A stretch of DNA of 64,000 bases from Micromonospora sp. MP36 (GTDB lineage Bacteria > Actinomycetota > Actinomycetes > Mycobacteriales > Micromonosporaceae). The translations under genes were made by a program, and so were the position numbers. The DNA lies in the NCBI RefSeq assembly GCF_008119785.1, contig NZ_VSFA01000029.1, positions 1 to 64,000 on the forward strand, written 5' to 3'. The notes beneath the pieces were generated by a model. The model was not told where the DNA came from, made no database searches, and was given only the letters and a program-made list of their open reading frames with translations. Below, piece after piece: positions 1-64,000 of this stretch. How positions within the stretch are numbered: the first letter of the stretch is position 1; the number at the start of each line of letters is the position of its first letter.

Positions 1-73
1 GAGCTAGCTCTCCGCCGCGCCCAACACCGACGAACGCGGAGCCCCGCTGGCGGGCCGGCGGCGCTACGGTGAT

Positions 74-337
74 TCAGCGGCGGCGGTAGGAGTTGGACGC
101 GATCGAGACGCCGATCGCGGCGAAGATGACCTGGAGGGCCAGCTCGATCCAGTCGATGCCCCAGGTCTCCGCCACGCCGAGCACCGTGGCGACGAGGGTG
201 CCGAGGACCGCGGCGACCACGCCGATGAGCACCGTGAGCCAGATCGGGATGCTCTGCCTGCCGGGTACGACCAGTCGGCCCAACGCGCCGATGATCAGAC
301 CGACGATGATCGCGGAGAGGATGCCGGTGACTTCCAC
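74..337 (-). CDS. GlsB/YeaQ/YmgE-type stress membrane protein
   Basis: Small integral membrane protein of about 87 residues with three hydrophobic segments and glycine pairs (IIVGLIIGALGRLVVPG) typical of the GlsB/YeaQ/YmgE 'transglycosylase-associated' family. Members are usually about 80-90 residues and are linked to general stress; their biochemical role is unknown. The frame stays open to a GTG at 406, but I chose the GTG at 335-337 because it follows an AGGCAGG-like ribosome site by a normal distance and restores the family length. The extra 23 residues upstream are hydrophilic and unlike the family. It ends with a basic SYRRR tail and stands alone on the minus strand. Confidence 0.85.
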   Translation of the reverse strand: MEVTGILSAIIVGLIIGALGRLVVPGRQSIPIWLTVLIGVVAAVLGTLVATVLGVAETWGIDWIELALQVIFAAIGVSIASNSYRRR

Positions 338-441
338 GAGAGACCTGCCTTCCGACGGAATGTCGCTGCCTCGATCATCGCCGGGGCTGGCAAGTCGCCA
401 CACCACCGGCCGTTCGAGGACGCTCGCCGGGAACGGGAGCG

Positions 442-510
442 GTGCTGATCTGCTCGCTGGTGCTTCTCGTCGTCATCGCCGCGCGCCTCTACCCGCGCGT
501 CGTGCGGTGA
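442..510 (+). CDS. possible 22-residue membrane peptide or gene remnant
   Basis: A short frame from GTG 442 to TGA 510 encodes VLICSLVLLVVIAARLYPRV followed by VR: one hydrophobic helix and a short basic end. It is too short for standard gene calling. A GGGAG lies only two or three bases before the GTG, which is too close for a normal ribosome site, so the start may be wrong or the piece may be the tail of a decayed gene. The terminator-like hairpin at 603-630 lies about 90 bases downstream in the same direction, which mildly supports transcription through it. It is a weak call. Confidence 0.2.
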   Translation: MLICSLVLLVVIAARLYPRVVR

Positions 511-602
511 CTCCGGATTGCCGGGGCACGGCTTGAGCGATCCCTTCTCGCGCCGCGACTCGGCGGGCGTCCATCCCGGACGTCCATCCGTACCGTCAAT
601 GA

Positions 603-630
603 GAAGGCCCAGATCGTGGTCGGGGCCTTC
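603..630. terminator. GAAGGCCC/GGGCCTTC hairpin
   Basis: A perfect 8-bp inverted repeat, GAAGGCCC (603-610) and GGGCCTTC (623-630), with a 12-base loop. There is no long T tract, as is usual in high-GC actinobacteria. No gene except the tiny frame at 442-510 ends nearby, so it may serve that or a lost gene. Confidence 0.4.
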
Positions 631-1244
631 CCACTGAGCAGCATTCGGTTGTCCCGCCGTTCTTGAGAAGTTCGCATAGATGTGACGGGCACCACGCCCG
701 ACTTTCCAAATATCGTGCGCCCATTCTCACCAATTGCCAGGCCGCAATCCCTTTCCCCGGGTCCGATCCGGCACCCACCTCGTCCGGGTGCCGCCCCGCA
801 TGTGTCGAATCGCCGCAGGCCGCAGCCGGTCGCCCCGGCCGGAAATCCTGTCGATAACAAATATCGCCAACTGCCGCCACCACAATTCCCGCCGGCGGGA
901 ACCGGCCGCGTCCGATGACCGACACCGCCACGGCTTTCCCAGTTGCTGCCAAGGTCGCACTGGCCTGCTATGAGTCGACGCACCGCTGTCCACGAAGCGG
1001 CCGCCGACCGCAGGAGGCGGCGTACGCCGCCGCCCGATCGGACGTTCGGACGGCTAGCGACCGCCATTCGGTCGGATGAGTCGGGATTGTCAACGGAATC
1101 TGTCCATTGTCTTCGGTCGACGTGTCACTAACCGGTCAAAGGCTTTACCGAAAGGCGCGCCGATATCAATGCTCACTCGGGGCCAAACAATGGCCCGGTC
1201 GACGCGGGCCCGACCACGGCCCAGCATCAGCGAGAGGAACACGA

Positions 1245-3686
1245 ATGTTCAGCACGAAGGCCACCGGGCCCGCACGAACGGCGTTCGCCGTGCTCGTGTC
1301 GGGCGCGATGGTGGCACTCGCGGTCGGCACCGGTCCGGCGTATGCCGCGGACCCGAACGACGCCGCGAAGGCGCGTGCCACCCCCGCCTACCAGCCGGCG
1401 CGGGGCGAGACGTGTGGGCTGCGCCCGTCGGCGAGCAAGAGCCTCAAGGACGAGACGCTGAGCTGCCTCGGCGTCGAGGCCAAGCTGGACCGCACTCCCG
1501 CCGTGGGCGAGACCGCGACCCTCCGGGTCACCGTGCGCGGCCAGGGCAAGATCGGACCGAGCGAGATCAGCGTCACCCTGCCGGCCGAGCTGGAGTGGGT
1601 CCAGACGCCGGCCGAGTTCGGTGCCCAGGACCGCAAGAGCACCCTGCCCGAGCGGGCCGGCACGGTCTCCGTCGCCCGGACGACCCGCACGCTGCGCGCC
1701 GACGACCGCTTCGCGTTCAGCGGCGTGGTCCGCGCGGTCAAGGCGGGGCAGGTGCAGATCCAGGTGCGGGCCACCGCTCCGCACGGCAAGGACGTCCAGG
1801 CCGGTCAGGACGACGTCTTCCTGACCATCGGGGAGAAGCCCGGGGTGTCCCGGCTCGGCCACGCCACGCCGACCGGCGACAACGCCACCAAGCCCGTACC
1901 TACCGCGGCGCGCGCCCCGCGGTTGGCCGGGCAGAAGCCGCGCAGCGTCGGCGTGGACCGGGTTGCCGGCGAGGCGCGGGCGGAGGCCGCGGCCAAGGGC
2001 CTGACCGCGATCAGCCCGCAGGCGGCGTGCGACACCCGGGTGGCCGGGAACTGGAGCTACCAGGACCAGAACGGCAGCTGGCACAACCAGATGAACTTCC
2101 AGGTGCAGGTCTGGGACGACGACACCTTCGGCGACTCGCTGCTCGCCACCGGCGTGACCGACGCCAACGGCAACTACAACATCTGCTTCGACTCGCAGGT
2201 CGAGGGCTGGCCGGACAGCGGCACCGCGGACATCTACCTCCGCTTCATCAGCTCGAACTCGCTGTGGCGGGTGCAGCGTGGCGGCAACCCGCTGTCCTTC
2301 CAGACCGGCACGACCAACGACGTGCCCACCGGGAGCACGCTGAACCTCGGCTCGCTCACCGCCGCCGACGGCGCGCTGCAGCGCGGCCTGCACGCGTTCG
2401 ACGCCGCGAACGACGCCTGGCTGTGGATCCCGAAGCCGAACAACCTCTGCTGGGACCAGGACGACACGAGCTGCCGGCAGGTGGTCATCAACTGGGCCCC
2501 GGACTCGACCGACGGCACCTACTACAACACCGGCGACAACCAGGTCCACCTCGCCGCCGACGACCCGAACGCGCCCGTCACGGTGGTGCACGAGATCGGC
2601 CACGCGGTGATGGACGACCTGTACAACGACAGCTTCCCGTCCGCGCCCAACTGCAGCCCGCACAGCATCACCGGCGCCAGCTCCGCGGGGTGCGCCTGGA
2701 CCGAGGGTTGGGCCGAGTGGTTCCCGGCGACCGTCTACAACGATCCGTTCTACCGCTGGCCGAACGGCGCCTCGTTGAACCTGGAGAACGCGAGCTGGGG
2801 CAACGGCTGGGGCGAGGGTGACACGACCGAGGGCCGGATCGCCGGCGCCCTGATCGACATCACCGACTACGCCAACGAGGCGACCTGGGACCGGTACGGG
2901 GAAGGCCCGCTGAACATCTGGACCACCTCCCGACGGCACAACTCGGTGAACTTCGCGGACTTCTGGGCCCAGCGCGCCGCTGACGGGTTCAACGTGGCCG
3001 ACTCCGGTGCCCTCGCCTCCGTCTACCAGAACACGATTGACTACCAGTTCCGGGACCCGCTGGGCAACTACGCCCCGCTCACCCGGCCGGCGCCGGTCCC
3101 GCCGCACAACTTCGGCTACTCGACCTCGTGGAACTACTGGTCGGTGGTCGCGCTGAAGCCCAACTCCGGCGACCTGGACCTGCAGCTGTGGGACGACCGG
3201 GGGCAGGGCGCCTACCTGGCCGGCAGCGCCCAGGGCGGGACCAACGTCGACTTCGTCGCGGTCGACTCCAACCGCCGGGCGCTGGGTGACTACTACCCGC
3301 GGGTGGTCAACTACTCCGGCGGCGGTGGCTACCGGATCGAACTCGCCCAGGGCGCCGCGGTCCTGAACGCCGGCAGCAGCACGATCACCATGGGCACGAA
3401 CAACGTGGCCACGGTGCGGGACACCTACCTGACCGTCGGGGTGCCGGTCACCATCTCGGTGGCGACCACCAACACCGGCCAGGACGCGGAGCTGTTCGTG
3501 CTGGACAGCGACCCGGCCAACTCCGGCACCTGGATCCGCTCGCGGTCCAGCGCGGTGGCCGTCGCCACGAGCGGCGGGGCCGGTGCGACCGAGACGATCA
3601 CCTTCACCCCCATCCGCAGCGCCTGGTACGGGGTCGTCGTGATCAACAAGGCGGGCTCCGGCAACTACACCCTCACCCGGTCCTGA
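1245..3686 (+). CDS. secreted HEXXH zinc metalloprotease
   Basis: 813-residue secreted protein. The ATG at 1245 is preceded by GAGAGG and opens a Sec signal peptide with a probable cut after AYA near residue 34; the frame is open upstream but those residues are not signal-like. Residues about 265-330 look like a transthyretin-like beta domain (DANGNYNICFDS). The zinc motif HEIGH is at 449-453, and E487 or E491 in TEGWAEW is a candidate third ligand, placing it with gluzincin-type peptidases. The C-terminal 200 residues are beta-rich and probably bind substrate or the cell surface. I do not recognise the exact peptidase family. It stands alone and is followed by a strong hairpin. Confidence 0.8.
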   Translation: MFSTKATGPARTAFAVLVSGAMVALAVGTGPAYAADPNDAAKARATPAYQPARGETCGLRPSASKSLKDETLSCLGVEAKLDRTPAVGETATLRVTVRGQGKIGPSEISVTLPAELEWVQTPAEFGAQDRKSTLPERAGTVSVARTTRTLRADDRFAFSGVVRAVKAGQVQIQVRATAPHGKDVQAGQDDVFLTIGEKPGVSRLGHATPTGDNATKPVPTAARAPRLAGQKPRSVGVDRVAGEARAEAAAKGLTAISPQAACDTRVAGNWSYQDQNGSWHNQMNFQVQVWDDDTFGDSLLATGVTDANGNYNICFDSQVEGWPDSGTADIYLRFISSNSLWRVQRGGNPLSFQTGTTNDVPTGSTLNLGSLTAADGALQRGLHAFDAANDAWLWIPKPNNLCWDQDDTSCRQVVINWAPDSTDGTYYNTGDNQVHLAADDPNAPVTVVHEIGHAVMDDLYNDSFPSAPNCSPHSITGASSAGCAWTEGWAEWFPATVYNDPFYRWPNGASLNLENASWGNGWGEGDTTEGRIAGALIDITDYANEATWDRYGEGPLNIWTTSRRHNSVNFADFWAQRAADGFNVADSGALASVYQNTIDYQFRDPLGNYAPLTRPAPVPPHNFGYSTSWNYWSVVALKPNSGDLDLQLWDDRGQGAYLAGSAQGGTNVDFVAVDSNRRALGDYYPRVVNYSGGGGYRIELAQGAAVLNAGSSTITMGTNNVATVRDTYLTVGVPVTISVATTNTGQDAELFVLDSDPANSGTWIRSRSSAVAVATSGGAGATETITFTPIRSAWYGVVVINKAGSGNYTLTRS

Positions 3687-3711
3687 TCGTCGGGACCATT
3701 CCGGAACAACC

Positions 3712-3745
3712 GGTCCGGGGGCGCCGACCATGGCGTCCCCGGACC
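3712..3745. terminator. strong GC hairpin after the metalloprotease
   Basis: GGTCCGGGG (3712-3720) pairs with CCCCGGACC (3737-3745), and the inner GCGCC/GGCG arms extend the stem. It begins 25 bases after the protease stop, which fits an intrinsic terminator without a T tract. Confidence 0.65.
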
Positions 3746-3838
3746 GCCGTCCGTCCCCGGCGCGCTCCGGCCCGGACGGAACCGGCGGCACCGTCGTGGC
3801 GTCCGACCGGCGTGACCGCGACCCGGGAGGGCGATCCG

Positions 3839-4579
3839 ATGCACCGAGGCAGAACGCTGGCCCTGCTCGCCGTGCTCGCCGCAGCGGCGACAACCGCCGG
3901 CTGCGCCGGCCGGGGCGGCGGGGAACCGGAGCCGCCGACCGGTGGTGAGGCGCTGGTGCTGCGGCTGAGCGAACTGCCCGGCATGCTGGCGCCCGGTGGC
4001 GCCGCGGCCGTACCCCCGAGCTTCTCCCTGTTCGGTGACGGCCGGCTGATCAGCGTCGCCGCCGGGCCCTCCGGTGGCTGGCCGCAACTGCGCGAGGACC
4101 GGGTCCCGCCGGACGGCGTACGCGATCTGTTCCGCGACGCGGCCGCGCTGCCGGACCATGCGGCGGTCGACGGCCCGGACGCGCCGGTCGTCCGGGTCGT
4201 CGTCGGCGCGACCGGCGGGCCGCGCACGGTCACCCTCCCCCGCTCCGACCCGGCCGCCGCGCGGCTGCGGGCGGCGCTCGCCGGTTACGCCGCCGGGTCG
4301 CTGGTGCCGTACCGGCCGGCGGCCGTGGCGGTCGTCGCCACGCCCGCCGATCCCACGGAACCGGCCCGGCCCTGGCCGTTGCCGACGCTGGCCGGTGAGC
4401 CCCTGACGGGCACGGGAGCCGGCGCCAGCTGCCTGGTGCTGCGCGGCGCCGACCTGGAAACGGTCCGTCGGGAGACGGCCACGGCCGGTGCCGAGACGCG
4501 CTGGCGCAGCGCCGGTCGGGTGTGGCAGGTGGCACCACGCCCGCTGCTGCCCGACGAGACCGGCTGCGCGGACCTGTAG
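3839..4579 (+). CDS. putative lipoprotein of unknown function
   Basis: 246-residue protein that I do not recognise. The ATG at 3839 follows a good GGGAGGG site; the in-frame start at 3812 is less likely because it would put charged residues before the signal sequence. The N-terminus has a short basic region, a hydrophobic stretch and a lipobox-like TAGC (Cys about residue 27), so it is probably anchored to the outer face of the membrane. The mature part is rich in Ala, Pro, Arg and Asp, with two further cysteines (in SCLVL and GCADL) that could form a disulfide. It lies between the protease terminator and the MFS gene and may be monocistronic. Confidence 0.75.
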   Translation: MHRGRTLALLAVLAAAATTAGCAGRGGGEPEPPTGGEALVLRLSELPGMLAPGGAAAVPPSFSLFGDGRLISVAAGPSGGWPQLREDRVPPDGVRDLFRDAAALPDHAAVDGPDAPVVRVVVGATGGPRTVTLPRSDPAAARLRAALAGYAAGSLVPYRPAAVAVVATPADPTEPARPWPLPTLAGEPLTGTGAGASCLVLRGADLETVRRETATAGAETRWRSAGRVWQVAPRPLLPDETGCADL

Positions 4580-4755
4580 CCGCCACCCGGGTCGCTGATC
4601 CGCCGGCCGGGCGCGGTCAGTGCGCCCCGCCCGGGTCACCGGGGAGCGGCTTGTCATCCCGCCCGCTCGGGGAATGCGACACCGGCGGCCCGCCGGTCGG
4701 CCAGAGTCAGGGTGGGCACTCACCCGGGTGCCGGGCGGGGGCGGATCGAGCGATC

Positions 4756-6240
4756 ATGGCGGGGCCGGCTGCGGGCAGCCACGACCGGCGCCCGGGCGGC
4801 GGGCCGGGGCGGGTGCTCACGCGCGCGGCAGTCCGGCTGCTCGGTGGCCCGGGCCGGATCCGGGTCGTGGTGCTGCTGGGCGGAGCGCTGGCGCTGAACA
4901 GTGCGGACACCGGCACACTCGGCGCGGCGGCGAACCAGTTGGAGACGGACCTCGGCATCAGCCACGCCCAGCTCGGCCTGCTGGCCACGGCCTCATCGGG
5001 CGTCGGCGCTGTCGCCTCCGTGCCGCTGGGCGTGCTCGCCGACCGGACCAACCGGGTCCGGCTGCTGGTGATCACCACAGCGCTGTGGGCCGCGGCCATG
5101 GCCGTCGGCGGCCTCGCGCCCAGCTACGGGTGGCTGCTGCTGTCCAGACTGCTGCTCGGCGCCGCCGTGGCCGCAGCCGGCCCCGTGGTGGTCTCGCTGA
5201 CCGGCGACTTCATCCCACCCGCCGAGCGCGCGGGAGTGCTCGGCTGGATCCTCGCCGGCGAGCTCATCGGCGCCGGTGCCGGCCTGCTGGCCGGTGGCGA
5301 GATCGCGGCGGCGTACTCCTGGCGGTACGCGTTCTTCCTGCTCGCGGCGGCGAGCGCGGGCCTGTCGGTGGCGCTCTGGTGGCTGCTGCCCGAGCCCGCC
5401 CGGGGTGGCGCCAGCCGGCTGCCGCCCAGCGAGGACGCCGCCGAGCCGGGCCGCCGACCGGATTCCGGGCAGCAGCCCACCGGTCGGGCACAGGCGGCGG
5501 TGTCCGCGAGCGGGGTCGCGCCGGCGGGCGACCGGGTGCTGACCGGTGATCCGAACGGGTGGTCCCTGAGCCGGGCGGCCGCCTACCTGCTCTCGATCCC
5601 CACGAACCGGCTGCTGATCGTGGCCTCGTCGATGGGCTACTTCTTCTTCGCCGGCATGCGCACGTTCATCGTCGTCTTCGCCGTCCGGCACTTCGGCGTT
5701 CCGCAGACGACGCTGGGCGCCCTCGTGCCGCTCATCGGGGTGGTGGCGCTGGCCGGCACGGTGCTCGCCGGCCGGCTCACCGACCGGGCGCTGGCCCGCG
5801 GCCACACCGGCGTCCGGATCGTCGTGCCGGCCGTCGGCTACGTCGCCGCCGCGCTGCTGTTCGTGCCCGGGGTGTGGTCCAGCTCGGTGGTGGTGGCGCT
5901 CCCGCTGATCGCGCTCGGCGCCGGTGCGCTCGCGGTGGCCAACCCGCCGCTGGACGCTGCCCGGCTGGACATCGTTCCCGGCCGGCTGTGGGGGCGGGCG
6001 GAGAGCCTGCGGACCGTCCTGCGGCTGGCCGCCGAGGCGGCTGCCCCGGCCACCTTCGGCTGGCTGGCCGACCAGCTCGGCGGCCCGGCCGGGCGCTCCA
6101 GCGGCATCGGCCTGCGGAACGCGTTCCTGATCATGCTGATCCCGCTGGCGGCCAACGGCCTGATCATGATCGCCGCTCGCCGCAGCTATCCGGTCGACGT
6201 GGCCACCGCGGCGGAGTCGGACCGGACGTCGAACGGCTGA
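4756..6240 (+). CDS. MFS transporter
   Basis: About 494 residues with twelve predicted hydrophobic segments. The cytoplasmic loop after helix 2, GVLADRTNRVR, is the conserved MFS motif A, and the first helix runs into NSADTGTLGAAANQLETDLG as in Spinster-like and drug/metabolite MFS proteins. A long polar loop of about 60 residues splits the two six-helix halves. I chose the ATG at 4756; upstream codons are open but not membrane-like, and a later GTG (VLTRAAV) is possible. It lies 268 bases before dxs in the same direction, so a role in handling an isoprenoid or hopanoid-related molecule is only suggested by position. Confidence 0.85.
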   Translation: MAGPAAGSHDRRPGGGPGRVLTRAAVRLLGGPGRIRVVVLLGGALALNSADTGTLGAAANQLETDLGISHAQLGLLATASSGVGAVASVPLGVLADRTNRVRLLVITTALWAAAMAVGGLAPSYGWLLLSRLLLGAAVAAAGPVVVSLTGDFIPPAERAGVLGWILAGELIGAGAGLLAGGEIAAAYSWRYAFFLLAAASAGLSVALWWLLPEPARGGASRLPPSEDAAEPGRRPDSGQQPTGRAQAAVSASGVAPAGDRVLTGDPNGWSLSRAAAYLLSIPTNRLLIVASSMGYFFFAGMRTFIVVFAVRHFGVPQTTLGALVPLIGVVALAGTVLAGRLTDRALARGHTGVRIVVPAVGYVAAALLFVPGVWSSSVVVALPLIALGAGALAVANPPLDAARLDIVPGRLWGRAESLRTVLRLAAEAAAPATFGWLADQLGGPAGRSSGIGLRNAFLIMLIPLAANGLIMIAARRSYPVDVATAAESDRTSNG

Positions 6241-6314
6241 TCGGGGCCCGGCGGGCGGAGGCCAGCGCGCTCTGAGCGAGGCATTAGAAGCGATTTCAAG
6301 CGGTAGGGGTGATC

Positions 6315-6328
6315 AGCATGGTTATGCT
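6315..6328. promoter_or_regulatory. small palindrome in the dxs leader region
   Basis: AGCAT-GGTT-ATGCT is a perfect 5-bp inverted repeat in the 268-base gap before dxs. It overlaps TATGCT (6323-6328), which resembles a -10 box, but no good -35 lies 16-18 bases upstream. The hopanoid operon promoter should be in this gap; this is only a candidate. Confidence 0.2.
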
Positions 6329-6508
6329 CGGTTTGCACATGTTCCAGGTGACTCCATCGCCCACGGCGCCACCCGCACCACCCACGGCCGGATCACCGCA
6401 TCCGCAGGTGCAACGCCCCGCTGCCGGGGGGCGATCGACGCCCGGCCGGCCGCTGCCGACGGGGTTGTGGCCGCTGGGTTCGCGCACGACCGGCCGGACG
6501 GAGAGATG

Positions 6509-8356
6509 ATGTCCCTGCTCGACACCGTCAACCAGCCCGACGACCTCAGGCGGCTCACCCACGACCAGCTCCGGCTGCTCGCCGGGGAGATCCGGACGTT
6601 CCTGGTCGAGGCGGTCTGCCGCCGTGGCGGGCACCTCGGCCCCAACCTCGGCATGGTCGAGCTGACCATCGCGCTGCACCGGGTGTTCCAATCCCCGCGC
6701 GACCGGATCATCTTCGACACCGGGCACCAGGCGTACGTCCACAAGCTGCTCACCGGCCGCCAGGCGGGGTTCGCCCAGCTGCGCGGGTCGGGCGGGCTGT
6801 CCGGCTATCCGCGGCGGGCCGAGTCGCCGCACGACCTGGTGGAGAACTCGCACGCCTCCACCGCGCTGTCCTACGCCACCGGGCTGTGCTGGGCGTACGC
6901 CCTGGACGGGCCCGACCGCACCGTGGTCGCGGTGATCGGCGACGGCGCCCTCACCGGTGGCCTGGCCTGGGAGGCCCTGAACAACCTGGCCGCGTCACCC
7001 GGCCGGGTGGTGGTCGTGCTCAACGACAACGGCCGCTCGTACGCGCCGACCGTGGGCGGCCTGGCCGCGCATCTCGCGTCGCTGCGCACCGGGTCACCGG
7101 ACCGGCGCGATGGGTCAACGGCCGGCTCGGAGTTCTTCCAGGCGCTGGGCCTGAGCTACCTGGGCCCGATCGACGGGCACGACGTCGCCCGGCTCGAAGC
7201 GGCGCTGCGGCACGCCCAGGAGTCGGACCGGTCCGTCGTGGTGCACTGTGTCACCCACAAGGGGCACGGCCACCCGCCGGCCGAGGCCGACGAGGCCGAC
7301 CGGCTGCACACGGTGGGTGTGGTCGACCCGGCCACCGGGCAGCCGACCGGTTCACCCGGCCGCACCTGGACGGACGTCTTCGCCGAGGAACTCGTCGCCA
7401 TCGGCGGACAGCGCCCGGACCTGGTGGCGGTCTCCGCGGCGATGCTCGGCCCGACCGGACTCACCGGCTTCGCCGCGCGCTATCCCGAGCGGACCGTCGA
7501 CGTGGGCATCGCCGAACAGCACGCCATCACGTCGGCGGCCGGGCTCGCGTTCGGCGGCAAACACCCGGTGGTGGCGGTCTACGCCACCTTCCTGAACCGG
7601 GCGTTCGACCAGGTCCTGCTCGATGTGGGGCTGCACCGGCTGCCGGTCACCCTGGTGCTCGACCGGGCCGGGATCACCGGCCCGGACGGGCCGAGCCATC
7701 ACGGCATGTGGGATCTGGCCGTGCTCGGCACCGTGCCCGGCCTGCGGGTGGCCGCCCCACGCGACGCGGCCACGCTGCGCGAGGAACTGCGGGAGGCGGT
7801 CGACGAGCGCCGGGGACCCACGGTGCTGCGGTTCCCCAAGGCTCGCGTCGACCACGACATACCGCCGGTGGAGCGGATCGCCGGAGTGGACGTCCTGCGC
7901 CGGGCGGCGGGTGCGCAGGTGCTGCTGGTCGCCGTCGGGGCGATGGCCGGGCCGACGCTGCGGGCGGCGGACCTGCTGGCGGCGGGCGGCGTCGAGTGCA
8001 CCGTGGTGGACCCCCGGTGGGTACGCCCGGTGAACCCGGAACTCGCCGTGCTGGCCGCCGACCACGCCCTGGTCGTCACCGTGGAGGACGGGGTCCGCGA
8101 GGGTGGGGTGGGCGGCGCCGTCGCCCAGAGCCTCGCCGACGCCGCCGTCGCCACGCCGGTGTGCGCCCTCGGCCTGCCGACGGCGTTCGTGCCGCACGGC
8201 GACCGGCCCGGCCTGCTCGCCGAATACGGCCTGGACCCCCACGGCATCTGCGCGGACGTGCTGCGCCGGCTGTCGTGGGTCGGCACCGGAAGCCGGGAGG
8301 CGTCGCGGCGGGTACGGGCGAGCGTCCACAGCCGGTTGACCCCGCTCGCCGGATGA
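6509..8356 (+). CDS. dxs: 1-deoxy-D-xylulose-5-phosphate synthase
   Basis: 615-residue Dxs, the first enzyme of the MEP isoprenoid pathway. It joins pyruvate and glyceraldehyde 3-phosphate using thiamine diphosphate in the cytosol. Visible family features are HLGPNLGMVELTIALH, FDTGHQAYVHKLLTGR, the ThDP motif GDGALTGG ending in NN, and DRAGITGPDGPSHHGMWD. The length is normal. Of two adjacent ATGs I prefer 6509, which sits five bases after GGAG; 6506 is too close. It heads the hopanoid operon, with hpnC starting 37 bases later. A housekeeping dxs elsewhere in the genome would make this a dedicated copy for hopanoid supply, but that cannot be seen here. Confidence 0.96.
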   Translation: MSLLDTVNQPDDLRRLTHDQLRLLAGEIRTFLVEAVCRRGGHLGPNLGMVELTIALHRVFQSPRDRIIFDTGHQAYVHKLLTGRQAGFAQLRGSGGLSGYPRRAESPHDLVENSHASTALSYATGLCWAYALDGPDRTVVAVIGDGALTGGLAWEALNNLAASPGRVVVVLNDNGRSYAPTVGGLAAHLASLRTGSPDRRDGSTAGSEFFQALGLSYLGPIDGHDVARLEAALRHAQESDRSVVVHCVTHKGHGHPPAEADEADRLHTVGVVDPATGQPTGSPGRTWTDVFAEELVAIGGQRPDLVAVSAAMLGPTGLTGFAARYPERTVDVGIAEQHAITSAAGLAFGGKHPVVAVYATFLNRAFDQVLLDVGLHRLPVTLVLDRAGITGPDGPSHHGMWDLAVLGTVPGLRVAAPRDAATLREELREAVDERRGPTVLRFPKARVDHDIPPVERIAGVDVLRRAAGAQVLLVAVGAMAGPTLRAADLLAAGGVECTVVDPRWVRPVNPELAVLAADHALVVTVEDGVREGGVGGAVAQSLADAAVATPVCALGLPTAFVPHGDRPGLLAEYGLDPHGICADVLRRLSWVGTGSREASRRVRASVHSRLTPLAG

Positions 8357-8393
8357 GCCGCCGCCCGTGTCCAGAGAAGGGAGAGAACCAGGG

Positions 8394-9251
8394 ATGAGTC
8401 CACCAGCCATCGCCCCTGACATACGTCGGTTGGAGCAGGCCCGGGCGCAGGAGAACTTCCCGGTCGCCCTGCGGGTGCTGCCCGCGCGGTACCGCCGTCA
8501 CCTTCTCGCGGTGTACGGCTACGCCCGCCATGTCGACGACCTGGGCGACGAACCGCTGGCCGACGGGCTCGACCGGCTCGCCGCCCTGGACGACGTCGAG
8601 GCCGAGCTGCGCGCCCTTTACGCGGGCGCCGACGTGCGGCACCCGGTGCTGCGCGCCCTCGCGCCCACCGTGGCCGAGTGCCGGCTGCCGCTGGACGCGC
8701 TCGTCCGGCTGATCGAGGCGAACCGGGTCGACCAGCAGGTCACCCACTACGCCACCTTCGAGCAGCTCGTCGGCTACTGCACCCTGTCCGCCAACCCGGT
8801 CGGCGAGCTTGTCCTGCACGTCTTCGGGCAGGCGGACCCGGCGACCGTCGCGCTGTCCGACCGGATCTGCACCGCCCTGCAAATCGTCGAGCACCTGCAG
8901 GACGTGGCCGAGGACCACCGCCGTGGCCGGGTGTACCTGCCGGCCGCCGACATGGAACGGTTCGAGGTCACCGAGGCGGACCTCGCCCGCGGCACCGCCG
9001 GCCGGCAGCTGCGGGAGCTGATCGGGTTCGAGGCGGAGCGGGCCCGGGCCTGGCTGGACGCCGGCGCCCCACTGGTGCCGGCCCTGCACGGCTGGGGCCG
9101 GCTCGCCGTCGGCGGCTACCTGGCCGGGGGCCGGGCGACGCTCGACGCGCTCGCCGCCGCCGACCACGACCCGCTGGCCGTCACCGTCCGGCCCCGCCGC
9201 CGGCACATCCTCGGCAGTTGGCTGGCCGCCACCGTGCGGAGCGCCGGATGA
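8394..9251 (+). CDS. hpnC: HpnC, hydroxysqualene synthase
   Basis: 285-residue member of the trans-isoprenyl diphosphate synthase (head-to-head) family. In the HpnCDE route, HpnD makes presqualene diphosphate, HpnC converts it to hydroxysqualene and HpnE reduces that to squalene. The two Asp-rich sites are RHVDDLGDE (about residues 45-53) and QDVAEDHRRGRVYLP. The ATG at 8394 follows a GGGAGAG and CAGGG run; the upstream in-frame start at 8367 is less likely. The stop overlaps the hpnD start (ATGA), so the two are translationally coupled. I call it HpnC rather than HpnD from its position first of the pair and its ENFPVALRVLPARYR start, which is typical of HpnC. Confidence 0.92.
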   Translation: MSPPAIAPDIRRLEQARAQENFPVALRVLPARYRRHLLAVYGYARHVDDLGDEPLADGLDRLAALDDVEAELRALYAGADVRHPVLRALAPTVAECRLPLDALVRLIEANRVDQQVTHYATFEQLVGYCTLSANPVGELVLHVFGQADPATVALSDRICTALQIVEHLQDVAEDHRRGRVYLPAADMERFEVTEADLARGTAGRQLRELIGFEAERARAWLDAGAPLVPALHGWGRLAVGGYLAGGRATLDALAAADHDPLAVTVRPRRRHILGSWLAATVRSAG

Positions 9252-10120
9252 CCACGACGACCACCCGGACCGACGCCGCCTACCGGCACTGCGAGCAGAT
9301 CACCCGTAGCCAGGCGGCCAACTTCGCGTACGGCATCCGGCTGCTGCCGACGCCGAAACGGCGGGCGTTGTCGGCCATCTACGCGGCCGCCCGCCGCATC
9401 GACGACATCGGCGACGGCACGCTGCCGCCCGACGAGAAGCTGGACGCGCTGGCCCGGACCAGAGCCGCCCTGCACCGGCTGCCCGGCGACAGCGGCGGCG
9501 ACCCGGTGCTCGCCGCGCTCGGCGACGCCGCGACCCGGATGCCGATTCCGCTGGCCGCCTTCGACGAGCTCATCGACGGGTGCGCCGCCGACGTGACCGG
9601 CCGCCGGTACGCCACCTTCGACGACCTGCTCTGGTACTGCCGCTGCGTGGCCGGATCCATCGGCCGGCTCTCCCTGGGCGTGTTCGGGGCCCGCCAGCCG
9701 GGCCGGGCCGCCCCGCTGGCCGACGCGCTCGGCGTGGCCCTGCAGCTGACCAACATCCTGCGCGACCTGGTCGAGGACCGGGCCGGCGGCCGCGTCTACC
9801 TGCCGGCGGAGGACCTGGACCGGTTCGGCTGCACCCTCCGCCTGGACGGGGCCGGCTTCGCCGACGCGCCCGAGCGGCTGGTGGAGCTGGTGCGCTTCGA
9901 GGCGGCCCGGGCCGCGCGCTGGTACGACGTCGGCCTGCGGCTGCTGCCCATGCTGGACCGGCGCAGCGCGGCCTGCACCGCCGCGATGGCCGGCATCTAC
10001 CGCCGCCTGCTCACCCGGATCGCGGCCGATCCGCTGGCGGTCACCCGCAGTCGCGTGTCGTTGCCGGGCCGGGAGAAGGCCTGGGTGGCGGCGCGCGCTC
10101 TCGTCGGCCGTAGCGCATGA
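9248..10120 (+). CDS. hpnD: HpnD, presqualene diphosphate synthase
   Basis: 290-residue paralogue of the previous protein that condenses two farnesyl diphosphates to presqualene diphosphate. The substrate-binding aspartates are in ARRIDDIGDG and LRDLVEDRAGGRVYLP, and the conserved YCRCVAGSIG segment (compare YCRYVAGSVG in phytoene/squalene synthases) is present. The ATG at 9248 overlaps the hpnC stop as ATGA, and its own stop overlaps the hpnE start in the same way. The N-terminus carries a short Thr run (MTTTTTRTD) before the fold begins at AYRHCEQI. The length is usual for the family. There is no squalene synthase of the eukaryotic kind here, consistent with the HpnCDE route. Confidence 0.93.
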   Translation: MTTTTTRTDAAYRHCEQITRSQAANFAYGIRLLPTPKRRALSAIYAAARRIDDIGDGTLPPDEKLDALARTRAALHRLPGDSGGDPVLAALGDAATRMPIPLAAFDELIDGCAADVTGRRYATFDDLLWYCRCVAGSIGRLSLGVFGARQPGRAAPLADALGVALQLTNILRDLVEDRAGGRVYLPAEDLDRFGCTLRLDGAGFADAPERLVELVRFEAARAARWYDVGLRLLPMLDRRSAACTAAMAGIYRRLLTRIAADPLAVTRSRVSLPGREKAWVAARALVGRSA

Positions 10121-11496
10121 CCGGGCCGGCCGCGCAGCCGGGAGGCGGATCCGGCACGGTGTGCGTGATCGGCGGCGGGCTGGCCGGGATCGCCGCCGCG
10201 ATCCGGCTCGCCGACCTCGGCCTGTCCGTGACGCTGCTGGAGACCCGGCCGGAACTGGGTGGGGCGACCTACTCCTTCCGCCGCGACGGCCTCAGCGTGG
10301 ACACCGGCCAGCACGTCTTCCTGCGGTGCTACCACACCTACCGTCGGCTGTTGGACCGGCTCGGCACGGCGGGCGACACCGACCTGCAGCCGCGGTTCAC
10401 GGTGCCGGTGCTGCTGCCGGGACACCGGCCGCAGGTGCTGGCCCGCCGCCGGCTGCCGGCCCCCGCCCACCTGCTGCCGGCGCTGGCCGGATACCGGCTG
10501 CTCAGCCCGGCGGAACGGATCGCCGCCGTCCGGGCCTGCGCCGCGCTGCGCAACGTCGACCCGGACCTGCCCGCCACCGACGAGCGCAGTTTCGGCGACT
10601 GGCTCGCCGCGCACGGCCAGAGCCGCCGGGCCGTCCGGCGACTCTGGGACCTGATCACCGTGGCGGCGCTGAACCTGCCCAGCACCGACGCGTCACTGGC
10701 GCTGGCCGCTCGGGTGTTCCGCACCGGGCTGCTGGAGGCCGCGGACGCCGGTGACATCGGCCGGCCCCGCGTCCCGCTGACCGAGCTGCACGGCGTTGCC
10801 GGCCGTCGGCTGCTCGACCGGCTCGGCGCCCGGGTCCACACCCGGGCGCGGGTCCGCTGGATCCGGCCGGAGCCGACCGGATTCCGGATCGGCCTGGGCG
10901 ACGGCGAGCTGGACGCCGACGGCGTGGTGCTGGCCGTGCCGCACCAGGCCGCCGCGTCGCTGGTGCCGCCCCTCGCCGCGCCCGCCGCCGAGCAGTGGCA
11001 CCGGCTGGGCGCGGCACCCATCGTCAACGTGCACCTGCGCTACGCCACCAAAGTGACCGACCTCGGCATGGCCGCCGCGGTGGAGTCCCCGGCGCAGTGG
11101 ATCTTCGACCGGTCGGAGCCGGGGATGAACGGCGAGCAGCATCTGGTGGTGTCGCTGTCCGCCGCCGACGCGGAGATCGAGCGGCCGGCGGCGGAGCTGG
11201 TGACGACCCAGCGGCAGGCGCTCGCCGACCTGTTCCCGGCCGCGCGGCACACCCCGGTACGCGACGCGTTCGTGACCCGGGAGCCGAAAGCCACCTTCCG
11301 GCAGGCGCCCGGCACCCGGGCGTACCGGCCGGGTCCGGCCACCCGCCTCCCGGGGCTGGTACTGGCCGGCGCATGGACCGACACCGGCTGGCCGGACACG
11401 ATGGAGGGCGCGGTACGCAGCGGCGAGGAGGCCGCCGACATCGTCGCCCGCCAACTCCTGTCCCGGCCCCGACACCACTCGGAGGCCGTATCATGA
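10117..11496 (+). CDS. hpnE: HpnE, squalene-associated FAD-dependent desaturase family
   Basis: 459-residue flavoprotein of the phytoene-desaturase-like family. HpnE reduces hydroxysqualene to squalene. The dinucleotide motif VIGGGLAGIAAAIRLADLG lies near the N-terminus, followed by LETRPELGGATYSF and the DTGQHVFLRCY segment typical of HpnE. The C-terminal FAD contact is seen in LAGAWTDTGWPDTMEGAVRSG. The start overlaps the hpnD stop (ATGA) and the stop overlaps the next gene, so the protein is part of one coupled operon. The length is close to that of other HpnE proteins, and nothing is missing. Confidence 0.93.
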   Translation: MTGPAAQPGGGSGTVCVIGGGLAGIAAAIRLADLGLSVTLLETRPELGGATYSFRRDGLSVDTGQHVFLRCYHTYRRLLDRLGTAGDTDLQPRFTVPVLLPGHRPQVLARRRLPAPAHLLPALAGYRLLSPAERIAAVRACAALRNVDPDLPATDERSFGDWLAAHGQSRRAVRRLWDLITVAALNLPSTDASLALAARVFRTGLLEAADAGDIGRPRVPLTELHGVAGRRLLDRLGARVHTRARVRWIRPEPTGFRIGLGDGELDADGVVLAVPHQAAASLVPPLAAPAAEQWHRLGAAPIVNVHLRYATKVTDLGMAAAVESPAQWIFDRSEPGMNGEQHLVVSLSAADAEIERPAAELVTTQRQALADLFPAARHTPVRDAFVTREPKATFRQAPGTRAYRPGPATRLPGLVLAGAWTDTGWPDTMEGAVRSGEEAADIVARQLLSRPRHHSEAVS

Positions 11497-12500
11497 CCGT
11501 CGCACGCAGTCGCAGCACGGACCAGATCCAGACCTACGTCGAGCCGGCGATCCGGGCCCTGCTGGACCGGTTGGACCCGGGCAACCGCCTGGTCGGGGGC
11601 TACCAGCTGGGCTACTGGGACGCCGACGGATCACCGGCCGCCTGCCAGGGCAAGGGGCTGCGCCCGGCGCTGGCGCTGCTGTCGGCCCGGGCCACCGGCG
11701 CCGAGCCGGCCGCCGGGGTGCCGGCCGCCGCCGCCGTGGAGTTGGCGCACAACTTCTCCCTGCTGCACGACGACGTGATGGACGGTGACACCGAGCGCCG
11801 GCACCGGCCGACCGCGTGGACGGTGTTCGGGGTGGGCCCGGCGATCCTCGCCGGCGACGCGCTGATCGGGTTGGCCCATGAGGTGCTCACCGAGACCCCT
11901 GGCGGCTGCCCGGCCGCCCGGCGACTCGCGGTGGACATCCGGGCGCTGGTCGCCGGGCAGGCGGCCGACCTGGACTTCGAGCGGCGCGACGACGTGACCC
12001 TCGACGAGTGTCTGCGGATGGCGGAGCAGAAGACCGCCGCGCTGTTGGCCGGCTCGTGCGCCCTCGGGGCGATCCTCTGCGGCGGCCCGCCCGGCCTGGT
12101 CGACGGGCTGTCCCGCTTCGGGCGCCACCTCGGACTGGCCTTCCAGCTCGTCGACGACCTGCTCGGCATCTGGGGGGACCCACGCCGCACCGGCAAGCCG
12201 GTCGGCTCGGACCTGCGGACCCGCAAGCGGAGCATCCCGGTCGTGCGGGCGGTGACCAGCGGTCAGGCGGCCGCCCGGGCCCTGGCGGAGCTGTACCGGT
12301 CGCCGCAGCCGTTGACCGACGACGACGTGGCCCGGGCGAGCGCGCTGATCGAGGCGACCGGCGCCCGGGACTGGACGGCGCAGCGGGCGTGGCAGGAGAC
12401 GGAGCGGGCCCGCGCGGAACTGGACGCGCTCGACCTGCCCGACGACGTGCGCGACGAGTTCGTCGATATCGCCACCTTCACCACCGGACGGGATCACTGA
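11493..12500 (+). CDS. polyprenyl diphosphate synthase (FPP/GGPP type)
   Basis: 335-residue all-trans polyprenyl synthase. The first Asp-rich motif is LLHDDVMDGD and the second is LVDDLLGIWGDP, the usual actinobacterial form; the GKGLRPALALLSA segment is also typical. By context it most likely supplies farnesyl diphosphate for squalene, since it sits between hpnE and shc, but chain length cannot be read with certainty. The residues just before the first motif (AHNFSLLHDD) are not bulky aromatics, which would also allow a C20 product. ATG 11493 overlaps the hpnE stop, and the TGA at 12498-12500 shares its A with the shc start. Confidence 0.9.
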   Translation: MTVARSRSTDQIQTYVEPAIRALLDRLDPGNRLVGGYQLGYWDADGSPAACQGKGLRPALALLSARATGAEPAAGVPAAAAVELAHNFSLLHDDVMDGDTERRHRPTAWTVFGVGPAILAGDALIGLAHEVLTETPGGCPAARRLAVDIRALVAGQAADLDFERRDDVTLDECLRMAEQKTAALLAGSCALGAILCGGPPGLVDGLSRFGRHLGLAFQLVDDLLGIWGDPRRTGKPVGSDLRTRKRSIPVVRAVTSGQAAARALAELYRSPQPLTDDDVARASALIEATGARDWTAQRAWQETERARAELDALDLPDDVRDEFVDIATFTTGRDH

Positions 12501-14446
12501 TGACTGAGCTGCTGTCGCCGAAGCCGAAGCCCACCGCCATCGCGACCCGGCCGGGCGCAACGGCGTCCGACCCGGCCTGGGAGGCCCTGCGCCGCGCCCG
12601 GGACCACCTGCTCGGGCTGCAGGACGACGCCGGCTGGTGGAAGGGGAACCTGGCCACGAACGTCACCATGGACGCCGAGGACCTGCTGCTGCGGCAATTC
12701 CTGGGCATCCGGACCGCCGAGCAGACCGCCGAGTCGGCGCGGTGGATCCGCTCCCAGCAGCGCCCGGACGGCTCGTGGGCCACCTTCCACGGCGGGCCGG
12801 GGGACCTCTCCACCACCGTCGAGGCGTACCTGGCGCTACGGCTGGCCGGCGACACGCCGGACGCGCCGCACCTCGCCGCCGCCGCCCGGTTCGTCCGCGC
12901 GCACGGCGGGCTCGCGGCGAGCCGGGTGTTCACCCGGTTCTGGCTGGCCCTGTTCGGCCACTGGCCCTGGTCGCAGCTGCCGGCCGTCCCGCCCGAGCTG
13001 GTGCTGCTGCCGCACTGGATGCCGTTCAACGTCTACGACTTCGCGTGCTGGGCCCGGCAGACCATCGTCCCGCTGTCCATCGTCCGGGCGTTGCGCCCGG
13101 TGCGGGAACTCGGCTTCGACGTCGACGAGCTGCGCACGCCCGCGGCGGCACCGCGGCCGCCCCGGTTGCGGTCCCGGGCCGGGGTGCTGCACCGGTTGGA
13201 CCGGCTCGCCAGCGGCTACGAGCGGATCGCCCGGGGACCGGCGCGCCGGCACGCGCTGCGCCGGGCCGCCGAGTGGATCGTGGCCCGCCAGGAGGCCGAC
13301 GGCTCCTGGGGCGGGATCCAACCGCCCTGGGTCTACTCGCTGATGGCGCTGCACCTGCTCGGCTATCCGCTGGACCACCCGGTGCTGCGGGCCGGACTGG
13401 ACGGGCTGGACCGGTTCACGGTGCGCGAGCAGACCCCGGACGGCCCGGTGCGCTGGTTGGAGGCGTGCCAGTCGCCGGTGTGGGACACCGCGCTCGCGGT
13501 CACCGCGCTGTCCGACGCCGGGCTGCCGGCCGGGCATCCGGCGCTGGAGCGGGCCGGGAAATGGCTCCTGCAGGAGGAGATCCGGGTACGCGGGGACTGG
13601 GCGATCCGCCGGCCGGCGGCCCCGGTGGGCGGCTGGGCCTTCGAGTTCGAGAACGACGGGTACGCCGACACCGACGACACCGCCGAGGTGATCATGGCGT
13701 TGCGGCGGACCGCCGTACCGGCGGAGGGCGCGGTGCTGCGGGGCAGCCGCTGGCTGCTCGGCATGCAGTGCCGCGACGGCGGCTGGGCCGCCTTCGACGC
13801 CGACAACACCCGGGCGATCGTCGGCGACCTGCCGTTCTGCGACTTCGGCGAGGTCATCGACCCGCCCAGCGCGGACGTGACCGCGCACGTCGTCGAGGCG
13901 CTGGCGGCGGAGAACTTCGCCGGCACCCCGCCGGTACGCCGGGGCGTGCACTGGCTGCTGCGGGCCCAGGAGCCGGACGGTTCCTGGTTCGGCCGCTGGG
14001 GCGCCAACCACGTCTACGGCACCGGGGCGGTGGTGCCCGCCCTGGTGGCCGCCGGGGTCAAGCCCGGACACCCGGCGATCCGGGCGGCGGTCGACTGGCT
14101 GCTGGCACACCAGAACCCGGACGGCGGCTGGGGCGAGGACATGCGCTCCTACCGGGACCCGTCCTGGATCGGGCGGGGCGAATCCACGGCCTCGCAGACC
14201 GCCTGGGCGCTGCTCGCGCTGCACGCGGCCGGCCACGGCTCCGGGGAACCGGCGCAGCGCGGGATGCGCTGGCTGGTCGACACGCAGCGGCCGGACGGCG
14301 GCTGGGACGAGCCGCACTACACCGGGACCGGTTTCCCCGGCGACTTCTACATCAACTACGGCATGTACCGGCTGGTCTTCCCGATCAGCGCGCTCGGCCG
14401 GATCCTGAACGCGCGGGGCGGCCTGACCGCCGAGGTGGTGCCGTGA
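12500..14446 (+). CDS. shc: squalene-hopene cyclase
   Basis: 648-residue class II triterpene cyclase that folds squalene into hopene and hopanol at the membrane. The catalytic acid motif DTDDTA has its aspartates at 390, 392 and 393. At least six QW repeats are visible ([61 protein letters not shown]). The length is standard. The ATG at 12500 uses the last base of the preceding stop codon. The first 15 residues ([14 protein letters not shown]) are a variable leader. The gene ends in a GTGA overlap with the HpnG-IspH gene, so it is coupled at both ends. Confidence 0.97.
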
Positions 14447-16005
14447 CCGAGCCAGCGGTACCTCCCGATCCGGCGTGGACCCTGTACGCGCCGATGCGGC
14501 CGGAGGCCGCGGCGCTGCGGCGGGGGCTGACCGGTCTCGATCCGGGACGGTGGCCGGCCCTGCGCCGTACCGGCGCCGGAATCCGGCGCGCCCGGTCGGT
14601 CGCCGCCGGCCGGCCGACCGGGGCGACTCCGGTCGCGGTCGCCGGCATCGGCGGCGGGCTGGCTCCCGGCCTGGCTGCCGGCGACGTCGTGGTGGCCACC
14701 GAGGTACGCGCCGACCCGCGGGCCGGGCACCCGGGGCCGGACGTGCTGCCGATGCCGGCCGCCGCCCTGCTCGCCGCCGCCCTGCGTCGTCGCGGGCTGC
14801 GGGTGCACCTCGGTCCCGTCCTGACCACGACGCGGCTGGTCGACGGCGCGGCCCGGGCCCGGCTGGCCGGCACCGGCGCGCTCGTCGCCGACCTGGAGTC
14901 GGCGTGGCTGCTGGCCGGCTGCGCCGACCGTCCGGCCGCCTGCGTCCGGGTGGTCGCCGACACCGCGGCCGGACCGCTGTACCGACCGGCCACGCTCCGC
15001 CGGATCCGCGCCGCGCTGCGGGTGCTGCCCGCGGTGGCGGCGGCACTGGCCGAGTGGGCGGCGGCCGCCGGCAGCGTCGAGCAGGTGCTGCTGGCCTCGC
15101 CGCGCTCGTTCTGCGCCGGGGTGGAGCGGGCGATCGCGGTGGTGGACCAGGCGCTGCGCCGGCACGGTCCGCCGGTCTACGTCCGCAAGCAGATCGTGCA
15201 CAACGCGCGGGTCGTCGCCGATCTGCGGGCCCGCGGCGCGGTCTTCGTGGACGAACTCGACGAGGTGCCCGACGGCGCGCTGACCATCTTCTCCGCGCAC
15301 GGCGTGTCGCCCGCGGTACGCCAGGAGGCCGCCGACCGGCAGCTGCCGGTCATCGACGCCACCTGTCCGCTGGTGACCAAGGTGCACGCCGAGGCGCGCC
15401 GGTTCGCTGGCCGGGGCGACACGGTGCTGCTGATCGGGCACGCCGGCCACGAGGAGACCGAGGGCACCCTCGGCGAGGCGCCCGCGCGGATCCGGCTGGT
15501 GCCGGACGCGGCCGCCGCCGAGACGGTGCAGGTGACCGACCCCTCCCGGGTGTCCTATCTGGTGCAGACCACGCTGGCGGTGGACGAGGCGGCGGGCGTC
15601 GTGGACGCGCTGCGCCGGCGCTTCCCGGCGCTGACCGGGCCCGGCTCGGACGACATCTGCTACGCCACCACCAACCGGCAGCGGGCCATCACGGCGGTCG
15701 CCGATCGGTCCGACGTCGTGCTGGTGGTCGGGTCGACCAACTCCTCCAACTCCCGCCGACTGGTCGAGGTGGCCGAGCGGGCCGGCGCGCGGGCCCACCT
15801 GGTCGACGACGTGGGCGGTGTGGACCTGCGCTGGCTGGCCGGCGCCACGACGGTCGGGGTGACCGCCGGCGCGTCGGCGCCGCCCGGTCTGGTCGACGAG
15901 CTCGTCGCGGCACTCACCGCGCTCGGTGCCCGGGAGGTGAGCGAGCACACCGCAGCCGTCGAGGACGTCAGCTTCACCCTTCCCAAGGAGGTACGCCAGC
16001 CATGA
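14443..16005 (+). CDS. hpnG-ispH: HpnG-IspH fusion (phosphorylase + HMBPP reductase)
   Basis: 520-residue two-domain protein in one uninterrupted frame. Residues 1 to about 205 match hopanoid-associated phosphorylase HpnG, a nucleosidase-like enzyme thought to remove adenine from adenosylhopane; [20 protein letters not shown] and [10 protein letters not shown] are visible. From [20 protein letters not shown] onward it is a full IspH, the iron-sulfur enzyme that makes IPP and DMAPP. The three cluster cysteines are C224, C308 (DATCPLVTK) and C406 ([10 protein letters not shown]), and the [10 protein letters not shown] and SAHGVSP segments are present. The start is a GTG overlapping the shc stop (GTGA). 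The hpnH start overlaps its stop. The fusion is the odd point; both domains look complete. Confidence 0.9.
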
Positions 16006-17006
16006 GCATGCCGATGCGCCAGAGCCTGCGGATCGCCAGGTACCTGGTCGAACAGAAAGTGCGCGGGCGCAAGCGGTTCCCGCTGCTGCTGGAGCTGGAG
16101 CCGTTGTTCGCCTGCAACCTCAAGTGCGCCGGCTGCGGCAAGATCCAACAGTCGGCGGACCTGCTGAAGCGCCGGATGCCGGTGGAACAGGCACTGGCCG
16201 CCGTGGAGGAGTGCGGCGCGCCGATGATCTCCATCGCCGGCGGCGAGCCCCTCATGCACCCCGAGATCGACACCCTGGTCGCCGAACTGGTGCGCCGGAA
16301 GAAGTACGTCTTCCTCTGCACCAACGCGGTCCTGCTGCCCAAGAAGATCGACAAGTTCCGGCCGTCGCCGTACTTCGCCTTCACGGTGCACATCGACGGG
16401 CTGCGGGAACGACACGACGCGTCGGTGTGCAAGGACGGGGTCTTCGACGCCGCGGTGGCGGCCGTGCGGGAGGCGCAGCGGCGCGGCTTCCGGGTCACCA
16501 CCAACACCACCTTCTTCAACACCGACACCCCGCAGACCGTCATCGAGGTGCTCGACTACCTCAACGACGACCTGCGGGTCGACGAGATGATGCTCTCCCC
16601 GGCGTACGCGTACGAGAAGGCGCCGGACCAGGACCACTTCCTGGGCGTGACGGAGACCCGGGAGCTGTTCCGCAAGGCCTTCGGCGGTGGCCGGCGGGCT
16701 CGCTGGCGGCTCAACCACTCCCCACTGTTCCTGGACTTCCTGGAAGGTCGGGTGGACTTTCCCTGCACGGCGTGGGCCATCCCGTCGTACTCGCTGCTCG
16801 GCTGGCAACGGCCCTGCTACCTGATGGCCGACGGCTACACCGCCAGCTACCGGGAGCTGCTCGACACCACGGACTGGGACAGCTACGGGCGGGGCCGCGA
16901 TGACCGCTGCGCCAACTGCATGGCGCACTGCGGGCACGAACCGACCGCGGTGCTGGCGACCATGTCCTCGCTGCGGCAGTCGCTGCGGGCGGTACGCGGC
17001 GGCTGA
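16002..17006 (+). CDS. hpnH: HpnH, adenosylhopane synthase (radical SAM)
   Basis: 334-residue radical SAM enzyme that adds the 5'-deoxyadenosyl group to diploptene to give adenosylhopane, the precursor of side-chain-extended hopanoids. The cluster motif CNLKCAGC has cysteines at 38, 42 and 45. [14 protein letters not shown] and [13 protein letters not shown] follow in the usual order, and there is a C-terminal Cys set ([12 protein letters not shown]) as in HpnH/SPASM-like proteins. ATG 16002 overlaps the previous stop, and a near-perfect AAGGAGG (15985-15991) precedes it, so this gene may be translated strongly on its own. It is the last gene of the operon and ends 25 bases from the convergent SDR gene. 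Confidence 0.95.
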
Positions 17007-17031
17007 GATCCAGCCCCACCGACGGCCGGGT

Positions 17032-17781
17032 TCACCCGAACCGGGTGGCCAGGCTGCGGTACAGCGCGGGCAGCAGCCCGCGTACGGCCACCGGCAGGCG
17101 CAGCCAGCCCGGGACGTACACCTCGGCCCGGTTCCGGGCGATCGCCTCGGTCAACGCCGCAGCCACCCGCTCCGGTGGCAGCGGTCTCGGCCGGCTCCGG
17201 TGGTACGGCTGCCCCCGGCGGACGAAGAACGGGGTATCCACCACCCCGGGCACGATCGTGCTGACGGTCACTCCGCGGCCGGCCAGCTCCAGCCGGAGGC
17301 TCTCGGCGAAGGCGTCCAGCCCGGCCTTGCTGGCCGCGTAGACCGCTTCCCCGCCCACCCCGAGCCGCCCGGCGATCGAGCCGACGAAGACCAGGTGGCC
17401 GCCGTGGTGGCACATGCCGGGCAGCAGCGCCCGGGTCAGCTCGATCGGTGCGCGCAGGTTCACCGCGAGCAGCTCGTCGGGGAGCGGGTCGGCCATCCCG
17501 GTGAACGGGCCGGCCCAGCCCATGCCGGCGTTGTTGACCAGCACGTCCACCCGGGTGTGCCGGGCCAGGGTCCGCTCGGCCAGTTCCCGGCCGGCGCCGG
17601 GCCGGGTCAGGTCGGTCAGCACCGTGGTGGCGCCGGTCTCGGCGGCGAGCCGGGCCAGTCGGTCCGGGTCCCGACCGGCGGCGACCACCTGACTTCCCGC
17701 GTCGGCCAGCCGTCGGACGAGGGCGGCGCCGATGCCCGACGAGGCGCCGGTGACCAGCACCACCGCGCCGGTCAGCCGCAC
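17032..17781 (-). CDS. SDR-family oxidoreductase
   Basis: 249-residue classical short-chain dehydrogenase. The NAD(P)-binding TGASSGIG lies at the N-terminus, followed by NNAG, a catalytic Ser in VGSIAGR and the YAASK active-site pair. The C-terminal half (RPLPPERVAAALTEAIARN, VYVPGWLRLPVAVRGLLP) resembles the SDRs often annotated as acting on lipids or sterols, but the substrate is unknown. It overlaps the end of the upstream glycosyltransferase/acyltransferase gene by 10 bases, so the two form an operon reading away from 20.4 kb. It converges on hpnH. Its link with hopanoid chemistry is only positional. Confidence 0.88.
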   Translation of the reverse strand: MRLTGAVVLVTGASSGIGAALVRRLADAGSQVVAAGRDPDRLARLAAETGATTVLTDLTRPGAGRELAERTLARHTRVDVLVNNAGMGWAGPFTGMADPLPDELLAVNLRAPIELTRALLPGMCHHGGHLVFVGSIAGRLGVGGEAVYAASKAGLDAFAESLRLELAGRGVTVSTIVPGVVDTPFFVRRGQPYHRSRPRPLPPERVAAALTEAIARNRAEVYVPGWLRLPVAVRGLLPALYRSLATRFG

Positions 17782-20396
17782 GGCGGCGGCTCCGGCGGCG
17801 CCGGAGCCCGCCGCGGCGGCCCCGAAGCGCTCACCGCCGGGGCGCCGACCGTCCGGGCGTCGGCGACCGGCGCGCGGTCGGCCTCGGCGAGCAGCTGGGC
17901 CAGTTCGGCGTGCAGGGCGGCGACGAACGCGGGGCCGACCTCGGCCAGCGACGCGTCCAGCAGTGCGCCGACCTCGAAGGTGTCACCGCCGCGCAGGATG
18001 CCGACCCCGACGGGCACCCCCTCGGCGAGCGGGACCACCGGGGTGGCCGACCGGAGCGGCGCGCCGGCCACCTCCAGCGGACGCAGCGGCGCCGGGACGT
18101 AGGAGACGATCACGTTGAGGTGCCGGCTGCTGTAGAACCGCCGCGCCAGGGCGGCGTGCAGCGGCGCGGGCAGCGCCCCCATCGCCCGCATGACCAGGCC
18201 GGCCGCCTCGGGTTCCCCGCTGCGCAGCGCGGTACGCAGCGACTGCCGGACCACGGCGACCCGGAACCGGGGCGGGATGCGCCGCACCGGCAGGTCGAGC
18301 GTGACCGCACCGGTCCAGTTCCCCTGTGTGGGCGCCCGGCGGCGAAGGTCACGGGAGACCGCGAACATCGCCCGCAGCCGGGGCGGCGCCGGCGTGGGGT
18401 GCACCCGACCCAGCGCCCCGGCGGTCAGCGCCAGCATGAGTTCGCTGGCGTGCGCCCGGCAGGCCCGGGCCGCGCGCAACACCTCGGCGGCGGGCAGGGT
18501 GGCGGTGACCAGGATCCGGCGCGGTGAGCTCAGCGGGCGGTTGAGCTCGGTGGCCGGGGCCGGCCCCTGCGCGGCCAGGCGGGCCAGCCCGCGTGCGGTC
18601 AGCGCGACCCGACGCGCCGTGTCCCGGACCCGGTCACCCTTCCCCGCCCCGTCCCGCGCCGGTCGGGCCGGTGCCCATCCGGCCGGCTTCGCCGCCGGGG
18701 TGGTGGCCGGCTCGAGCAGCCGTTGCAGGACCCCGATCGCCGACAGCCCGTCGCCGAGGCAGTGATGCAGCTTGACCGCGACCCGGCTACGCCGGTCCGG
18801 CAGCCCGCCGACCAGCAGGATCTGCCAGGGTGGCCGGTCCAGGGCCAGCGGCTGGGACCAGAACCGGTCCACGGCGGCGCTGCCGTCGTCGCCCGGCGCG
18901 ACCCGCGCCTCGGCCAGGTGGGCGGCGGGATCGACGTACCGGTCGACGACCCAGCCGGGCCGGCGTCCGGGCCCCCGGCTGACCAGCCGGCGACGCAGGG
19001 TGGTGATCGCGGGTAGCCGCCGCGCCAGCAGCGTGACCAGATCCTCGCGGGTCAGGGCCTCGCCGTCGGGCCGGGGCCCGAACTCCAGCACCACACCGAT
19101 CTCTTGGGCCACCGTGGCCGACTGCACGTACCGGAAGAACGCGTCCTGTGGGCGAAGGGGCCAGCTGGGCGGCCGGCGGCCGGCCGGCCCACCGGGAGAC
19201 GGGGTCGGGCGGTCGCCGGCGGGTGGCGCTGCCTCGACCGGCGAGCGCGCCCCGGCGACGGCCGGCAGCCCGAGGTCCGGCAGATGGGGGTGGGGCTCGC
19301 GCAGCGGGTGGGGCGGGTGCGGGCCGACCAGCCGGGAGCGGACGACGGCGACCAGCGCGGCCGGGTCGCGGGCCGTCTCGGCCAGCCCGGCGGCGGTCAT
19401 CAACGCCGCGTTGGCGGCGCCGTGCGCGGCGATCGGCCGGTACATCACCACCGGCGTGCCGCTGGCCCACGCCTCCAGCGCGGTCGCCCCGCCCGCGTTG
19501 GTGACCAGCAGGTGCGCGGCCTGCAGCAGGGTCGGCATGTCCTCGACCCAGGCGCGCACCACCAGCCTGCCGGCCGGGGCGGGCAGCCGCGCCAGCCGGT
19601 CGGCCAGCTGTTCGTTGCGTCCGCAGACCGCGACCACCTGCACCGCGTCCCCGATGCCGACCAGCGGGGCGATCGCCTCCTCGACCGAGCCCAGGCTGTA
19701 GGAGCCGCAGGCGACCACCACCACCTTCCGGTCCGGGTCGAGACCGCAGCGCCGGGCCGCCTCGGCCCGGTCACCGGGCCGGAACCGCTGCAGCACCGGT
19801 GGCGCGCAGACCCCGAGCGCCGCGCCCGGGGCGGCGACCGCCGCCACCGGCACCGCCGCCGGGTGCACCACCACTCCCAGATCCAGTTGTGAATACACCC
19901 AGAACGGGTGCGGGGCGAAGTCGGACACCCAGGCCCCGACCGGTACGCCGAGACCGCGGTGCCGCCGTAGCCAGGCCAGCCCGGCACTGCCGATCGGGTA
20001 GGTGGAGAGGATCAGGTCCGGGTCGAACGCCTCGATGACCGGGGCGAGCCGTCGGCCGGCCCAGGAACCGGTGAACCACTTCGAGGCGTCGGCGAACCAC
20101 CGGTGCCGCCACAGCGAGGACCAGAAGAACTCGTACAACCAGGGCGTCGCCCCGACATTGGTGAGGTAGGTGCGACGAAAGGTCGGCCCGACTCCCGGAC
20201 CCATCGCGTCGAGGGTGTCCACCCAGCCCACCCGGCTACCCGGCCAGAGCGCGTGGACGCGTTCCTCGAGCGCCCGGCCGGTGGCGTCGTGCCCGCCCCC
20301 GATGTCGGCCGAGACGATCAGCACGCGCCGCGCGATCGACCCGGCCGGATCCGGCGGCCGGATCGGCTGACCCGGCCCGCTGTCGGCCGCGATCAC
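17772..20396 (-). CDS. glycosyltransferase (MGDG-synthase-like) fused to WS/DGAT acyltransferase
   Basis: 874 residues in one frame. Residues about 20-350 form a GT-B glycosyltransferase of the MGDG synthase/MurG kind: SADIGGGHDATGRAL at the acceptor side, and a donor-side LLVTNAGGATALEAWASGTP. A proline-rich linker (about 352-416) joins it to a full-length (about 457 residues) wax ester synthase/diacylglycerol acyltransferase domain with the catalytic HHCLGDG at 544-550. The protein could therefore glycosylate and acylate a lipid, or make a glycolipid and a storage lipid in one place; which is not readable. The start is GTG 20396 without a clear ribosome site. The following SDR overlaps by 10 bases. 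Confidence 0.85.
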   Translation of the reverse strand: MIAADSGPGQPIRPPDPAGSIARRVLIVSADIGGGHDATGRALEERVHALWPGSRVGWVDTLDAMGPGVGPTFRRTYLTNVGATPWLYEFFWSSLWRHRWFADASKWFTGSWAGRRLAPVIEAFDPDLILSTYPIGSAGLAWLRRHRGLGVPVGAWVSDFAPHPFWVYSQLDLGVVVHPAAVPVAAVAAPGAALGVCAPPVLQRFRPGDRAEAARRCGLDPDRKVVVVACGSYSLGSVEEAIAPLVGIGDAVQVVAVCGRNEQLADRLARLPAPAGRLVVRAWVEDMPTLLQAAHLLVTNAGGATALEAWASGTPVVMYRPIAAHGAANAALMTAAGLAETARDPAALVAVVRSRLVGPHPPHPLREPHPHLPDLGLPAVAGARSPVEAAPPAGDRPTPSPGGPAGRRPPSWPLRPQDAFFRYVQSATVAQEIGVVLEFGPRPDGEALTREDLVTLLARRLPAITTLRRRLVSRGPGRRPGWVVDRYVDPAAHLAEARVAPGDDGSAAVDRFWSQPLALDRPPWQILLVGGLPDRRSRVAVKLHHCLGDGLSAIGVLQRLLEPATTPAAKPAGWAPARPARDGAGKGDRVRDTARRVALTARGLARLAAQGPAPATELNRPLSSPRRILVTATLPAAEVLRAARACRAHASELMLALTAGALGRVHPTPAPPRLRAMFAVSRDLRRRAPTQGNWTGAVTLDLPVRRIPPRFRVAVVRQSLRTALRSGEPEAAGLVMRAMGALPAPLHAALARRFYSSRHLNVIVSYVPAPLRPLEVAGAPLRSATPVVPLAEGVPVGVGILRGGDTFEVGALLDASLAEVGPAFVAALHAELAQLLAEADRAPVADARTVGAPAVSASGPPRRAPAPPEPPPCG

Positions 20397-20506
20397 CGGG
20401 CGCCCGCCGGATTCGGGCGGCGCCGGGGGCGAGACGCGGGCGCTGGTGGGTATGCCAGGCGGGCCTCGACCGGCCGACCCGGCGCCGACGAACTCGGGAC
20501 TTCCTC

Positions 20507-21340
20507 ATGGCCTTCGGTTTCCTGCTGGCGATCCTCGCCGCGCTGTGCAGCGCCAACGCGGCGATCGTGCAGTCGATCGGAGCGCGCCGGGTGGCGACCA
20601 CGGCCCACCTCGACCCGAGGTTGCTGTGGCGGCTGGTGCGGAACGGGCCGTACGCGGCGGGCCTGGCCCTGGACACCGCCTCCTCCGGCCTCACCTTCAC
20701 CGCGCTGCGCACCGTGCCGCTGTTCGCGGTGCAGGCGGTGGGCGCGGCCAACCTCAGCCTGGTGGCGCTGATCGCCATGCTGGTGCTGCGCGTCCGGCTG
20801 GCCGCCCGGGACTGGGTGGCGATCGGTGGGGTGGTCGCCGGCCTGCTGCTGCTGGTGGTCTCCGCGGGCACCAGCCCCCCGGCCGAGGAGCCGGCGGCCG
20901 TCGGCTGGGGGCTGCTCGGCGCCGTGCTCGCACTGGCCGTGGGCGCCTACCTGGGCAGCCCGCGGATGCGGGGGCCGGCCCTGCCCGGGCTGCTGGCCGG
21001 GCTGTCCTTCGGCGCCGCGGCGGTCGGCGCCCGGCTGCTCGGCCGGGTCGACAGTCCGGGCGCCGTGCTGGGCAGCCCGGTCAGCTACACGCTGGTGCTC
21101 GCCGGGCTGACCGGCCTGCTGCTCTACGCCACCGCCCTGCAACGGGGCTCCGTCACGGTCGCCTCCGCCTCGACCATCCTCGGGCAGACCGTGGGCCCGG
21201 CGGCGACCGGCTGGCTGGTGCTCGGCGACCGGGTGCGGCCCGGTGCCGAGCCGGTGGCGGTGCTGGGCTTCGTGCTCGCCGTCACCGGCGCGGTCGCGCT
21301 CGCCCGGCACGCCCAGCCGCACCAGGCGCGGACCGACTGA
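20507..21340 (+). CDS. DMT/EamA-like integral membrane protein
   Basis: 277 residues with nine or ten hydrophobic helices in the pattern of drug/metabolite transporters. The opening MAFGFLLAILAALCSANAAIVQSIGARR is typical of an actinobacterial group of DMT proteins with unknown substrates. It is transcribed divergently from the glycosyltransferase fusion, with 110 bases between starts, so the two promoters must lie there. No strong ribosome site precedes the ATG. A second protein of the same type lies at 22340-23215, beyond the PAP2 gene. The substrate is unknown. Confidence 0.8.
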   Translation: MAFGFLLAILAALCSANAAIVQSIGARRVATTAHLDPRLLWRLVRNGPYAAGLALDTASSGLTFTALRTVPLFAVQAVGAANLSLVALIAMLVLRVRLAARDWVAIGGVVAGLLLLVVSAGTSPPAEEPAAVGWGLLGAVLALAVGAYLGSPRMRGPALPGLLAGLSFGAAAVGARLLGRVDSPGAVLGSPVSYTLVLAGLTGLLLYATALQRGSVTVASASTILGQTVGPAATGWLVLGDRVRPGAEPVAVLGFVLAVTGAVALARHAQPHQARTD

Positions 21341-21451
21341 CCGTCGGACCGTTGGGCACCGGGTCGCGGTCGTTGACATGTCGTACGCCTCCAGCGACGA
21401 AAGGCGGAGCGCCACCAGCCGCCGCCCCTCGGGATGAATAGCAGCCTACCG

Positions 21452-21472
21452 GCGGATTTCTTCCGCTATAAG
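21452..21472 (+). promoter_or_regulatory. candidate -10 with small palindrome before PAP2
   Basis: In an AT-richer patch, GCGGA-TTTCT-TCCGC (21452-21466) is followed directly by TATAAG (21467-21472), which resembles a -10 box. No good -35 lies 16-18 bases upstream; the nearest TTGACA (21373) is too far. The PAP2 start is 59 bases downstream. Confidence 0.3.
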
Positions 21473-21530
21473 GTACTTTCAGGCTCTTGGCAGGGGATAT
21501 GCCGGTTCGACGAGGCGAGGGCGGAGGCGG

Positions 21531-22346
21531 ATGACAGCGGGAAGACCCGGCCGGAAGCCCGGAGCCCGTCCGCCTCGTCCGCTCGGCGAACCCGCCCTGG
21601 TGCCGATACCGACCGGCTGGTGGCTGGACGCGCTGCTGGTCGCCGCGCTCGCCGCGCTCACCGCCGCGCTGGTCTGGTGGTCACCGCTGCTGCAGGTGGA
21701 CATCGCGGTACGGGACTGGTGCGACCAGCACCGGCCGCCACCGGTCGGCAAGCTGATGCTGGCCTTCGACTACCTGGGCCAGGGCGGGCCGCTGACCACG
21801 CTGACCGTGGCGGTGTCGTTCTGGCTCGCCTGGCGGCACCGGACGGTACGGCCGATCATCCCGGCCGGCCTGGCCCCGATCGTGAGCACCGTGCTGATCG
21901 TGGGCCTGAAGAAGTGGACCTCACGAGGCGCCCCACACCACGGCTCCGTACGGTTGTTCAGCCACGGATGGGAGGAGTTCTACCCGTCCGGGCACGTGAG
22001 CAACGGCGTCGTCTACTACGGGGTGCTGGCGATGCTGCTCGCGCCGTACCTGGCGGTGCCGGTCCGGCGCGTGCTGCAGTGGCTGCCCGGCGTGCTGGTG
22101 CTCATCGGCACCACCTACCTCGGCTACCACTGGCTCACCGACAGCATCGGCGGGTACCTGCTCGGGCTGCTGATCGTCCGGTTCCTGCTGCGGGTGCCGT
22201 GGCGGACGCTCCGCCTGCCGCGCCGGCTCGACCGGCCACCGCCCAGCGACCACCAGGTCTACGCGCACGCGCACCGCGACGGCCCGCCGAATCCGCATCA
22301 CCGCTGGGCACCGGGCCAGGTCCGGATGATCGGACCTCCGTGCTGA
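21531..22346 (+). CDS. PAP2-family lipid phosphatase
   Basis: 271-residue membrane phosphatase. The three PAP2 signatures are present: K/R-rich KKWTSRGAP, YPSGHVSNG and YLGYHWLTD (the catalytic His and Asp are in the last). Five or six helices surround them. Members remove phosphate from phosphatidate, undecaprenyl diphosphate or other lipid phosphates; the substrate is unknown here. ATG 21531 follows GGAGG by a normal distance. The C-terminal tail of about 40 residues is polar and likely cytoplasmic. It overlaps the next DMT gene by 7 bases, so the two are probably co-expressed. Confidence 0.9.
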   Translation: MTAGRPGRKPGARPPRPLGEPALVPIPTGWWLDALLVAALAALTAALVWWSPLLQVDIAVRDWCDQHRPPPVGKLMLAFDYLGQGGPLTTLTVAVSFWLAWRHRTVRPIIPAGLAPIVSTVLIVGLKKWTSRGAPHHGSVRLFSHGWEEFYPSGHVSNGVVYYGVLAMLLAPYLAVPVRRVLQWLPGVLVLIGTTYLGYHWLTDSIGGYLLGLLIVRFLLRVPWRTLRLPRRLDRPPPSDHQVYAHAHRDGPPNPHHRWAPGQVRMIGPPC

Positions 22347-23215
22347 GCGGGGAGGTGCTGGCCGGAACGCCCCTCGCCCTCGGCGCGGCCGCGGCTTTCG
22401 GGGCGTCCTCGGTGCTGCAGTTCCGCGCCTCCCACCGCGCACCCGAGAGCCCGGCCGGCCGACCCAGCCTGCTCGTACACCTGGTGCGCCTACCGGAATG
22501 GCGCTGGTCGGTCGTGCTCGCCGCCGGAGCCTTCGGCCTCCAGGTCGCCGCGCTCAGCCTGATGCCGCTGATCCTGGTGCAGCCGCTGCTGATCACCGGA
22601 CTGCTCTGGTACATCCTGCTGCACTCGCTCACCGAGCGGAGGCGCCCGGACCTCAGGATCATGCTGGAGGCGGTGCTCTGCCTGGTCGCGCTCTCGGCCT
22701 TCCTGCTGATCGCCCAACCCTCGGCCGGACAGGGCAAGGGGCTCGGCACGCTCTCGTCGGCCCTGCTGCTGGGCGTCGCGGTAGTCGGGGCAGTGTCGTT
22801 GTGCCTGGCGGCCGCTGTCGGGCTGGGCCGCAAGTGGCGCCCGCTGCCGCTGGCGCTGGCCGCCGGCACCTGTTACGGCGTCACCGCCGGCCTGATCAGC
22901 AGCCTCGCCTTCCACTACAACGGCAGCCCGCTGAGCGTGTTCGGGCACTGGCAGACGTGGGCGCTTGCGGTCCTGGGCCCGTTCGGCGTGCTGCTGAGCC
23001 AGAACGCCTACCAGGCCGGCCCGCTGGGGGCGCCAGCCCTGGCCACGATCATCGTCGCCGACCCGCTGGTGTCGCTCGCCGTCGGCCTGCTCTGGCTCGA
23101 CGAGCGGATCCAGACGGGGCCGTGGGACCTGACCGGGGAGGTGCTGGCCCTGGCCGCGCTGGCCGGTGCCGTCTTCCTGCTCGCCCGGCGGGCGCCCCAC
23201 GTCGACGAGGAGTAG
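22340..23215 (+). CDS. DMT-family (EamA-like) transporter
   Basis: About 291 residues with nine or ten helices, including ILVQPLLITGLLWYILL and GAPALATIIVADPLVSLAVG, a pattern seen in DMT/NIPA-like proteins of actinobacteria. I put the start at GTG 22340, overlapping the PAP2 stop; a second GTG at 22355 is possible. The frame is open far upstream but that part is antisense-like Arg/Pro sequence. It shares its fold with the protein at 20507-21340, so the PAP2 gene is bracketed by two members of one family. The substrate is unknown. Confidence 0.8.
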   Translation: MLSGEVLAGTPLALGAAAAFGASSVLQFRASHRAPESPAGRPSLLVHLVRLPEWRWSVVLAAGAFGLQVAALSLMPLILVQPLLITGLLWYILLHSLTERRRPDLRIMLEAVLCLVALSAFLLIAQPSAGQGKGLGTLSSALLLGVAVVGAVSLCLAAAVGLGRKWRPLPLALAAGTCYGVTAGLISSLAFHYNGSPLSVFGHWQTWALAVLGPFGVLLSQNAYQAGPLGAPALATIIVADPLVSLAVGLLWLDERIQTGPWDLTGEVLALAALAGAVFLLARRAPHVDEE

Positions 23216-23321
23216 CGACTGAAGCTTTCTTACGCCATCGATAGGTCGATCGGAATCCATTGACACGAGGACCGGTCGGGGCGAGGGTGGCCACTGAGCC
23301 ATCCCCTCGAACGGAGGTGCC

Positions 23322-25325
23322 ATGCCCCGATCACGAGCACCCATCGGCAGGCGGGTCCTGCTCAGCACCGCGCTGGTCGGCGCCGCCACGCTCGCGCCGG
23401 TCTCCCCCGCGCCCGCGGCCAGCCCGACACCCACCGACCGGCAGCAGCAGTACGCGGCGGCGGCCGCCGAGTACGGCGTCCCGGAGTCCGTCCTGCTCGC
23501 CGTCTCGTACCTGGAGTCCCGCTGGGACACCAACGCCGGCACCCCGAGCACCAGCGCGGGCTACGGCCCGATGCACCTCACCGACGCGACGTACGTCAAC
23601 AGCCTGGGCGGCCCCGGCCACTACGGCCCGGCGGAGGACCCGCGCGGTGACGACTCCCGCGCGCCGATCCACCTCGGCCAGCCCGCCGTCGGCCCGGCGG
23701 CCGAGCCGGCGCTGCAGACCCTGGACGCCGCAGCCGCGGCCACCGGCACGGGGAAGGCAGCGCTCAGGTCCGACCCGGCGGCCAACATCCGCGGCGGCGC
23801 CGCCCTGCTGGCGGCGTACCAGAAGGCGGTCAGCGCCCCCGTCGGCACCGGCACCGACCCCGGCGCCTGGTACGGCGCGGTGGCCCGCTACTCCGGCTCC
23901 GACCGCACCGACTCCGCGGCGATCTTCGCCGACGAGGTGTACGCGACGATCCGCACCGGCGCGGCCCGGACCACGGACGACGGTCAGCGGGTGGCTCTCG
24001 CCGGTCGCGCCGTGACCCCGCAGAAGTCCTGGCTCGACCGGCTCGGCCTGCACAAGGCGGCCCGGGCCGCCGGCGTGGAGTGCCCGGCGGAACTGGCCTG
24101 CGAGTGGATCCCGGCGCCGTACCAACTGCTGGGCGACGGGACGGACCCGGAGTACTACGGCAACCACGACCTGTCCGAGCGGCCGGCCCGGCAGAAGATC
24201 GAGTACATCGTCATCCACGACACCGAGGAGACCTACGCCCGCACGCTGGAGCTGGTGCAGGACCCGGCGTACGTGAGCTGGCACTACACGATGCGCTCCA
24301 GCGACGGCCACACCGCCCAGCACGTCCGGACCAAGGACGTCGCCTGGCAGGCCGGCAACTGGTACGTCAACAGCAAGTCCATCGGCATCGAGCACGAGGG
24401 CTTCGCCCGCCAGGGCACCTGGTACACCGAGGCCCTGTACCGCAACTCGGCCAAACTCGTGCGGTACCTCGCGAAGCGGTTCGACATCCCGCTGGACCGG
24501 CAGCACATCATCGGCCACGACAACGTGCCCGGCACCGTCCCCTCGACGGTCCGCGGCATGCACTGGGACCCGGGCCCGTACTGGGACTGGTCGCACTACT
24601 TCGACCTGCTCAAGGCGCCGTTCCACGGCACCGGCACGCCGCGGACCGGGCTGGTCACCATCGACCCGGACTTCGCCACCAACCGCCCCGCGTTCTGGGG
24701 CTGCACGCTGGACGAGAACGACCAGCCGACCAGCGAGCCCTGCCCGCTGCGCGGCTCGTCGTCGGTGATCCTGCACAGCGCGCCCCGCGACGACGCGCCG
24801 CTGGTCACCGACATCGGGCTGCACCCGGACGGATCGCCGTCCACCATGGAGGCGTCCGACCACGGCGCCCGGGCCTCCGCCGGCCAGACGTACGCCGTCG
24901 CGGACCGGCAGGGCGACTGGACCGCCATCTGGTATCTCGGCCAGAAGGCGTGGTTCCACAACCCCGCGTCCGCTCCGGCGGCGAAGTGGGCCACCGGGTT
25001 CGTGGTGACCCCCAAGCCGGGCCGGGCGAGCATCCCGGTCTACGGCCGGGCCTACCCGGAGGAGGCCGCCTATCCGCCCGGCGCGCCGTACCAGACCATC
25101 ACACCGCTGCAGTACACGCTGCCCGCCGGGCAGCGGTACGCGGTGGGTCTGATCGCGCCGAGCGAGTTCTACAAGGCTTACACCTTCGCCGGCACCTCAC
25201 CGGGTGACTGGACGGTGATCCGCGGAAAGACGACGTACGTGCAGGTCCAGTTCGGCCACCGGATCATGTTCGTCAACCGGGACGACGTCCTGATCGAGCC
25301 CTCGACGGTGGGCGCACCCGGCTGA
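23322..25325 (+). CDS. secreted N-acetylmuramoyl-L-alanine amidase with N-terminal lytic-type domain
   Basis: 667-residue exported wall hydrolase. It begins with a signal peptide that has a twin-arginine look (GRRVLLST). Residues about 40-180 resemble a soluble lytic transglycosylase/lysozyme-like fold (PESVLLAVSYLESRWD, GYGPMHLTD). Residues about 290-430 form an amidase_2/PGRP zinc domain: H299 in VIHDTEE, WHY, and H399 in IIGHDNVPG. The remaining C-terminal 230 residues are beta-rich, SH3-like, and probably bind the wall. ATG 23322 follows GGAGG. So it could cut both the stem peptide link and, if the first domain is active, the glycan. It appears to be a single-gene unit ending in a strong hairpin. 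Confidence 0.88.
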   Translation: MPRSRAPIGRRVLLSTALVGAATLAPVSPAPAASPTPTDRQQQYAAAAAEYGVPESVLLAVSYLESRWDTNAGTPSTSAGYGPMHLTDATYVNSLGGPGHYGPAEDPRGDDSRAPIHLGQPAVGPAAEPALQTLDAAAAATGTGKAALRSDPAANIRGGAALLAAYQKAVSAPVGTGTDPGAWYGAVARYSGSDRTDSAAIFADEVYATIRTGAARTTDDGQRVALAGRAVTPQKSWLDRLGLHKAARAAGVECPAELACEWIPAPYQLLGDGTDPEYYGNHDLSERPARQKIEYIVIHDTEETYARTLELVQDPAYVSWHYTMRSSDGHTAQHVRTKDVAWQAGNWYVNSKSIGIEHEGFARQGTWYTEALYRNSAKLVRYLAKRFDIPLDRQHIIGHDNVPGTVPSTVRGMHWDPGPYWDWSHYFDLLKAPFHGTGTPRTGLVTIDPDFATNRPAFWGCTLDENDQPTSEPCPLRGSSSVILHSAPRDDAPLVTDIGLHPDGSPSTMEASDHGARASAGQTYAVADRQGDWTAIWYLGQKAWFHNPASAPAAKWATGFVVTPKPGRASIPVYGRAYPEEAAYPPGAPYQTITPLQYTLPAGQRYAVGLIAPSEFYKAYTFAGTSPGDWTVIRGKTTYVQVQFGHRIMFVNRDDVLIEPSTVGAPG

Positions 25326-25335
25326 CCCCCGCTCG

Positions 25336-25383
25336 CCCCGGGTGGGCTCCCGCTCCGCGTCGAGCGGAGGCCCACCCCCGGGG
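25336..25383. terminator. long GC-rich hairpin after the amidase
   Basis: An imperfect stem of more than 15 pairs: CCCCGGGTGGGC (25336-25347) against GCCCACCC plus GGGG (25370-25383, two-base bulge), closed by CCGCTC/GAGCGG around a CGCGTC loop. It starts 11 bases after the stop codon. Confidence 0.65.
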
Positions 25384-25462
25384 CCGGCTCCAGGCCGAGC
25401 GCTAGGTCCGCTTCGGCGAAAATGACGTGCGGTTGACGACTCTCCGCTCTACCTTCCCGGCC

Positions 25463-26206
25463 ATGGCACTCGACATCGTGAGCTTGGCGGACCGTCCCGA
25501 CCTCGCCCCGCTGCTGGACGAAGACTTCGACGGGGCGTGGCCGGAGTTCATGCTCTGGGACCCGATGGCGCCCGTCTACTACGGCGTCGCCCACGACCTC
25601 TACCCGGAGTTCGTCTTCGCCGCCGTCGACTCCGCCGATCCGGGGCGCGCCGTCGCGCGGGCGTACGCCGTGCCGTTGCGCTGGACGGAGGAGGAGCTGC
25701 CCGACGGCGGCTGGGACCGGATGATCCAGCGGGCCACCATCACCCGTCTCACCGGGGCCACTCCGACGATCGTCTCCGCCCTGGAGATCTGCATCCGGCC
25801 GGACCAGCGCGGACGCGGCCTGTCCGGGCTGATGCTCGCCGCCATGCGGGAGGCGGTCGCGAAACTGGGCTACGACACGCTGGTCGCCCCGGTCCGCCCG
25901 AACGGCAAGCCCGCCCAGGCGGACCTCCCGATGACCGAGTACGCGGCGCAGGTCCGCGCGGACGGCCTGCCGGTCGACCCGTGGCTGCGGGTGCACGTCC
26001 GCGCGGGCGGGCGCATCGAGCGGGTCGCCACCCGGTCGATGATGGTCAGCGGGACGCTCGCCGAGTGGCGTTCCTGGACCGGCCTGCCGTTCGACACCAG
26101 CGGTCCGGTCCGCGTGCCGGGAGCGCTCGTGCCGGTGCACTGCGACGTGGCCCACGACCACGCCGTCTACGTCGAGCCCAACGTCTGGGTCCGACACCGC
26201 CTCTAG
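25463..26206 (+). CDS. GNAT-family N-acetyltransferase
   Basis: 247 residues. The acetyl-CoA-binding region is ICIRPDQRGRGLSGLMLAAM (the QRGRGLSG loop corresponds to the R/Q-x-x-G-x-G/A pyrophosphate loop). The preceding strand and following helix fit the GNAT fold, but the C-terminal third is longer than the minimal family. The substrate is unknown. I chose ATG 25463; an upstream in-frame start at 25427 would add 12 residues with no ribosome site, and no ribosome site is obvious for 25463 either. It converges on the NTF2-like gene, with 115 bases between stops that hold only short GC palindromes. Confidence 0.75.
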   Translation: MALDIVSLADRPDLAPLLDEDFDGAWPEFMLWDPMAPVYYGVAHDLYPEFVFAAVDSADPGRAVARAYAVPLRWTEEELPDGGWDRMIQRATITRLTGATPTIVSALEICIRPDQRGRGLSGLMLAAMREAVAKLGYDTLVAPVRPNGKPAQADLPMTEYAAQVRADGLPVDPWLRVHVRAGGRIERVATRSMMVSGTLAEWRSWTGLPFDTSGPVRVPGALVPVHCDVAHDHAVYVEPNVWVRHRL

Positions 26207-26321
26207 TGCGGTGTCCACCCGACCCGGCTGAGTGGTCGGTGCGGCGAGTCCCGCCCCGGGGCCGGGCTGCCGGCTCCGGTAGCTGCCGCTGCGGCCGGGA
26301 GTGAGCGCGAACCCGCGCTCC

Positions 26322-26654
26322 TCACGGCCGGATGTCCAGGGCGCCGATCAGGCCGTCGCGCAGCGTGAAGCGGTGACGCAGGCGGACCGGGCTGCCCGGG
26401 AACGTGCCCGAGACCAGCGTCCTGACCACCACGTTGCCGCCGGCCTCCTCCTCCACCGCCTCCGGGATCGCCTTGTAGTCGAACTCGGCCGCGGTCCGCT
26501 CGCGCCAGGCGCGGATCGCCGCCGGGCCCTGGTAGGTCCGATCCTCGTCGGCCACGATCGCGTCGTCGGTGAAGCAGGAGACGAAGGCGTCGATGTCGGG
26601 TTCGGCGCTCAGCTGGTAGTAGCGGACGATCACCTCGGGAACCGTGACGGTCAT
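26322..26654 (-). CDS. NTF2/SnoaL-like protein
   Basis: 110-residue alpha+beta barrel protein of the NTF2-like superfamily: VRYYQLSAEPDIDAFVSCFT, then a DDAIVADE turn and GPAAIRAWRE, ending in beta strands. Such proteins are small isomerases, dehydratases or binding proteins; no catalytic set is clear enough to say which. The ATG at 26654 has a GAGGAGAG site just upstream. It follows the GH65 gene 39 bases later on the same strand and may be co-transcribed with it. Confidence 0.85.
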   Translation of the reverse strand: MTVTVPEVIVRYYQLSAEPDIDAFVSCFTDDAIVADEDRTYQGPAAIRAWRERTAAEFDYKAIPEAVEEEAGGNVVVRTLVSGTFPGSPVRLRHRFTLRDGLIGALDIRP

Positions 26655-26693
26655 GCTTCTCTCCTCGGCTCGGGACCGGTTCGTCGGGGCTGA

Positions 26694-29162
26694 CTACCAC
26701 GAATGCGCGCTGGTAGGCGTCGCCGCGTTGTGCAGCGCGACCTCGACGGCCGTCCCGGGCGCCAGTGGGAAGGACTCCCCGCGTACGGCCACCGGAACGG
26801 GCTGGTCGGCGCCGGGGGCGGCGGCGATCCGCAGCCGCTCGTGATCCACGTGCAGGGAGATCAACTGGTTGCGGTAGCGGATCACGCAGTCGAGCTCGTC
26901 GAGCCCGTCGGGCAGCAGCGGGTTGAGCCGCAGGACGTCGCCGCGCACCTCCAGCCCGGTGTAGCACCGCTGCAGGATGTCCAGCGTGCCGGCGGCGGCA
27001 CCGAGATGGATGCCGTTCCGGGTCGAGCTGTGTTGCGGATCCGTGAGGTCGGTGCCGAGGGCGGTGGTCAGCATCTCGAACGACCGACGGCGATCCGTGC
27101 GGGCCAGTACCCACGCGTGGGCGACCCGGCTGAGCGTGGAGCCGTGGGTGGTGCGGGACAGGTAGTAGTCGACGGTGGCGGGGATCCGGGCGGGATCGAA
27201 CTCGTATCCCAGGCCGCGGACCAGCCCGGTGAGTTCCTCGGCGCTGAACAGATACAGCAGCATCAGCACGTCGGCCTGCTTGGAGATCTTGTAGCGGTTC
27301 GCGTCGTCGCCCTCGGCCTGCAGCAGCGGCCCCAGCTGCCGCAGGTCGCCGTACCGCCGCTGGTAGCGGTCCCAGTCCAGCTCCGCCAGGTCGCCGTACC
27401 CCTCGAACTGGGCGAGGATCCCGTCGTCGAGGAAGGCGAGCCGCAGCCGGCCCCGGATGTGCGCCCACCGGCGCCGCTCGTCGTCCGTCGGGGCGACCGT
27501 GCGCCAGGGCGCCACTCCGGGATGCCGGCCGAGGATCGCGCAGGCCTCCTCGGCGCGGCCGAGCACCCAGGCGGCCATCACGTTGATGTACGTGGAGTTG
27601 TCCAGCCCCTGCCCCGGCCGGCCCGGGTACCCGTCGTGGAACTCGTCCGGCCCCATCACCCCGCGGATGTCGTACCGGTCGTCGGCCGGGTCGTAGGTGG
27701 CCAGGCCGGCCCAGAACCGGGCCGTCTCGACCAGCAGTTCCAGCCCGGAGTGGGCGAGGAACGGCAGGTCGCCCGTCGTCTCCCAGTACCGCCACACGCA
27801 GTAGGCCACCGCCAGGTTGACGTGCTGCTGCCGGCCGGTGTGGTCGTCCACCCATTCCCCGGTCACCGGGGACCGCGACCGGCCGGGGCTGTCGTCCCGG
27901 CCGCTGTCGCCGCTCTGCCAGGGGAACAGAGCGCCGGCCAGGCCCCCCGCGGCCGCCTGGCGCCGGGCCGCCGGCAACCGCCGGTACCGGTAGTCCAGCA
28001 GGGCCCGGGTCAGCTCCGGCATCCGCAGATTCAGGTACGGGTAGACGAACAGCTCGTCCCAGAAGATGTGCCCGTGGTAGCCCTCGCCGTGCAGCCCGCG
28101 GGCGGGCACCCCCGCGTCCAGGTCGATCACGTGCGGCGACAGCGTCTGCAGCAGGTGGAACGTCTGCACCCGGACCGGCACCTGCCAGGCGTGCTCCTCG
28201 CCGACGTCCAGCCGGAACCGCTCCCACAGCTGCGCCCAGGCCGTGGCGTGGTCGGCCAGCAGCAGGTCGAACGCCCCCGCCTGCCGCAGTTCCCGGCGGG
28301 CGGCCGTCAGCGGCTCGGACACCACCCGGTCGCGGTTGGAGAAGATCGTGACGGTCTTCTCCACGACGACTCGTTCCCCGGGGGTCACGTCGACCCCGAT
28401 CACCTGGCTGACGTCGTTCGGTCCGTGCACGGCCGCCTGCCGCAGCTGTGCCACCCCGGCGCCGCTGACCCTGGTGCGCGCCGCCACGGCCACCTGATGC
28501 CGGGACGTGGTCGTCACCGCCGTCAACCAGACGGTCTCGGCGTCGTCCCCGCCGGTGGCCACGTCGGTGAGGTGCCGGCCGCAGCTGCCGGCTTCCGCCG
28601 GCGCGTTCGCGTTGACCACCCCGCCGTCGATGCCCGACCTGATCTCCAGCCGTCCGGACCAGTTCTCCGCGATGATGCTGGTCTCCAGCGCCGCGAGGTG
28701 CGGGCTGGCCAGCGACACCAGCCGTCGCTGCCGGACGCGGGTACGCCGCTGGTCCGCGTCGACCACCAGCAGCTCCCGCAGGTACACCCCGCGCCGCAGG
28801 TCCAGCACCCGGTGCTCGTGCTCCCGCCGCCCCCGTCGCGGCGCGAACCAGTCGCCACCGGCGGGGCGGAACGTCAACGGGAGCCAGTTCGGCAGGTTGA
28901 CGATGCTCTCGTCGCTGTCCGGCCGGTCGGCCCCGTACAGCCGGTTGTGGAAACCGGCGAGGTAGGTGCCCGGATAGTGCACGCCGTCGGCGGAGGCCTC
29001 CGGAGCTGCCCCGCGGGTGGCCAGGTAGCCGTTGCCCAGGGTCAGCATCGTCTCCCGGGTGCCTTCCTCGGCCGGGGCGGCATCCTCCCGGTACGCCAAC
29101 GCCCATCCGGCCGGTGGCGGCCGGCTGCACAGCTCACACCCAGGGTCCACGTCCGCCGGCAC
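26694..29162 (-). CDS. glycoside hydrolase family 65 protein
   Basis: 822 residues in the GH65 architecture: an N-terminal beta-sandwich (RETMLTLGNGYLATRGA), an (alpha/alpha)6 barrel and a small C-terminal beta domain. The general acid is E507 in GVMGPDEFHDG. GH65 members are mostly inverting phosphorylases of maltose, trehalose, kojibiose or nigerose, and a few are hydrolases; the substrate cannot be read here. The frame is open to 29870, but the homologous part starts near GWALAYRED, so I chose GTG 29162, which follows AAGGGG by seven bases. It is divergent from the spermidine-synthase-like gene, with 111 bases between starts. Confidence 0.9.
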   Translation of the reverse strand: MPADVDPGCELCSRPPPAGWALAYREDAAPAEEGTRETMLTLGNGYLATRGAAPEASADGVHYPGTYLAGFHNRLYGADRPDSDESIVNLPNWLPLTFRPAGGDWFAPRRGRREHEHRVLDLRRGVYLRELLVVDADQRRTRVRQRRLVSLASPHLAALETSIIAENWSGRLEIRSGIDGGVVNANAPAEAGSCGRHLTDVATGGDDAETVWLTAVTTTSRHQVAVAARTRVSGAGVAQLRQAAVHGPNDVSQVIGVDVTPGERVVVEKTVTIFSNRDRVVSEPLTAARRELRQAGAFDLLLADHATAWAQLWERFRLDVGEEHAWQVPVRVQTFHLLQTLSPHVIDLDAGVPARGLHGEGYHGHIFWDELFVYPYLNLRMPELTRALLDYRYRRLPAARRQAAAGGLAGALFPWQSGDSGRDDSPGRSRSPVTGEWVDDHTGRQQHVNLAVAYCVWRYWETTGDLPFLAHSGLELLVETARFWAGLATYDPADDRYDIRGVMGPDEFHDGYPGRPGQGLDNSTYINVMAAWVLGRAEEACAILGRHPGVAPWRTVAPTDDERRRWAHIRGRLRLAFLDDGILAQFEGYGDLAELDWDRYQRRYGDLRQLGPLLQAEGDDANRYKISKQADVLMLLYLFSAEELTGLVRGLGYEFDPARIPATVDYYLSRTTHGSTLSRVAHAWVLARTDRRRSFEMLTTALGTDLTDPQHSSTRNGIHLGAAAGTLDILQRCYTGLEVRGDVLRLNPLLPDGLDELDCVIRYRNQLISLHVDHERLRIAAAPGADQPVPVAVRGESFPLAPGTAVEVALHNAATPTSAHSW

Positions 29163-29260
29163 CCCGCAATCCCCTTCCACGGCGCGGTGCCGTTTCCCCG
29201 TTTCCCGCTCGGCAAACCCCCTGCGGCGGTAAATCGCGGGCTGATCTCCACCCCACCACC

Positions 29261-29266
29261 TAGATT
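29261..29266 (+). promoter_or_regulatory. TAGATT -10 box, leaderless start
   Basis: TAGATT stands exactly seven bases before ATG 29274. This is the actinobacterial leaderless arrangement, in which transcription would begin at the A of the start codon. There is no ribosome site. No clear -35 is seen. Confidence 0.5.
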
Positions 29267-29273
29267 GGGCCGG

Positions 29274-29942
29274 ATGAACCAAGCGGTTGCGGTGGTTGAT
29301 CGGGTGGTGACGGAGCGGGGCGAGCTGGTTCTCCGGCAGTGCGGCGGGCATTTCGAGATCGTCAGCAACGGGGTGTTCCTGATGGACACCCGGGCCGGCG
29401 CGTCGGAGCGGCTGCTCGTCCGGAAGGCGCTCGAGGTGGTGCGGCCCGGTGCGCGGGTGCTGATCGGCGGACTCGGGGTGGGGTTCTCGCTGGCCGAGGC
29501 GGCGGCCTCCGCCGTGCCGGCGGAGATCGTGGTGCTGGAGATCGAGGAGACGCTCATCGGGTGGCACCGCCACCGGCTGGCCCCGTGGAGCGGGCACGCG
29601 CTGCGCGACGCCCGGGTACGCGTCGTGAACCAGGACGTGCTGACCTGGCTGCGGGCCACCGACGAGGTCTTCGACGCGATCTGCCTCGACATCGACAACG
29701 GCCCCGACTGGACCGTGTTCCCCGGCAACGCCACCCTCTACGACGCGGACGGCACGGCGCTGCTGCGCGACCGGCTCGCCGCCGACGGCGTGCTGGCCGT
29801 CTGGAGCGCCTCGGCCGCGCCGGCGTACGCCGAACGATTGGCGGAGCTGATCGGTCCGGTCAGCACGCACCCGGTCGCGGTGCCGCGCGGCGAACCGGAC
29901 GTGGTCTACCTGGCCCGCCGCGGCGGCCCGCGCCGCCCCTGA
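29274..29942 (+). CDS. spermidine-synthase-like Rossmann protein
   Basis: 222 residues with the fold of polyamine aminopropyltransferases/class I methyltransferases: a short beta N-terminus, VLIGGLGVGFSLAEA (nucleotide-binding glycine loop), an acidic strand end in VVLEIEETLIGWH, and VFDAICLDIDNGPDW. It lacks the long N-terminal beta domain of true spermidine synthases, as is usual for the short actinobacterial homologues. The ligand is probably SAM or decarboxylated SAM, but the reaction is unknown. The start has no Shine-Dalgarno and appears leaderless. It is divergent from the GH65 gene and lies 123 bases before the SWIM operon. Confidence 0.85.
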   Translation: MNQAVAVVDRVVTERGELVLRQCGGHFEIVSNGVFLMDTRAGASERLLVRKALEVVRPGARVLIGGLGVGFSLAEAAASAVPAEIVVLEIEETLIGWHRHRLAPWSGHALRDARVRVVNQDVLTWLRATDEVFDAICLDIDNGPDWTVFPGNATLYDADGTALLRDRLAADGVLAVWSASAAPAYAERLAELIGPVSTHPVAVPRGEPDVVYLARRGGPRRP

Positions 29943-30065
29943 CCGTCCCGCCGTTCCTGTCGTACCCGTGGCCCATGATCCTTGTCGTCACGGCGGCGCC
30001 GGCTCGTTCCGGCGTCGACATCGTCATGGGCGACGCCGGGCGCGGCGGGCGGGGAGGTCGGGAAG

Positions 30066-30572
30066 GTGGCGGACGTGGACGACGCCGGGTGGGCACGGCG
30101 AAGTAGCGTGCGGGTGGTGCCGGCGGCCCGGCCCCGGAAGCTGGCCAAGGTGCCCTTCGTGGAGCTGGCCGACGGGCGGCTGCAGGGTGTGGTGTCCAGC
30201 GGGTCGGACATCGAGCGGGTGTACGTCTCGTCGCTCACCTCCGGCACCCACGCCTACCACTGCAGCACCAACAACAACCGGCCCTGCGGCGGCCTGCGCG
30301 GCACCCCGTGCAAGCACCTGGAGGCCCTGGCCGACGAGGCGATCCTGCAGTACGGCCTCGACCGGGTCGCCCGCTACCTGCGGGTCGACGCCGGCGACGG
30401 GGTGACCACCGGCGCGGAGCTGCTGGGCCGCCTCGACGCGCGGCACGAGCCGACCCAGGCGGCGGTGGTGTTCAGCCGGTTTTTGCGCCACCTGTCCTAC
30501 CTGGAGGTGCCGAGCAGCACCACGCCGCTGCCGGAGCTGCACTGGTTCCCGTCCACCGGGGCGGGCCGCTGA
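30066..30572 (+). CDS. SWIM-type zinc finger protein (YehQ N-terminal part)
   Basis: 168 residues. A Cys/His cluster C66-x7-C74-x7-C82-x-H84 (ending GTPCKHLEAL) resembles a SWIM zinc finger (CxCxnCxH), with a longer first spacing than the consensus. SWIM domains bind DNA or proteins. The frame is open to a TTG at 29982, but I chose GTG 30066, eight bases after GGGGAGG. The stop shares its A with the next ATG (TGATG), so it is coupled. With the 465-residue protein that follows, it corresponds to the two halves of E. coli YehQ, a 668-residue SWIM protein of the yehLMPQ group, which here is two genes. Confidence 0.8.
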   Translation: MADVDDAGWARRSSVRVVPAARPRKLAKVPFVELADGRLQGVVSSGSDIERVYVSSLTSGTHAYHCSTNNNRPCGGLRGTPCKHLEALADEAILQYGLDRVARYLRVDAGDGVTTGAELLGRLDARHEPTQAAVVFSRFLRHLSYLEVPSSTTPLPELHWFPSTGAGR

Positions 30573-31969
30573 TGCTCGGTACGCAGCTCACTGCCCTGAC
30601 CGACGGCCACCCGGCCGGGCTGACCGACGCCCTCGACCTGGTGGCGGGCGTCGACGCCGCCCTGGCCCACGGCCTGGCCCGGGTCGGCGAGGCGGACGCG
30701 GCGGCGCTGGCTAGCCTGGCCGCCGCGCTGGGGACCACCCCGCTGGCCGACCTGGTCGCCGAGGCGGTCGACAAGATCTGCGCCGGCTCGGTGACCCCGG
30801 AGCACCTCGCCGCGCTCGCCGGTGCCCGGTCGGCGCTGCTCGGCGCCGCGCACGACGCGCTGCTCGGGCAGCTCGACGCCGCGCTGGGCCGCGGCCGCGT
30901 CCCGTGGTCGCCGGCCCCACCGGCCGCGCCCTCGCCCGTCCTGGCCGGCGCGCGGGCCTGGTTGCACGAGGTGGCCGTGACCGGCTGGCGGGGCGTCGAC
31001 CACGAGCTGGTGGCCGCAGCCGGGACGCCGGTCGAGGCCGCGTTGGCCGCACCGGAGTCGCGCCGGCTCGCCGTGCTGCTCGACGGTCTCGCCGCCGAGC
31101 TGCGGGCCTGCGTGCCGGTCGCCGCGATGCCGCAGGTGCCGGCGCGCCGGTGGGCCGACCTGTGGGCCCGGGGCGTGCTGCTCGCCCAGGACGCCGGCGC
31201 GGTCGATCCCGTGACCGAGGTCGACCGGGTCGACGGGCGGCTGCTGCCGCTCGGCGTGGACGTGCACGAGCACGACACCGCGATGCAGATCCAGGTGCAC
31301 GCGATCCTCGAACCGGCCGCCGGCGGGCCGCCGCGGCTGGTCCGCACGGCGGTGGGCGCGGCCAAGGTGGACACGATCGTCGGCCCGGCCCTGTGGCGGC
31401 TCCTCCAGGCATACCCCACCCTGCTGGCCGCGCTGGCCCAGCGGCGCGGCGTGACGGTCGCCGACCTGCCGGTCCGCGGCGCGGACCTGCGCTGGCAGGA
31501 CGACCGGGCGCAGCTCGACGGGCCGGTCGACCCGTTCGCCGCGGCGCGGGTCCTGCTGCCCGGCGCCCAGGCGGCGGCGACCGCGCCGCTGGACCGGCAT
31601 CCGGCCGCGATCGCCGAACCCGTCCTCCTCGAGGGGTACGCCGTCGGCGACCACGACGGCGACCTCGTCCTGGAGCTGGACGGCCGCCCGCTCGCCGTGG
31701 CGGTCGACCGGCTGCCCTCCTGCGGGCCGCTCACCCCGGAGCTGGTCGCCGCCTCGTCGGCCTGTCTCGGCCTGCTGCGCTGGGACGACGGCCGGTGGCG
31801 GCTGCAGCCGTTGGCGGTGCGGGCGACCGTCAAGCGCAAGGCCGTCGACGTGCACACCGGCGACTGGGCGTGCGGGATCACCGACGCGAAGGTCGCGAAG
31901 GCCGAGGCGAAGGCCGGCGACGCCGTGGCGGTGCTGCGCGAACGCGCGGGACGATTGCTGCGGCGATGA
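30572..31969 (+). CDS. uncharacterised protein of the MoxR-VWA operon (YehQ C-terminal part)
   Basis: 465 residues, mostly alpha-helical by composition in the first half, with beta segments later (VDRVDGRLLPLGVDVHEHD, GDLVLELDGRPLAVAVDRLP). No catalytic motif is evident. It sits directly between the SWIM gene and the VWA gene, starts on the last base of the SWIM stop and ends in an ATGA overlap, so stoichiometric expression with its neighbours is likely. In position it corresponds to the part of YehQ after the zinc finger. I infer a scaffold or substrate-recognition role for the AAA+ complex; this is not shown by sequence. Confidence 0.75.
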   Translation: MLGTQLTALTDGHPAGLTDALDLVAGVDAALAHGLARVGEADAAALASLAAALGTTPLADLVAEAVDKICAGSVTPEHLAALAGARSALLGAAHDALLGQLDAALGRGRVPWSPAPPAAPSPVLAGARAWLHEVAVTGWRGVDHELVAAAGTPVEAALAAPESRRLAVLLDGLAAELRACVPVAAMPQVPARRWADLWARGVLLAQDAGAVDPVTEVDRVDGRLLPLGVDVHEHDTAMQIQVHAILEPAAGGPPRLVRTAVGAAKVDTIVGPALWRLLQAYPTLLAALAQRRGVTVADLPVRGADLRWQDDRAQLDGPVDPFAAARVLLPGAQAAATAPLDRHPAAIAEPVLLEGYAVGDHDGDLVLELDGRPLAVAVDRLPSCGPLTPELVAASSACLGLLRWDDGRWRLQPLAVRATVKRKAVDVHTGDWACGITDAKVAKAEAKAGDAVAVLRERAGRLLRR

Positions 31970-33309
31970 CCCACCACGACCACGACCGCGCCGACGAGAA
32001 CCGGCGGCAGGTGCTCTACTGGCGGCTGCTGGCCCGGCTCTTCGACCCCACCGAGCAGCCCACCCTGGAATCGGCGAGCATGGCCGTCGTCGAGGACCTG
32101 GGCCTGCCGGCCGCGCTGCTGGACCCGGCGGTCTCGGTGGACACCGTGGTGCAGCGCTTCCCGGCGCTCGCCGCCGAACTGCGTGGCCTGCTGACCGCGG
32201 CCGAGGGTGCGGCGGCGTCCGACGACCCCACCGGGCGGCGGCCCGGGCCGGCCGAGGTACGCCGCGCCGCGCTGGTGTCGAAGGTGCTGCTGAACGTGTT
32301 CGCGACCGGCGCCGGGCCGGTCAGCGCCGGCCAGCTGGCCCGGTGGCAGTCCGACGCCGGCTGGTTCGAGCAGGCGCTCGGCGCCGAGCCGGGCGAGCTG
32401 CGCCGGCAGGGCGGCACCGGGCTGGGCGGCACGCTCGCCGCCCTGGAGGGTGACCTCGTACGCCGCATGCACCTGCGCGAGGTCCTCGCCGACCCGGCGC
32501 TGGCCAGCCGGCTCACGCCGAGCATGTCGCTGATCGAGCAGCTGCTGCGGGACAAGGCCAACCTGTCCGGGGTGGCCCTGGCCAACGCCAAGGCACTGAT
32601 CCGCCGCTTCGTCGACGAGGTCGCCGAGGTGCTGCGTACGCAGGTGGAGCAGGCCAGCGTGGGGGCGATCGACCGGTCGGTGCCGCCGAAGCGGGTGTTC
32701 CGCAACCTCGACCTGGACCGCACCATCTGGCAGAACCTGACCAACTGGAGCCCGGAGGACCAGCGGCTCTACGTCGACCGGCTCTACTACCGGCAGACCG
32801 CCCGGCGGACCACACCGGCACGCCTGATCGTGGTGGTGGACCAGTCCGGTTCGATGGTCGACTCGATGGTCAACTGCACCATCCTGGCGTCGATCTTCGC
32901 CGGGCTGCCCAAGGTGGACGTGCACCTGATCGCGTACGACACCCGGGCGCTGGACCTGACGCCGTGGGTGCACGACCCGTTCGAGGTGCTGCTGCGCACC
33001 AACCTGGGCGGCGGCAACGACGGACCGGTCGCCATGGCGATGGCCCGTCCCAAGATCACCGAACCGCGCAACACGGTGCTGGTCTGGATCTCGGACTTCT
33101 ACGAGTTCGACCGCTCGCAGCCGTTGTTCGACGGCATCGAGGCCGTGCACCGCTCCGGCGTGCGGTTCATCCCGGTCGGCTCGGTCAACAGCTCCGGCCA
33201 GCAGAGCGTCAACCCCTGGTTCCGGCAACGGTTCACGGACCTGGGCACCCCGGTGATCTCCGGTCACATCCGCAAACTCGTCTTCGAGCTCAAGAGCTTC
33301 CTCACCTAG
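31966..33309 (+). CDS. VWA-domain protein, MoxR partner (YehP-like)
   Basis: 447 residues. The N-terminal 280 residues are helical. A C-terminal von Willebrand factor A domain starts at ARLIVVVDQSGSM, with the MIDAS metal site D292-x-S294-x-S296; the conserved later loops (TNLGGGNDGPVA, VLVWISDFYEF) also fit. VWA proteins of this kind act as adaptors for MoxR AAA+ ATPases, as ViaA does for RavA. ATG 31966 overlaps the previous stop. The AAA+ gene starts 13 bases after its stop. E. coli YehP is the nearest known counterpart by domain and gene order. Confidence 0.88.
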   Translation: MTHHDHDRADENRRQVLYWRLLARLFDPTEQPTLESASMAVVEDLGLPAALLDPAVSVDTVVQRFPALAAELRGLLTAAEGAAASDDPTGRRPGPAEVRRAALVSKVLLNVFATGAGPVSAGQLARWQSDAGWFEQALGAEPGELRRQGGTGLGGTLAALEGDLVRRMHLREVLADPALASRLTPSMSLIEQLLRDKANLSGVALANAKALIRRFVDEVAEVLRTQVEQASVGAIDRSVPPKRVFRNLDLDRTIWQNLTNWSPEDQRLYVDRLYYRQTARRTTPARLIVVVDQSGSMVDSMVNCTILASIFAGLPKVDVHLIAYDTRALDLTPWVHDPFEVLLRTNLGGGNDGPVAMAMARPKITEPRNTVLVWISDFYEFDRSQPLFDGIEAVHRSGVRFIPVGSVNSSGQQSVNPWFRQRFTDLGTPVISGHIRKLVFELKSFLT

Positions 33310-33322
33310 GAGTCCACCCTTC

Positions 33323-34435
33323 ATGTCCGAGATGCTGCGTGCCCCCGCCGAGGTCAAGTACGCCGACGAACTCGACTACCTGGAGTCGGTCGACACCGAC
33401 CCGAAGCCGTTCTCCTGGCGGCTCAGCCCGCGCATGGTCCGGCTGTTCGTCCTCGGTTCCGAACGGGCCGACGGCCTGGACCGGGAGATCCCGCAGAAGT
33501 GGTTCGGCGACCGCACCTTCGTCGAACGCAGCATCGTGACGCTCGCCTCCGACCGGGGTCTGCTGCTGATCGGTGACCCGGGCACCGGCAAGAGCTGGCT
33601 GGCCGAGCTGCTCGCCGCCGCGATCTGCCGCAACTCCACTCTCGTCGTGCAGGGCACCGCCGGCACCACCGAGGACCACATCAAATACTCGTGGAACGTG
33701 TCCATGGTCATCGCCCGCGGGCAGTCCCGCGAGTCGATGATCCCGTCGCCGATCATGACCGCGATGGAGCAGGGCGTGATCGGCCGCTTCGAGGAGCTGA
33801 CCCGCTCCACCAGCGACGTGCAGGACGCGCTCATCTCCATCCTGTCGGAGAAGTACGTCTCGATCCCCGAGCTGAACGACGACAACATCGTCTTCGCCCG
33901 GCCCGGCTTCTCCGTCATCGCCACCGCGAACAGCCGCGACCGGGGCGTCAACGACCTCTCCTCCGCGCTCAAGCGGCGGTTCAACTTCGTCCGGATCCCG
34001 GTGGTGACCAACAAGCGCAGCGAGGCGGAGATCGTCCGGTTCCGCACCGAGGAGTTGCTGCGCCGGCACCGCATCGAGTTGGAGGTTCCGCCCACCCTGC
34101 TGGACATCCTGCTGCAGAGCTTCGCCGACCTGCGTACCGCCGCCGCGGCGGCGACCAGCGACGACGAGAAGCTCGAATCGGCGCTGTCCACCGCCGAGCA
34201 GATCGGCGTCCTGGAGGACGCCATCCTGCACAGCCAGTTCTTCGGCGACCGGATGCTGCGCGCCGAGACGTTGGCCGGCTCGCTGATGGGCTCGCTGGCC
34301 CGGCGCAGCCCGGAGGACCTGGCGATCCTCAACAAGTACCTGCACGGGGTGGTGGAGCCCCGGGCCAAGCAGGACGGCGGCGGCTGGGAGGGTTTCCTCG
34401 ACGGCGGGCGCCAGGCGATCGCCGCCCTGTCATGA
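33323..34435 (+). CDS. MoxR-family AAA+ ATPase (YehL-like)
   Basis: 370 residues. Walker A is GDPGTGKS (84-91), and the sensor-1 strand is FSVIATANSRDRGVND. The arginine-bearing ALKRRFNFVRIP segment and the helical lid follow. MoxR ATPases form hexamers that remodel or mature protein complexes together with VWA partners. The N-terminal 60 residues before the ATPase core are a YehL-like extension. A GGAG lies about 11 bases before the ATG, a loose spacing, but a 13-base gap to the upstream stop suggests co-translation. Its own stop overlaps the start of the DUF5682 gene (ATGA). Confidence 0.9.
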   Translation: MSEMLRAPAEVKYADELDYLESVDTDPKPFSWRLSPRMVRLFVLGSERADGLDREIPQKWFGDRTFVERSIVTLASDRGLLLIGDPGTGKSWLAELLAAAICRNSTLVVQGTAGTTEDHIKYSWNVSMVIARGQSRESMIPSPIMTAMEQGVIGRFEELTRSTSDVQDALISILSEKYVSIPELNDDNIVFARPGFSVIATANSRDRGVNDLSSALKRRFNFVRIPVVTNKRSEAEIVRFRTEELLRRHRIELEVPPTLLDILLQSFADLRTAAAAATSDDEKLESALSTAEQIGVLEDAILHSQFFGDRMLRAETLAGSLMGSLARRSPEDLAILNKYLHGVVEPRAKQDGGGWEGFLDGGRQAIAALS

Positions 34436-37263
34436 CCGCCGCCGTCGCCGGCCCGTTCGGTGCCCTGCGTCAGCAGCTCACCGACGCCGCCGTTGCCTTC
34501 GCCGACTCCCCCGATGCGCTCGCCGGCATCCTCGCCGGCCTGGTCGACGACGTCGACCGGGCGCTCGCCGTGCCGTTGGAGATCTTCCCGGTGTGCCACC
34601 ACTCGCCGGCCTCGGCGCTGGCGATGCTGCGCCGGCTGCGCGCGAAGCAGCCCCGGGTGATCTACCTGGAGCTCTGCGAGGATCTGCAACCGCTCCTGGG
34701 CGAGCTGCGCAACTGCCGCCTCCCGGTGGCCGTGCAGGCGTTCGCCGCCGAGCTGGACGGCCACCCGGCCGAGTGGGGCCCGCTCAGCGTGGTCGCGCCG
34801 ATCACCGAGTCCTCCGCCGAATACCAGGCCATCGCGTACGCGCTGGAGACGCCGGGCGTGGAGCTAGTGCTGGTGGACCGCTCCACCGACCACGTCTTCC
34901 AGTGGCTGCCCCGCGACCGGCCGGAGCCGACCCGCCCAGGCGGCGGGGAGGTCGACGCGGGCGAGGACGGCGGGCGGCCCGGCGACGAGGGTGCCCTGCA
35001 CGGCGACGCGGTCGGCGTGGAGATCGGCGACCTGCGGCCCGGCTTCGCCGAGCTGGAGGCGTACCTGCTGCACCACGGCAAGGTGCGGCACTGGTCGGAG
35101 TGGTGGGACCAGTACGTCGAGCAGCCGCTCGCCGACGCCGATCACGACACCTACCGCCAGGTGATGGTGCTCATCGGCAGCCTGTTCCGGCGGCTGCGCC
35201 CGGCCCGCTCCGCGCGGCTCGACCGCGACGAGGACCGCGAGCGGTACATGTGGACCCGGATGCGCGAACACCTCGCCGCCTCCGGCGTCGACCCCGCCGA
35301 CTGCCTCTACGTCTGCGGCGCCTTCCACGCCGCCAGCCACGTGGAGCAGTTCGGCCTCGCCGCCGACGCGCCCGCGTACGAGATCAGCCCGCGCACCGGC
35401 ACCCGCTGGCACTACGGGCTGATCCCGTCCAGCCACTCGGCCATCGAGGCCCAGTTCGGCCTCGCCCCGGGATCGGTCTCCATCGCCGCGGCCACCTGGA
35501 CCAAGGCGCTGACCCGCGCCGGTCTCACCGGCTACCGGCTAGACGGGCAGCGTGGCAGCCGCACCCGGGCCAAGGGCCGCCGCGCGGTCGCCGGTGCCGT
35601 CCCGGGCACCGGGGTCACCGACCGCCTCTCCGGGTTCCTCGCCGCACCACCCGAACCCGGCGGTCTCGACGAGGCGGAGCTGCGCGGCTGGTGTGTCGAC
35701 ATCGTCCGGCTCGCTCGCCGCAACGGCTACCTGGCCAGCACCGCCGACGCGATCGCCGTCTTCGAGACCGCGATCCTCCTGGCCGGGCTGCGCAACCGGG
35801 CCCGCCCCACCCCGTACGACTTCGCCGACGCGGCGGTCACCTGCATCGAGAAGGACGTGGTGCCCGGCCGGCGCGACGTCCGCCGGCTCTGCGAGATCCT
35901 GCTCGGCGGGGACCGGGTCGGTCAGGTCGGTTACGACGCGCTCCCGCCGCTGGCCCGTGACGTCCTCGACCGGCTCCGACCGCTCGGCCTCGACCTGGAG
36001 AAGCGTACGGTCCAGCGGGCCCTGTTGGACCTGGACGCCGACCCGCGGCTGGCACCCTGCTCGGATCTGCTCTGGATGCTGCGATATCTGCTCCCACCCG
36101 ACGCGGTCCGCCCGATCATGGGCGAGCGGCGGCTGGGGCACCGGTCCATCCAGGAGAGCTGGGACCTCGCGCTCGGCCGCAACCAGCGGGCGTTGATCGA
36201 GCTGGGCTACGAGGGCGTCACCGTGGAGCAGGTGCTGGAGCAGCGGCTGCGCCGGGCGGTCCGTGGCCCGGAGGCCACCGCGTCCGGTGCCCTGGCGGCC
36301 GTCGAGGAGGCCATCCGGCTGCTCGACAGCCCGCGTCTGGTCGACGAGCTGGGCGCCCGGGCGGTGGAGCTGCTCGCCGCCGAGCGCACCGTCGACGACG
36401 CGCCGGAGGTGCTGCGCCGCATCCGCCGGTTGCTGGCCCACTACCGGGCCACCGCGCCAGCCCTGCCGGCCTGGTGCGCGGGGTTCGTGACCGCCGGCTA
36501 CGCCCACTACTGCACCCTGCTGCCGACCGCGGTCGTCGACGAGCAGACCGGCGTCCGGCAGGTCGGCGCCATGCTCGGCTTCCTGTTCAGCATGGAGAGC
36601 CTGGCGCTGTCCCTCGGCTGCGACCGGACGCAGCTCGAACTCGCCGTCGCGCAGTCCCATCCGGAGGCGCCCGCCAAGGTCGCCCTGCTGTGGGCGGCCC
36701 GGCACCAGTTGGGCCTGCTGCCCCTCGCCGAGTTGCGGGCCCGCTGCGCCGACCTGCTGGCGAACCGGCTGGTCGTGCCGACCTTCCCGCAGTACCTCTC
36801 CGGCTTCGTGCAGGCCCTGGAACCGGTGCCCGGCCTGGCGCCGTTCGTGGTGGAGCTGATGTCGACCGCGTTCGGTCAGCTGCCCGACCCGATCCTGCTG
36901 CCCTGGCTTCCCACGCTCATCACCACGCTGCGCGAGCACGGGCCGGAGCTGGTGCCACTGCTGATCCGCGAGGCGGGGCGTACCTTTCCCGGCGGCCTGG
37001 CCACGCTGGACGCCTGGGTGCCACCCTGGGCGGCACCGGCGGCAGCACCGACGCCGGCGGGGCCGGTCGCGCGGGCGGGGCCGGTCGTCCGCCTGCTGGT
37101 GGACCATCCCGAGGCTGTCGACGCGGTCGCGGGGCTGCTCGGCTGCCCTGGTGAGTGGCGGCGGGCCGACGCACCCGCGCACGCCGAGGTGGCGGCGCTG
37201 CTCAGCCAGCATCCGGAGGCGACCGAGGCGGTGGCCGGCCTGCTGGCGGCCGGCACGGGCTGA
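34432..37263 (+). CDS. DUF5682-family large protein (YehM-like)
   Basis: 943 residues. The N-terminal 400 residues contain a compact alpha/beta region with VCHHSPASALAMLRRL, a YLELCED strand, VCGAFHAASHVEQF and SSHSAIEAQFG, where clustered His and Glu residues suggest a metal-dependent or hydrolase-like site; this resembles the EreA/ChaN/TraB-type fold, but that link is inference. The remaining 540 residues are helical and repeat-like (long Leu-rich runs), fitting a protein-interaction platform. It is the last gene of the coupled operon and is longer than E. coli YehM. No enzymatic role is established for the family. Confidence 0.8.
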   Translation: MTAAVAGPFGALRQQLTDAAVAFADSPDALAGILAGLVDDVDRALAVPLEIFPVCHHSPASALAMLRRLRAKQPRVIYLELCEDLQPLLGELRNCRLPVAVQAFAAELDGHPAEWGPLSVVAPITESSAEYQAIAYALETPGVELVLVDRSTDHVFQWLPRDRPEPTRPGGGEVDAGEDGGRPGDEGALHGDAVGVEIGDLRPGFAELEAYLLHHGKVRHWSEWWDQYVEQPLADADHDTYRQVMVLIGSLFRRLRPARSARLDRDEDRERYMWTRMREHLAASGVDPADCLYVCGAFHAASHVEQFGLAADAPAYEISPRTGTRWHYGLIPSSHSAIEAQFGLAPGSVSIAAATWTKALTRAGLTGYRLDGQRGSRTRAKGRRAVAGAVPGTGVTDRLSGFLAAPPEPGGLDEAELRGWCVDIVRLARRNGYLASTADAIAVFETAILLAGLRNRARPTPYDFADAAVTCIEKDVVPGRRDVRRLCEILLGGDRVGQVGYDALPPLARDVLDRLRPLGLDLEKRTVQRALLDLDADPRLAPCSDLLWMLRYLLPPDAVRPIMGERRLGHRSIQESWDLALGRNQRALIELGYEGVTVEQVLEQRLRRAVRGPEATASGALAAVEEAIRLLDSPRLVDELGARAVELLAAERTVDDAPEVLRRIRRLLAHYRATAPALPAWCAGFVTAGYAHYCTLLPTAVVDEQTGVRQVGAMLGFLFSMESLALSLGCDRTQLELAVAQSHPEAPAKVALLWAARHQLGLLPLAELRARCADLLANRLVVPTFPQYLSGFVQALEPVPGLAPFVVELMSTAFGQLPDPILLPWLPTLITTLREHGPELVPLLIREAGRTFPGGLATLDAWVPPWAAPAAAPTPAGPVARAGPVVRLLVDHPEAVDAVAGLLGCPGEWRRADAPAHAEVAALLSQHPEATEAVAGLLAAGTG

Positions 37264-37346
37264 CCCGGCCGTGCCCGGTGCGCGAGGTGACGGTGCCAGC
37301 GGGTGTCGGTCACCGCGGTGCACCCGAACCGGCGTGGCTTCGGTGG

Positions 37347-38903
37347 TCAGCCGAGCCAGCGGCGCAGGTACGCGGTCAGCCCGGTCAGGTCACCGCCGCC
37401 GGAGCGGTACCCGATGTGTCCGTCGGGGCGTACCAGCAGGAGGCCGGCCACGCCGGGAGCGAGGCCGAGCCGGTGCAGCGCCAGCCGGTCGGCGGCGTCG
37501 GTCAGCCGGTGCACGGTGACCTGGCCGGCCCGGCGCAGCGGCGCGACGGCCTTCTCCGGCCAGGCCGCCGGTGGACCGCAGAGCAGCAGGTCCCAGCCGG
37601 GTGGGGCGGTGAGCCGGTGCAGCGTGGTGCCGGCGACCGGGGCGTCGGGCAGCCGGTCACCCGCTCGCGGACCCCTGCGCGGCGCACCCGGGCCGTGCGC
37701 CGACAGCGGGCTGCGCCGGTACCGGATGCCCAGCTCCGCCACCGTACGGAAGGCGGTGGCGCGCACGCCCCGGGCGGCGAGCACGGCGGGCAGCAGGGCG
37801 GGGGCGATCCGGGTCCGGGTGAATCGGGCGAGCGGGCCGGTGGCGGTGACCGCGGTGAACGCCCGGTCGGTGAGGCGCAGCACGAGCCGGCCGACAGGCG
37901 CCCGCTCCGCCTCGTAGCTGTCCAGCAGTGCCAGGTCGGGGTTGCCGCGCAGCGCGTGGGCGAGCTTCCACCCGAGGTTGACCGCGTCCTGGATCCCCGT
38001 GTTCATGCCCTGCCCGCCGGCCGGGCTGTGGATGTGCGCGGCGTCGCCGGCCAGGAACACCGGCCCGGACCGGTAGCGGGTGGCGGCACGGTGGTGCAGC
38101 CGGAAGTTGGTCGTCCAGACCGGGTCGTGCAGGCGTACCGCCGCGCCGGTGTAGGTGTCGGCGAGGGCCTGCACCTCGTCGAGGGTGACCGGGGCGTCCG
38201 GCGGAGTCCGGTCGGTGGGTGGGCGGATGGCCAGCAGCCGCCAGGTGGCCGGGTGGCCGAGGGGAAAGAGGAGGAACAGGCCCCGCTCGGCGAGGAACGC
38301 GTGCGCCGCGCCGGCGGCCACGCCGTCCGCCTCGAGGTCGGCCAGGACGAACGTCTGCGGGTACGCGCCGCCTTCGAACCCGATCCCGGCCAGGTGTCGG
38401 ACGGTGCTGTGCGCGCCGTCGCAGCCCACCACGTACCGGGCGGACACCCGTTGGGCGCGGCCGTCCCGGTGCCGCAGCGTCGCCACCGCGCCCTCACCGG
38501 TGCGGTCCAGCCCGACCAGCTCGACCCCCCGCTCGACGGCGATCCCCGCCGCCGTCAGGTGTTCGCCCAGGATCCGCTCGGTCTCGGCCTGCGACAGGAA
38601 CAGCAGATACGGGTACGCGGTGTCGTGCAGACCGAGGTCGAACAGGGGCACCATCCGTTCCTGGCCGCGTACGTGCAGGCACAGGCGTACCGCCCGGTTG
38701 CCCAGGGAGACCAGCTCGTCGGTCACGCCGAGACCGGCGAGGACCTCCAGGGTGCGGGGCTGGATGCCCAGCGCCCGGGACTCGTGCACCCGGTCGAGCG
38801 CCCGGTCGATGACGCGGGCGCGTACGCCGAACGCGGCCAACTGGCCGGCCATGGCGAGCCCGGTGGGTCCCGCCCCGACCACCAGCACGTCGACGGCCTC
38901 CAT
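37347..38903 (-). CDS. FAD-dependent aromatic hydroxylase
   Basis: 518-residue class A flavoprotein monooxygenase of the PgaE/RdmE polyketide-hydroxylase type. Visible are GAGPTGLAMAG (FAD ADP site), CDGAHSTVR (the DG motif that contacts NADPH and FAD) and FLAGDAAHIHSPAGGQGMN (the GD motif). A C-terminal thioredoxin-like domain of about 120 residues follows, as in this family. I chose ATG 38903, six bases after AGGAGG; the in-frame GTG at 38909 overlaps that site. It follows the TetR gene 70 bases later on the same strand, so the regulator probably controls it. Likely use is oxidation of a phenolic or polyketide compound. Confidence 0.9.
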   Translation of the reverse strand: MEAVDVLVVGAGPTGLAMAGQLAAFGVRARVIDRALDRVHESRALGIQPRTLEVLAGLGVTDELVSLGNRAVRLCLHVRGQERMVPLFDLGLHDTAYPYLLFLSQAETERILGEHLTAAGIAVERGVELVGLDRTGEGAVATLRHRDGRAQRVSARYVVGCDGAHSTVRHLAGIGFEGGAYPQTFVLADLEADGVAAGAAHAFLAERGLFLLFPLGHPATWRLLAIRPPTDRTPPDAPVTLDEVQALADTYTGAAVRLHDPVWTTNFRLHHRAATRYRSGPVFLAGDAAHIHSPAGGQGMNTGIQDAVNLGWKLAHALRGNPDLALLDSYEAERAPVGRLVLRLTDRAFTAVTATGPLARFTRTRIAPALLPAVLAARGVRATAFRTVAELGIRYRRSPLSAHGPGAPRRGPRAGDRLPDAPVAGTTLHRLTAPPGWDLLLCGPPAAWPEKAVAPLRRAGQVTVHRLTDAADRLALHRLGLAPGVAGLLLVRPDGHIGYRSGGGDLTGLTAYLRRWLG

Positions 38904-38972
38904 CGGCACCTCCTGATTCGGACCGGGTGACCGCCCTGCTGCCCATGACGATATCGAGGTGCCTCCGGCGGC

Positions 38973-39542
38973 TCACGCCGCTGACGGTGGCGGGGCGGCG
39001 ATGAGCTGCGCGAACAGGTCGGCGGCGGCGTCCAGGACGGCCCGGTCGCCGGTGATCAGCAGGTCCAGCAGCAGGCCGCGGGTCGCGGCGAGGCTCAACC
39101 GGGCGCGCCGGTGGGCCTCCGCGCGGTCGTGGCCGAGCTGGACGAACAACTCCTCGACGGGACCGGCCCAGGCGGCGACGACCGAGGCGCGGAAGGCCCC
39201 GGTCCAGGATCGGTCGAACAGCGCGTGCGCGTAGATCTCGAAGAACAGCCGTTCCGCCGGGGCCAGGGCCGGGTCGGCCAGGCGGCGCCAGAAGCGCCGG
39301 CTCACCTCGACCGGATCATCGGTCTCGGTGGCGAGGGCCGCGAGCGCCGCGCGCTGCTCGGCCTCGACCCGCCCGACCACCTCCGTGAGCAGGCCCTCCC
39401 GGCTGCCGAAGTGGTAGATCAGCATGCGGTGGCTGGTGCCCGTACCGGAGGCGATCTCGCGGAGGCTGAGCTGGCTGAACCCACCCTCCTTCAGGAAGCT
39501 GACGCACCGGTCGAGCAGCGCCTCCCGGGCGTCACCGGCCAC
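38973..39542 (-). CDS. TetR-family transcriptional regulator
   Basis: 189 residues. The N-terminal helix-turn-helix is QLSLREIASGTGTSHRMLIYHFGSR, preceded by the usual first helix, and followed by a helical ligand-binding domain of about 130 residues. It probably represses the SRPBCC-TetR unit and perhaps the flavin monooxygenase until an aromatic ligand appears. The start is GTG 39542, inside the last 11 bases of the SRPBCC gene, with no separate ribosome site, so translation is probably coupled. A 6-bp-arm palindrome at the SRPBCC start is the most likely operator. Confidence 0.9.
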   Translation of the reverse strand: MAGDAREALLDRCVSFLKEGGFSQLSLREIASGTGTSHRMLIYHFGSREGLLTEVVGRVEAEQRAALAALATETDDPVEVSRRFWRRLADPALAPAERLFFEIYAHALFDRSWTGAFRASVVAAWAGPVEELFVQLGHDRAEAHRRARLSLAATRGLLLDLLITGDRAVLDAAADLFAQLIAAPPPSAA

Positions 39543-40071
39543 CGGTGGACGCCGGGTCGTCGTCCGTCGCCGCCACGGCTTCCGCCTCGACTGCCGGGGA
39601 CGGCGACGCCGGGGCAGCCGACTCGCCGGCCGGGGGCGGCGACGCCGGGGCAGCCGACTCGGCGGCCGCCTTGAGCCCGGCGGCCTCCATCCGCAGGTAC
39701 CGGCGCGTACGCGCCGCGGTCAGGAGCGCGACCAGCCAGGCGAGGGCGCCGGTCTGCCGGATGCCGATGCTGATCCGGGTCGTCCCGTCGGGTTGGCCGT
39801 CCACCCGGTGGTAGGCGACGGTGTGCACGCCGGGCACGTGCGCGTCCCAGGCGAACGACGCGCCCGGTCGCAGCTCGCAGACCCGCCACACCGTCGGCGG
39901 CAGGCCGGGCTGGCGGATGCGGAACCGGCCGCCCACCGCCAGGGAGGGTCCGTCGAGCGGCTCCACGGTCGACATGGACGCCGTCCACCGCGGATAGCTC
40001 GTCACGTCCGCCAGCGCCGCCCAGGCGGGCTGGGGACCCGCCGTGGTGGTGATCGTCTCCGCGTAGTCCAT
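39532..40071 (-). CDS. SRPBCC-family protein (polyketide cyclase-like)
   Basis: 179 residues. The first 140 form a START/SRPBCC domain: AWAALADVTSYPRWTASMS, a central GGRFRIRQPG, and a long C-terminal helix (RTRRYLRMEAAGLKAA). Such folds bind hydrophobic ligands and include aromatase/cyclases. The last 45 residues are a low-complexity Ala/Pro/Ser/Glu tail encoded partly by a duplicated 24-bp unit (39601-39660). The ATG at 40071 has no ribosome site; a TACCAT box sits seven bases upstream, so the transcript is probably leaderless. A palindrome covers that promoter. It is followed by the TetR gene, overlapping by 11 bases. Confidence 0.85.
   Translation of the reverse strand: MDYAETITTTAGPQPAWAALADVTSYPRWTASMSTVEPLDGPSLAVGGRFRIRQPGLPPTVWRVCELRPGASFAWDAHVPGVHTVAYHRVDGQPDGTTRISIGIRQTGALAWLVALLTAARTRRYLRMEAAGLKAAAESAAPASPPPAGESAAPASPSPAVEAEAVAATDDDPASTGGR
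39601..39660. repeat. 24-bp direct repeat, 36-bp period
   Basis: The 24-base unit beginning CGGCGACGCCGGGGCAGCCG occurs at 39601-39624 and again identically at 39637-39660. It encodes two copies of ESAAPASP in the SRPBCC tail. It looks like a recent in-frame duplication. Confidence 0.85.
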
Positions 40072-40105
40072 GTACCAGATGGTACACAGCGGCCACGAGC
40101 GTCAA
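40071..40105 (-). promoter_or_regulatory. promoter and TetR-type operator of the SRPBCC-tetR unit
   Basis: On the plus strand TGTACC-AGAT-GGTACA (40071-40086) is a 6-bp-arm inverted repeat. On the minus strand it covers TACCAT (40084-40079), a -10 box exactly seven bases before the ATG, and TTGACG (40105-40100) is a near-consensus -35 with a 15-base spacer. A repressor bound here would block both the promoter and the leaderless start. The -35 overlaps the end of pncB. Confidence 0.6.
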
Positions 40106-41445
40106 TAGGTGCCACCGTGGCCCAGCTCCGCGGTCACCCGCTCGTGCAGCGCGGTCAGCGCCGGGCTGACCGTGACGGCGAGCGGCGTGGGATCGGTCAG
40201 CCGCCGCGCTCCCTCCGGCAGCCAGGCGAGGTCGGCGTCGAACCGGCGGCGGGCGGCCCGCACCTCGCCGGCGGGATCGCCGCTCTCGAGGCGCCGGCCA
40301 CCGCGCATGACCGGCACCAGCAGCGGCTCACGGTCCGCCGGCGGCGGCTCGTCGCGCAACCCGACCAGATCCCCTTCGGCGCCGGCGGGATCGCGGAAGA
40401 CCTGCTTGGGCCCGGGCAGGGTGGCCTTGCCGGGCGACAGCTTGAGCACCGGCCGGTCCCCGTAGGCGACCAGCTTGTACGCGCTGTCCAGCGACGGCGC
40501 GTCGTACGAGACGCCCATCTTCGTGCCCACGCCGTACCCGTCGATCGGGGCGCCCTGGGCGACGAGCGCCGCGATGACGTCCTCGTCCAGGCTGCCGCTG
40601 GCGACGATCCGGGCCTGCCGCAGCCCGGCCTCGTCGAGGATCGCCCGGGCCTGCCGGGCCAGCGCCGCCAGGTCCCCGGAGTCCAGTCGCACGGCCATCG
40701 GGCCGGTCAGCCCCAGTTCGGTGATGACGTCCACCGCGGCCCGGACTCCGGCGGGCGTGTCGTAGGTGTCCACGAGGAAGATCGGGTTCGCGGGGAAGTC
40801 GGCGGCGAACGCGCGGAACGCCGCCCGCTCGTCGGGGAACGCCTCCACGTACGAGTGGGCCATCGTCCCGGACGGGGTGAGCCCGTACCGCCGGGCGGCC
40901 TCGACGTGACTGGTCGCGGCGAAGCCGGCAATGGCCGACGCCCGCGCCACGCCCGCCCCGGCCTCGATGCCGTGCGTGCGGCGGAACGCGAAGTCGACCA
41001 GCTGCGCGTCGCCGGCGGCGAGCCGGCAGCGGGCGGCCTTGGTGGCGACCGTGGTGTGGAAGGTGATCAGGTTCAGCACCCCGGTCTCCACCAGCTGCGC
41101 CTCCGCGATCGGCGCGGTCACCTCCAGCAACGGCTCGTCGGCGAAGACCACGCGGCCCTCCGGTACGGCCCGCACGTCGCCGGTGAACCGCAGCCCGGCG
41201 AGGGCCGCCAGGGCCGGCGGGTCGAGTCCGACGACCTCCCGCAGGTAGCCCAGCTCGTCGTCGTCGAAGGCGAAGCTCTCCAGGAAGTCCAGCGCCTCGG
41301 CCAGCCCGGCCGCGACCAGGAAGCCGCGCCGGTGCGGCAGGCGGCGGACGAAGAGGCTGAACGTGGCGGGCTCGGTCATGCCACGGCGCAGGTAGCTGGC
41401 CGCCATCCGCAGCTCGTACAGGTCGGTGCGCAGTCCGCCGCTCAT
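40102..41445 (-). CDS. pncB: nicotinate phosphoribosyltransferase
   Basis: 447 residues. The enzyme makes nicotinate mononucleotide from nicotinate and PRPP in NAD salvage. The family segments TDLYELRMAASYLRRGM, FRRTHGIEAG (with the phosphorylated His), FLVDTYDTPAGV, VRLDSGDL and GYGVGTKMG are all present. ATG 41445 follows GGAGG, and the frame open upstream to 41763 is not homologous. The stop overlaps the promoter of the next minus-strand gene. It is divergent from the frameshifted membrane-protein gene, and both promoters must lie in the roughly 200 bases between them. Confidence 0.95.
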   Translation of the reverse strand: MSGGLRTDLYELRMAASYLRRGMTEPATFSLFVRRLPHRRGFLVAAGLAEALDFLESFAFDDDELGYLREVVGLDPPALAALAGLRFTGDVRAVPEGRVVFADEPLLEVTAPIAEAQLVETGVLNLITFHTTVATKAARCRLAAGDAQLVDFAFRRTHGIEAGAGVARASAIAGFAATSHVEAARRYGLTPSGTMAHSYVEAFPDERAAFRAFAADFPANPIFLVDTYDTPAGVRAAVDVITELGLTGPMAVRLDSGDLAALARQARAILDEAGLRQARIVASGSLDEDVIAALVAQGAPIDGYGVGTKMGVSYDAPSLDSAYKLVAYGDRPVLKLSPGKATLPGPKQVFRDPAGAEGDLVGLRDEPPPADREPLLVPVMRGGRRLESGDPAGEVRAARRRFDADLAWLPEGARRLTDPTPLAVTVSPALTALHERVTAELGHGGTY

Positions 41446-41644
41446 GCCACCTCCTCGACCACGCCCCCACTGTGGTCGACCGGGCCGCGGCGCGTACGGC
41501 AAACCGGCGATCCTGACGGCGGCGCCCGGCGGGACCGACCGCGTGTCAGGTGGCCGACCCGAGCTGTCCATCAGGGCCGTGAGCTGCGGATACTGGAGAC
41601 GGTCGGCCCTGTCGACCGACCGGCCGGTGAGCGGAGGCCACGCC

Positions 41645-42612
41645 ATGACCCAGCACGACGCCCCGCCCGGTGACCCGCCGGAGGACGCGGTCCGGAGCGG
41701 GAACACCGGCGCTGGCACCAGCGCGGTGCCCGCCGCCGCCTGGCAGGTCCGGGTCCGCACCAAGGTCGACGACCTCTACCAGCAGCTGGCCAGCCTGGCC
41801 GCCCGCGACCCGACCACCGCCCCCGGGGCCGTCCCGCTCCAGCGGCAGCTGTCCGGGGTGGAGGCCCTCCTCGGCCGCAGCGACGTGGTCGACTGGCTGC
41901 GCGGCGGGAAGATCGAGTACGCCTGGCAGACCATCCACACGGTTGAGCGGGCCATGGTGGAGCTGCGAACGCCGGCGGAGCTGCTCGGGCTGCTGCCCGC
42001 GTACCGGGACTCGGCCGCCCAGTTCCTCAAGGCGGACGACAAGGTGCTGCTGGACTTCGACGCGACGAAGGACCTGGCCGAGCCGGAGCTCTTCCGCGCC
42101 AAGGTCCGGGCGCTGCTGCTGCGCTACCACCAGGCGTCAGACGAGTTCCACGAGTCCGCCCGCCGGCTGCGCAACCGGATGCTGGGCATCTCCGTGTTCG
42201 CGCTGCTGGCCGAGGCGCTGCTGGTCCTGGTGCAGTGGCGCAGCCGGGACGTGCACCTGCTCAAGCCGCCCGGCGACGCGGCGGGCGTGCCGGCGTGGCG
42301 GCTGCTGTTCTTCGTGCTGCTCGCCGGCGCGCTGGGCGCGTTCATCAGCGCGCTCCCGTCGATGATCACGTCGCGCTCCGGCGGGCTGCCCTACAAGTTG
42401 CCGTTCCAGCAGGGCCTGCTGAAGCTGGCCGTCGGTCCGCTGGTCGCGGTGGTCGGCATCATGCTGCGATCGGTGGCCTGGTGGAGTCCACGGTCGGCAG
42501 CACCGCCGCCCTGCTGGGGGTGGCCATCGTCTTCGGCGCCGGTCAGCAGGCGGTCACCGCGTTCGCCGACCGGCGGGCGGCGGAGCTGCTGACCACGGCC
42601 AGGAAGAGTTGA
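41645..42612 (+). pseudogene. four-helix membrane protein gene with a frameshift
   Basis: The frame from ATG 41645 (GGAGG eight bases upstream) encodes a helical cytoplasmic part, then three membrane helices (GISVFALLAEALLVLVQW, AWRLLFFVLLAGALGAFISA, LLKLAVGPLVAVVGIML). After about 42464 it turns into non-membrane Trp/Ser/Pro sequence ending at 42592. The overlapping frame gives the expected fourth helix and basic end instead (AIGGLVESTVGSTAALLG, then AIVFGAGQQAVTAFADRRA), running to 42612. One base appears to be missing between 42464 and 42470. No slippery heptamer is present, so a mutation or a sequencing error is more likely than programmed shifting. The protein family is not recognised. 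Confidence 0.75.
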
Positions 42613-42702
42613 CGTCGGTACGCTTCGACGGAGGTGACGTCCGCCGCCGGTCGAGGCCCGGCGGTCCGTCCGGTTCGGCGGGCGGACGGGCGGCGGTGGG
42701 CC

Positions 42703-42708
42703 TAGAGT
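42703..42708 (+). promoter_or_regulatory. TAGAGT -10 box, leaderless start
   Basis: TAGAGT lies six bases before ATG 42715, with no ribosome site, the same layout as at 29261, 40079 and 44693. The GTG at 42709 directly after it could not be used if transcription starts at 42715. Confidence 0.45.
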
Positions 42709-42714
42709 GTGGGG

Positions 42715-43377
42715 ATGGGGGAAGCGGTTGCCGCGTCCGCAGTGGCCATCACGGCCGCCGTGATGGGTCTTGCACCGACGCCGACGCCCAGCCCGCCGCT
42801 GGACGCCGCTCCCGTGCTGACCTCGGCCCCGTTCGGCGCGCTGCCCGGGCAGCAGGTCACCCACACCGTCACGATCGCCGGCACGGCGACTCTCGTCGCC
42901 GCGCGGATCACGTTCACCACCACCGCGGATCTGGAGCGGGTCACGGCGCGCGCCCAGCCGGGCTGGTGCTCGGTGACCGCCCGCGAGGTGGTCTGCGACC
43001 TCGGTGACATCCGGCTGGCCAGCGGCTCACCGGCGCCGCGGATCACGATCACCGGGCGGGTCCGTCCGGGTGCGACACCCGGGACGGTGGTCCGTAACCG
43101 GGTCAGCCTCACCTCCGACCAGATGCCGGAGAACGAGGCCCAGATCGCCAGCAACGCCTACCTGGTGCCCGGCTCGACCGCGACGCCCACGGATCCGCCG
43201 ACGGAGCCGCAGGCGGCGGCGCCGGTCGGCCCGGCGGCGCCCCGGTCGATGCGGGTGCCCACCGTCCTGGCGGTGGTGGTGGCGGGCGTGGCCGCGGCCG
43301 GGGCGGTGCTGACCCGTCGACGGTTGCGGCAGCGTCGGGCGGAAAGTGTTACGACCGGGCGGCCGGATCCGATGTAG
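42715..43377 (+). CDS. cell-surface protein with DUF11-like domain and C-terminal anchor
   Basis: 220 residues: a hydrophobic export segment at the N-terminus, a Pro/Thr linker, one immunoglobulin-like DUF11-type repeat (GALPGQQVTHTVTIAGTAT, with VRNRVSLTSDQ), a Pro-rich stalk, and a C-terminal membrane helix followed by RRRLRQRR. Such proteins stand in the membrane and face the wall. The two cysteines (GWCSV and VVCDL) could form a disulfide. The function is unknown. ATG 42715 is chosen because a TAGAGT box lies six bases upstream; a GTG at 42709 is alternative. The M23 peptidase gene begins 31 bases after the stop. Confidence 0.7.
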   Translation: MGEAVAASAVAITAAVMGLAPTPTPSPPLDAAPVLTSAPFGALPGQQVTHTVTIAGTATLVAARITFTTTADLERVTARAQPGWCSVTAREVVCDLGDIRLASGSPAPRITITGRVRPGATPGTVVRNRVSLTSDQMPENEAQIASNAYLVPGSTATPTDPPTEPQAAAPVGPAAPRSMRVPTVLAVVVAGVAAAGAVLTRRRLRQRRAESVTTGRPDPM

Positions 43378-43408
43378 CAGGCGGAGGCAGGCGCGTCAGG
43401 AGTGCGGC

Positions 43409-44632
43409 ATGGATCGACGGTGGTGGCGGCGGACGACGCTGGCGGCGGTCGCCGGGGCGGCGACCCTGGTCACGACGTCCACCTGGCTGGATGCCGGGTC
43501 CGGCAGCGCGGCGGCGCAGGGTCCGCTGCCCCTGCCGACCGTCCTGCCCGTGTCGCTGCCGCCCGTGTCGCTGCCGCCCCTGCCGCTGCCGTCGATCACC
43601 CTGCCCTCGCTCACGCCACCGTCGCTGAAGCCGCCCACCGCCCGGCCGACGACTTCGCCGTCGGCCGGCCCCGCCACGGGGCACACCCCGGGACCGACGC
43701 CGACCTCGTCGAGCGCGCCACCGCGGGCCGGCGGGCCGGCAGCCCCGGCCGCGGTCGCGCCGACCGTCGATCCCGGGTCCGCCCCGGCGCTCATCGCCGC
43801 CGACCCCGGCGCCGACCTGTACCCGCAGCCGCCGGTGGACGCCGCCGACACGCCCGACGCCCGGCAGGTGGCCGCGCTCACCGACGTCGAGCGCCGGATC
43901 CAGTACCTGCAGAACATCCTGGCCCGCACCCGCGACGACCTGGCCACGGTGCAGCGCCAACCCGATCCGGTGCTGCAACTGCTGACCGCCTGGACCGGTG
44001 GCCCGGCGCCGGCCGGTGACCCGGCGCCGGCCCTGGCCGTGGCCGACTCCACCGACCTGCTCGACACGCCCACCGGCCGCGCCGCCGCCCTGTCCGCCGC
44101 GATCACCTCCGGTCAGGAAGAGCTCGCCGGCCGGCAGCGCGAGGAGGCGGCCCTGCGGCAGGAGATCGAGCGGCGGGCCCGCTCCGCCTCGGTGACCGCC
44201 CCCGCGACGGCGCCGACGGCGCGGGTCGTCGCAGGCGGCGGCCGGCTGGGCCGGCCGCTGTCGGGCCGGCTCACCAGCCGCTTCGGCGTCCGGTTCGACC
44301 CCTACTACCACGTCTGGCAGCGGCATCCGGGGATCGACCTCGCCGCCCCGACCGGCACCCCGATCGTCGCCGCCGCCGACGGGCGGGTCACCCGCGCCGG
44401 GTGGTACGGCGGATACGGCAACTACACCTGCATCGACCACGGCCGGGCGTCCGGGCAGCGGCTGTCCACCTGCTACGGCCACCAGTCCCGGCTGCTGGTG
44501 TCGCCCGGCCAGCGGGTCCGGGCCGGCCAGGTGATCGGTCTGGTCGGTTCGACCGGCGCCTCCACCGGACCACACCTGCACTTCGAGGTGCGTCTCGGCG
44601 GCCGGGCCGTCGACCCGCTGCCCTGGATCTGA
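43409..44632 (+). CDS. secreted M23 (LytM) peptidase
   Basis: 407 residues with a signal segment (RRTTLAAVAGAATLVTTST), a Pro/Leu/Ser/Thr-rich linker partly built of 15-bp repeats, a coiled-coil-like helical stretch (VAALTDVERRIQYLQNILA, ITSGQEELAGRQREEAALRQ) and a C-terminal M23 domain. The zinc ligands are H306 and D310 in RHPGIDLA, and H389/H391 in GPHLHFEV. This arrangement is that of wall endopeptidases or of their regulators such as EnvC-like proteins; all ligands are present, so it should be active. ATG 43409 follows AGGAG by seven bases. It may be co-transcribed with the DUF11-like gene. Confidence 0.9.
   Translation: MDRRWWRRTTLAAVAGAATLVTTSTWLDAGSGSAAAQGPLPLPTVLPVSLPPVSLPPLPLPSITLPSLTPPSLKPPTARPTTSPSAGPATGHTPGPTPTSSSAPPRAGGPAAPAAVAPTVDPGSAPALIAADPGADLYPQPPVDAADTPDARQVAALTDVERRIQYLQNILARTRDDLATVQRQPDPVLQLLTAWTGGPAPAGDPAPALAVADSTDLLDTPTGRAAALSAAITSGQEELAGRQREEAALRQEIERRARSASVTAPATAPTARVVAGGGRLGRPLSGRLTSRFGVRFDPYYHVWQRHPGIDLAAPTGTPIVAAADGRVTRAGWYGGYGNYTCIDHGRASGQRLSTCYGHQSRLLVSPGQRVRAGQVIGLVGSTGASTGPHLHFEVRLGGRAVDPLPWI
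43547..43591. repeat. 15-bp tandem repeat in the M23 linker
   Basis: CCCGTGTCGCTGCCG occurs twice in tandem (43547-43561, 43562-43576), followed by a third, diverged copy (43577-43591). It encodes PVSLP-type units in the linker. Confidence 0.85.
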
Positions 44633-44633
44633 G

Positions 44634-44648
44634 ACCCGGTGTCCGGGT
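44634..44648. terminator. short hairpin after the M23 gene
   Basis: ACCCGG-TGT-CCGGGT is a perfect 6-bp stem with a three-base loop, directly after the M23 stop. It is weak, but well placed. Confidence 0.35.
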
Positions 44649-44692
44649 GGCGGACCGCTGGTGGCGTCGCCCGCCCGGGCTCCCGCGGTGGG

Positions 44693-44698
44693 TAGCCT
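44693..44698 (+). promoter_or_regulatory. TAGCCT -10 box, leaderless start
   Basis: TAGCCT stands seven bases before ATG 44706, and no ribosome site is present, so the ABM-domain gene is probably transcribed as a leaderless message. Confidence 0.5.
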
Positions 44699-44705
44699 GA
44701 TTGCC

Positions 44706-45038
44706 ATGATCTTCATTACCGCCAAGTTCCGGGTGAAGCCCGAGGACGCCGACCGCTGGCCGCAGATCGTCGCGGAGTTCACCGAGGCCACCCGCGCCGA
44801 GCCCGGCTGCCTGTGGTTCGACTGGTCGCGCAGCCTGGCCGACTCAACGGAGTACGTGCTGGTCGAGGCGTTCCGGGACGACGAGGCCGGCGCCGCGCAC
44901 GTGCAGTCGGAGCACTTCCGCACGGCGCAGCGGACGCTGCCGCCGCACCTGGCCGAGACGCCGCGGATCGTCAACGTGACCGTTCCGCAGCAGGACTGGT
45001 CGCTGCTCGGCGAGATGGCCGTCCCCGAGGGCAGCTAG
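44706..45038 (+). CDS. antibiotic biosynthesis monooxygenase (ABM)-domain protein
   Basis: 110-residue ferredoxin-like alpha+beta barrel protein: MIFITAKFRVKPEDADRW, a central GCLWFDWSRS and EYVLVEAFRDDEAGAAHVQS, then SEHFRTA. These match the ABM/YgiN domain, whose members oxidise quinols or detoxify small aromatics and often act as dimers. The specific substrate is unknown. I chose ATG 44706 over an in-frame start at 44661 because of the leaderless box before it and because the family starts there. Its TAG stop lies inside the CTAG shared with the convergent antiporter gene. Confidence 0.88.
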   Translation: MIFITAKFRVKPEDADRWPQIVAEFTEATRAEPGCLWFDWSRSLADSTEYVLVEAFRDDEAGAAHVQSEHFRTAQRTLPPHLAETPRIVNVTVPQQDWSLLGEMAVPEGS

Positions 45039-46609
45039 TCCTCGACGGTCGGGCCGAGCAGCCGGATCTCCTCGATGTCCAGGGCTGCCTGCACCTCGCG
45101 CAGCACGGCGTCGTCGATCTGGTTGGTCCGCCGTAGCCGGGTCAACTCCTGCCGCTTGGCCTCCAGCACCCCGAGTCGCAGCCGCCGGGCGAGTTCCCGC
45201 TCCCGCAGCATGTCCTCGTCCTGCGGAGTGCGGATGTCGTGGAGGTGGTCCTGGTAGTCGGAGCGGAGCCGGTCGACAGCATCCGGTGGAGCGCCGATGT
45301 CGGCGGCTACCTGGGGCAAGGCGTCCAGCCCGGCCTGGGTGGCGTGGATCCGTGCGCGACGGGCCTCGTCCTCGCGTTCCATGTCGCCGCTCAGGCCGGC
45401 CCAGGTGGCCACGGCGGGCAGGGTGGTGCCCTGGATCAGCATGATCAGCACGATGACGGTGACCGTGACGAAGATGATCAGATCCCGGTCCGGGACCGGG
45501 GTGCCGGAGTGGGTGGTCACCGGCACGGCCAGGGCGGCGGCCAGGGAGACCGCGCCGCGGAAGCCGGCCCAGCCGGCGACGGTCCGCTCCCCCCGGTTGA
45601 AGCGGCGGCCCCGGCGGGACTCGCGCCGGTCAAGGGCCTGCAGGCCACCGACGGCCAGGTGCAGCCAGATCATCCGGATCACCACCACGACCACGGTCAC
45701 CGCCGCCGCGATGCCGAGCGATTCGATCGGTGAGTGACTGGTAATGCTGCGCAGCGTGCGCGGAATCTGCGTGCCGAGCAGCACGAAGAGGCTGCCGTTG
45801 AGCATGAAGGTGAACAGGTCCCAGAACGCGAACGCCACGATCCGGGAGCGCGCCCGGATCACCCGCGGGGCGGCGTAGGAGAGCACGAGCCCGGCGACCA
45901 CCACGGCGAGGACGCCGCTAGAGTGCACCGACTCGGCCAGCAGGAAGGCCACGACCGGGGTGAGAATGCTCAGCCCGCCCTCGCGCAACGGGTCGTCGAG
46001 GTGTCGGCGGATCAGCACGACCACCCCGCCGACCAGCAGACCGGCGGCGATGCCGACCGCGGCCGAGCCGACGAACCGGCCGAGCAGGCCGAGCGGCCCG
46101 GGGAAGGCGCCACCGGCGATCACGCCGACGGTCACGGAGAAGAGCACGAGCCCCGTACCGTCGTTGATCAGGCTCTCCGCGCGCAGCGTGGTGAGGATGC
46201 CGCGCGGCATTCGCTTGGCCAGGCCGGCGACGGCGGCGGCGTCGGTGGGCGCGAGCACGGCGCCGAGCACCCAGGCTGCCGTCGGCTCGACGCCGAGGGC
46301 TCGGGCGGCGTACGCCACGGCGCCCGCCGAGATCACCACGAGCACCACCGCGAGCAGCGCGATCGACGCGAGGTTGGCCCGGATCTCACGGAGGCTGATG
46401 ACGAGGCTCTCCCGGTAGAGGATCGCCGGGAGGAAGAGCAGCAGCACCGCGTCGGGCGGCAGCACCACGTGCGAGAACGGTGGGAACACCCCGAGCAGCG
46501 CGCCCATGGCGATGAGCAGGACGGGCGGCGCGACCCGGTACCGGCCGCCGATCGTCGTGCCGATCAGCACCGTCGCTCCCAGCACCGCGATCAGCAGGAG
46601 CGCTTCCAC
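45035..46609 (-). CDS. CPA1-family Na+/H+ antiporter
   Basis: 524 residues: twelve or so membrane helices followed by a cytoplasmic tail of about 110 residues. The ion-binding region LGAVLAPTDAAAVAGL and the RAESLINDGTGLVLF segment are characteristic of NhaP/NHE-type exchangers. The tail is charged and helical and may sense pH or bind a partner. The start is GTG 46609, with GGGAG six bases upstream. The stop overlaps that of the ABM gene at CTAG (45035-45038). The cation (Na+ or K+) cannot be determined from sequence. Confidence 0.93.
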   Translation of the reverse strand: MEALLLIAVLGATVLIGTTIGGRYRVAPPVLLIAMGALLGVFPPFSHVVLPPDAVLLLFLPAILYRESLVISLREIRANLASIALLAVVLVVISAGAVAYAARALGVEPTAAWVLGAVLAPTDAAAVAGLAKRMPRGILTTLRAESLINDGTGLVLFSVTVGVIAGGAFPGPLGLLGRFVGSAAVGIAAGLLVGGVVVLIRRHLDDPLREGGLSILTPVVAFLLAESVHSSGVLAVVVAGLVLSYAAPRVIRARSRIVAFAFWDLFTFMLNGSLFVLLGTQIPRTLRSITSHSPIESLGIAAAVTVVVVVIRMIWLHLAVGGLQALDRRESRRGRRFNRGERTVAGWAGFRGAVSLAAALAVPVTTHSGTPVPDRDLIIFVTVTVIVLIMLIQGTTLPAVATWAGLSGDMEREDEARRARIHATQAGLDALPQVAADIGAPPDAVDRLRSDYQDHLHDIRTPQDEDMLRERELARRLRLGVLEAKRQELTRLRRTNQIDDAVLREVQAALDIEEIRLLGPTVED

Positions 46610-46735
46610 GTCGTACTCCCGTCACCCCGGTCGCCGTGGTGCGGCGGCGGGAGGATTCACGGAGTACGCCACCGCACCAACATGGTGGTACGGCAGTCCG
46701 ACGGCGCGCGGACAAACCAGTTAATTGGGAGGCGG

Positions 46736-47356
46736 CTACTCGAACCGCGAGGGGTCCCCGGCGCCGCGGCGCAGGATCTCCGGTTCGGGCCCGGACAGGT
46801 CGACCACGGTGGTCGGCTCGGTCCCGCACTCCCCCGCGTCGACGACCGCGTCGAGCTGGTGGTCGAGGCGCTCCTTGATCTCCCAGCCCTGGGTCAGCGG
46901 CTCGTCCTCGTCGGGCAGCAGCAGCGTGCTGGACAGCAGCGGCTCGCCCAGCTCGGCCAGCAGCGCCTGGGTGACCGTGTGCTTCGGTACCCGCACCCCG
47001 ACGGTGCGCTTGCGCGGCTCCTGAAGCCGGCGCGGCACCTCGTGCGTGGCCGGCAGGATGAACGTGTAGCTGCCCGGAATGGCGGCCTTCACCAGGCGGA
47101 AGACCGCGTTGCTCACCTTGACGAACTGGCCGAGCTGGGCGAAGTCGCGGCAGACCAGGGTGAAGTGGTGCCGGTCGTCGAGCCGGCGGATCTCCCGGAT
47201 CCGGTCCAGGCCGGCCCGGTTGCCGATCCGGCAGCCGAAGGCGTAGCAGGAGTCGGTGGGGTAGGCGATCAGTCCGTCGTCCCGGATCAGGTCGACCACC
47301 TGCCGCAGGGTCCGCGGCTGGGGATTGTCCGGGTGCAGGTCGTAGTACCTCGCCAC
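46736..47356 (-). CDS. Sua5/YciO/YrdC-family protein (threonylcarbamoyl-AMP synthase-like)
   Basis: 206 residues of the YrdC fold: GLIAYPTDSCYAFGCRIGN, a KR/R-containing IREIRRLDDRHHFTLVCRD and GSYTFILPATHEVP. True TsaC/Sua5 enzymes make threonylcarbamoyl-AMP for the t6A37 modification of tRNA. The sequence is of the YciO-like subgroup (SCYAFGC and RHHFTLVCRD in place of KRP-type residues), so its exact reaction is less certain. The frame is open far upstream, but GTG 47356 is preceded by TAGGCT at seven bases, which fits a leaderless start and the family N-terminus. It is followed 127 bases later by the antiporter gene. Confidence 0.85.
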   Translation of the reverse strand: MARYYDLHPDNPQPRTLRQVVDLIRDDGLIAYPTDSCYAFGCRIGNRAGLDRIREIRRLDDRHHFTLVCRDFAQLGQFVKVSNAVFRLVKAAIPGSYTFILPATHEVPRRLQEPRKRTVGVRVPKHTVTQALLAELGEPLLSSTLLLPDEDEPLTQGWEIKERLDHQLDAVVDAGECGTEPTTVVDLSGPEPEILRRGAGDPSRFE

Positions 47357-47363
47357 GGCGCCC

Positions 47364-47369
47364 AGCCTA
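47364..47369 (-). promoter_or_regulatory. TAGGCT -10 box, leaderless GTG start
   Basis: On the minus strand TAGGCT (47369 to 47364) is followed by seven bases and then GTG 47356. The layout matches the other leaderless candidates in this window. Confidence 0.5.
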
Positions 47370-47481
47370 TGCCCGGCCGCGCGCCCGCCCACGGCGGGGC
47401 GCGGCAGAAAATCGCCGATCGCAGGTTTGGCCGAGCAGCGGACTGGAAAGGAGGAGCCCGCTCGAAGAGGGGGGACCGACC

Positions 47482-47802
47482 ATGTCCGACGCCAGCACAG
47501 ACCGCGACGACGACCGTCCGGCCGAGGTGACCGACCCGCTGCTGTGGCGGCTCGCCAGTGCCGTGGCCGACACCCACCAGCCGGACGAGAACGGCGCCTG
47601 CGACAACGGGAGCTGCCTCGGCGTGGCCTGGCCCTGCGCCGCTTGGACCAGCGCCCAGGAGGGGCTGCGGGCGGCGCAGGCCGCGCCGACCGTCGACCAG
47701 ACCCAGCCGGACGCCCCGGCCGGGCCGACCGCCGAGCTGCCGCCGCCCCCGCCCTGGCAGCCACCGGCCGCCCCGTCGTCGTTGGCGATCACCGCCGCCT
47801 GA
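47482..47802 (+). CDS. small Cys-containing protein of unknown function
   Basis: 106 residues that I do not recognise. The first 60 residues are acidic with a Cys group (ACDNGSCLGVAWPCAAW) that could bind a metal or form disulfides. The rest is a Pro/Ala-rich tail. There is no signal peptide or membrane segment, so it is probably cytoplasmic. The ATG at 47482 follows a GGGGGGACC run. It converges on iolD with 24 bases between stops. Short proteins of this composition are common in actinomycetes and have no known role. Confidence 0.65.
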   Translation: MSDASTDRDDDRPAEVTDPLLWRLASAVADTHQPDENGACDNGSCLGVAWPCAAWTSAQEGLRAAQAAPTVDQTQPDAPAGPTAELPPPPPWQPPAAPSSLAITAA

Positions 47803-47826
47803 GGCAGCCGGGACCGCTGTCGCTCC

Positions 47827-49557
47827 TCAGGAGGGGCGCAGGTGGACGCGGCGCGCCTTGCGCCCCGTCTCGTACGCGGCCCGGGCGGCCCGGGCCGCCG
47901 CGCCGGTGGACACCTCGGCCACCGGCACGTCCCACCACGCGCCACCGTCCGGGCCCGGCTCCATCGGGTCCGTCGCGACGTGCACGACCGTCGTCCGGTC
48001 CGCGGCCTTTGCCGCGGCCAGCCCGGCGTGCAGCTCGGCTGTCGTGGTCACCCGGATCACCTCGGCGCCCAGGCTGGCCGCGTTCGCCGCGAGGTCGACC
48101 GGCAGCGGCCCGCCGGCCCGGTCCCGGTAGGCGGTGCCGAGCCGCTGCGCGCCGACGCTCTCGGACAGCCGACCGATCGACGCGAAGCCCTGGTTGTCGA
48201 CCAGCACCACGACCAGCTTGACGCCCTCGGCGACCGCGGTGACCAGTTCGCTCGGCAGCATCAGATAGGAGCCGTCGCCGATCAGGACGAACACCTCCCG
48301 GTCCGGCGCGGCCAGCTTCACGCCGATCCCGCCGGGGATCTCGTAGCCCATGCAGGAGTAGCCGTACTCGACGTGGTAGCCCTTGGGATCGCTGCTGCGC
48401 CACAGCTTGTGCAGGTCGCCGGGCATCGACCCGGCCGCGCAGACCACGACGTCCCGCGGGCCCGCGGCGTCGTTGACCGCGCCGATGACCGCCGCCTGGG
48501 TCGGCGCGGCGTGCGCCTCGGCGTGCCGGGCGCGGTCCACCGCCGCCGCCCACCGGGCGGCCAGGTCCGCAACCGCCGACCGGTACGCCGCCGCGGTGGC
48601 CCAGTCGCCGCAGGCCGCACCCAGCGCGGTCAGGCTCTCCCGGGCGTCGCCGACCACCTGGGTGCCGGACAGCTTGGCCGCGTCGAAGCCGGTGATGTTG
48701 AGGTTGACGAACCGGGCGTCACCGAAGAGCGTGCCGGAGGCGGTGGTGAAGTCGCTGTAGCGGGTGCCGATGCCGAGCACCACGTCCGCCTCGGCGGCGA
48801 TCTCGTTGGCCGCCGCCGTGCCGGTGACCCCGACGGCGCCGAGGCAGAGCGGGTGGTCGTGCGGCAGCGCACCCTTGCCCGCCTGGGTCTCCACCACCGG
48901 CACGCCGTGCCGCTCGGCGAAGTCGCGCAGCACCCCGGTCGCGCCGCTGTAGATCACCCCACCCCCGGCCACCACCACCGGACGGCGGGCCGCGGTGACG
49001 ATCCCGGCGGCCCGCCGCACCGCCGCGTCGTCCGGGTGGGGGCGGGGCACATGCCAGGTCCGGTCGGCGAACAGCTCCTCCGGCCAGTCGTACGCCTCGG
49101 CCTGCACGTCCTGCGGCAGGGCGAGGGTGACCGCCCCGGTCTCCGCCGGATCGGTGAGCACCCGCATCGCGGCCAGCAACGCCGCCGGCAGCTGCTCGGG
49201 CCGGTTGATCCGGTCCCAGTAGCGGCAGACCGGGCGCAGCGCGTCGGTGACGCTGACGTCGTAGGAGCGGACGTCCTCGAGTTCCTGCAGCACCGGACTG
49301 GCCGGCCGGGTGGCGAAGAGGTCGCCGGGCAGCAGCAGCACCGGCAGCCGGTTGATGGTCGCCCCGGCCGCGCCGGTGACCAGGTTGGTGGCGCCGGGCC
49401 CGATGGAGGTGGTGCAGGCCAGGGTGCTCAGCCGGTCGGTCATCCGGGCGTACGCCGCGGCGGTGTGCACCATTCCCTGCTCGTTGCGGCACAACCGGTA
49501 CGGCAGGTCGACGCCCAGCGCGGCGGCCCCGGCCAGGGCCTCGCCGAGCCCGGCCAC
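47827..49557 (-). pseudogene. iolD: IolD (trihydroxycyclohexane-dione hydrolase) lacking its N-terminus
   Basis: 576 residues of the ThDP enzyme of inositol breakdown that opens the ring of 3D-(3,5/4)-trihydroxycyclohexane-1,2-dione. RNEQGMVHTAAAYAR, a central FAD/ThDP-type domain and the C-terminal GDGSYLMLPSELVTAVAEG cofactor motif are intact. The protein begins abruptly at VAGLGEALAG; family members carry about 45-55 residues before this, ending in a GHG-type loop that helps form the ThDP site. Two codons upstream of the GTG is a TGA, and beyond it the sequence is a different gene on the opposite strand. So it is broken, and probably inactive unless the 5' end has been lost in assembly. 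Confidence 0.85.
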
Positions 49558-49560
49558 GTA
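49557..49560. other. junction of two truncated genes
   Basis: Left of this point the sequence is iolD (minus strand) missing its first residues. Right of it is a sugar ABC permease (plus strand) missing its first half. The two are head to head with no promoter or start between them. No transposase, repeat or att-like sequence is visible at the join. Confidence 0.8.
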
Positions 49561-49958
49561 TCATCTTCAACACCTGGCGGGGCACCGCGTTCTCGATGAT
49601 GCTCTACGCCGCGGCGCTGGAGAACGTGCCCCGCTCGCATCTGGAGACCGCCCGGCTGGCCGGCGCGTCGACCGGGCAGCAACTACGCGACGTGGTGTTT
49701 CCGCGCATCCGCGGTCACGTGCTGACCAATCTGCTGCTGATCAGCCTCTGGACGTTCAACGACTTCACGCCGTTCCTGATCACCGCCGGCGGGCCCGAGC
49801 AGCGCTCGGAGATCCTGGCGGTCTACGTGTACAAGGTGGCGCTGTCCGGCGGCGAGCTGGGCTTCGGCGCCGCGATCTCGTTCATCATGCTGCTGATCAA
49901 CCTGGTCATCGCGCTGGTCTACCTGCGCATGCTGGGCCGGCGACGGGAGCGGGCGTGA
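49560..49958 (+). pseudogene. sugar ABC permease remnant (MalF type)
   Basis: About 132 codons in an open frame from the junction to TGA 49958. IIFNTWRGTAFSMMLYAAAL begins in what should be a mid-protein helix, then ENVPRSHLETARLAGASTGQ (the EAA loop that contacts the ATPase), FNDFTPFLITAGGPEQRSE, and a final helix. MalF/UgpA-type permeases run to about 290-310 residues, so the N-terminal half with its first helices is absent. The only in-frame ATG (49596) is inside a helix and has no ribosome site. The next permease gene follows after 54 bases. Without this half the transporter would be incomplete. Confidence 0.85.
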
Positions 49959-50012
49959 GCGCGAAGAGTGATCCGGTTCTGCGACCCGCAGTCGCAAAGG
50001 AAGGGAGCGGGC

Positions 50013-50855
50013 GTGCGCGACCAGGCGGCGCGGGCGGCGGTACGGCACGTGCTGGCCCGCATCGGGCGCTACGTCTTCCTCTGCCTCGTGCTCGCCTTCT
50101 TCGCCCTGCCGCTGCTCTGGCTGGCCACCGCGCCCTTCGACGACACCCCGACGATCGGCATCTCGCTGCCGCGGTTCACCCTGGACAACTTCCGCACCCT
50201 GCTGGACAACCCGTACGCGCTGACCTCGCTGGTCAACTCGGTGTGGCTGGCCGGCGGCACCGCCGTCCTGGTGGTGGTGTTCGCCGCGCTGGCCGCCTAC
50301 GCGCTGAGCCGGGTGCGGGTGCCGGGGCGGGACGGCCTGCTCTACGGCCTGCTGCTGCTGTCGTCCATCGTGACCGGCACGGCCACCATGGTGCCGCTGT
50401 TCGAGCTGGCGTTCCGGCTCAACCTGATCGACTCCCGGCTCGGGGTGATCCTGGTCCTCAGCGGTGGCCTGCTGCCCGCGGCGATCTTCATCCTCAAGGA
50501 CTTCATGGACGCCACGCCGACGTCGTACGAGGAGTCGGCGCGGGTCTTCGGCGCCAGCGCGTTGCAGATCATGCGGCACATCGTGGTGCCGGTGGTCCGG
50601 CCCGGGCTGGCCACCGTGGGGGTGTGGGCGGTGGCGAACGTGTGGGGCAACTTCCTGGTGCCGTTCCTGCTGCTGCGCGGCCCGGACAAGGCCCCCGCCG
50701 CGGTGATCATGTACACCCTCTACACCGAGGGCGGGCAGGCCGACCTGCGGCTGCTCTCCACCTTCTCGCTGCTGTACTCGCTGCCGGTGGCGCTGATGTT
50801 CGTCTTCGTGAGCAGCAGGTACGGGTTCCGCTTCCACGGAGGGATCAAGCGCTGA
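50013..50855 (+). CDS. sugar ABC transporter permease (MalG type)
   Basis: 280 residues and six helices, complete. The EAA motif is in SYEESARVFGASALQIMRH, with the G three residues on, and the order matches MalG/UgpE proteins. GTG 50013 follows GGAAGGGAGC; the frame opens at a GTG 49968 but without a ribosome site. It would pair with the truncated permease upstream. Its stop shares the A of the ATPase ATG (TGATG). The operon lacks a substrate-binding protein here, which would be expected near the missing 5' part. Confidence 0.9.
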   Translation: MRDQAARAAVRHVLARIGRYVFLCLVLAFFALPLLWLATAPFDDTPTIGISLPRFTLDNFRTLLDNPYALTSLVNSVWLAGGTAVLVVVFAALAAYALSRVRVPGRDGLLYGLLLLSSIVTGTATMVPLFELAFRLNLIDSRLGVILVLSGGLLPAAIFILKDFMDATPTSYEESARVFGASALQIMRHIVVPVVRPGLATVGVWAVANVWGNFLVPFLLLRGPDKAPAAVIMYTLYTEGGQADLRLLSTFSLLYSLPVALMFVFVSSRYGFRFHGGIKR

Positions 50856-51991
50856 TGTCCGCCATCACCCTGCGCGAGCTGACCAAGGTCTACCCGAACG
50901 GGGTACGCGCCCTGGACACCCTCGACCTGGAGATCGCCGATGGCGAGTTCTTCGCCCTGCTCGGCCCGTCCGGCTGCGGGAAGACCACCCTGCTGCGTAC
51001 CATCGCCGGTCTGGAGCTCGCCTCCGCCGGCAGCGTGTCCATCGGCGACCGGGCGGTGACCAACCTGCCGCCCGGGCAGCGGGACGTGGCGATGGTCTTC
51101 CAGGACTACGCGCTCTTCCCGCACATGACGGTGCGGGACAACATCGCGTACCCGTTACGGATCAAGAAGGTCGGCCGGACCGCCCGGCACGACAAGGCGG
51201 CGGCCACGGCCGACGAGCTGGGGCTGTCGGCGCTGCTGGACCGCCGGCCCGGGCAGCTCTCCGGCGGCCAGCAGCAGCGGGTGGCGCTGGCCCGGGCGAT
51301 GGCCTGCCACCCGCAGGTGTTCCTGCTCGACGAACCGCTGTCCAACCTGGACGCCCGGCTACGGCTGGAGGCACGCACGTTCCTCAAGCGGCTGCAACGG
51401 GAACTGGGCGTCACCACCGTCTTCGTCACCCACGACCAGGCCGAGGCGCTGGCCCTCGCGGACCGGATCGCGGTGATGGAGGGCGGCCGGATCCGGCAGG
51501 TCGGCACCCCGACCGAGGTGTTCCGGCGCCCGGCCAACACCTTCGTCGCCGGGTTCATCGGCTCGACCCCGATGAACCTGGTCCCGGCGCGGGTGCACGG
51601 CGACGAGCTGGCCGTCGCCGGGGTGCGGCTGCCGGCGCCCGAGGACGTCCGCGGCCGGCTGAGCGACGGCGAGCCGGTGGTCTACGGCGTCCGCCCCGAA
51701 TACCTCGACTACTCCCCCGAGCCCGTGCCGGGCGCCCTCACCGGCCAGGTCGTGGTGGTGGAGAACCTCGGCAGCTTCTCCCTGGTGTCGCTGGACGTGC
51801 CGGCCGGGGACGACGCGGCGACCAGCGTGCAGGTCGTGGTGCCGGAGGGGAGGGAGCCGGCGCCCGGCGACACCGGCTGGGTGGTGCCGCGACCCGGGCG
51901 GTCCCTGGTCTACCGGGACGGCGAGCTGGTCACCGGCGCGGCCGCGCCATCGGTGCCCGCGCCGCGTACCGGCGTCGGGGCGGACGCCTGA
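50855..51991 (+). CDS. sugar ABC transporter ATPase (MalK/UgpC type)
   Basis: 378 residues. Walker A GPSGCGKTT, the Q-loop, signature LSGGQQQRVALARA, Walker B VFLLDEPLSNLD and the switch histidine in FVTHDQAEA are intact. The C-terminal 130 residues form the OB-fold regulatory domain (TOBE) seen in MalK and UgpC (VYGVRPEYLDY). It would power the two permeases at 49560-50855. ATG 50855 uses the last base of the permease stop. The tail is an Ala/Pro-rich extension of about 25 residues. The PHP gene starts one base after its stop. Confidence 0.93.
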   Translation: MSAITLRELTKVYPNGVRALDTLDLEIADGEFFALLGPSGCGKTTLLRTIAGLELASAGSVSIGDRAVTNLPPGQRDVAMVFQDYALFPHMTVRDNIAYPLRIKKVGRTARHDKAAATADELGLSALLDRRPGQLSGGQQQRVALARAMACHPQVFLLDEPLSNLDARLRLEARTFLKRLQRELGVTTVFVTHDQAEALALADRIAVMEGGRIRQVGTPTEVFRRPANTFVAGFIGSTPMNLVPARVHGDELAVAGVRLPAPEDVRGRLSDGEPVVYGVRPEYLDYSPEPVPGALTGQVVVVENLGSFSLVSLDVPAGDDAATSVQVVVPEGREPAPGDTGWVVPRPGRSLVYRDGELVTGAAAPSVPAPRTGVGADA

Positions 51992-51992
51992 G

Positions 51993-53201
51993 ATGGTGAC
52001 GCACCGGGGCAGGTGGACGCTGCGGGACCGCGCGGAGAGCATCATGCGCGCCCTGCCGGTCACCGTGCCCCCGGGCACCGCCGCGCTCACCGTACGACTC
52101 GACCACCCCCGCGACGCGGGCGTGCTCGACCTCGGCTGCCTGGGTCCGGCCGGGTTCCGCGGCTGGTCGGGCGGCGCCCGCGACGGCTTCACCATCACCG
52201 CCGACTGGGCCACCCCGGGCTACCTGCCCGGCGAGTTGGAACCCGGCGAGTGGCAGGTGCTGCTGCGGCTGCACCGGATCCCGCCCGACGGGCTGCCCTA
52301 CGAGGTCACCGCCACCACCAGCACCCGCTTCCCCGCCCCACCGCCCGCGCCCGAGGCGCCGCCCCGTCCGGAACGGCCGCCCCGCCCGGCGCTGCCCGAG
52401 GTGGACGGCCGGCGGTGGCTCGCCGGGGACCTGCACGCGCACACCGTGCACAGCGACGGCGCGTACACCATCGACGAACTGGCCGCCCTCGCCGCCGGGC
52501 GGGGTCTGGACTTCCTCGCCGTCACCGACCACAACACGGTCAGCCACCACCCCTGGCTGCCCGGCGCCTCGGCCCACTACGGCATCACGCTCGTGCCCGG
52601 GCAGGAGGTGACCACCGACCGGGGGCACGCCAACGTCTTCGGCCCGGTGGCCTGGATCGACTTCCGGGAGCCGGCCGACCACTGGCTCGCCGCGGCGGAG
52701 CGGGCCGGTGGGCTGATGTCGGTCAACCACCCGCTCGGCGGCGACTGCGCCTGGCGGCAGCCGCTCACCACCCGGACCCGGCTCGCCGAGGTGTGGCACT
52801 CGGGCTGGTGGGACCGCACCTGGGGCGCCCCGCTCGCCTGGGCGCAGGCGTGGCGGCCGGACGTCGTACCGGTCGGGGGCAGCGACTTCCACCGGCCCGG
52901 CGCGGACGCGTTGCCCGGCGCGCCGACCACCTGGGTGCTCGCCGACGGCGACCTCACCGACGAGGGTGCGGTCCGCGCCGCTCTGGCCGCCGGCCGCACC
53001 GCCATCTCCGCGGGGCCCGACGCGCCCCTGCTGCTGCGGCTGGGCGACGAACTGCTGGCGCTCGGCGCGGACGGCGCGCTGCTCGGCTGTCCCGACGGCC
53101 GGCACCGGGTGGTCCGCGGCGACCGGTGCCTGCTGCCGGCCGCCGACGGGCTGCACGTCCTGGAATCCCACCGCATGGAGGTGATCGCACTGTGCAGCTG
53201 A
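51993..53201 (+). CDS. CehA/McbA-type PHP-domain metallohydrolase
   Basis: 402 residues: an N-terminal beta-sandwich of about 120 residues, a Pro-rich linker, and a PHP domain with metal ligands in GDLHAHTVHSDGAYT, VTDHNTVSHH, GQEVTTDRGHANVF, SVNHPLGG and GGSDFHRPGA. PHP proteins of this type are phosphoesterases or hydrolases. Here it is likely to act on a sugar phosphate or a phosphodiester in the imported material. ATG 51993 follows the ATPase stop by one base. The next gene starts at a GTG inside its final codons. All metal residues are present. Confidence 0.85.
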   Translation: MVTHRGRWTLRDRAESIMRALPVTVPPGTAALTVRLDHPRDAGVLDLGCLGPAGFRGWSGGARDGFTITADWATPGYLPGELEPGEWQVLLRLHRIPPDGLPYEVTATTSTRFPAPPPAPEAPPRPERPPRPALPEVDGRRWLAGDLHAHTVHSDGAYTIDELAALAAGRGLDFLAVTDHNTVSHHPWLPGASAHYGITLVPGQEVTTDRGHANVFGPVAWIDFREPADHWLAAAERAGGLMSVNHPLGGDCAWRQPLTTRTRLAEVWHSGWWDRTWGAPLAWAQAWRPDVVPVGGSDFHRPGADALPGAPTTWVLADGDLTDEGAVRAALAAGRTAISAGPDAPLLLRLGDELLALGADGALLGCPDGRHRVVRGDRCLLPAADGLHVLESHRMEVIALCS

Positions 53202-54103
53202 CCGGACGCACCAGAGTGGCCGGAGCTCCGGTCAACTACGGCATCTACCAGGCGACCGACCCGGATGTCGGCCCGGAGGACCTGCTCGCGTCGCTGGCCG
53301 CCGACGGCTACGCCGGCGTGGACTCCGGGCCGATCGGCTACCTCGGCACCGGCGCGGTGCTCACCCGCCGGCTGGCCGCGGCCGGGATCGGGCTGGCCGG
53401 CGGCTGGGTCGACCTGCGCTTCGCCGACCCGGACGGGTTCACCGCGGACCTGGCCCAGCTCGACGCGGCGCTGGACGTGTTCACCGCCGGGCCGGTCGAC
53501 GACCCGCGCTTCGCGCCCCGGCCCACGCTGGCCTGCGCCGCCAACCCGGCGCGGATGGCCCGACCCGGCACCCCGCCGGACCTGGCCTCGGCGCTGCCCG
53601 CCGCCGCCTGGCCGGGCTTCGCCGCCCGGGTGCAGCGGGCCGTCGACCGGTGCCGGGAGCGCGGCCTGGAACCGGTGTTCCACTACCACCTGGGCACCGA
53701 CGTGGAGACCGAGGCGGAGGCCGACCGGCTGCTGGAACTGACCGACGTGGCGATCTGCCTCGACACCGGGCACCTGACGCTGGCCGGCGGCGACGCCGTC
53801 GCGGCGGTGCACCGGTGGGCCGGGCGGATCGGCCAGGTGCACCTCAAGGACGCCGACCTGGCCGCGCACCGCCGGGTACGGGACGCCGGCGGCGGCCTCA
53901 CCGAGGTGGTCGCCGCGGGCGGGTTCTGCGCGCTGGGCACCGGCGACGTCGACCTCGCCGCGGTGCTGCGCGGCCTGGACGAGACCGGCTACGCCGGCTG
54001 GCTGGTGATCGAGCAGGACGCGCCCGAACGGGGACGGAACCTGGACCGGATCCGCGCCGACCAGCGCGCGAACCTGCGCTGGCTGGCGGAGGTGCGGCGA
54101 TGA
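53192..54103 (+). CDS. sugar phosphate isomerase/epimerase (AP endonuclease 2-like TIM barrel)
   Basis: 303 residues. The TIM-barrel metal set is visible as FHYHLGTDVETE, CLDTGHLTLAGGD, QVHLKDADL and GYAGWLVIEQDAP. Members isomerise or epimerise keto sugars, and inosose dehydratase (IolE) is one of them. With iolD nearby an inositol role is possible, but the position in the operon fits other sugars as well. GTG 53192 overlaps the PHP gene by 10 bases, and a GGAGG lies about 10 bases upstream. The stop overlaps the next start (ATGA). Confidence 0.85.
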   Translation: MQLTGRTRVAGAPVNYGIYQATDPDVGPEDLLASLAADGYAGVDSGPIGYLGTGAVLTRRLAAAGIGLAGGWVDLRFADPDGFTADLAQLDAALDVFTAGPVDDPRFAPRPTLACAANPARMARPGTPPDLASALPAAAWPGFAARVQRAVDRCRERGLEPVFHYHLGTDVETEAEADRLLELTDVAICLDTGHLTLAGGDAVAAVHRWAGRIGQVHLKDADLAAHRRVRDAGGGLTEVVAAGGFCALGTGDVDLAAVLRGLDETGYAGWLVIEQDAPERGRNLDRIRADQRANLRWLAEVRR

Positions 54104-55230
54104 CCGAACCGGGGAAACGGATCAGGATCGCGGTCGCCGGGTTGGGGATCATCGCCCGTACGGTGCACCTGCCCCTGCTGCAGCGCCGCGCCGACCTGTT
54201 CGACGTCGTCGCGCTCAGCGACCTGTCGCCCACGCGGCTGGCCGAGCTCGGCGACCGGTACGGCGTCGAACCGGCCCGCCGGTACGCGGACGCGGCCGAG
54301 ATGCTCGACGGCGGTGGCTGCGACGCGGTGCTGCTGGCCACGTCCGGGTCGCACGGCGAACTCGCCGCCGCGGCGTGGGACCGGGGACTGCCCGTGCTCT
54401 GCGAGAAGCCGCTCGCCTACACCCTCGCCGAGGCCGACCGGCTGGCCGGGGCGGCGCTCATGGTGGGCTACATGAAGCAGTACGACCCGGCGGTGGTCGA
54501 GGCCGCCCGCCTGCTGGACGGGGTCGGCGGCGCGGCGGCGGTGCACGCGGTCGAGGTGACCGTCCTGCACGCCGCCGGGGAGCAGCAGCTCACCTTCGCC
54601 CACCTGCCTCCGCCGCCGGTCGACGTGCCGGCTGCGGCGGCGGCCCGGCTGCGGGAGGCCGACGCGCGGCTGCTCGACGCCGCGGTGGGCGGGGACGCCG
54701 GGGCGCGCGCCCTCTACCAGATCCTGATCAACAGCATCTCGCACGACCTGTCCCTGCTGCGGCTGTTCACCGGGGCGCCGGCCACGGTGGACCAGGTGGC
54801 GACCTGGCCGCTGGCGCCCGGCGGGCCATCCGAGCCGTCGGTGGAGATCTCCGGCCGGCTGGCCGCCGGCGGCCGGTACGGCATCCGGTGGCTCCACCTG
54901 CCGGACTACCCGGCCTACCGGGAGACGGTCACCCTGCACCACGCCCGGGGCACGCTGGAGCTGGTCTTCCCGTCGCCGTACCTGCTCAACGCCCCGACCA
55001 CGCTGACCGCGGTGGACCGGCACGACGGCGGCGAGCGGCGGACGCAGTTCCGGTCGGTGACCGAGGCGTTCGAGCAGGAACTGGTCGCCTTCCACGCGAT
55101 GGTGACCGCGGGCGCGCGCCCGCGGACCGGCGTCGCCGAGGGCGCGGTCGACCTGCGCACCAGCCAACAGGTGGTACGCCGCTACGGGGAGCTGACCGGG
55201 GCGGCGATCGGCGGAGAGGCGGCGAGCTGA
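54100..55230 (+). CDS. Gfo/Idh/MocA-family oxidoreductase
   Basis: 376 residues. An N-terminal NAD(P) domain (IAVAGLGIIARTVHLPLL) precedes CEKPLAYTLAEADRL, the EKP motif, with the Lys in the catalytic region. The C-terminal alpha/beta domain has NSISHDLSLLRLF with a His-Asp pair. Such enzymes oxidise or epimerise sugars and inositols. The start overlaps the isomerase stop, and the stop overlaps the mannosidase start, so it is in the middle of a coupled set. Together with the isomerase it could convert the released sugar to a central intermediate. Confidence 0.88.
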   Translation: MTEPGKRIRIAVAGLGIIARTVHLPLLQRRADLFDVVALSDLSPTRLAELGDRYGVEPARRYADAAEMLDGGGCDAVLLATSGSHGELAAAAWDRGLPVLCEKPLAYTLAEADRLAGAALMVGYMKQYDPAVVEAARLLDGVGGAAAVHAVEVTVLHAAGEQQLTFAHLPPPPVDVPAAAAARLREADARLLDAAVGGDAGARALYQILINSISHDLSLLRLFTGAPATVDQVATWPLAPGGPSEPSVEISGRLAAGGRYGIRWLHLPDYPAYRETVTLHHARGTLELVFPSPYLLNAPTTLTAVDRHDGGERRTQFRSVTEAFEQELVAFHAMVTAGARPRTGVAEGAVDLRTSQQVVRRYGELTGAAIGGEAAS

Positions 55231-58037
55231 TGCACCGGCCGACCGAGATCATCGTGGTCCCGCACACCCACTGGGACCGGGAGTGGTACGAGCCGTTCCA
55301 GCGGTTCCGGCTGCGGCTCGTGGCGCTGCTCGACGAGGTGTTCGACCGGATGGCGACCGACGAGCGCCAGCGGTTCACGCTGGACGGCCAGCTCGCCGCG
55401 GTCGACGACTATCTGGAGGTGCGCCCGGAGCGCCGGGAGCAGGTGGTCGCGCTGGTACGGGCGGGCCGGCTGGCCATCGGGCCGTGGCAGATCCTGCTCG
55501 ACGAGTTCCTCTGCTCCGGGGAGAACATCGTCCGCAACCTGGAGCGCGGGCTGGCGCGCAGCGCGGCGCTGGGCGGCGCCATGCCGGTCGGCTATCTGCC
55601 CGACATGTTCGGCCACATCGCGCAGATGCCGCAGCTGCTCGCCGGCGCGGGCCTGGCCCACGCCTGTGTGTTCCGGGGCGTGCCGGACCGGGTCCGGTCG
55701 CACGCGTTCGCCTGGCAGGCGCCGGACGGCACCGCGCTCCGCACCGAGTACCTGCCCGGGGGCTACGGCAACGCCGCCGGGCTGATGGACGACCCGCGAC
55801 TGGTCACCCGCCGGGCCGCCGAGCTGGCCGAGCGGCTACGCGGCTGGCGATCGACCGGCGACGACACGCCGATCCTCGCGATGTACGGCACCGACCACGC
55901 CGCCCCGGCGCCGGACGCCCCCGACCTGCTGGCCGCCGCGGCCGTCGACGGCGTACGGCTGCGGCTCGGCACCCTCGCGGAGTACTTCGCCACCCAGCCG
56001 GCCACGGTGGACGGGCTGCCCACGGTGGCCGGGGAGCTGCGCTCGCACGCCCGGGCCAACATCCTGCCCGGCGTGATCTCGGTACGGGCCCATCTCAAGC
56101 AGGCGATGGGCCGGGCCGAGCGGCGCGTCGAGCGGTACGCCGAACCCCTCGCCGCCCTCTACCACGACTCGTCCGTGCAGCGGTTCCTGGACATGGCCTG
56201 GACCCGACTGATCGACGCGAGCTGCCACGACTCGGTGACCGGATGCGGCTGCGACGAGACGGCCGAGCAGGTGGCCGCCCGGCTCGCCGAGGCGGAACAG
56301 CTCGGGCGGGCCGTCTGCGACCTGGTGGGGGCGCGGCTGGCCGGCGCGGTGCCGCGCGACGGGTACCTACTGTTCAACCCGACCCCGGCGGCCCGGACGG
56401 CCCTGGTCCGGCTGGACGTCGAGGTGCCGGCGGACGGACCCGTCGGCCTGCTCACCGCGGACGGTCGGGTGGCGTCCGTCCAGGTCCTCGACCACGCCCC
56501 GCTGCTGCTCGCCGACGAGGTGGTGCCGGCCGCCGACCTGCCCGCGATCCTCACCCGGGTCCACGGCCGGGAGCTGTACGGGCAGGAGGTCACCGCGTGG
56601 TCGGTGTCGGCCGCCGACGCCACCCTGACATTCCAGGTGGCCCGGCACGGCGACCCGATGTTCGACGTCGAGGACGTCCGGCTCGCGCTCGCCGCGGCCA
56701 CCGGCCCCGACAGCTGGCGGGTGCGCATCGTCGCCGCCCCGCGGGTGACCGTCGCCGCGCTGGTGGACGTCCCCGCGCTGGGGCAGGCCGCGGTGCGCCC
56801 GGTCGCCCTGCCGGTGGCCGGCGCGACACCGCCGCCCACCGACATCGCCCCGGCGGCCGGCGCGGCACCGCCGCCCACCGGCACCGCCCGGCCGGCGCCG
56901 GTCGTGCTGGACGGCCGGACGGTCGACAACGGTCTGCTGCGGGTGACGGTGGCCGAGGACGGCACGCTGCGGCTGTCCACCCCGGACGGCCTGAGCGTCG
57001 ACGGGGTCGGCCGGATCGTCGACGGCGGCGACGTGGGCGACAGCTACAACTACGCCCCACCGGCCGCCGACGAACTGGTCGACAAGCCCCGGGCCGTGCG
57101 TACCGTCGTGGTGCACCAGGGTCCGGTGGTCGCCGTGCTCGACGTGGTCCGCGAGTACCGCTGGCCGGTCGGCGCCGACGTGGACGCGGGCTCGCGCCGG
57201 GTGGAGCGGGAGACCGTCACGGTGACCACGCGGGTGGAGGTGCGGGCCGGTGAGCGGTTCGTCCGGCTGCGGCTGAGCTTCGACAACCGCTGCGACGACC
57301 ACCGGGTCCGGCTGCACCTGCCACTGCCGGCACCGGCCGCCACGTCGTACGCGGAGGGGCAGTTCGCGGTCGTGGCGCGGGGGTTGACCGCCGAGGGCGG
57401 CGGTGGTGAGGTCCCGCTGCCGACCTTCCCCGCCGCCGGCTTCGTCGCCGCCGGTGGCGCCGAGGGCTCGCTCGCGGTGCTGCTGACCCAGCCCACGGAG
57501 TACGAGCTGACCGAGTCCGGCCGGGAGCTGGCGGTCACCGTGCTGCGGGCGATCGGGATGCTGTCCCGCAATCGGCACGCCCTGCGGGACGAACCGGCCG
57601 GCCCGCAGTTGCCCACGCCGCAGGCGCAGTGCCGGGGCGAGCGCAGCGTCGAGCTGGCGGTGCTGCCGTTCCGGGGCGACTGGGACTCCGCCGGGGTGTC
57701 GGCGGCGGCCGAGGCGTACCGGCACGAACTGCTGGCCTTCGCCGGGGCCGGGGACCCGTCAACCGGGCTGCCGGCGCCGGTGACCGGGCTGACGGTCGAC
57801 GGGGACGGCGTCACGCTGACCAGCGTCCGGGACCGGGCGGGCCGGATCGAGCTGCGGGTGGTGGCGACCCGCGACACCGGCGCCGTCATCGGGGCCGGGC
57901 GCGGCGTACGCGGCGCGTGGCGGGCAGACCTGCTCGGCCGGCCGGGCGCGCCCCTGCCGGTCGACGGTGACGGTCTGGTCCGGGTGCCGCTGCGCGCCTG
58001 GGAGATCGCCACCGTCCAGCTCGACCTGGCCGGCTGA
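55230..58037 (+). CDS. GH38 alpha-mannosidase
   Basis: 935 residues. The N-terminal alpha/beta barrel has the zinc site HTHWDREWY (H12 and D16 among the ligands) and the catalytic nucleophile D125 in GYLPDMFGHIAQMPQ. A three-helix bundle and beta-sandwich domains follow, as in class II alpha-mannosidases. It would release mannose, or cut mannosylglycerate-like or oligomannose substrates, in the cytosol, since no signal peptide is present. ATG 55230 shares a base with the previous stop. A Pro/Ala-rich loop (about 530-555) contains a 39-bp duplication. It ends the operon at a strong terminator. Confidence 0.93.
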   Translation: MHRPTEIIVVPHTHWDREWYEPFQRFRLRLVALLDEVFDRMATDERQRFTLDGQLAAVDDYLEVRPERREQVVALVRAGRLAIGPWQILLDEFLCSGENIVRNLERGLARSAALGGAMPVGYLPDMFGHIAQMPQLLAGAGLAHACVFRGVPDRVRSHAFAWQAPDGTALRTEYLPGGYGNAAGLMDDPRLVTRRAAELAERLRGWRSTGDDTPILAMYGTDHAAPAPDAPDLLAAAAVDGVRLRLGTLAEYFATQPATVDGLPTVAGELRSHARANILPGVISVRAHLKQAMGRAERRVERYAEPLAALYHDSSVQRFLDMAWTRLIDASCHDSVTGCGCDETAEQVAARLAEAEQLGRAVCDLVGARLAGAVPRDGYLLFNPTPAARTALVRLDVEVPADGPVGLLTADGRVASVQVLDHAPLLLADEVVPAADLPAILTRVHGRELYGQEVTAWSVSAADATLTFQVARHGDPMFDVEDVRLALAAATGPDSWRVRIVAAPRVTVAALVDVPALGQAAVRPVALPVAGATPPPTDIAPAAGAAPPPTGTARPAPVVLDGRTVDNGLLRVTVAEDGTLRLSTPDGLSVDGVGRIVDGGDVGDSYNYAPPAADELVDKPRAVRTVVVHQGPVVAVLDVVREYRWPVGADVDAGSRRVERETVTVTTRVEVRAGERFVRLRLSFDNRCDDHRVRLHLPLPAPAATSYAEGQFAVVARGLTAEGGGGEVPLPTFPAAGFVAAGGAEGSLAVLLTQPTEYELTESGRELAVTVLRAIGMLSRNRHALRDEPAGPQLPTPQAQCRGERSVELAVLPFRGDWDSAGVSAAAEAYRHELLAFAGAGDPSTGLPAPVTGLTVDGDGVTLTSVRDRAGRIELRVVATRDTGAVIGAGRGVRGAWRADLLGRPGAPLPVDGDGLVRVPLRAWEIATVQLDLAG
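56816..56893. repeat. 39-bp imperfect tandem repeat in the mannosidase
   Basis: Two copies of a 39-base unit (56816-56854, 56855-56893) beginning GGCCGGCGCG encode similar AGATPPPTDIAPA and AGAAPPPTGTARP segments. The differences are few, so the expansion is fairly recent. It lies in a flexible loop, not in the catalytic domain. Confidence 0.8.
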
Positions 58038-58045
58038 GTCGACGG

Positions 58046-58070
58046 GGGTCGGGCGCGCGTCGCCCGGCCC
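58046..58070. terminator. bidirectional terminator between GH38 and SGNH genes
   Basis: GGGTCGGGCG-CGCGT-CGCCCGGCCC forms a 10-bp stem with one T-G pair and a 5-base loop. It fills the 33-base gap between two convergent stops (58037 and 58071). Confidence 0.65.
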
Positions 58071-58697
58071 TCAGGCCGTCGGCGTGACCGCCCGCAGCCA
58101 CGCTTGAGCGATCAGGGCGTGGCCGAACGGGGTCGGGTGCACGCCGTCGCGGGTCCACACCCGGTCGTCGACGTCGGCGGCCTGGAACAGGTCGTCGACC
58201 GCGACCAGCGTCGCGTCGAACTCGGCGGCGAGGCGGCGTACCACGTCGACCTTCGGGTCGAGGTCCTCCCGCCAGCCGCGCTGGGCGTCGTCGAGCGGGA
58301 CGACGAACGGCTCGACGAGGACGAGGCGGGCACCCAGCCGCCGGGTCTCCTGGAGGATGTGCCGGTAGTCGCGGGCGAACTCGTCGGCGCTGGTCGGATC
58401 GTGCTTGCTGTAGCGCCGCCAGGTGTCGTTGATGCCGATCAGCACCGACACCACCTGTGGGGCGAGGGCCAGACAGTCGTCCGCCCAGCGGGCGCGCAGG
58501 TCGCGCACCCGGTCGCCGGAGATTCCACGGTTGCGGAAGCTGACCCGGTGTTCGGGGTGGCGGGCGGTGAACCAGGCCGCCGCCATCATCGCGTAACCGG
58601 TGCCGAGGTCGTCGCCGCAGGACCGGTCCCGGCCGGCGTCGGTGATGCTGTCTCCGATGAAGAGCACTCGCCCGCCGCGCGGGACCGCCACCGTCAT
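58071..58697 (-). CDS. SGNH/GDSL hydrolase
   Basis: 208 residues. All four SGNH blocks are visible: GDSITDAGR (nucleophile Ser), RGISGDRV (oxyanion Gly), GINDTWRR (Asn), and DGVHPTPFGH (catalytic Asp and His). Members are esterases or lipases, including deacetylases of cell-wall or plant sugars. There is no signal peptide. The ATG at 58697 is preferred because GGAGG lies eight bases upstream; ATG 58703 is too close to that site. It converges on the GH38 gene, so it could remove acyl groups from the same substrate, but it is on the other strand and its regulation is separate. Confidence 0.9.
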   Translation of the reverse strand: MTVAVPRGGRVLFIGDSITDAGRDRSCGDDLGTGYAMMAAAWFTARHPEHRVSFRNRGISGDRVRDLRARWADDCLALAPQVVSVLIGINDTWRRYSKHDPTSADEFARDYRHILQETRRLGARLVLVEPFVVPLDDAQRGWREDLDPKVDVVRRLAAEFDATLVAVDDLFQAADVDDRVWTRDGVHPTPFGHALIAQAWLRAVTPTA

Positions 58698-58984
58698 CGC
58701 CATCTCCTCCCCTGGACGTTCCGCATGATCATGCAGTGGCGGTCGGGGCGGCCGGGTGACGGGGTCGCGGTAGCGGTCCGGGTGGCCGACGACCGTCCGG
58801 TACGTCGTGAAGATTTCTCCGTTCGGCTGTTGCGTTTTGTCAGTCCGGCCCGATCAACCATTCGTGGCAGCGCGGCGAGGCGGGTGGGAAAACCGCCCTA
58901 AGTTGACCTTGGCCGTTGCAATCGGCACACAAACGATGGTTGACTGCTGCACCATGCCAGAGCCGACGATCACGTACGGGCCGG

Positions 58985-58990
58985 TAATTT
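58985..58990 (+). promoter_or_regulatory. TAATTT candidate -10 before the conservon
   Basis: TAATTT is the most -10-like hexamer in the AT-richer 294-base gap before cvnA. If used, transcription would begin near 58997, after GTG 58992, so the true start would be ATG 59016. No matching -35 is seen. Confidence 0.3.
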
Positions 58991-58991
58991 T

Positions 58992-60227
58992 GTGAGAAGC
59001 ACCGACATCACCCCAATGTCCTCGGTCGGTCGACGCCGGGTCACCTGGCGACAACGGGCGGCGCGCTGGTTGGACCCGACGGTCGCGCAGTGGGACGTCG
59101 CACCACAGGAGACGCCCGAGCCGCCGCCCCCGCAGGAACCGCCGCCCAGTCCCTGGCCGGCGATCTGCGAGCAGTTCGCGATGCGGATCATGGCGTCGGC
59201 GTACCAGATGGGCTCCCACCTGGAGGCGGTGGAGGCCGACGAGCAGGATCCCGACCGGCTGGAGCGGCTCTACCGGATCGACCACGCGAACACCCGCATC
59301 CGGCGGCACGCGGAGAACCTCCAGGTCCTGCTGGGCCGCCGGGTCGAGGACGCCAACCCGCAGACCGTCCCCCTGGTCGACGTCGTCCGGGCGGCCAGCT
59401 CGGCCGTCGAGCACTACGCCCGCATCCGGGTGGGCCACGTGCTGGACCTGGCGGTGGTCGAGTTCGCCGCCGACGACGTGATCCGGGTGCTCACCGAACT
59501 GCTGGACAACGCCACCCGGTTCTCCCCGCCCACCGCCCCGGTGATCGTCTCGGCGTTCATCACTGAGGACGGCGGCACCCTGCTGCGCATCGAGGACGCC
59601 GGGGTGGGCCTCCACCCTGATCACCTGGCCCAGCTCAACGCCCTGCTTGGCGGCCGGCCGCTCAGCCCGGCCACCCTCGACCCCACGACCCACCTCGGGC
59701 TCGCCGTCGTGGCCCACCTGGCCGTCGCCCACCAGCTGCGGGTCACCCTGACCAACCGGCCCTCCGGCGGGACCACGGCGACCGTGCTGGTCCCCGGCGG
59801 GCTGCTCTGCGAGATCCCCGCCCCGGCGGGCCCGGACCCCGCCAGCCCGGCGCCGGCCTGGCCACCCCCGCCCGGGCCGGTACCCGGCCAGGCCGGCATG
59901 CCCACCCCGCCGCCGGCCTGGCCACCCGCGCCCGCCGGAGGCGGCACCCACCCCTGGAGCAGACCCGTGGCCACGCCCCCGGACAGCACCCACTCCCCCA
60001 CCGTGCGCCTGGCCACGCTGGGCGGCCCGACCGCCGACCAGCAGCCGGCCGGTGGCCTGCCGAAACGGGTACCGGCGAGCGTCCGGGACGACCCCACGGC
60101 GGCGGCGCGGCAACCGGCCGACCCCGATGCCGGATCCCCACCCGAGGCGTGGCCGGACGAGACGGCGGCCTTCGCCGCCGGCGTCAGCGACGCGCGGACC
60201 ACCAGCCACGAAGGACAGCAGCCATGA
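58992..60227 (+). CDS. cvnA: CvnA-like histidine kinase/ATPase of a conservon
   Basis: 411 residues if it starts at GTG 58992; ATG 59016 is an alternative. There is no sensor region or membrane segment. Residues about 55-120 are helical, like a dimerisation domain. The ATP-binding part contains LTELLDNATRFSPPTAPVIV (N-box) and IEDAGVGLHPDHLAQLN (G1-box), then GLAVVAHLAVAHQLRVTLTN. The last 130 residues are a Pro/Ala-rich disordered tail with repeated PAWPP units. This is the cytoplasmic-kinase type that starts actinobacterial conservons, which work as GPCR-like signalling cassettes with cvnB-D. ATGA overlap with cvnB. Confidence 0.88.
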   Translation: MRSTDITPMSSVGRRRVTWRQRAARWLDPTVAQWDVAPQETPEPPPPQEPPPSPWPAICEQFAMRIMASAYQMGSHLEAVEADEQDPDRLERLYRIDHANTRIRRHAENLQVLLGRRVEDANPQTVPLVDVVRAASSAVEHYARIRVGHVLDLAVVEFAADDVIRVLTELLDNATRFSPPTAPVIVSAFITEDGGTLLRIEDAGVGLHPDHLAQLNALLGGRPLSPATLDPTTHLGLAVVAHLAVAHQLRVTLTNRPSGGTTATVLVPGGLLCEIPAPAGPDPASPAPAWPPPPGPVPGQAGMPTPPPAWPPAPAGGGTHPWSRPVATPPDSTHSPTVRLATLGGPTADQQPAGGLPKRVPASVRDDPTAAARQPADPDAGSPPEAWPDETAAFAAGVSDARTTSHEGQQP

Positions 60228-60682
60228 CCCACCCCTACCAACGCACCGGCCCGGCGAGCACCGGCCAGGGGCTGCCGGACTGCGCCTGGCTGATCCGTCA
60301 GTTCGCCGAGGACGTACCCGGGGTCACCCACGCGATGCTCGTCTCGCTGGACGGCCTCCAGCTCGCCGCCTCCGGCAGCGTCGGCCGCGACCTCGGCGAC
60401 CAGCTCTCCGCGCTGACCGCCGGCCTGCTGAGCATGGCCGACCGCAGCGCGTCCCTGCTGGACCTCGGCCCTTCCGAGTACCTGACCGTCCGGCTGCCCC
60501 GCGGGCACCTGCTGTTCATGCGGGTCGGCGAGTCGGCGGGGCTGGCGGTGGCCGCCGCTCCCGGCTGCGACCTGCGGGTCGTCTCGTACCGGATGACCCA
60601 GTTCGTCGGCGCGGTGTGGCACGCCCTCACCCCGCAGGTCCGCCACGAACTGCACCGGATGACCGCCAGTCAGCCCCGGTGA
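60224..60682 (+). CDS. cvnB: CvnB-like roadblock/LC7 protein
   Basis: 152 residues with the roadblock/LC7 fold: a beta strand in THAMLVSLDGLQLAASG, a central helix DLGDQLSALTAGLLSMAD, and LTVRLPRGHLLFMRVGES. These proteins form a dimer and act as a regulator of the CvnD GTPase in conservons. ATG 60224 overlaps the cvnA stop, with AAGGA nine bases before. The cvnC gene starts 19 bases later. The length and gene order match the usual cvnA-cvnB-cvnC-cvnD set. Confidence 0.92.
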   Translation: MTHPYQRTGPASTGQGLPDCAWLIRQFAEDVPGVTHAMLVSLDGLQLAASGSVGRDLGDQLSALTAGLLSMADRSASLLDLGPSEYLTVRLPRGHLLFMRVGESAGLAVAAAPGCDLRVVSYRMTQFVGAVWHALTPQVRHELHRMTASQPR

Positions 60683-60701
60683 CGGGCCGAAGGAGCCGAT
60701 C

Positions 60702-61043
60702 ATGCCGATGACCTACTGGAAGGTGCGGCCGTACGTGCTGACCGCCGGGCGGACCCGTACCCGGCAGCCGCTGCTGGTGCACACCCTGGTGTCGGTGCCG
60801 CACTACGACGCCGTCTTCGCCTCCGGGCTGCTGCCCGAGGCCCGGACGCTGTACGAGCACGCCCGCCGGGCGGCCCGCTCGGTGGCCGAACTCTCCGCGG
60901 CCTGCGGGATGTCGCTGGGGGTGACCCGGGTGGTCGTCGACGACCTGGCCGCCACCGACCGGCTCATGATCCACGCCGACCACCACAACGTCGACTTCCG
61001 CCTCCTGGAGAGACTTCGCGATGGCCTCCGCAAGCTTGCCTGA
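60702..61043 (+). CDS. cvnC: CvnC-like DUF742 protein
   Basis: 113-residue DUF742 protein: VRPYVLTAGRTRTRQ at the N-terminus is the family hallmark, then a winged-helix-like core (RSVAELSAACGMSLGVTRVV, VDDLAATDRLMIH). The family is only found with the other conservon proteins, and its role in the complex is not established. ATG 60702 follows AAGGAG. Its 3' end overlaps the cvnD start by 23 bases, so the two are tightly linked. Confidence 0.92.
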   Translation: MPMTYWKVRPYVLTAGRTRTRQPLLVHTLVSVPHYDAVFASGLLPEARTLYEHARRAARSVAELSAACGMSLGVTRVVVDDLAATDRLMIHADHHNVDFRLLERLRDGLRKLA

Positions 61044-61626
61044 CACTCCGCTGCTGACCTCGGCGAAGATCGTCATCGCGGGCGGCTTCGGCGTCGGCAA
61101 GACCACCTGCGTCGGGTCCATCTCGGAGATCCCGCCGATCAACACCGAGGCGTGGATGACCGCGGCCAGCGAGACCGTCGACCGGATGGACCCGGGGATC
61201 GACAAGAAGACCACCACGGTGGCGATGGACTTCGGCCGGCTGACCATCGGCCCCGACCTCGTGCTGTACCTGTTCGGCACGCCGGGCCAGCCCCGGTTCT
61301 GGCCCATGTGGGACGACCTGTGCCGGGGCGCGGTCGGCGCGCTGGTGCTCGCCGACACCCGGAACCTGGCCGCCGCGTTCCCGGCGGTCAACTACTTCGA
61401 ACAGGACAGCGACCTGCCGTTCGTGGTCTGCGTGAACCTCTTCGACGGGGTGCTGCACCACCCGCTCGAGGAGGTACGCGAAGCGCTCGCGCTGCCCGCC
61501 GGCGTACCGCTGACCGCCTGCGACGCCCGTGACCCGTCGTCGGTGGCGCGGGCCCTGCTGACGGTCGTGGAGCACACCATGTCCCGTACCGCCCGGCCCA
61601 CCGCGGGCGCCCTCGCGGCGCGGTAG
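61021..61626 (+). CDS. cvnD: CvnD-like small GTPase
   Basis: 201 residues. The P-loop GGFGVGKTT (21-29), switch region with TTTVAMDFGRL, and LYLFGTPGQPRFWPMWDD (the DxxG-like G3 region) are clear, and the base-recognition VVCVNLFDG takes the NKxD place. CvnD proteins are Ras-like GTPases of the MglA/Rab type that signal downstream of the CvnA kinase. ATG 61021 lies inside cvnC. A flavoprotein gene starts 18 bases after its stop, so the four-gene cassette continues into an enzyme gene. Confidence 0.93.
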   Translation: MASASLPDTPLLTSAKIVIAGGFGVGKTTCVGSISEIPPINTEAWMTAASETVDRMDPGIDKKTTTVAMDFGRLTIGPDLVLYLFGTPGQPRFWPMWDDLCRGAVGALVLADTRNLAAAFPAVNYFEQDSDLPFVVCVNLFDGVLHHPLEEVREALALPAGVPLTACDARDPSSVARALLTVVEHTMSRTARPTAGALAAR

Positions 61627-61643
61627 CCCAACCTGGAGGAACG

Positions 61644-62882
61644 ATGCGCAAGATCCTGATCGTCGGAGCCGGACAGTCCGGGCTCCAGCTCGCCCTGAGC
61701 CTGCTCGCCGAGGGCTACGACGTGACCGTCATGTCCGCCCGTACGCCCGACGAGATCCGCCGCGGCTGGGTGATGAGCACCCAGGCCATGTTCGGCAGCG
61801 CGCTGGCCACCGAACGCCGGTACGGGCTGGACCTGTGGCAGGACCAGGCGCCCCGGATCGAGGGGTTGCAGGTCTCGCTGTCCGCCCCGCCCGGCGAGCG
61901 GGCGCTGCGGATCCCGGGCCCGATCGACGAACCGGCGCAGAGCACCGACCAGCGGATCAAGATGGCCACCTGGCTGGAGCTGTTCGAGCAGCGCGGCGGG
62001 ACCGTGCTCTACCAGACGGTGACCACCGCCGACCTGGACGGGCTGACCCGGCTCGGCCGGTACGACCTGACCGTGGTGGCCGCCGGCAAGGGCGACCTGG
62101 TGGGCGTCTTCGACCGGGACCCGCAGCGCTCGGTCTACGACACGCCGCAGCGGGGGCTGGCCGTGGCGTACGTGCACGGGATGACCCCGGACCCGCTGCT
62201 GCCGATGCCGCACGTCGGCTTCAACGCCGTACCGGGGCTGGGTGAGCTGTTCGTCATTCCCGGGCTGACCCACTCCGGCCCCTGCGAGATCCTGTTCTGG
62301 GAGGCGGTGCCCGGCGGTCCGCTGGACCTGTGGACCGAACGGCGCGACCCGGCCGAGCACCTGAAACTGACCCTCGACCTGGCTCGCCGCTACACCCCGT
62401 GGGTCTACGAGCGGTGCGCCGACGTGGAGCTGACCGACGGCCGGGCCACCCTCTCCGGCCGTTACACCCCGACCGTCCGCCACCCGGTGGCCGAACTGCC
62501 CTCGGGCGGGCTCGTCCTCGGCATGGCCGACGTGGTGGTGGCCAACGACCCGATCACCGGCCAGGGCAGCAACACCGCCGCCAAGTGTGCGTACTCGTAC
62601 CTGGGGTCGATCGTGAAGCGCGGCGACCAGCCGTTCGACCGGGAGTGGATGACGGAGACCTTCGAGCGGTTCTGGGCCGAGACCGGCGAGGCGGTCACCG
62701 GCTGGACCAACGCGATGCTGCAACCGCTGCCGCCGCACGTGCAGCAGATCCTCGGGGCCGCCGCCGGGAATCCGGTGGTCGCCCGGCGTTTCGCCAACGG
62801 CTTCAGCGATCCGAACGACTTCCGGGACTGGTTCATGACGCCGGACGCCGCCGAGCGTTACCTGGCCGGCGTCGCCGGCTGA
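61644..62882 (+). CDS. styrene/indole monooxygenase-like flavoprotein
   Basis: 412 residues. KILIVGAGQSGLQLALSLLA gives the FAD fold, and later ADVVVANDPITGQGSNTAAK gives the GD-type FAD contact. The protein lacks the NADPH-binding DG motif of single-component hydroxylases and looks like the StyA/SMOA oxygenase group, which receives reduced FAD from a separate reductase. No reductase is next to it. ATG 61644 follows CTGGAGGAACG. Its place at the end of the conservon suggests it is the cassette's effector enzyme, in the position often held by a P450 (CvnE). The substrate is unknown. Confidence 0.85.
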   Translation: MRKILIVGAGQSGLQLALSLLAEGYDVTVMSARTPDEIRRGWVMSTQAMFGSALATERRYGLDLWQDQAPRIEGLQVSLSAPPGERALRIPGPIDEPAQSTDQRIKMATWLELFEQRGGTVLYQTVTTADLDGLTRLGRYDLTVVAAGKGDLVGVFDRDPQRSVYDTPQRGLAVAYVHGMTPDPLLPMPHVGFNAVPGLGELFVIPGLTHSGPCEILFWEAVPGGPLDLWTERRDPAEHLKLTLDLARRYTPWVYERCADVELTDGRATLSGRYTPTVRHPVAELPSGGLVLGMADVVVANDPITGQGSNTAAKCAYSYLGSIVKRGDQPFDREWMTETFERFWAETGEAVTGWTNAMLQPLPPHVQQILGAAAGNPVVARRFANGFSDPNDFRDWFMTPDAAERYLAGVAG

Positions 62883-62891
62883 CCGGGCGGG

Positions 62892-62922
62892 CCGGGATCC
62901 ATCCGTCCCTGGTGGATCCCGG
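62892..62922. terminator. terminator after the flavoprotein
   Basis: CCGGGATCCA (62892-62901) and TGGATCCCGG (62913-62922) form a perfect 10-bp stem with an 11-base loop, starting nine bases after the stop. It ends the conservon operon. Confidence 0.75.
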
Positions 62923-63089
62923 CTGCCGGGACGGCCGCCCGGCTCGGTACGCACCGGGGCGAAGGACCTCGCGCGGCACCCCGCGACGACAGCCCGGTTC
63001 CGTCAGAGATCCCGGGCCACCCGGCTCCGGGACGCTCCCCTGGTGGGCGGGACCGGGTGGCCGTAAAGGCGATGGCTGGCCTGTAGATC

Positions 63090-63119
63090 TTGACGGCGCC
63101 GCCTCGGTGCGGGTGGATA
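63090..63119 (+). promoter_or_regulatory. candidate promoter of the M1 peptidase gene
   Basis: TTGACG (63090-63095), a good -35, and TGGATA (63114-63119), a moderate -10, are separated by 18 bases. The start codon is 47 bases downstream. Confidence 0.4.
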
Positions 63120-63166
63120 GGGCCAACCCCCCGAAGGCCAGCGGTCTTCCCACAGGAAGGATTCCC

Positions 63167-64000
63167 ATGACCATCCCACGCCTGCGCGGTGCCGCGCTGG
63201 CCACGGTCGCCCTAGTGGCTGCCGGGTCGGCGGTGGCACCGGACGCGGCCGGCGCGGCACCGGGCAACCCCGGCGCCCCCCGGTACTCGGCCGGTGCGGC
63301 GAGCGTCCACGACCCCTACTTCCCGGACCAGGGCAACGGCGGATACGACGTCCAGCACTACGACTTCGACTTCTCCTACGACCCGGCGACCCGGCTCATG
63401 GACGCCACCGCCACGATCACCGCGATCGCCACCCAGGACCTCGACCGGTTCAACCTCGACTTCCGCGGGCCGGACGTCTCCTCGGTGACGGTCAACGGGC
63501 ACGCGCACGACTTCACCCGTGAGGGCCAGGAACTGATCGTCACCCCGCGCCCGAAGCTCAAGGCCGGGCAGACCTTCACCGTGGTGGTGAAGTACGCCGG
63601 CGTACCGAGCGTCATCACCGACCCGGACGAGTCGATTGAAGGCTGGGTGCCGACCGACGACGGCGCCTTCGTCGCCGGGGAGCCGCAGGGCGCGCCGGCC
63701 TGGCTGCCCACCAACGACCACCCGACCGACAAGGCCACCTACCGGTTCACCGCCAAGGTGCCGGAGGGCCTCACCGCCGTCGGCAACGGCCAGCTCCTCT
63801 CCCAGGAGACCAGGGACGGCTGGACCACCTTCGTCTGGGACTCGACCGAGCCGATGGCCAGCTACCTGGCGACGGTCACCATCGGCAACTTCGTGGTCAC
63901 CGAGTCGACCACGCCGAGCGGGATCCCGGTGTACGTGGCGGTCGACCCGCGGCTGGTCGCCGGATCGGCGAGTGCGGTGTCGCAGATCCCGAAGATGATC
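63167..64000 (+). CDS. secreted M1-family metallopeptidase, 5' part only
   Basis: The first 278 residues of a gene that runs off the window. A signal peptide (RGAALATVALVAAGSAV) precedes GGYDVQHYDFDFSYDPATRL, the start of the M1 N-terminal beta domain, and the WLPTNDHPTDKATYRF and YLATVTIGNF segments that are common in M1 aminopeptidases of actinobacteria. The catalytic HEXXH and GXMEN motifs lie beyond the window, so activity cannot be judged. ATG 63167 follows GGAAGG by six bases. It stands alone after the conservon terminator. Confidence 0.88.
   Translation, partial: MTIPRLRGAALATVALVAAGSAVAPDAAGAAPGNPGAPRYSAGAASVHDPYFPDQGNGGYDVQHYDFDFSYDPATRLMDATATITAIATQDLDRFNLDFRGPDVSSVTVNGHAHDFTREGQELIVTPRPKLKAGQTFTVVVKYAGVPSVITDPDESIEGWVPTDDGAFVAGEPQGAPAWLPTNDHPTDKATYRFTAKVPEGLTAVGNGQLLSQETRDGWTTFVWDSTEPMASYLATVTIGNFVVTESTTPSGIPVYVAVDPRLVAGSASAVSQIPKMI

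Follow-up and report, generated by a model that had tools for sequence, protein, structure and literature searches.

A conserved five-gene MoxR/VWA/DUF5682/SWIM operon of Micromonospora with a PafBC-like promoter element and a candidate TraB/PrgY-like domain

Clusters of MoxR, VWA, DUF5682 and SWIM genes occur in E. coli K-12 as well as in actinobacteria, and our literature search found no functional paper on them. In E. coli, yehL-yehM-yehP-yehQ, with yehF, yehH and yehI upstream, encode MoxR, DUF5682, CoxE-type VWA and SWIM proteins in this order. Passages of PMC8533742 describe MolR as a member of the LexA regulon and Deinococcus WGR/DUF4132 genes as upregulated on DdrO depletion. Passages of PMC7159879 (Kaur et al. 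2020) and PMC10907252 propose MoxR-vWA ternary conflict systems that are enriched in multicellular bacteria; as outlined in the former, they also combine MoxR and VWA with a third large protein. In addition, passages of PMC3893208 describe MoxR proteins as complex-maturing chaperones. Here, we analysed a window of 64,000 nucleotides from Micromonospora sp. MP36, in which a sequence-only reading had recognised five coupled genes with the yehLMPQ domain set.

The operon and its relation to E. coli yehLMPQ

The five genes lie on the forward strand with overlaps of 1–4 bases at three junctions and a 13-base gap at the fourth, and their open reading frames agree with codon-position G+C, which bears out the coupling and positions given before (Table 1). 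We refer to the lineage including this operon as the C branch (order SWIM-Q-VWA-MoxR-DUF5682). The neighbourhood survey proposed in the sequence-only reading was run with tblastn, and the five-gene order on a single strand is kept in 77 of 80 loci from named species, the remaining three being interrupted by contig ends. The operon is a genuine conserved five-gene unit.

Table 1. Positions of the operon features in the window
Feature	Positions	Strand	Basis or remark
PafBC-like element TGTCGT-N10-CA-N3-T	29958-29979	+	variant of published TGTCGG-N10-TA-N3-T
SWIM-like zinc protein, 168 aa	30066-30572	+	GTG start
Zinc motif C-x7-C-x7-C-K-H, residues 66-84	30261-30317	+	Cys/His invariance
Q, 465 aa	30572-31969	+	ORF; predicted N-terminal helices, C-terminal OB-like barrels
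Predicted tandem OB-like region of Q, residues 218-428	31223-31855	+	Foldseek, VIA
CoxE-type VWA protein, 447 aa	31966-33309	+	PF05762
MIDAS motif DQSGS, residues 292-296	32839-32853	+	invariant in 7 sequences
YehL-type MoxR AAA+ ATPase, 370 aa	33323-34435	+	PF07728
Walker A GDPGTGKS, residues 84-91	33572-33595	+	read from sequence
DUF5682 protein, 943 aa	34432-37263	+	PF18934
Putative TraB/PrgY-like (TIKI superfamily) domain, residues 46-310; H56-H57, E80, E230, H299	34567-35361	+	hhalign
Predicted helical-repeat region, residues 580-860	36169-37011	+	model, local pLDDT mostly 68-95

The VWA protein matches VWA_CoxE (E 1.9e-29, 103.1 bits, Pfam cut-off 26.4), and the VWA proteins of the C branch share 30–33% identity with YehP. 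The MoxR protein matches AAA_5 (E 1.8e-36), and both its Walker A motif and the MIDAS motif of the VWA protein are intact, as had been claimed. In a MoxR tree whose RavA root is a very long branch, it groups with the YehL-type MoxR proteins of other DUF5682 loci and forms its own clade (support 99/100), while E. coli YehL is placed with another branch. At a cut-off of E 0.001, the sole other match in its own genome belongs to a second DUF5682 locus, at 44% identity.

The domain set is of the YehL/M/P/Q kind, as proposed earlier, but the lineage is a separate one. The operon is not the E. coli yehLMPQ operon, because its MoxR forms a separate clade, its gene order differs, and the YehI-like (WGR/DUF4132) partner gene is mostly absent, lying beside only 3 of 80 C operons. 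Moreover, the SWIM and OB-like parts are held in two genes, unlike in E. coli. An actinobacterial E branch (25 loci) likewise has five genes with the SWIM protein first, in the order SWIM-X-MoxR-DUF5682-VWA; it differs from the C branch in that X is another protein than Q, the VWA gene is last, and 3 loci carry a SWIM-X fusion. The B branch is partnered by relatives of the WGR/DUF4132 genes, and the DdrO and LexA links of such genes in passages of PMC8533742 count in favour of damage control.

The zinc motif of the SWIM-like protein has the atypical first spacing noted before, and its residues C66, C74, C82, and H84 do not vary among 39 sequences. Neither this protein nor Q matches any Pfam family up to E 1, so the label "SWIM" rests on the motif. 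Structure prediction for Q (pLDDT 89.4, pTM 0.88) gives a helical bundle and two OB-like barrels. Foldseek matches of the OB-like region include CST, HIN, and SSB proteins, all at E 1e-3 or above, and with VIA Z values of 4–6 the OB matches stay short of firm thresholds. By hhalign, the SWIM-like protein joined to Q matches the E-branch SWIM protein with E 0.0041 over 411 columns (lowest of 29 null families 0.041), whereas Q alone gives E 0.16. Q matches B-branch YehQ with E 0.0095 for the larger profile (lowest null 0.21) and, better, with E 0.0012 for a small first YehQ profile. Identity of Q with the X protein of the E branch was rejected (E 0.15). The earlier proposal of a split YehQ thus agrees with the predicted bundle and barrels of Q, although the profile matches are weak; that Q and the SWIM-like protein are YehQ divided over two genes is plausible, not proven.

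The N-terminal domain of the DUF5682 protein

The DUF5682 protein matches PF18934 (E 3.3e-31, 108.9 bits, Pfam cut-off 26). The TraB/PrgY family of TIKI superfamily hydrolases includes proteases, and the His-Glu-His motif positions of this family are present in the DUF5682 N-terminus. A mixed DUF5682 profile matches the PrgY family, represented by six Enterococcus sequences, with Prob 87% and E 4e-6 (single-pair E-values), compared with a lowest value of 0.075 among 29 null families built from flanking genes. Together with the A/B profiles, the range is Prob 84–87% and E 4e-6 to 7e-6. The E-branch profile alone gives Prob 39.7% and E 3e-4, and the C-branch profile alone gives no significant match (Prob 0.7%, E 0.075). 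The SWIM-like family is the sole other low control against PrgY (E 0.0055). Neither a Pfam scan nor a PDB sequence search found TraB for the DUF5682 protein.

Furthermore, H56 and H57 are present in all 59 sequences that reach them, and E80, E230, and H299 in 64 of 64. DUF5682 and TraB/PrgY proteins share, in the same order, a GxxH near the N-terminus, a Glu 24 residues on, a D, an R-x-x-(Y)-(L/M), and a second GxxH. In contrast, the DUF5682 protein has a long C-terminal helical-repeat region that sets it apart from the TraB/PrgY family, it is without the membrane part of PrgY of pCF10, and its hydrolase activity is a prediction. An erythromycin-esterase (Ere) relationship was also tried; the TraB/PrgY side is preferred because the Ere match is not significant (E 0.17 and 0.099). 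The N-terminus thus looks like a TraB/PrgY (TIKI)-like hydrolase domain, judged from profile and motif, and the earlier suggestion of an enzyme holds to the extent of this resemblance.

The structural model is poor in the N-terminal part (mean pLDDT 64.6, pTM 0.40). Helical repeats filled the matches of a fold search with this model, which was uninformative, with no TIKI-fold protein among the matches listed. The helical-repeat region itself gave a best Z of 8.4, which may reflect just a common arrangement.

The promoter element before the first gene

Passages on the published PafBC DNA-damage promoter motif give it as TGTCGG-N10-TA-N3-T. Upstream regions were searched with the pattern TGTC(GG/AG/AC)-N10-TA-N3-T, which occurs 5' of the first gene in all four actinobacterial branches sampled, namely in 27 of 84 C loci, 10 of 22 E loci (there also before the SWIM gene), 9 of 14 B loci, and 3 of 6 A loci. 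In controls, it precedes 7 of 780 flanking genes, 0 of 255 operon-internal genes, 0 of 25 E-branch MoxR genes, and 0 of 22 E-branch X genes; Fisher p values range from 2e-23 to 3e-5, for loci that are not independent. As a positive control, the motif lies before recA in 24 of 25 relatives. The window's own site has two deviations from the published motif, GT for GG and CA for TA, and this variant is conserved. The recA site TGTCGGACCC, found in most Micromonospora rows, resembles the window operon's TGTCGTACCC.

The published form occurs in none of the Micromonospora and Salinispora C operons (15 genus-labelled loci plus the window, L013, L017-L019, and L182). A looser pattern was chosen after the variant in Micromonospora had been seen, and 10 of 84 C loci are without a site even by a matrix trained on those same sequences. 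LexA control of the C operon was rejected, the best upstream 16-mer having 2–5 mismatches; LexA-like 16-mers with at most 3 mismatches occur in 27 of 84 real and 10 of 84 shuffled upstream regions, a weak excess. In the E. coli locus (L027, positions 6000-19500), no perfect CTGT-N8-ACAG was found, and a near-match with one mismatch lies 25 bases 5' of yehF, as chance could give. Both the promoter evidence for DNA-damage control and the TraB/PrgY match go beyond the sequence-only reading.

Possible function and distribution

The explanation we tentatively favour, with somewhat less than even confidence, is a machine of five subunits, induced by DNA damage and driven by ATP, which would carry a TraB-like hydrolase to nucleic acid. 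PafBC-type control would turn the operon on under DNA damage in this strain, and the SWIM-like protein and Q, through helices and OB-like barrels, would bind nucleic acid, with exposed or damaged DNA as the probable ligand. Coupled via the VWA MIDAS protein, the MoxR ring might spend ATP on remodelling a protein there or on opening the DUF5682 subunit. The latter, as a putative His-Glu-His hydrolase on a helical-repeat scaffold, would cut the target, for which a protein trapped on DNA is the simplest candidate, and the five proteins would act as one complex. A broader claim, which we regard as unlikely, is that one DNA-damage-induced machine exists in actinobacteria in at least four parallel versions, each using a MoxR-VWA motor and a zinc/OB nucleic-acid module to bring a TraB-like protease to DNA-trapped proteins, and that E. 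coli yehLMPQ is the same machine. If true, this would be a counterpart in bacteria, by its logic, of ATP-driven DNA-protein crosslink proteolysis. A system of previously unassigned function gains a testable reading, a motor protein driving an enzyme of a protease-containing family; the open annotation becomes accessible to experiment through a conserved damage promoter motif, shared by four versions of different build, and through named residues for the hydrolase assignment of DUF5682.

A role in conflict, as anti-phage or suicide system, deserves some weight but is not likely; in such a system, the SWIM and OB parts would sense foreign or broken DNA, MoxR-VWA would set a threshold, the DUF5682 hydrolase would be the toxic effector, and DNA-damage control would link the operon to phage attack. 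The proposed ternary systems are a precedent, and the operon is patchy within the genus, present in 8 of 37 genomes (one copy decayed). Its flanks differ from the window's in each locus compared, the chromosomal site is variable, as in a genome without the operon (G821), and one copy (L020) is disrupted by transposase-like genes. However, the proteins are strongly conserved across loci rather than diversifying (DUF5682 72–88% identity, MoxR 80–98%), viral contigs hold no relatives (35 pattern matches, none related), and only 5 of 72,556 plasmid records match. PADLOC gave no convincing match to a system protein, the best being partial-length matches of the ATPase to mad8 (1.6e-5) and of the VWA protein to TerY (3.5e-4), with none for the other three. 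Unlike the ternary systems as outlined in passages of PMC7159879, the third protein here is DUF5682; Pfam found no VMAP, iSTAND, or beta-propeller component among the five proteins, and the bpMoxR model stays under its cut-off (E 0.076). The conflict role raised in the sequence-only reading thus found no direct support.

That the operon escapes damage regulation, its TGTCG...A...T element being an ordinary promoter inherited from a common ancestor, is rather unlikely. The Micromonospora sites are without the TA of the -10 part, and loci within one genus are not independent, as this explanation would have it; yet the published form occurs in C loci of 7 genera, recurs in three further branches whose first genes differ, and is nearly absent 5' of other genes. 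A maturation chaperone of CoxD/CoxE type, in which MoxR-VWA would load a client with a metal or cofactor, and DUF5682 and the SWIM-like protein would be handling factors, appears quite improbable. It would suit the CoxE-type VWA protein, the MoxR chaperones of PMC3893208, and the name MolR, which in passages of PMC8533742 ties related E. coli genes to molybdate. However, the operon has no conserved neighbour that could be a client metalloenzyme, the most widely shared family beyond the five genes occurring in only 14 of 80 loci, and this reading accounts for neither the DNA-damage promoter nor the zinc and OB-like modules.

For the favoured damage-induced machine, the patchy distribution, with the operon in 9 of 61 relatives, argues against a housekeeping repair role. 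In genome G010, considered as a simple empty site, the GH65 and monooxygenase genes are adjacent, yet the site is not a clean one because GH65 is turned round; G821 is the better case. DUF5682 itself occurs in 105 of 394 genomes sampled evenly from the host's class.

The five-gene operon and its distribution

The domain set named by the sequence-only reading is present as five in-frame genes, encoding in order a SWIM-like zinc protein, Q (465 residues), a CoxE-type VWA protein, a YehL-type MoxR ATPase and a DUF5682 protein, with junctions that overlap or leave a 13-base gap. The SWIM label is based on a C-x7-C-x7-C-K-H motif, and neither the SWIM-like protein nor Q matched Pfam or NCBIfam. The operon sits in an ordinary chromosomal setting, with genes for a family 65 glycosyl hydrolase and a spermidine-synthase-like protein upstream and an FAD monooxygenase gene downstream. 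Two further gene sets of the window are listed in the table; the DUF742 set is an actinobacterial pairing.

Coordinates of the features discussed
Feature	Location	Description
Five-gene operon	window 30066-37263 (+)	C type
PafBC-like motif variant	window 29958	
Hopanoid-type set	window 8430-14446	two squalene/phytoene synthases, amine-oxidase-like protein, polyprenyl synthetase, squalene-hopene cyclase
DUF742 set	window 60702-61626	DUF742 protein, then small GTP/ATP-binding protein
Second DUF5682 locus of the window's genome	G000:C318 (L026), 1167-14125	A type; DUF5682 fused to VWA
Decaying operon copy	L020, 5769-12006	SWIM, Q, VWA and front of MoxR lost; DUF5682 interrupted by unrelated reverse-strand gene
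YehI-like (DUF4132-type) gene	L097, 1810-4335	adjoins SWIM gene of C operon
LexA-box near-match	L027 (E. coli), ~6450	25 bases 5' of yehF

For this operon type (C), 84,980 species were scanned with one genome each, and the best 80 of 531 confirmed stretches were retained. All of these 80 carry actinomycete titles, and 77 hold the complete order SWIM-Q-VWA-MoxR-DUF5682; the remaining three begin at a contig end. Because the next commonest flanking family reaches only 14/80 of these loci, the unit is exactly five genes. Among 61 relatives, DUF5682 occurs in 20 and is of C type by score in nine, one of them broken. A phylum-wide draw of 396 genomes gave seven matches. One is a short frame containing stops, and the genomes behind the remaining six span 6.3-9.2 Mb. 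The operon site is kept in the nearest relative (G825) and holds three different genes in G821. Flanking genes of loci L013-L020 gave zero matches to window genes, L016 being without flanks.

A putative hydrolase with candidate nucleic-acid-binding parts

Across 64 DUF5682 sequences from all four branches, E80, S128, E130, D149, W225, E230, R253, R269, E270, M273, G296 and H299 are invariant. H56, H57 and P59 occur in 59/59 sequences reaching that far; the other five begin too late, perhaps from gene calls. DUF5682 shares a motif order with PrgY of pCF10: a first GxxH followed 24 residues on by Glu, then D, an R-rich Y/M motif and a second GxxH. TIKI enzymes are described as relying on a 2His/2Glu set (PMC6254334). 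In profile comparison with PrgY, a mixed profile reached Prob 87% (E 4e-6; lowest of 29 null families, 0.075), A + B alone 86%, all 64 sequences 84%, E alone 40% and C alone 0.7%. The C branch thus receives the TraB/PrgY assignment via its DUF5682 relatives (3.3e-31), not directly.

Q is predicted (pLDDT 89.4, pTM 0.88) to be helical as far as roughly residue 205, with two barrels following. In Foldseek, tandem OB proteins rank best with this model, including CST (E 1.8e-3) and a HIN domain (E 2.4e-3, probability 0.99), with RPA and SSB also matched. With VIA, CST (Z 6.1, 91 residues, 3.4 A) and HIN (Z 5.0, 149 residues, 4.7 A) both fall below the level at which a merely common arrangement would be excluded; they are also outranked by two helical matches. 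The sequence-only reading had also taken YehQ to appear here as two genes. When the SWIM-like protein and Q are joined, they align over their full length with the SWIM protein of the E branch (E 0.0041; lowest of 29 null families, 0.041), and Q matches B-branch YehQ (E 0.0095; null lowest, 0.21), leaving the split plausible rather than demonstrated.

Four branches of DUF5682 loci

In the A branch, DUF5682 is fused to VWA and SWIM comes last. The B layout, shared by the E. coli locus, is YehI-like DUF4132, MoxR, DUF5682, VWA and SWIM, and the E layout is SWIM, X, MoxR, DUF5682 and VWA. SWIM protein and X are fused (820-1043 residues) in L156, L173 and L174, which suggests that they act together. 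In a 33-row MoxR tree with a very long outgroup branch, C, A and E each form one group (support 99/100, 100/100 and 100/100). E. coli YehL lies among the B rows, which do not form a single group, L147 being placed apart. Published work names the YehL subfamily; our search found no paper naming DUF5682.

Among the best 80 of 531 loci, a YehI-like gene lies near the C operon only in L030, L031 and L097. In L030 and L031, both complete, it belongs to an adjoining second, B-type system. L097 is a double exception, its C operon also being without the promoter element.

Promoter element and possible use

An island 5' of the SWIM gene is conserved in C loci. PafBC, described as activated by single-stranded DNA and acting by sigma adaptation at a -26 promoter motif (PMC11804915), has the published motif TGTCGG-N10-TA-N3-T, with variants TGTCAG and TGTCAC (PMC8151990). 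These published forms stand 5' of the first gene in C 27/84, E 10/22, B 9/14 and A 3/6 (including L026), vs 7/780 flank-gene controls, 0/255 C-internal VWA, MoxR and DUF5682 genes, and 0/25 MoxR and 0/22 X genes inside E operons; the recA positive control gave 24/25 relatives. The C loci concerned represent seven genera: Nonomuraea (17/18), Microbispora (3/5), Streptosporangium (2/5), Planobispora (2/2), Sphaerisporangium (1/2), Actinoallomurus (1/3) and Nocardia (1/1). Micromonospora and Salinispora C rows, the window included, carry the variant TGTCGT-N10-CA-N3-T. A looser pattern, framed after this variant had been seen, occurs in C 66/84, E 15/22, B 10/14 and A 3/6, vs 20/780 flank genes, 2/255 C-internal genes, 2/25 E MoxR and 0/22 E X. 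Several E-branch sites lie 29 bases 5' of the start codon as called, a spacing that fits a leaderless transcript.

Taken together, these findings indicate that DNA damage most likely induces the operon, whose products would build a motor-driven hydrolase with nucleic-acid-binding parts. The simplest use of such a machine, at a guess, would be the removal of proteins from DNA; its main rival is a suicide or anti-phage use.

In the recA loci of G045, G014 and G008 (L214, L215, L216), the RecA match is split into two segments separated by about 1.1-1.3 kb within a single open frame, the pattern expected of an intein. The near-match beside E. coli yehF has one mismatch to CTGT-N8-ACAG and could be chance.
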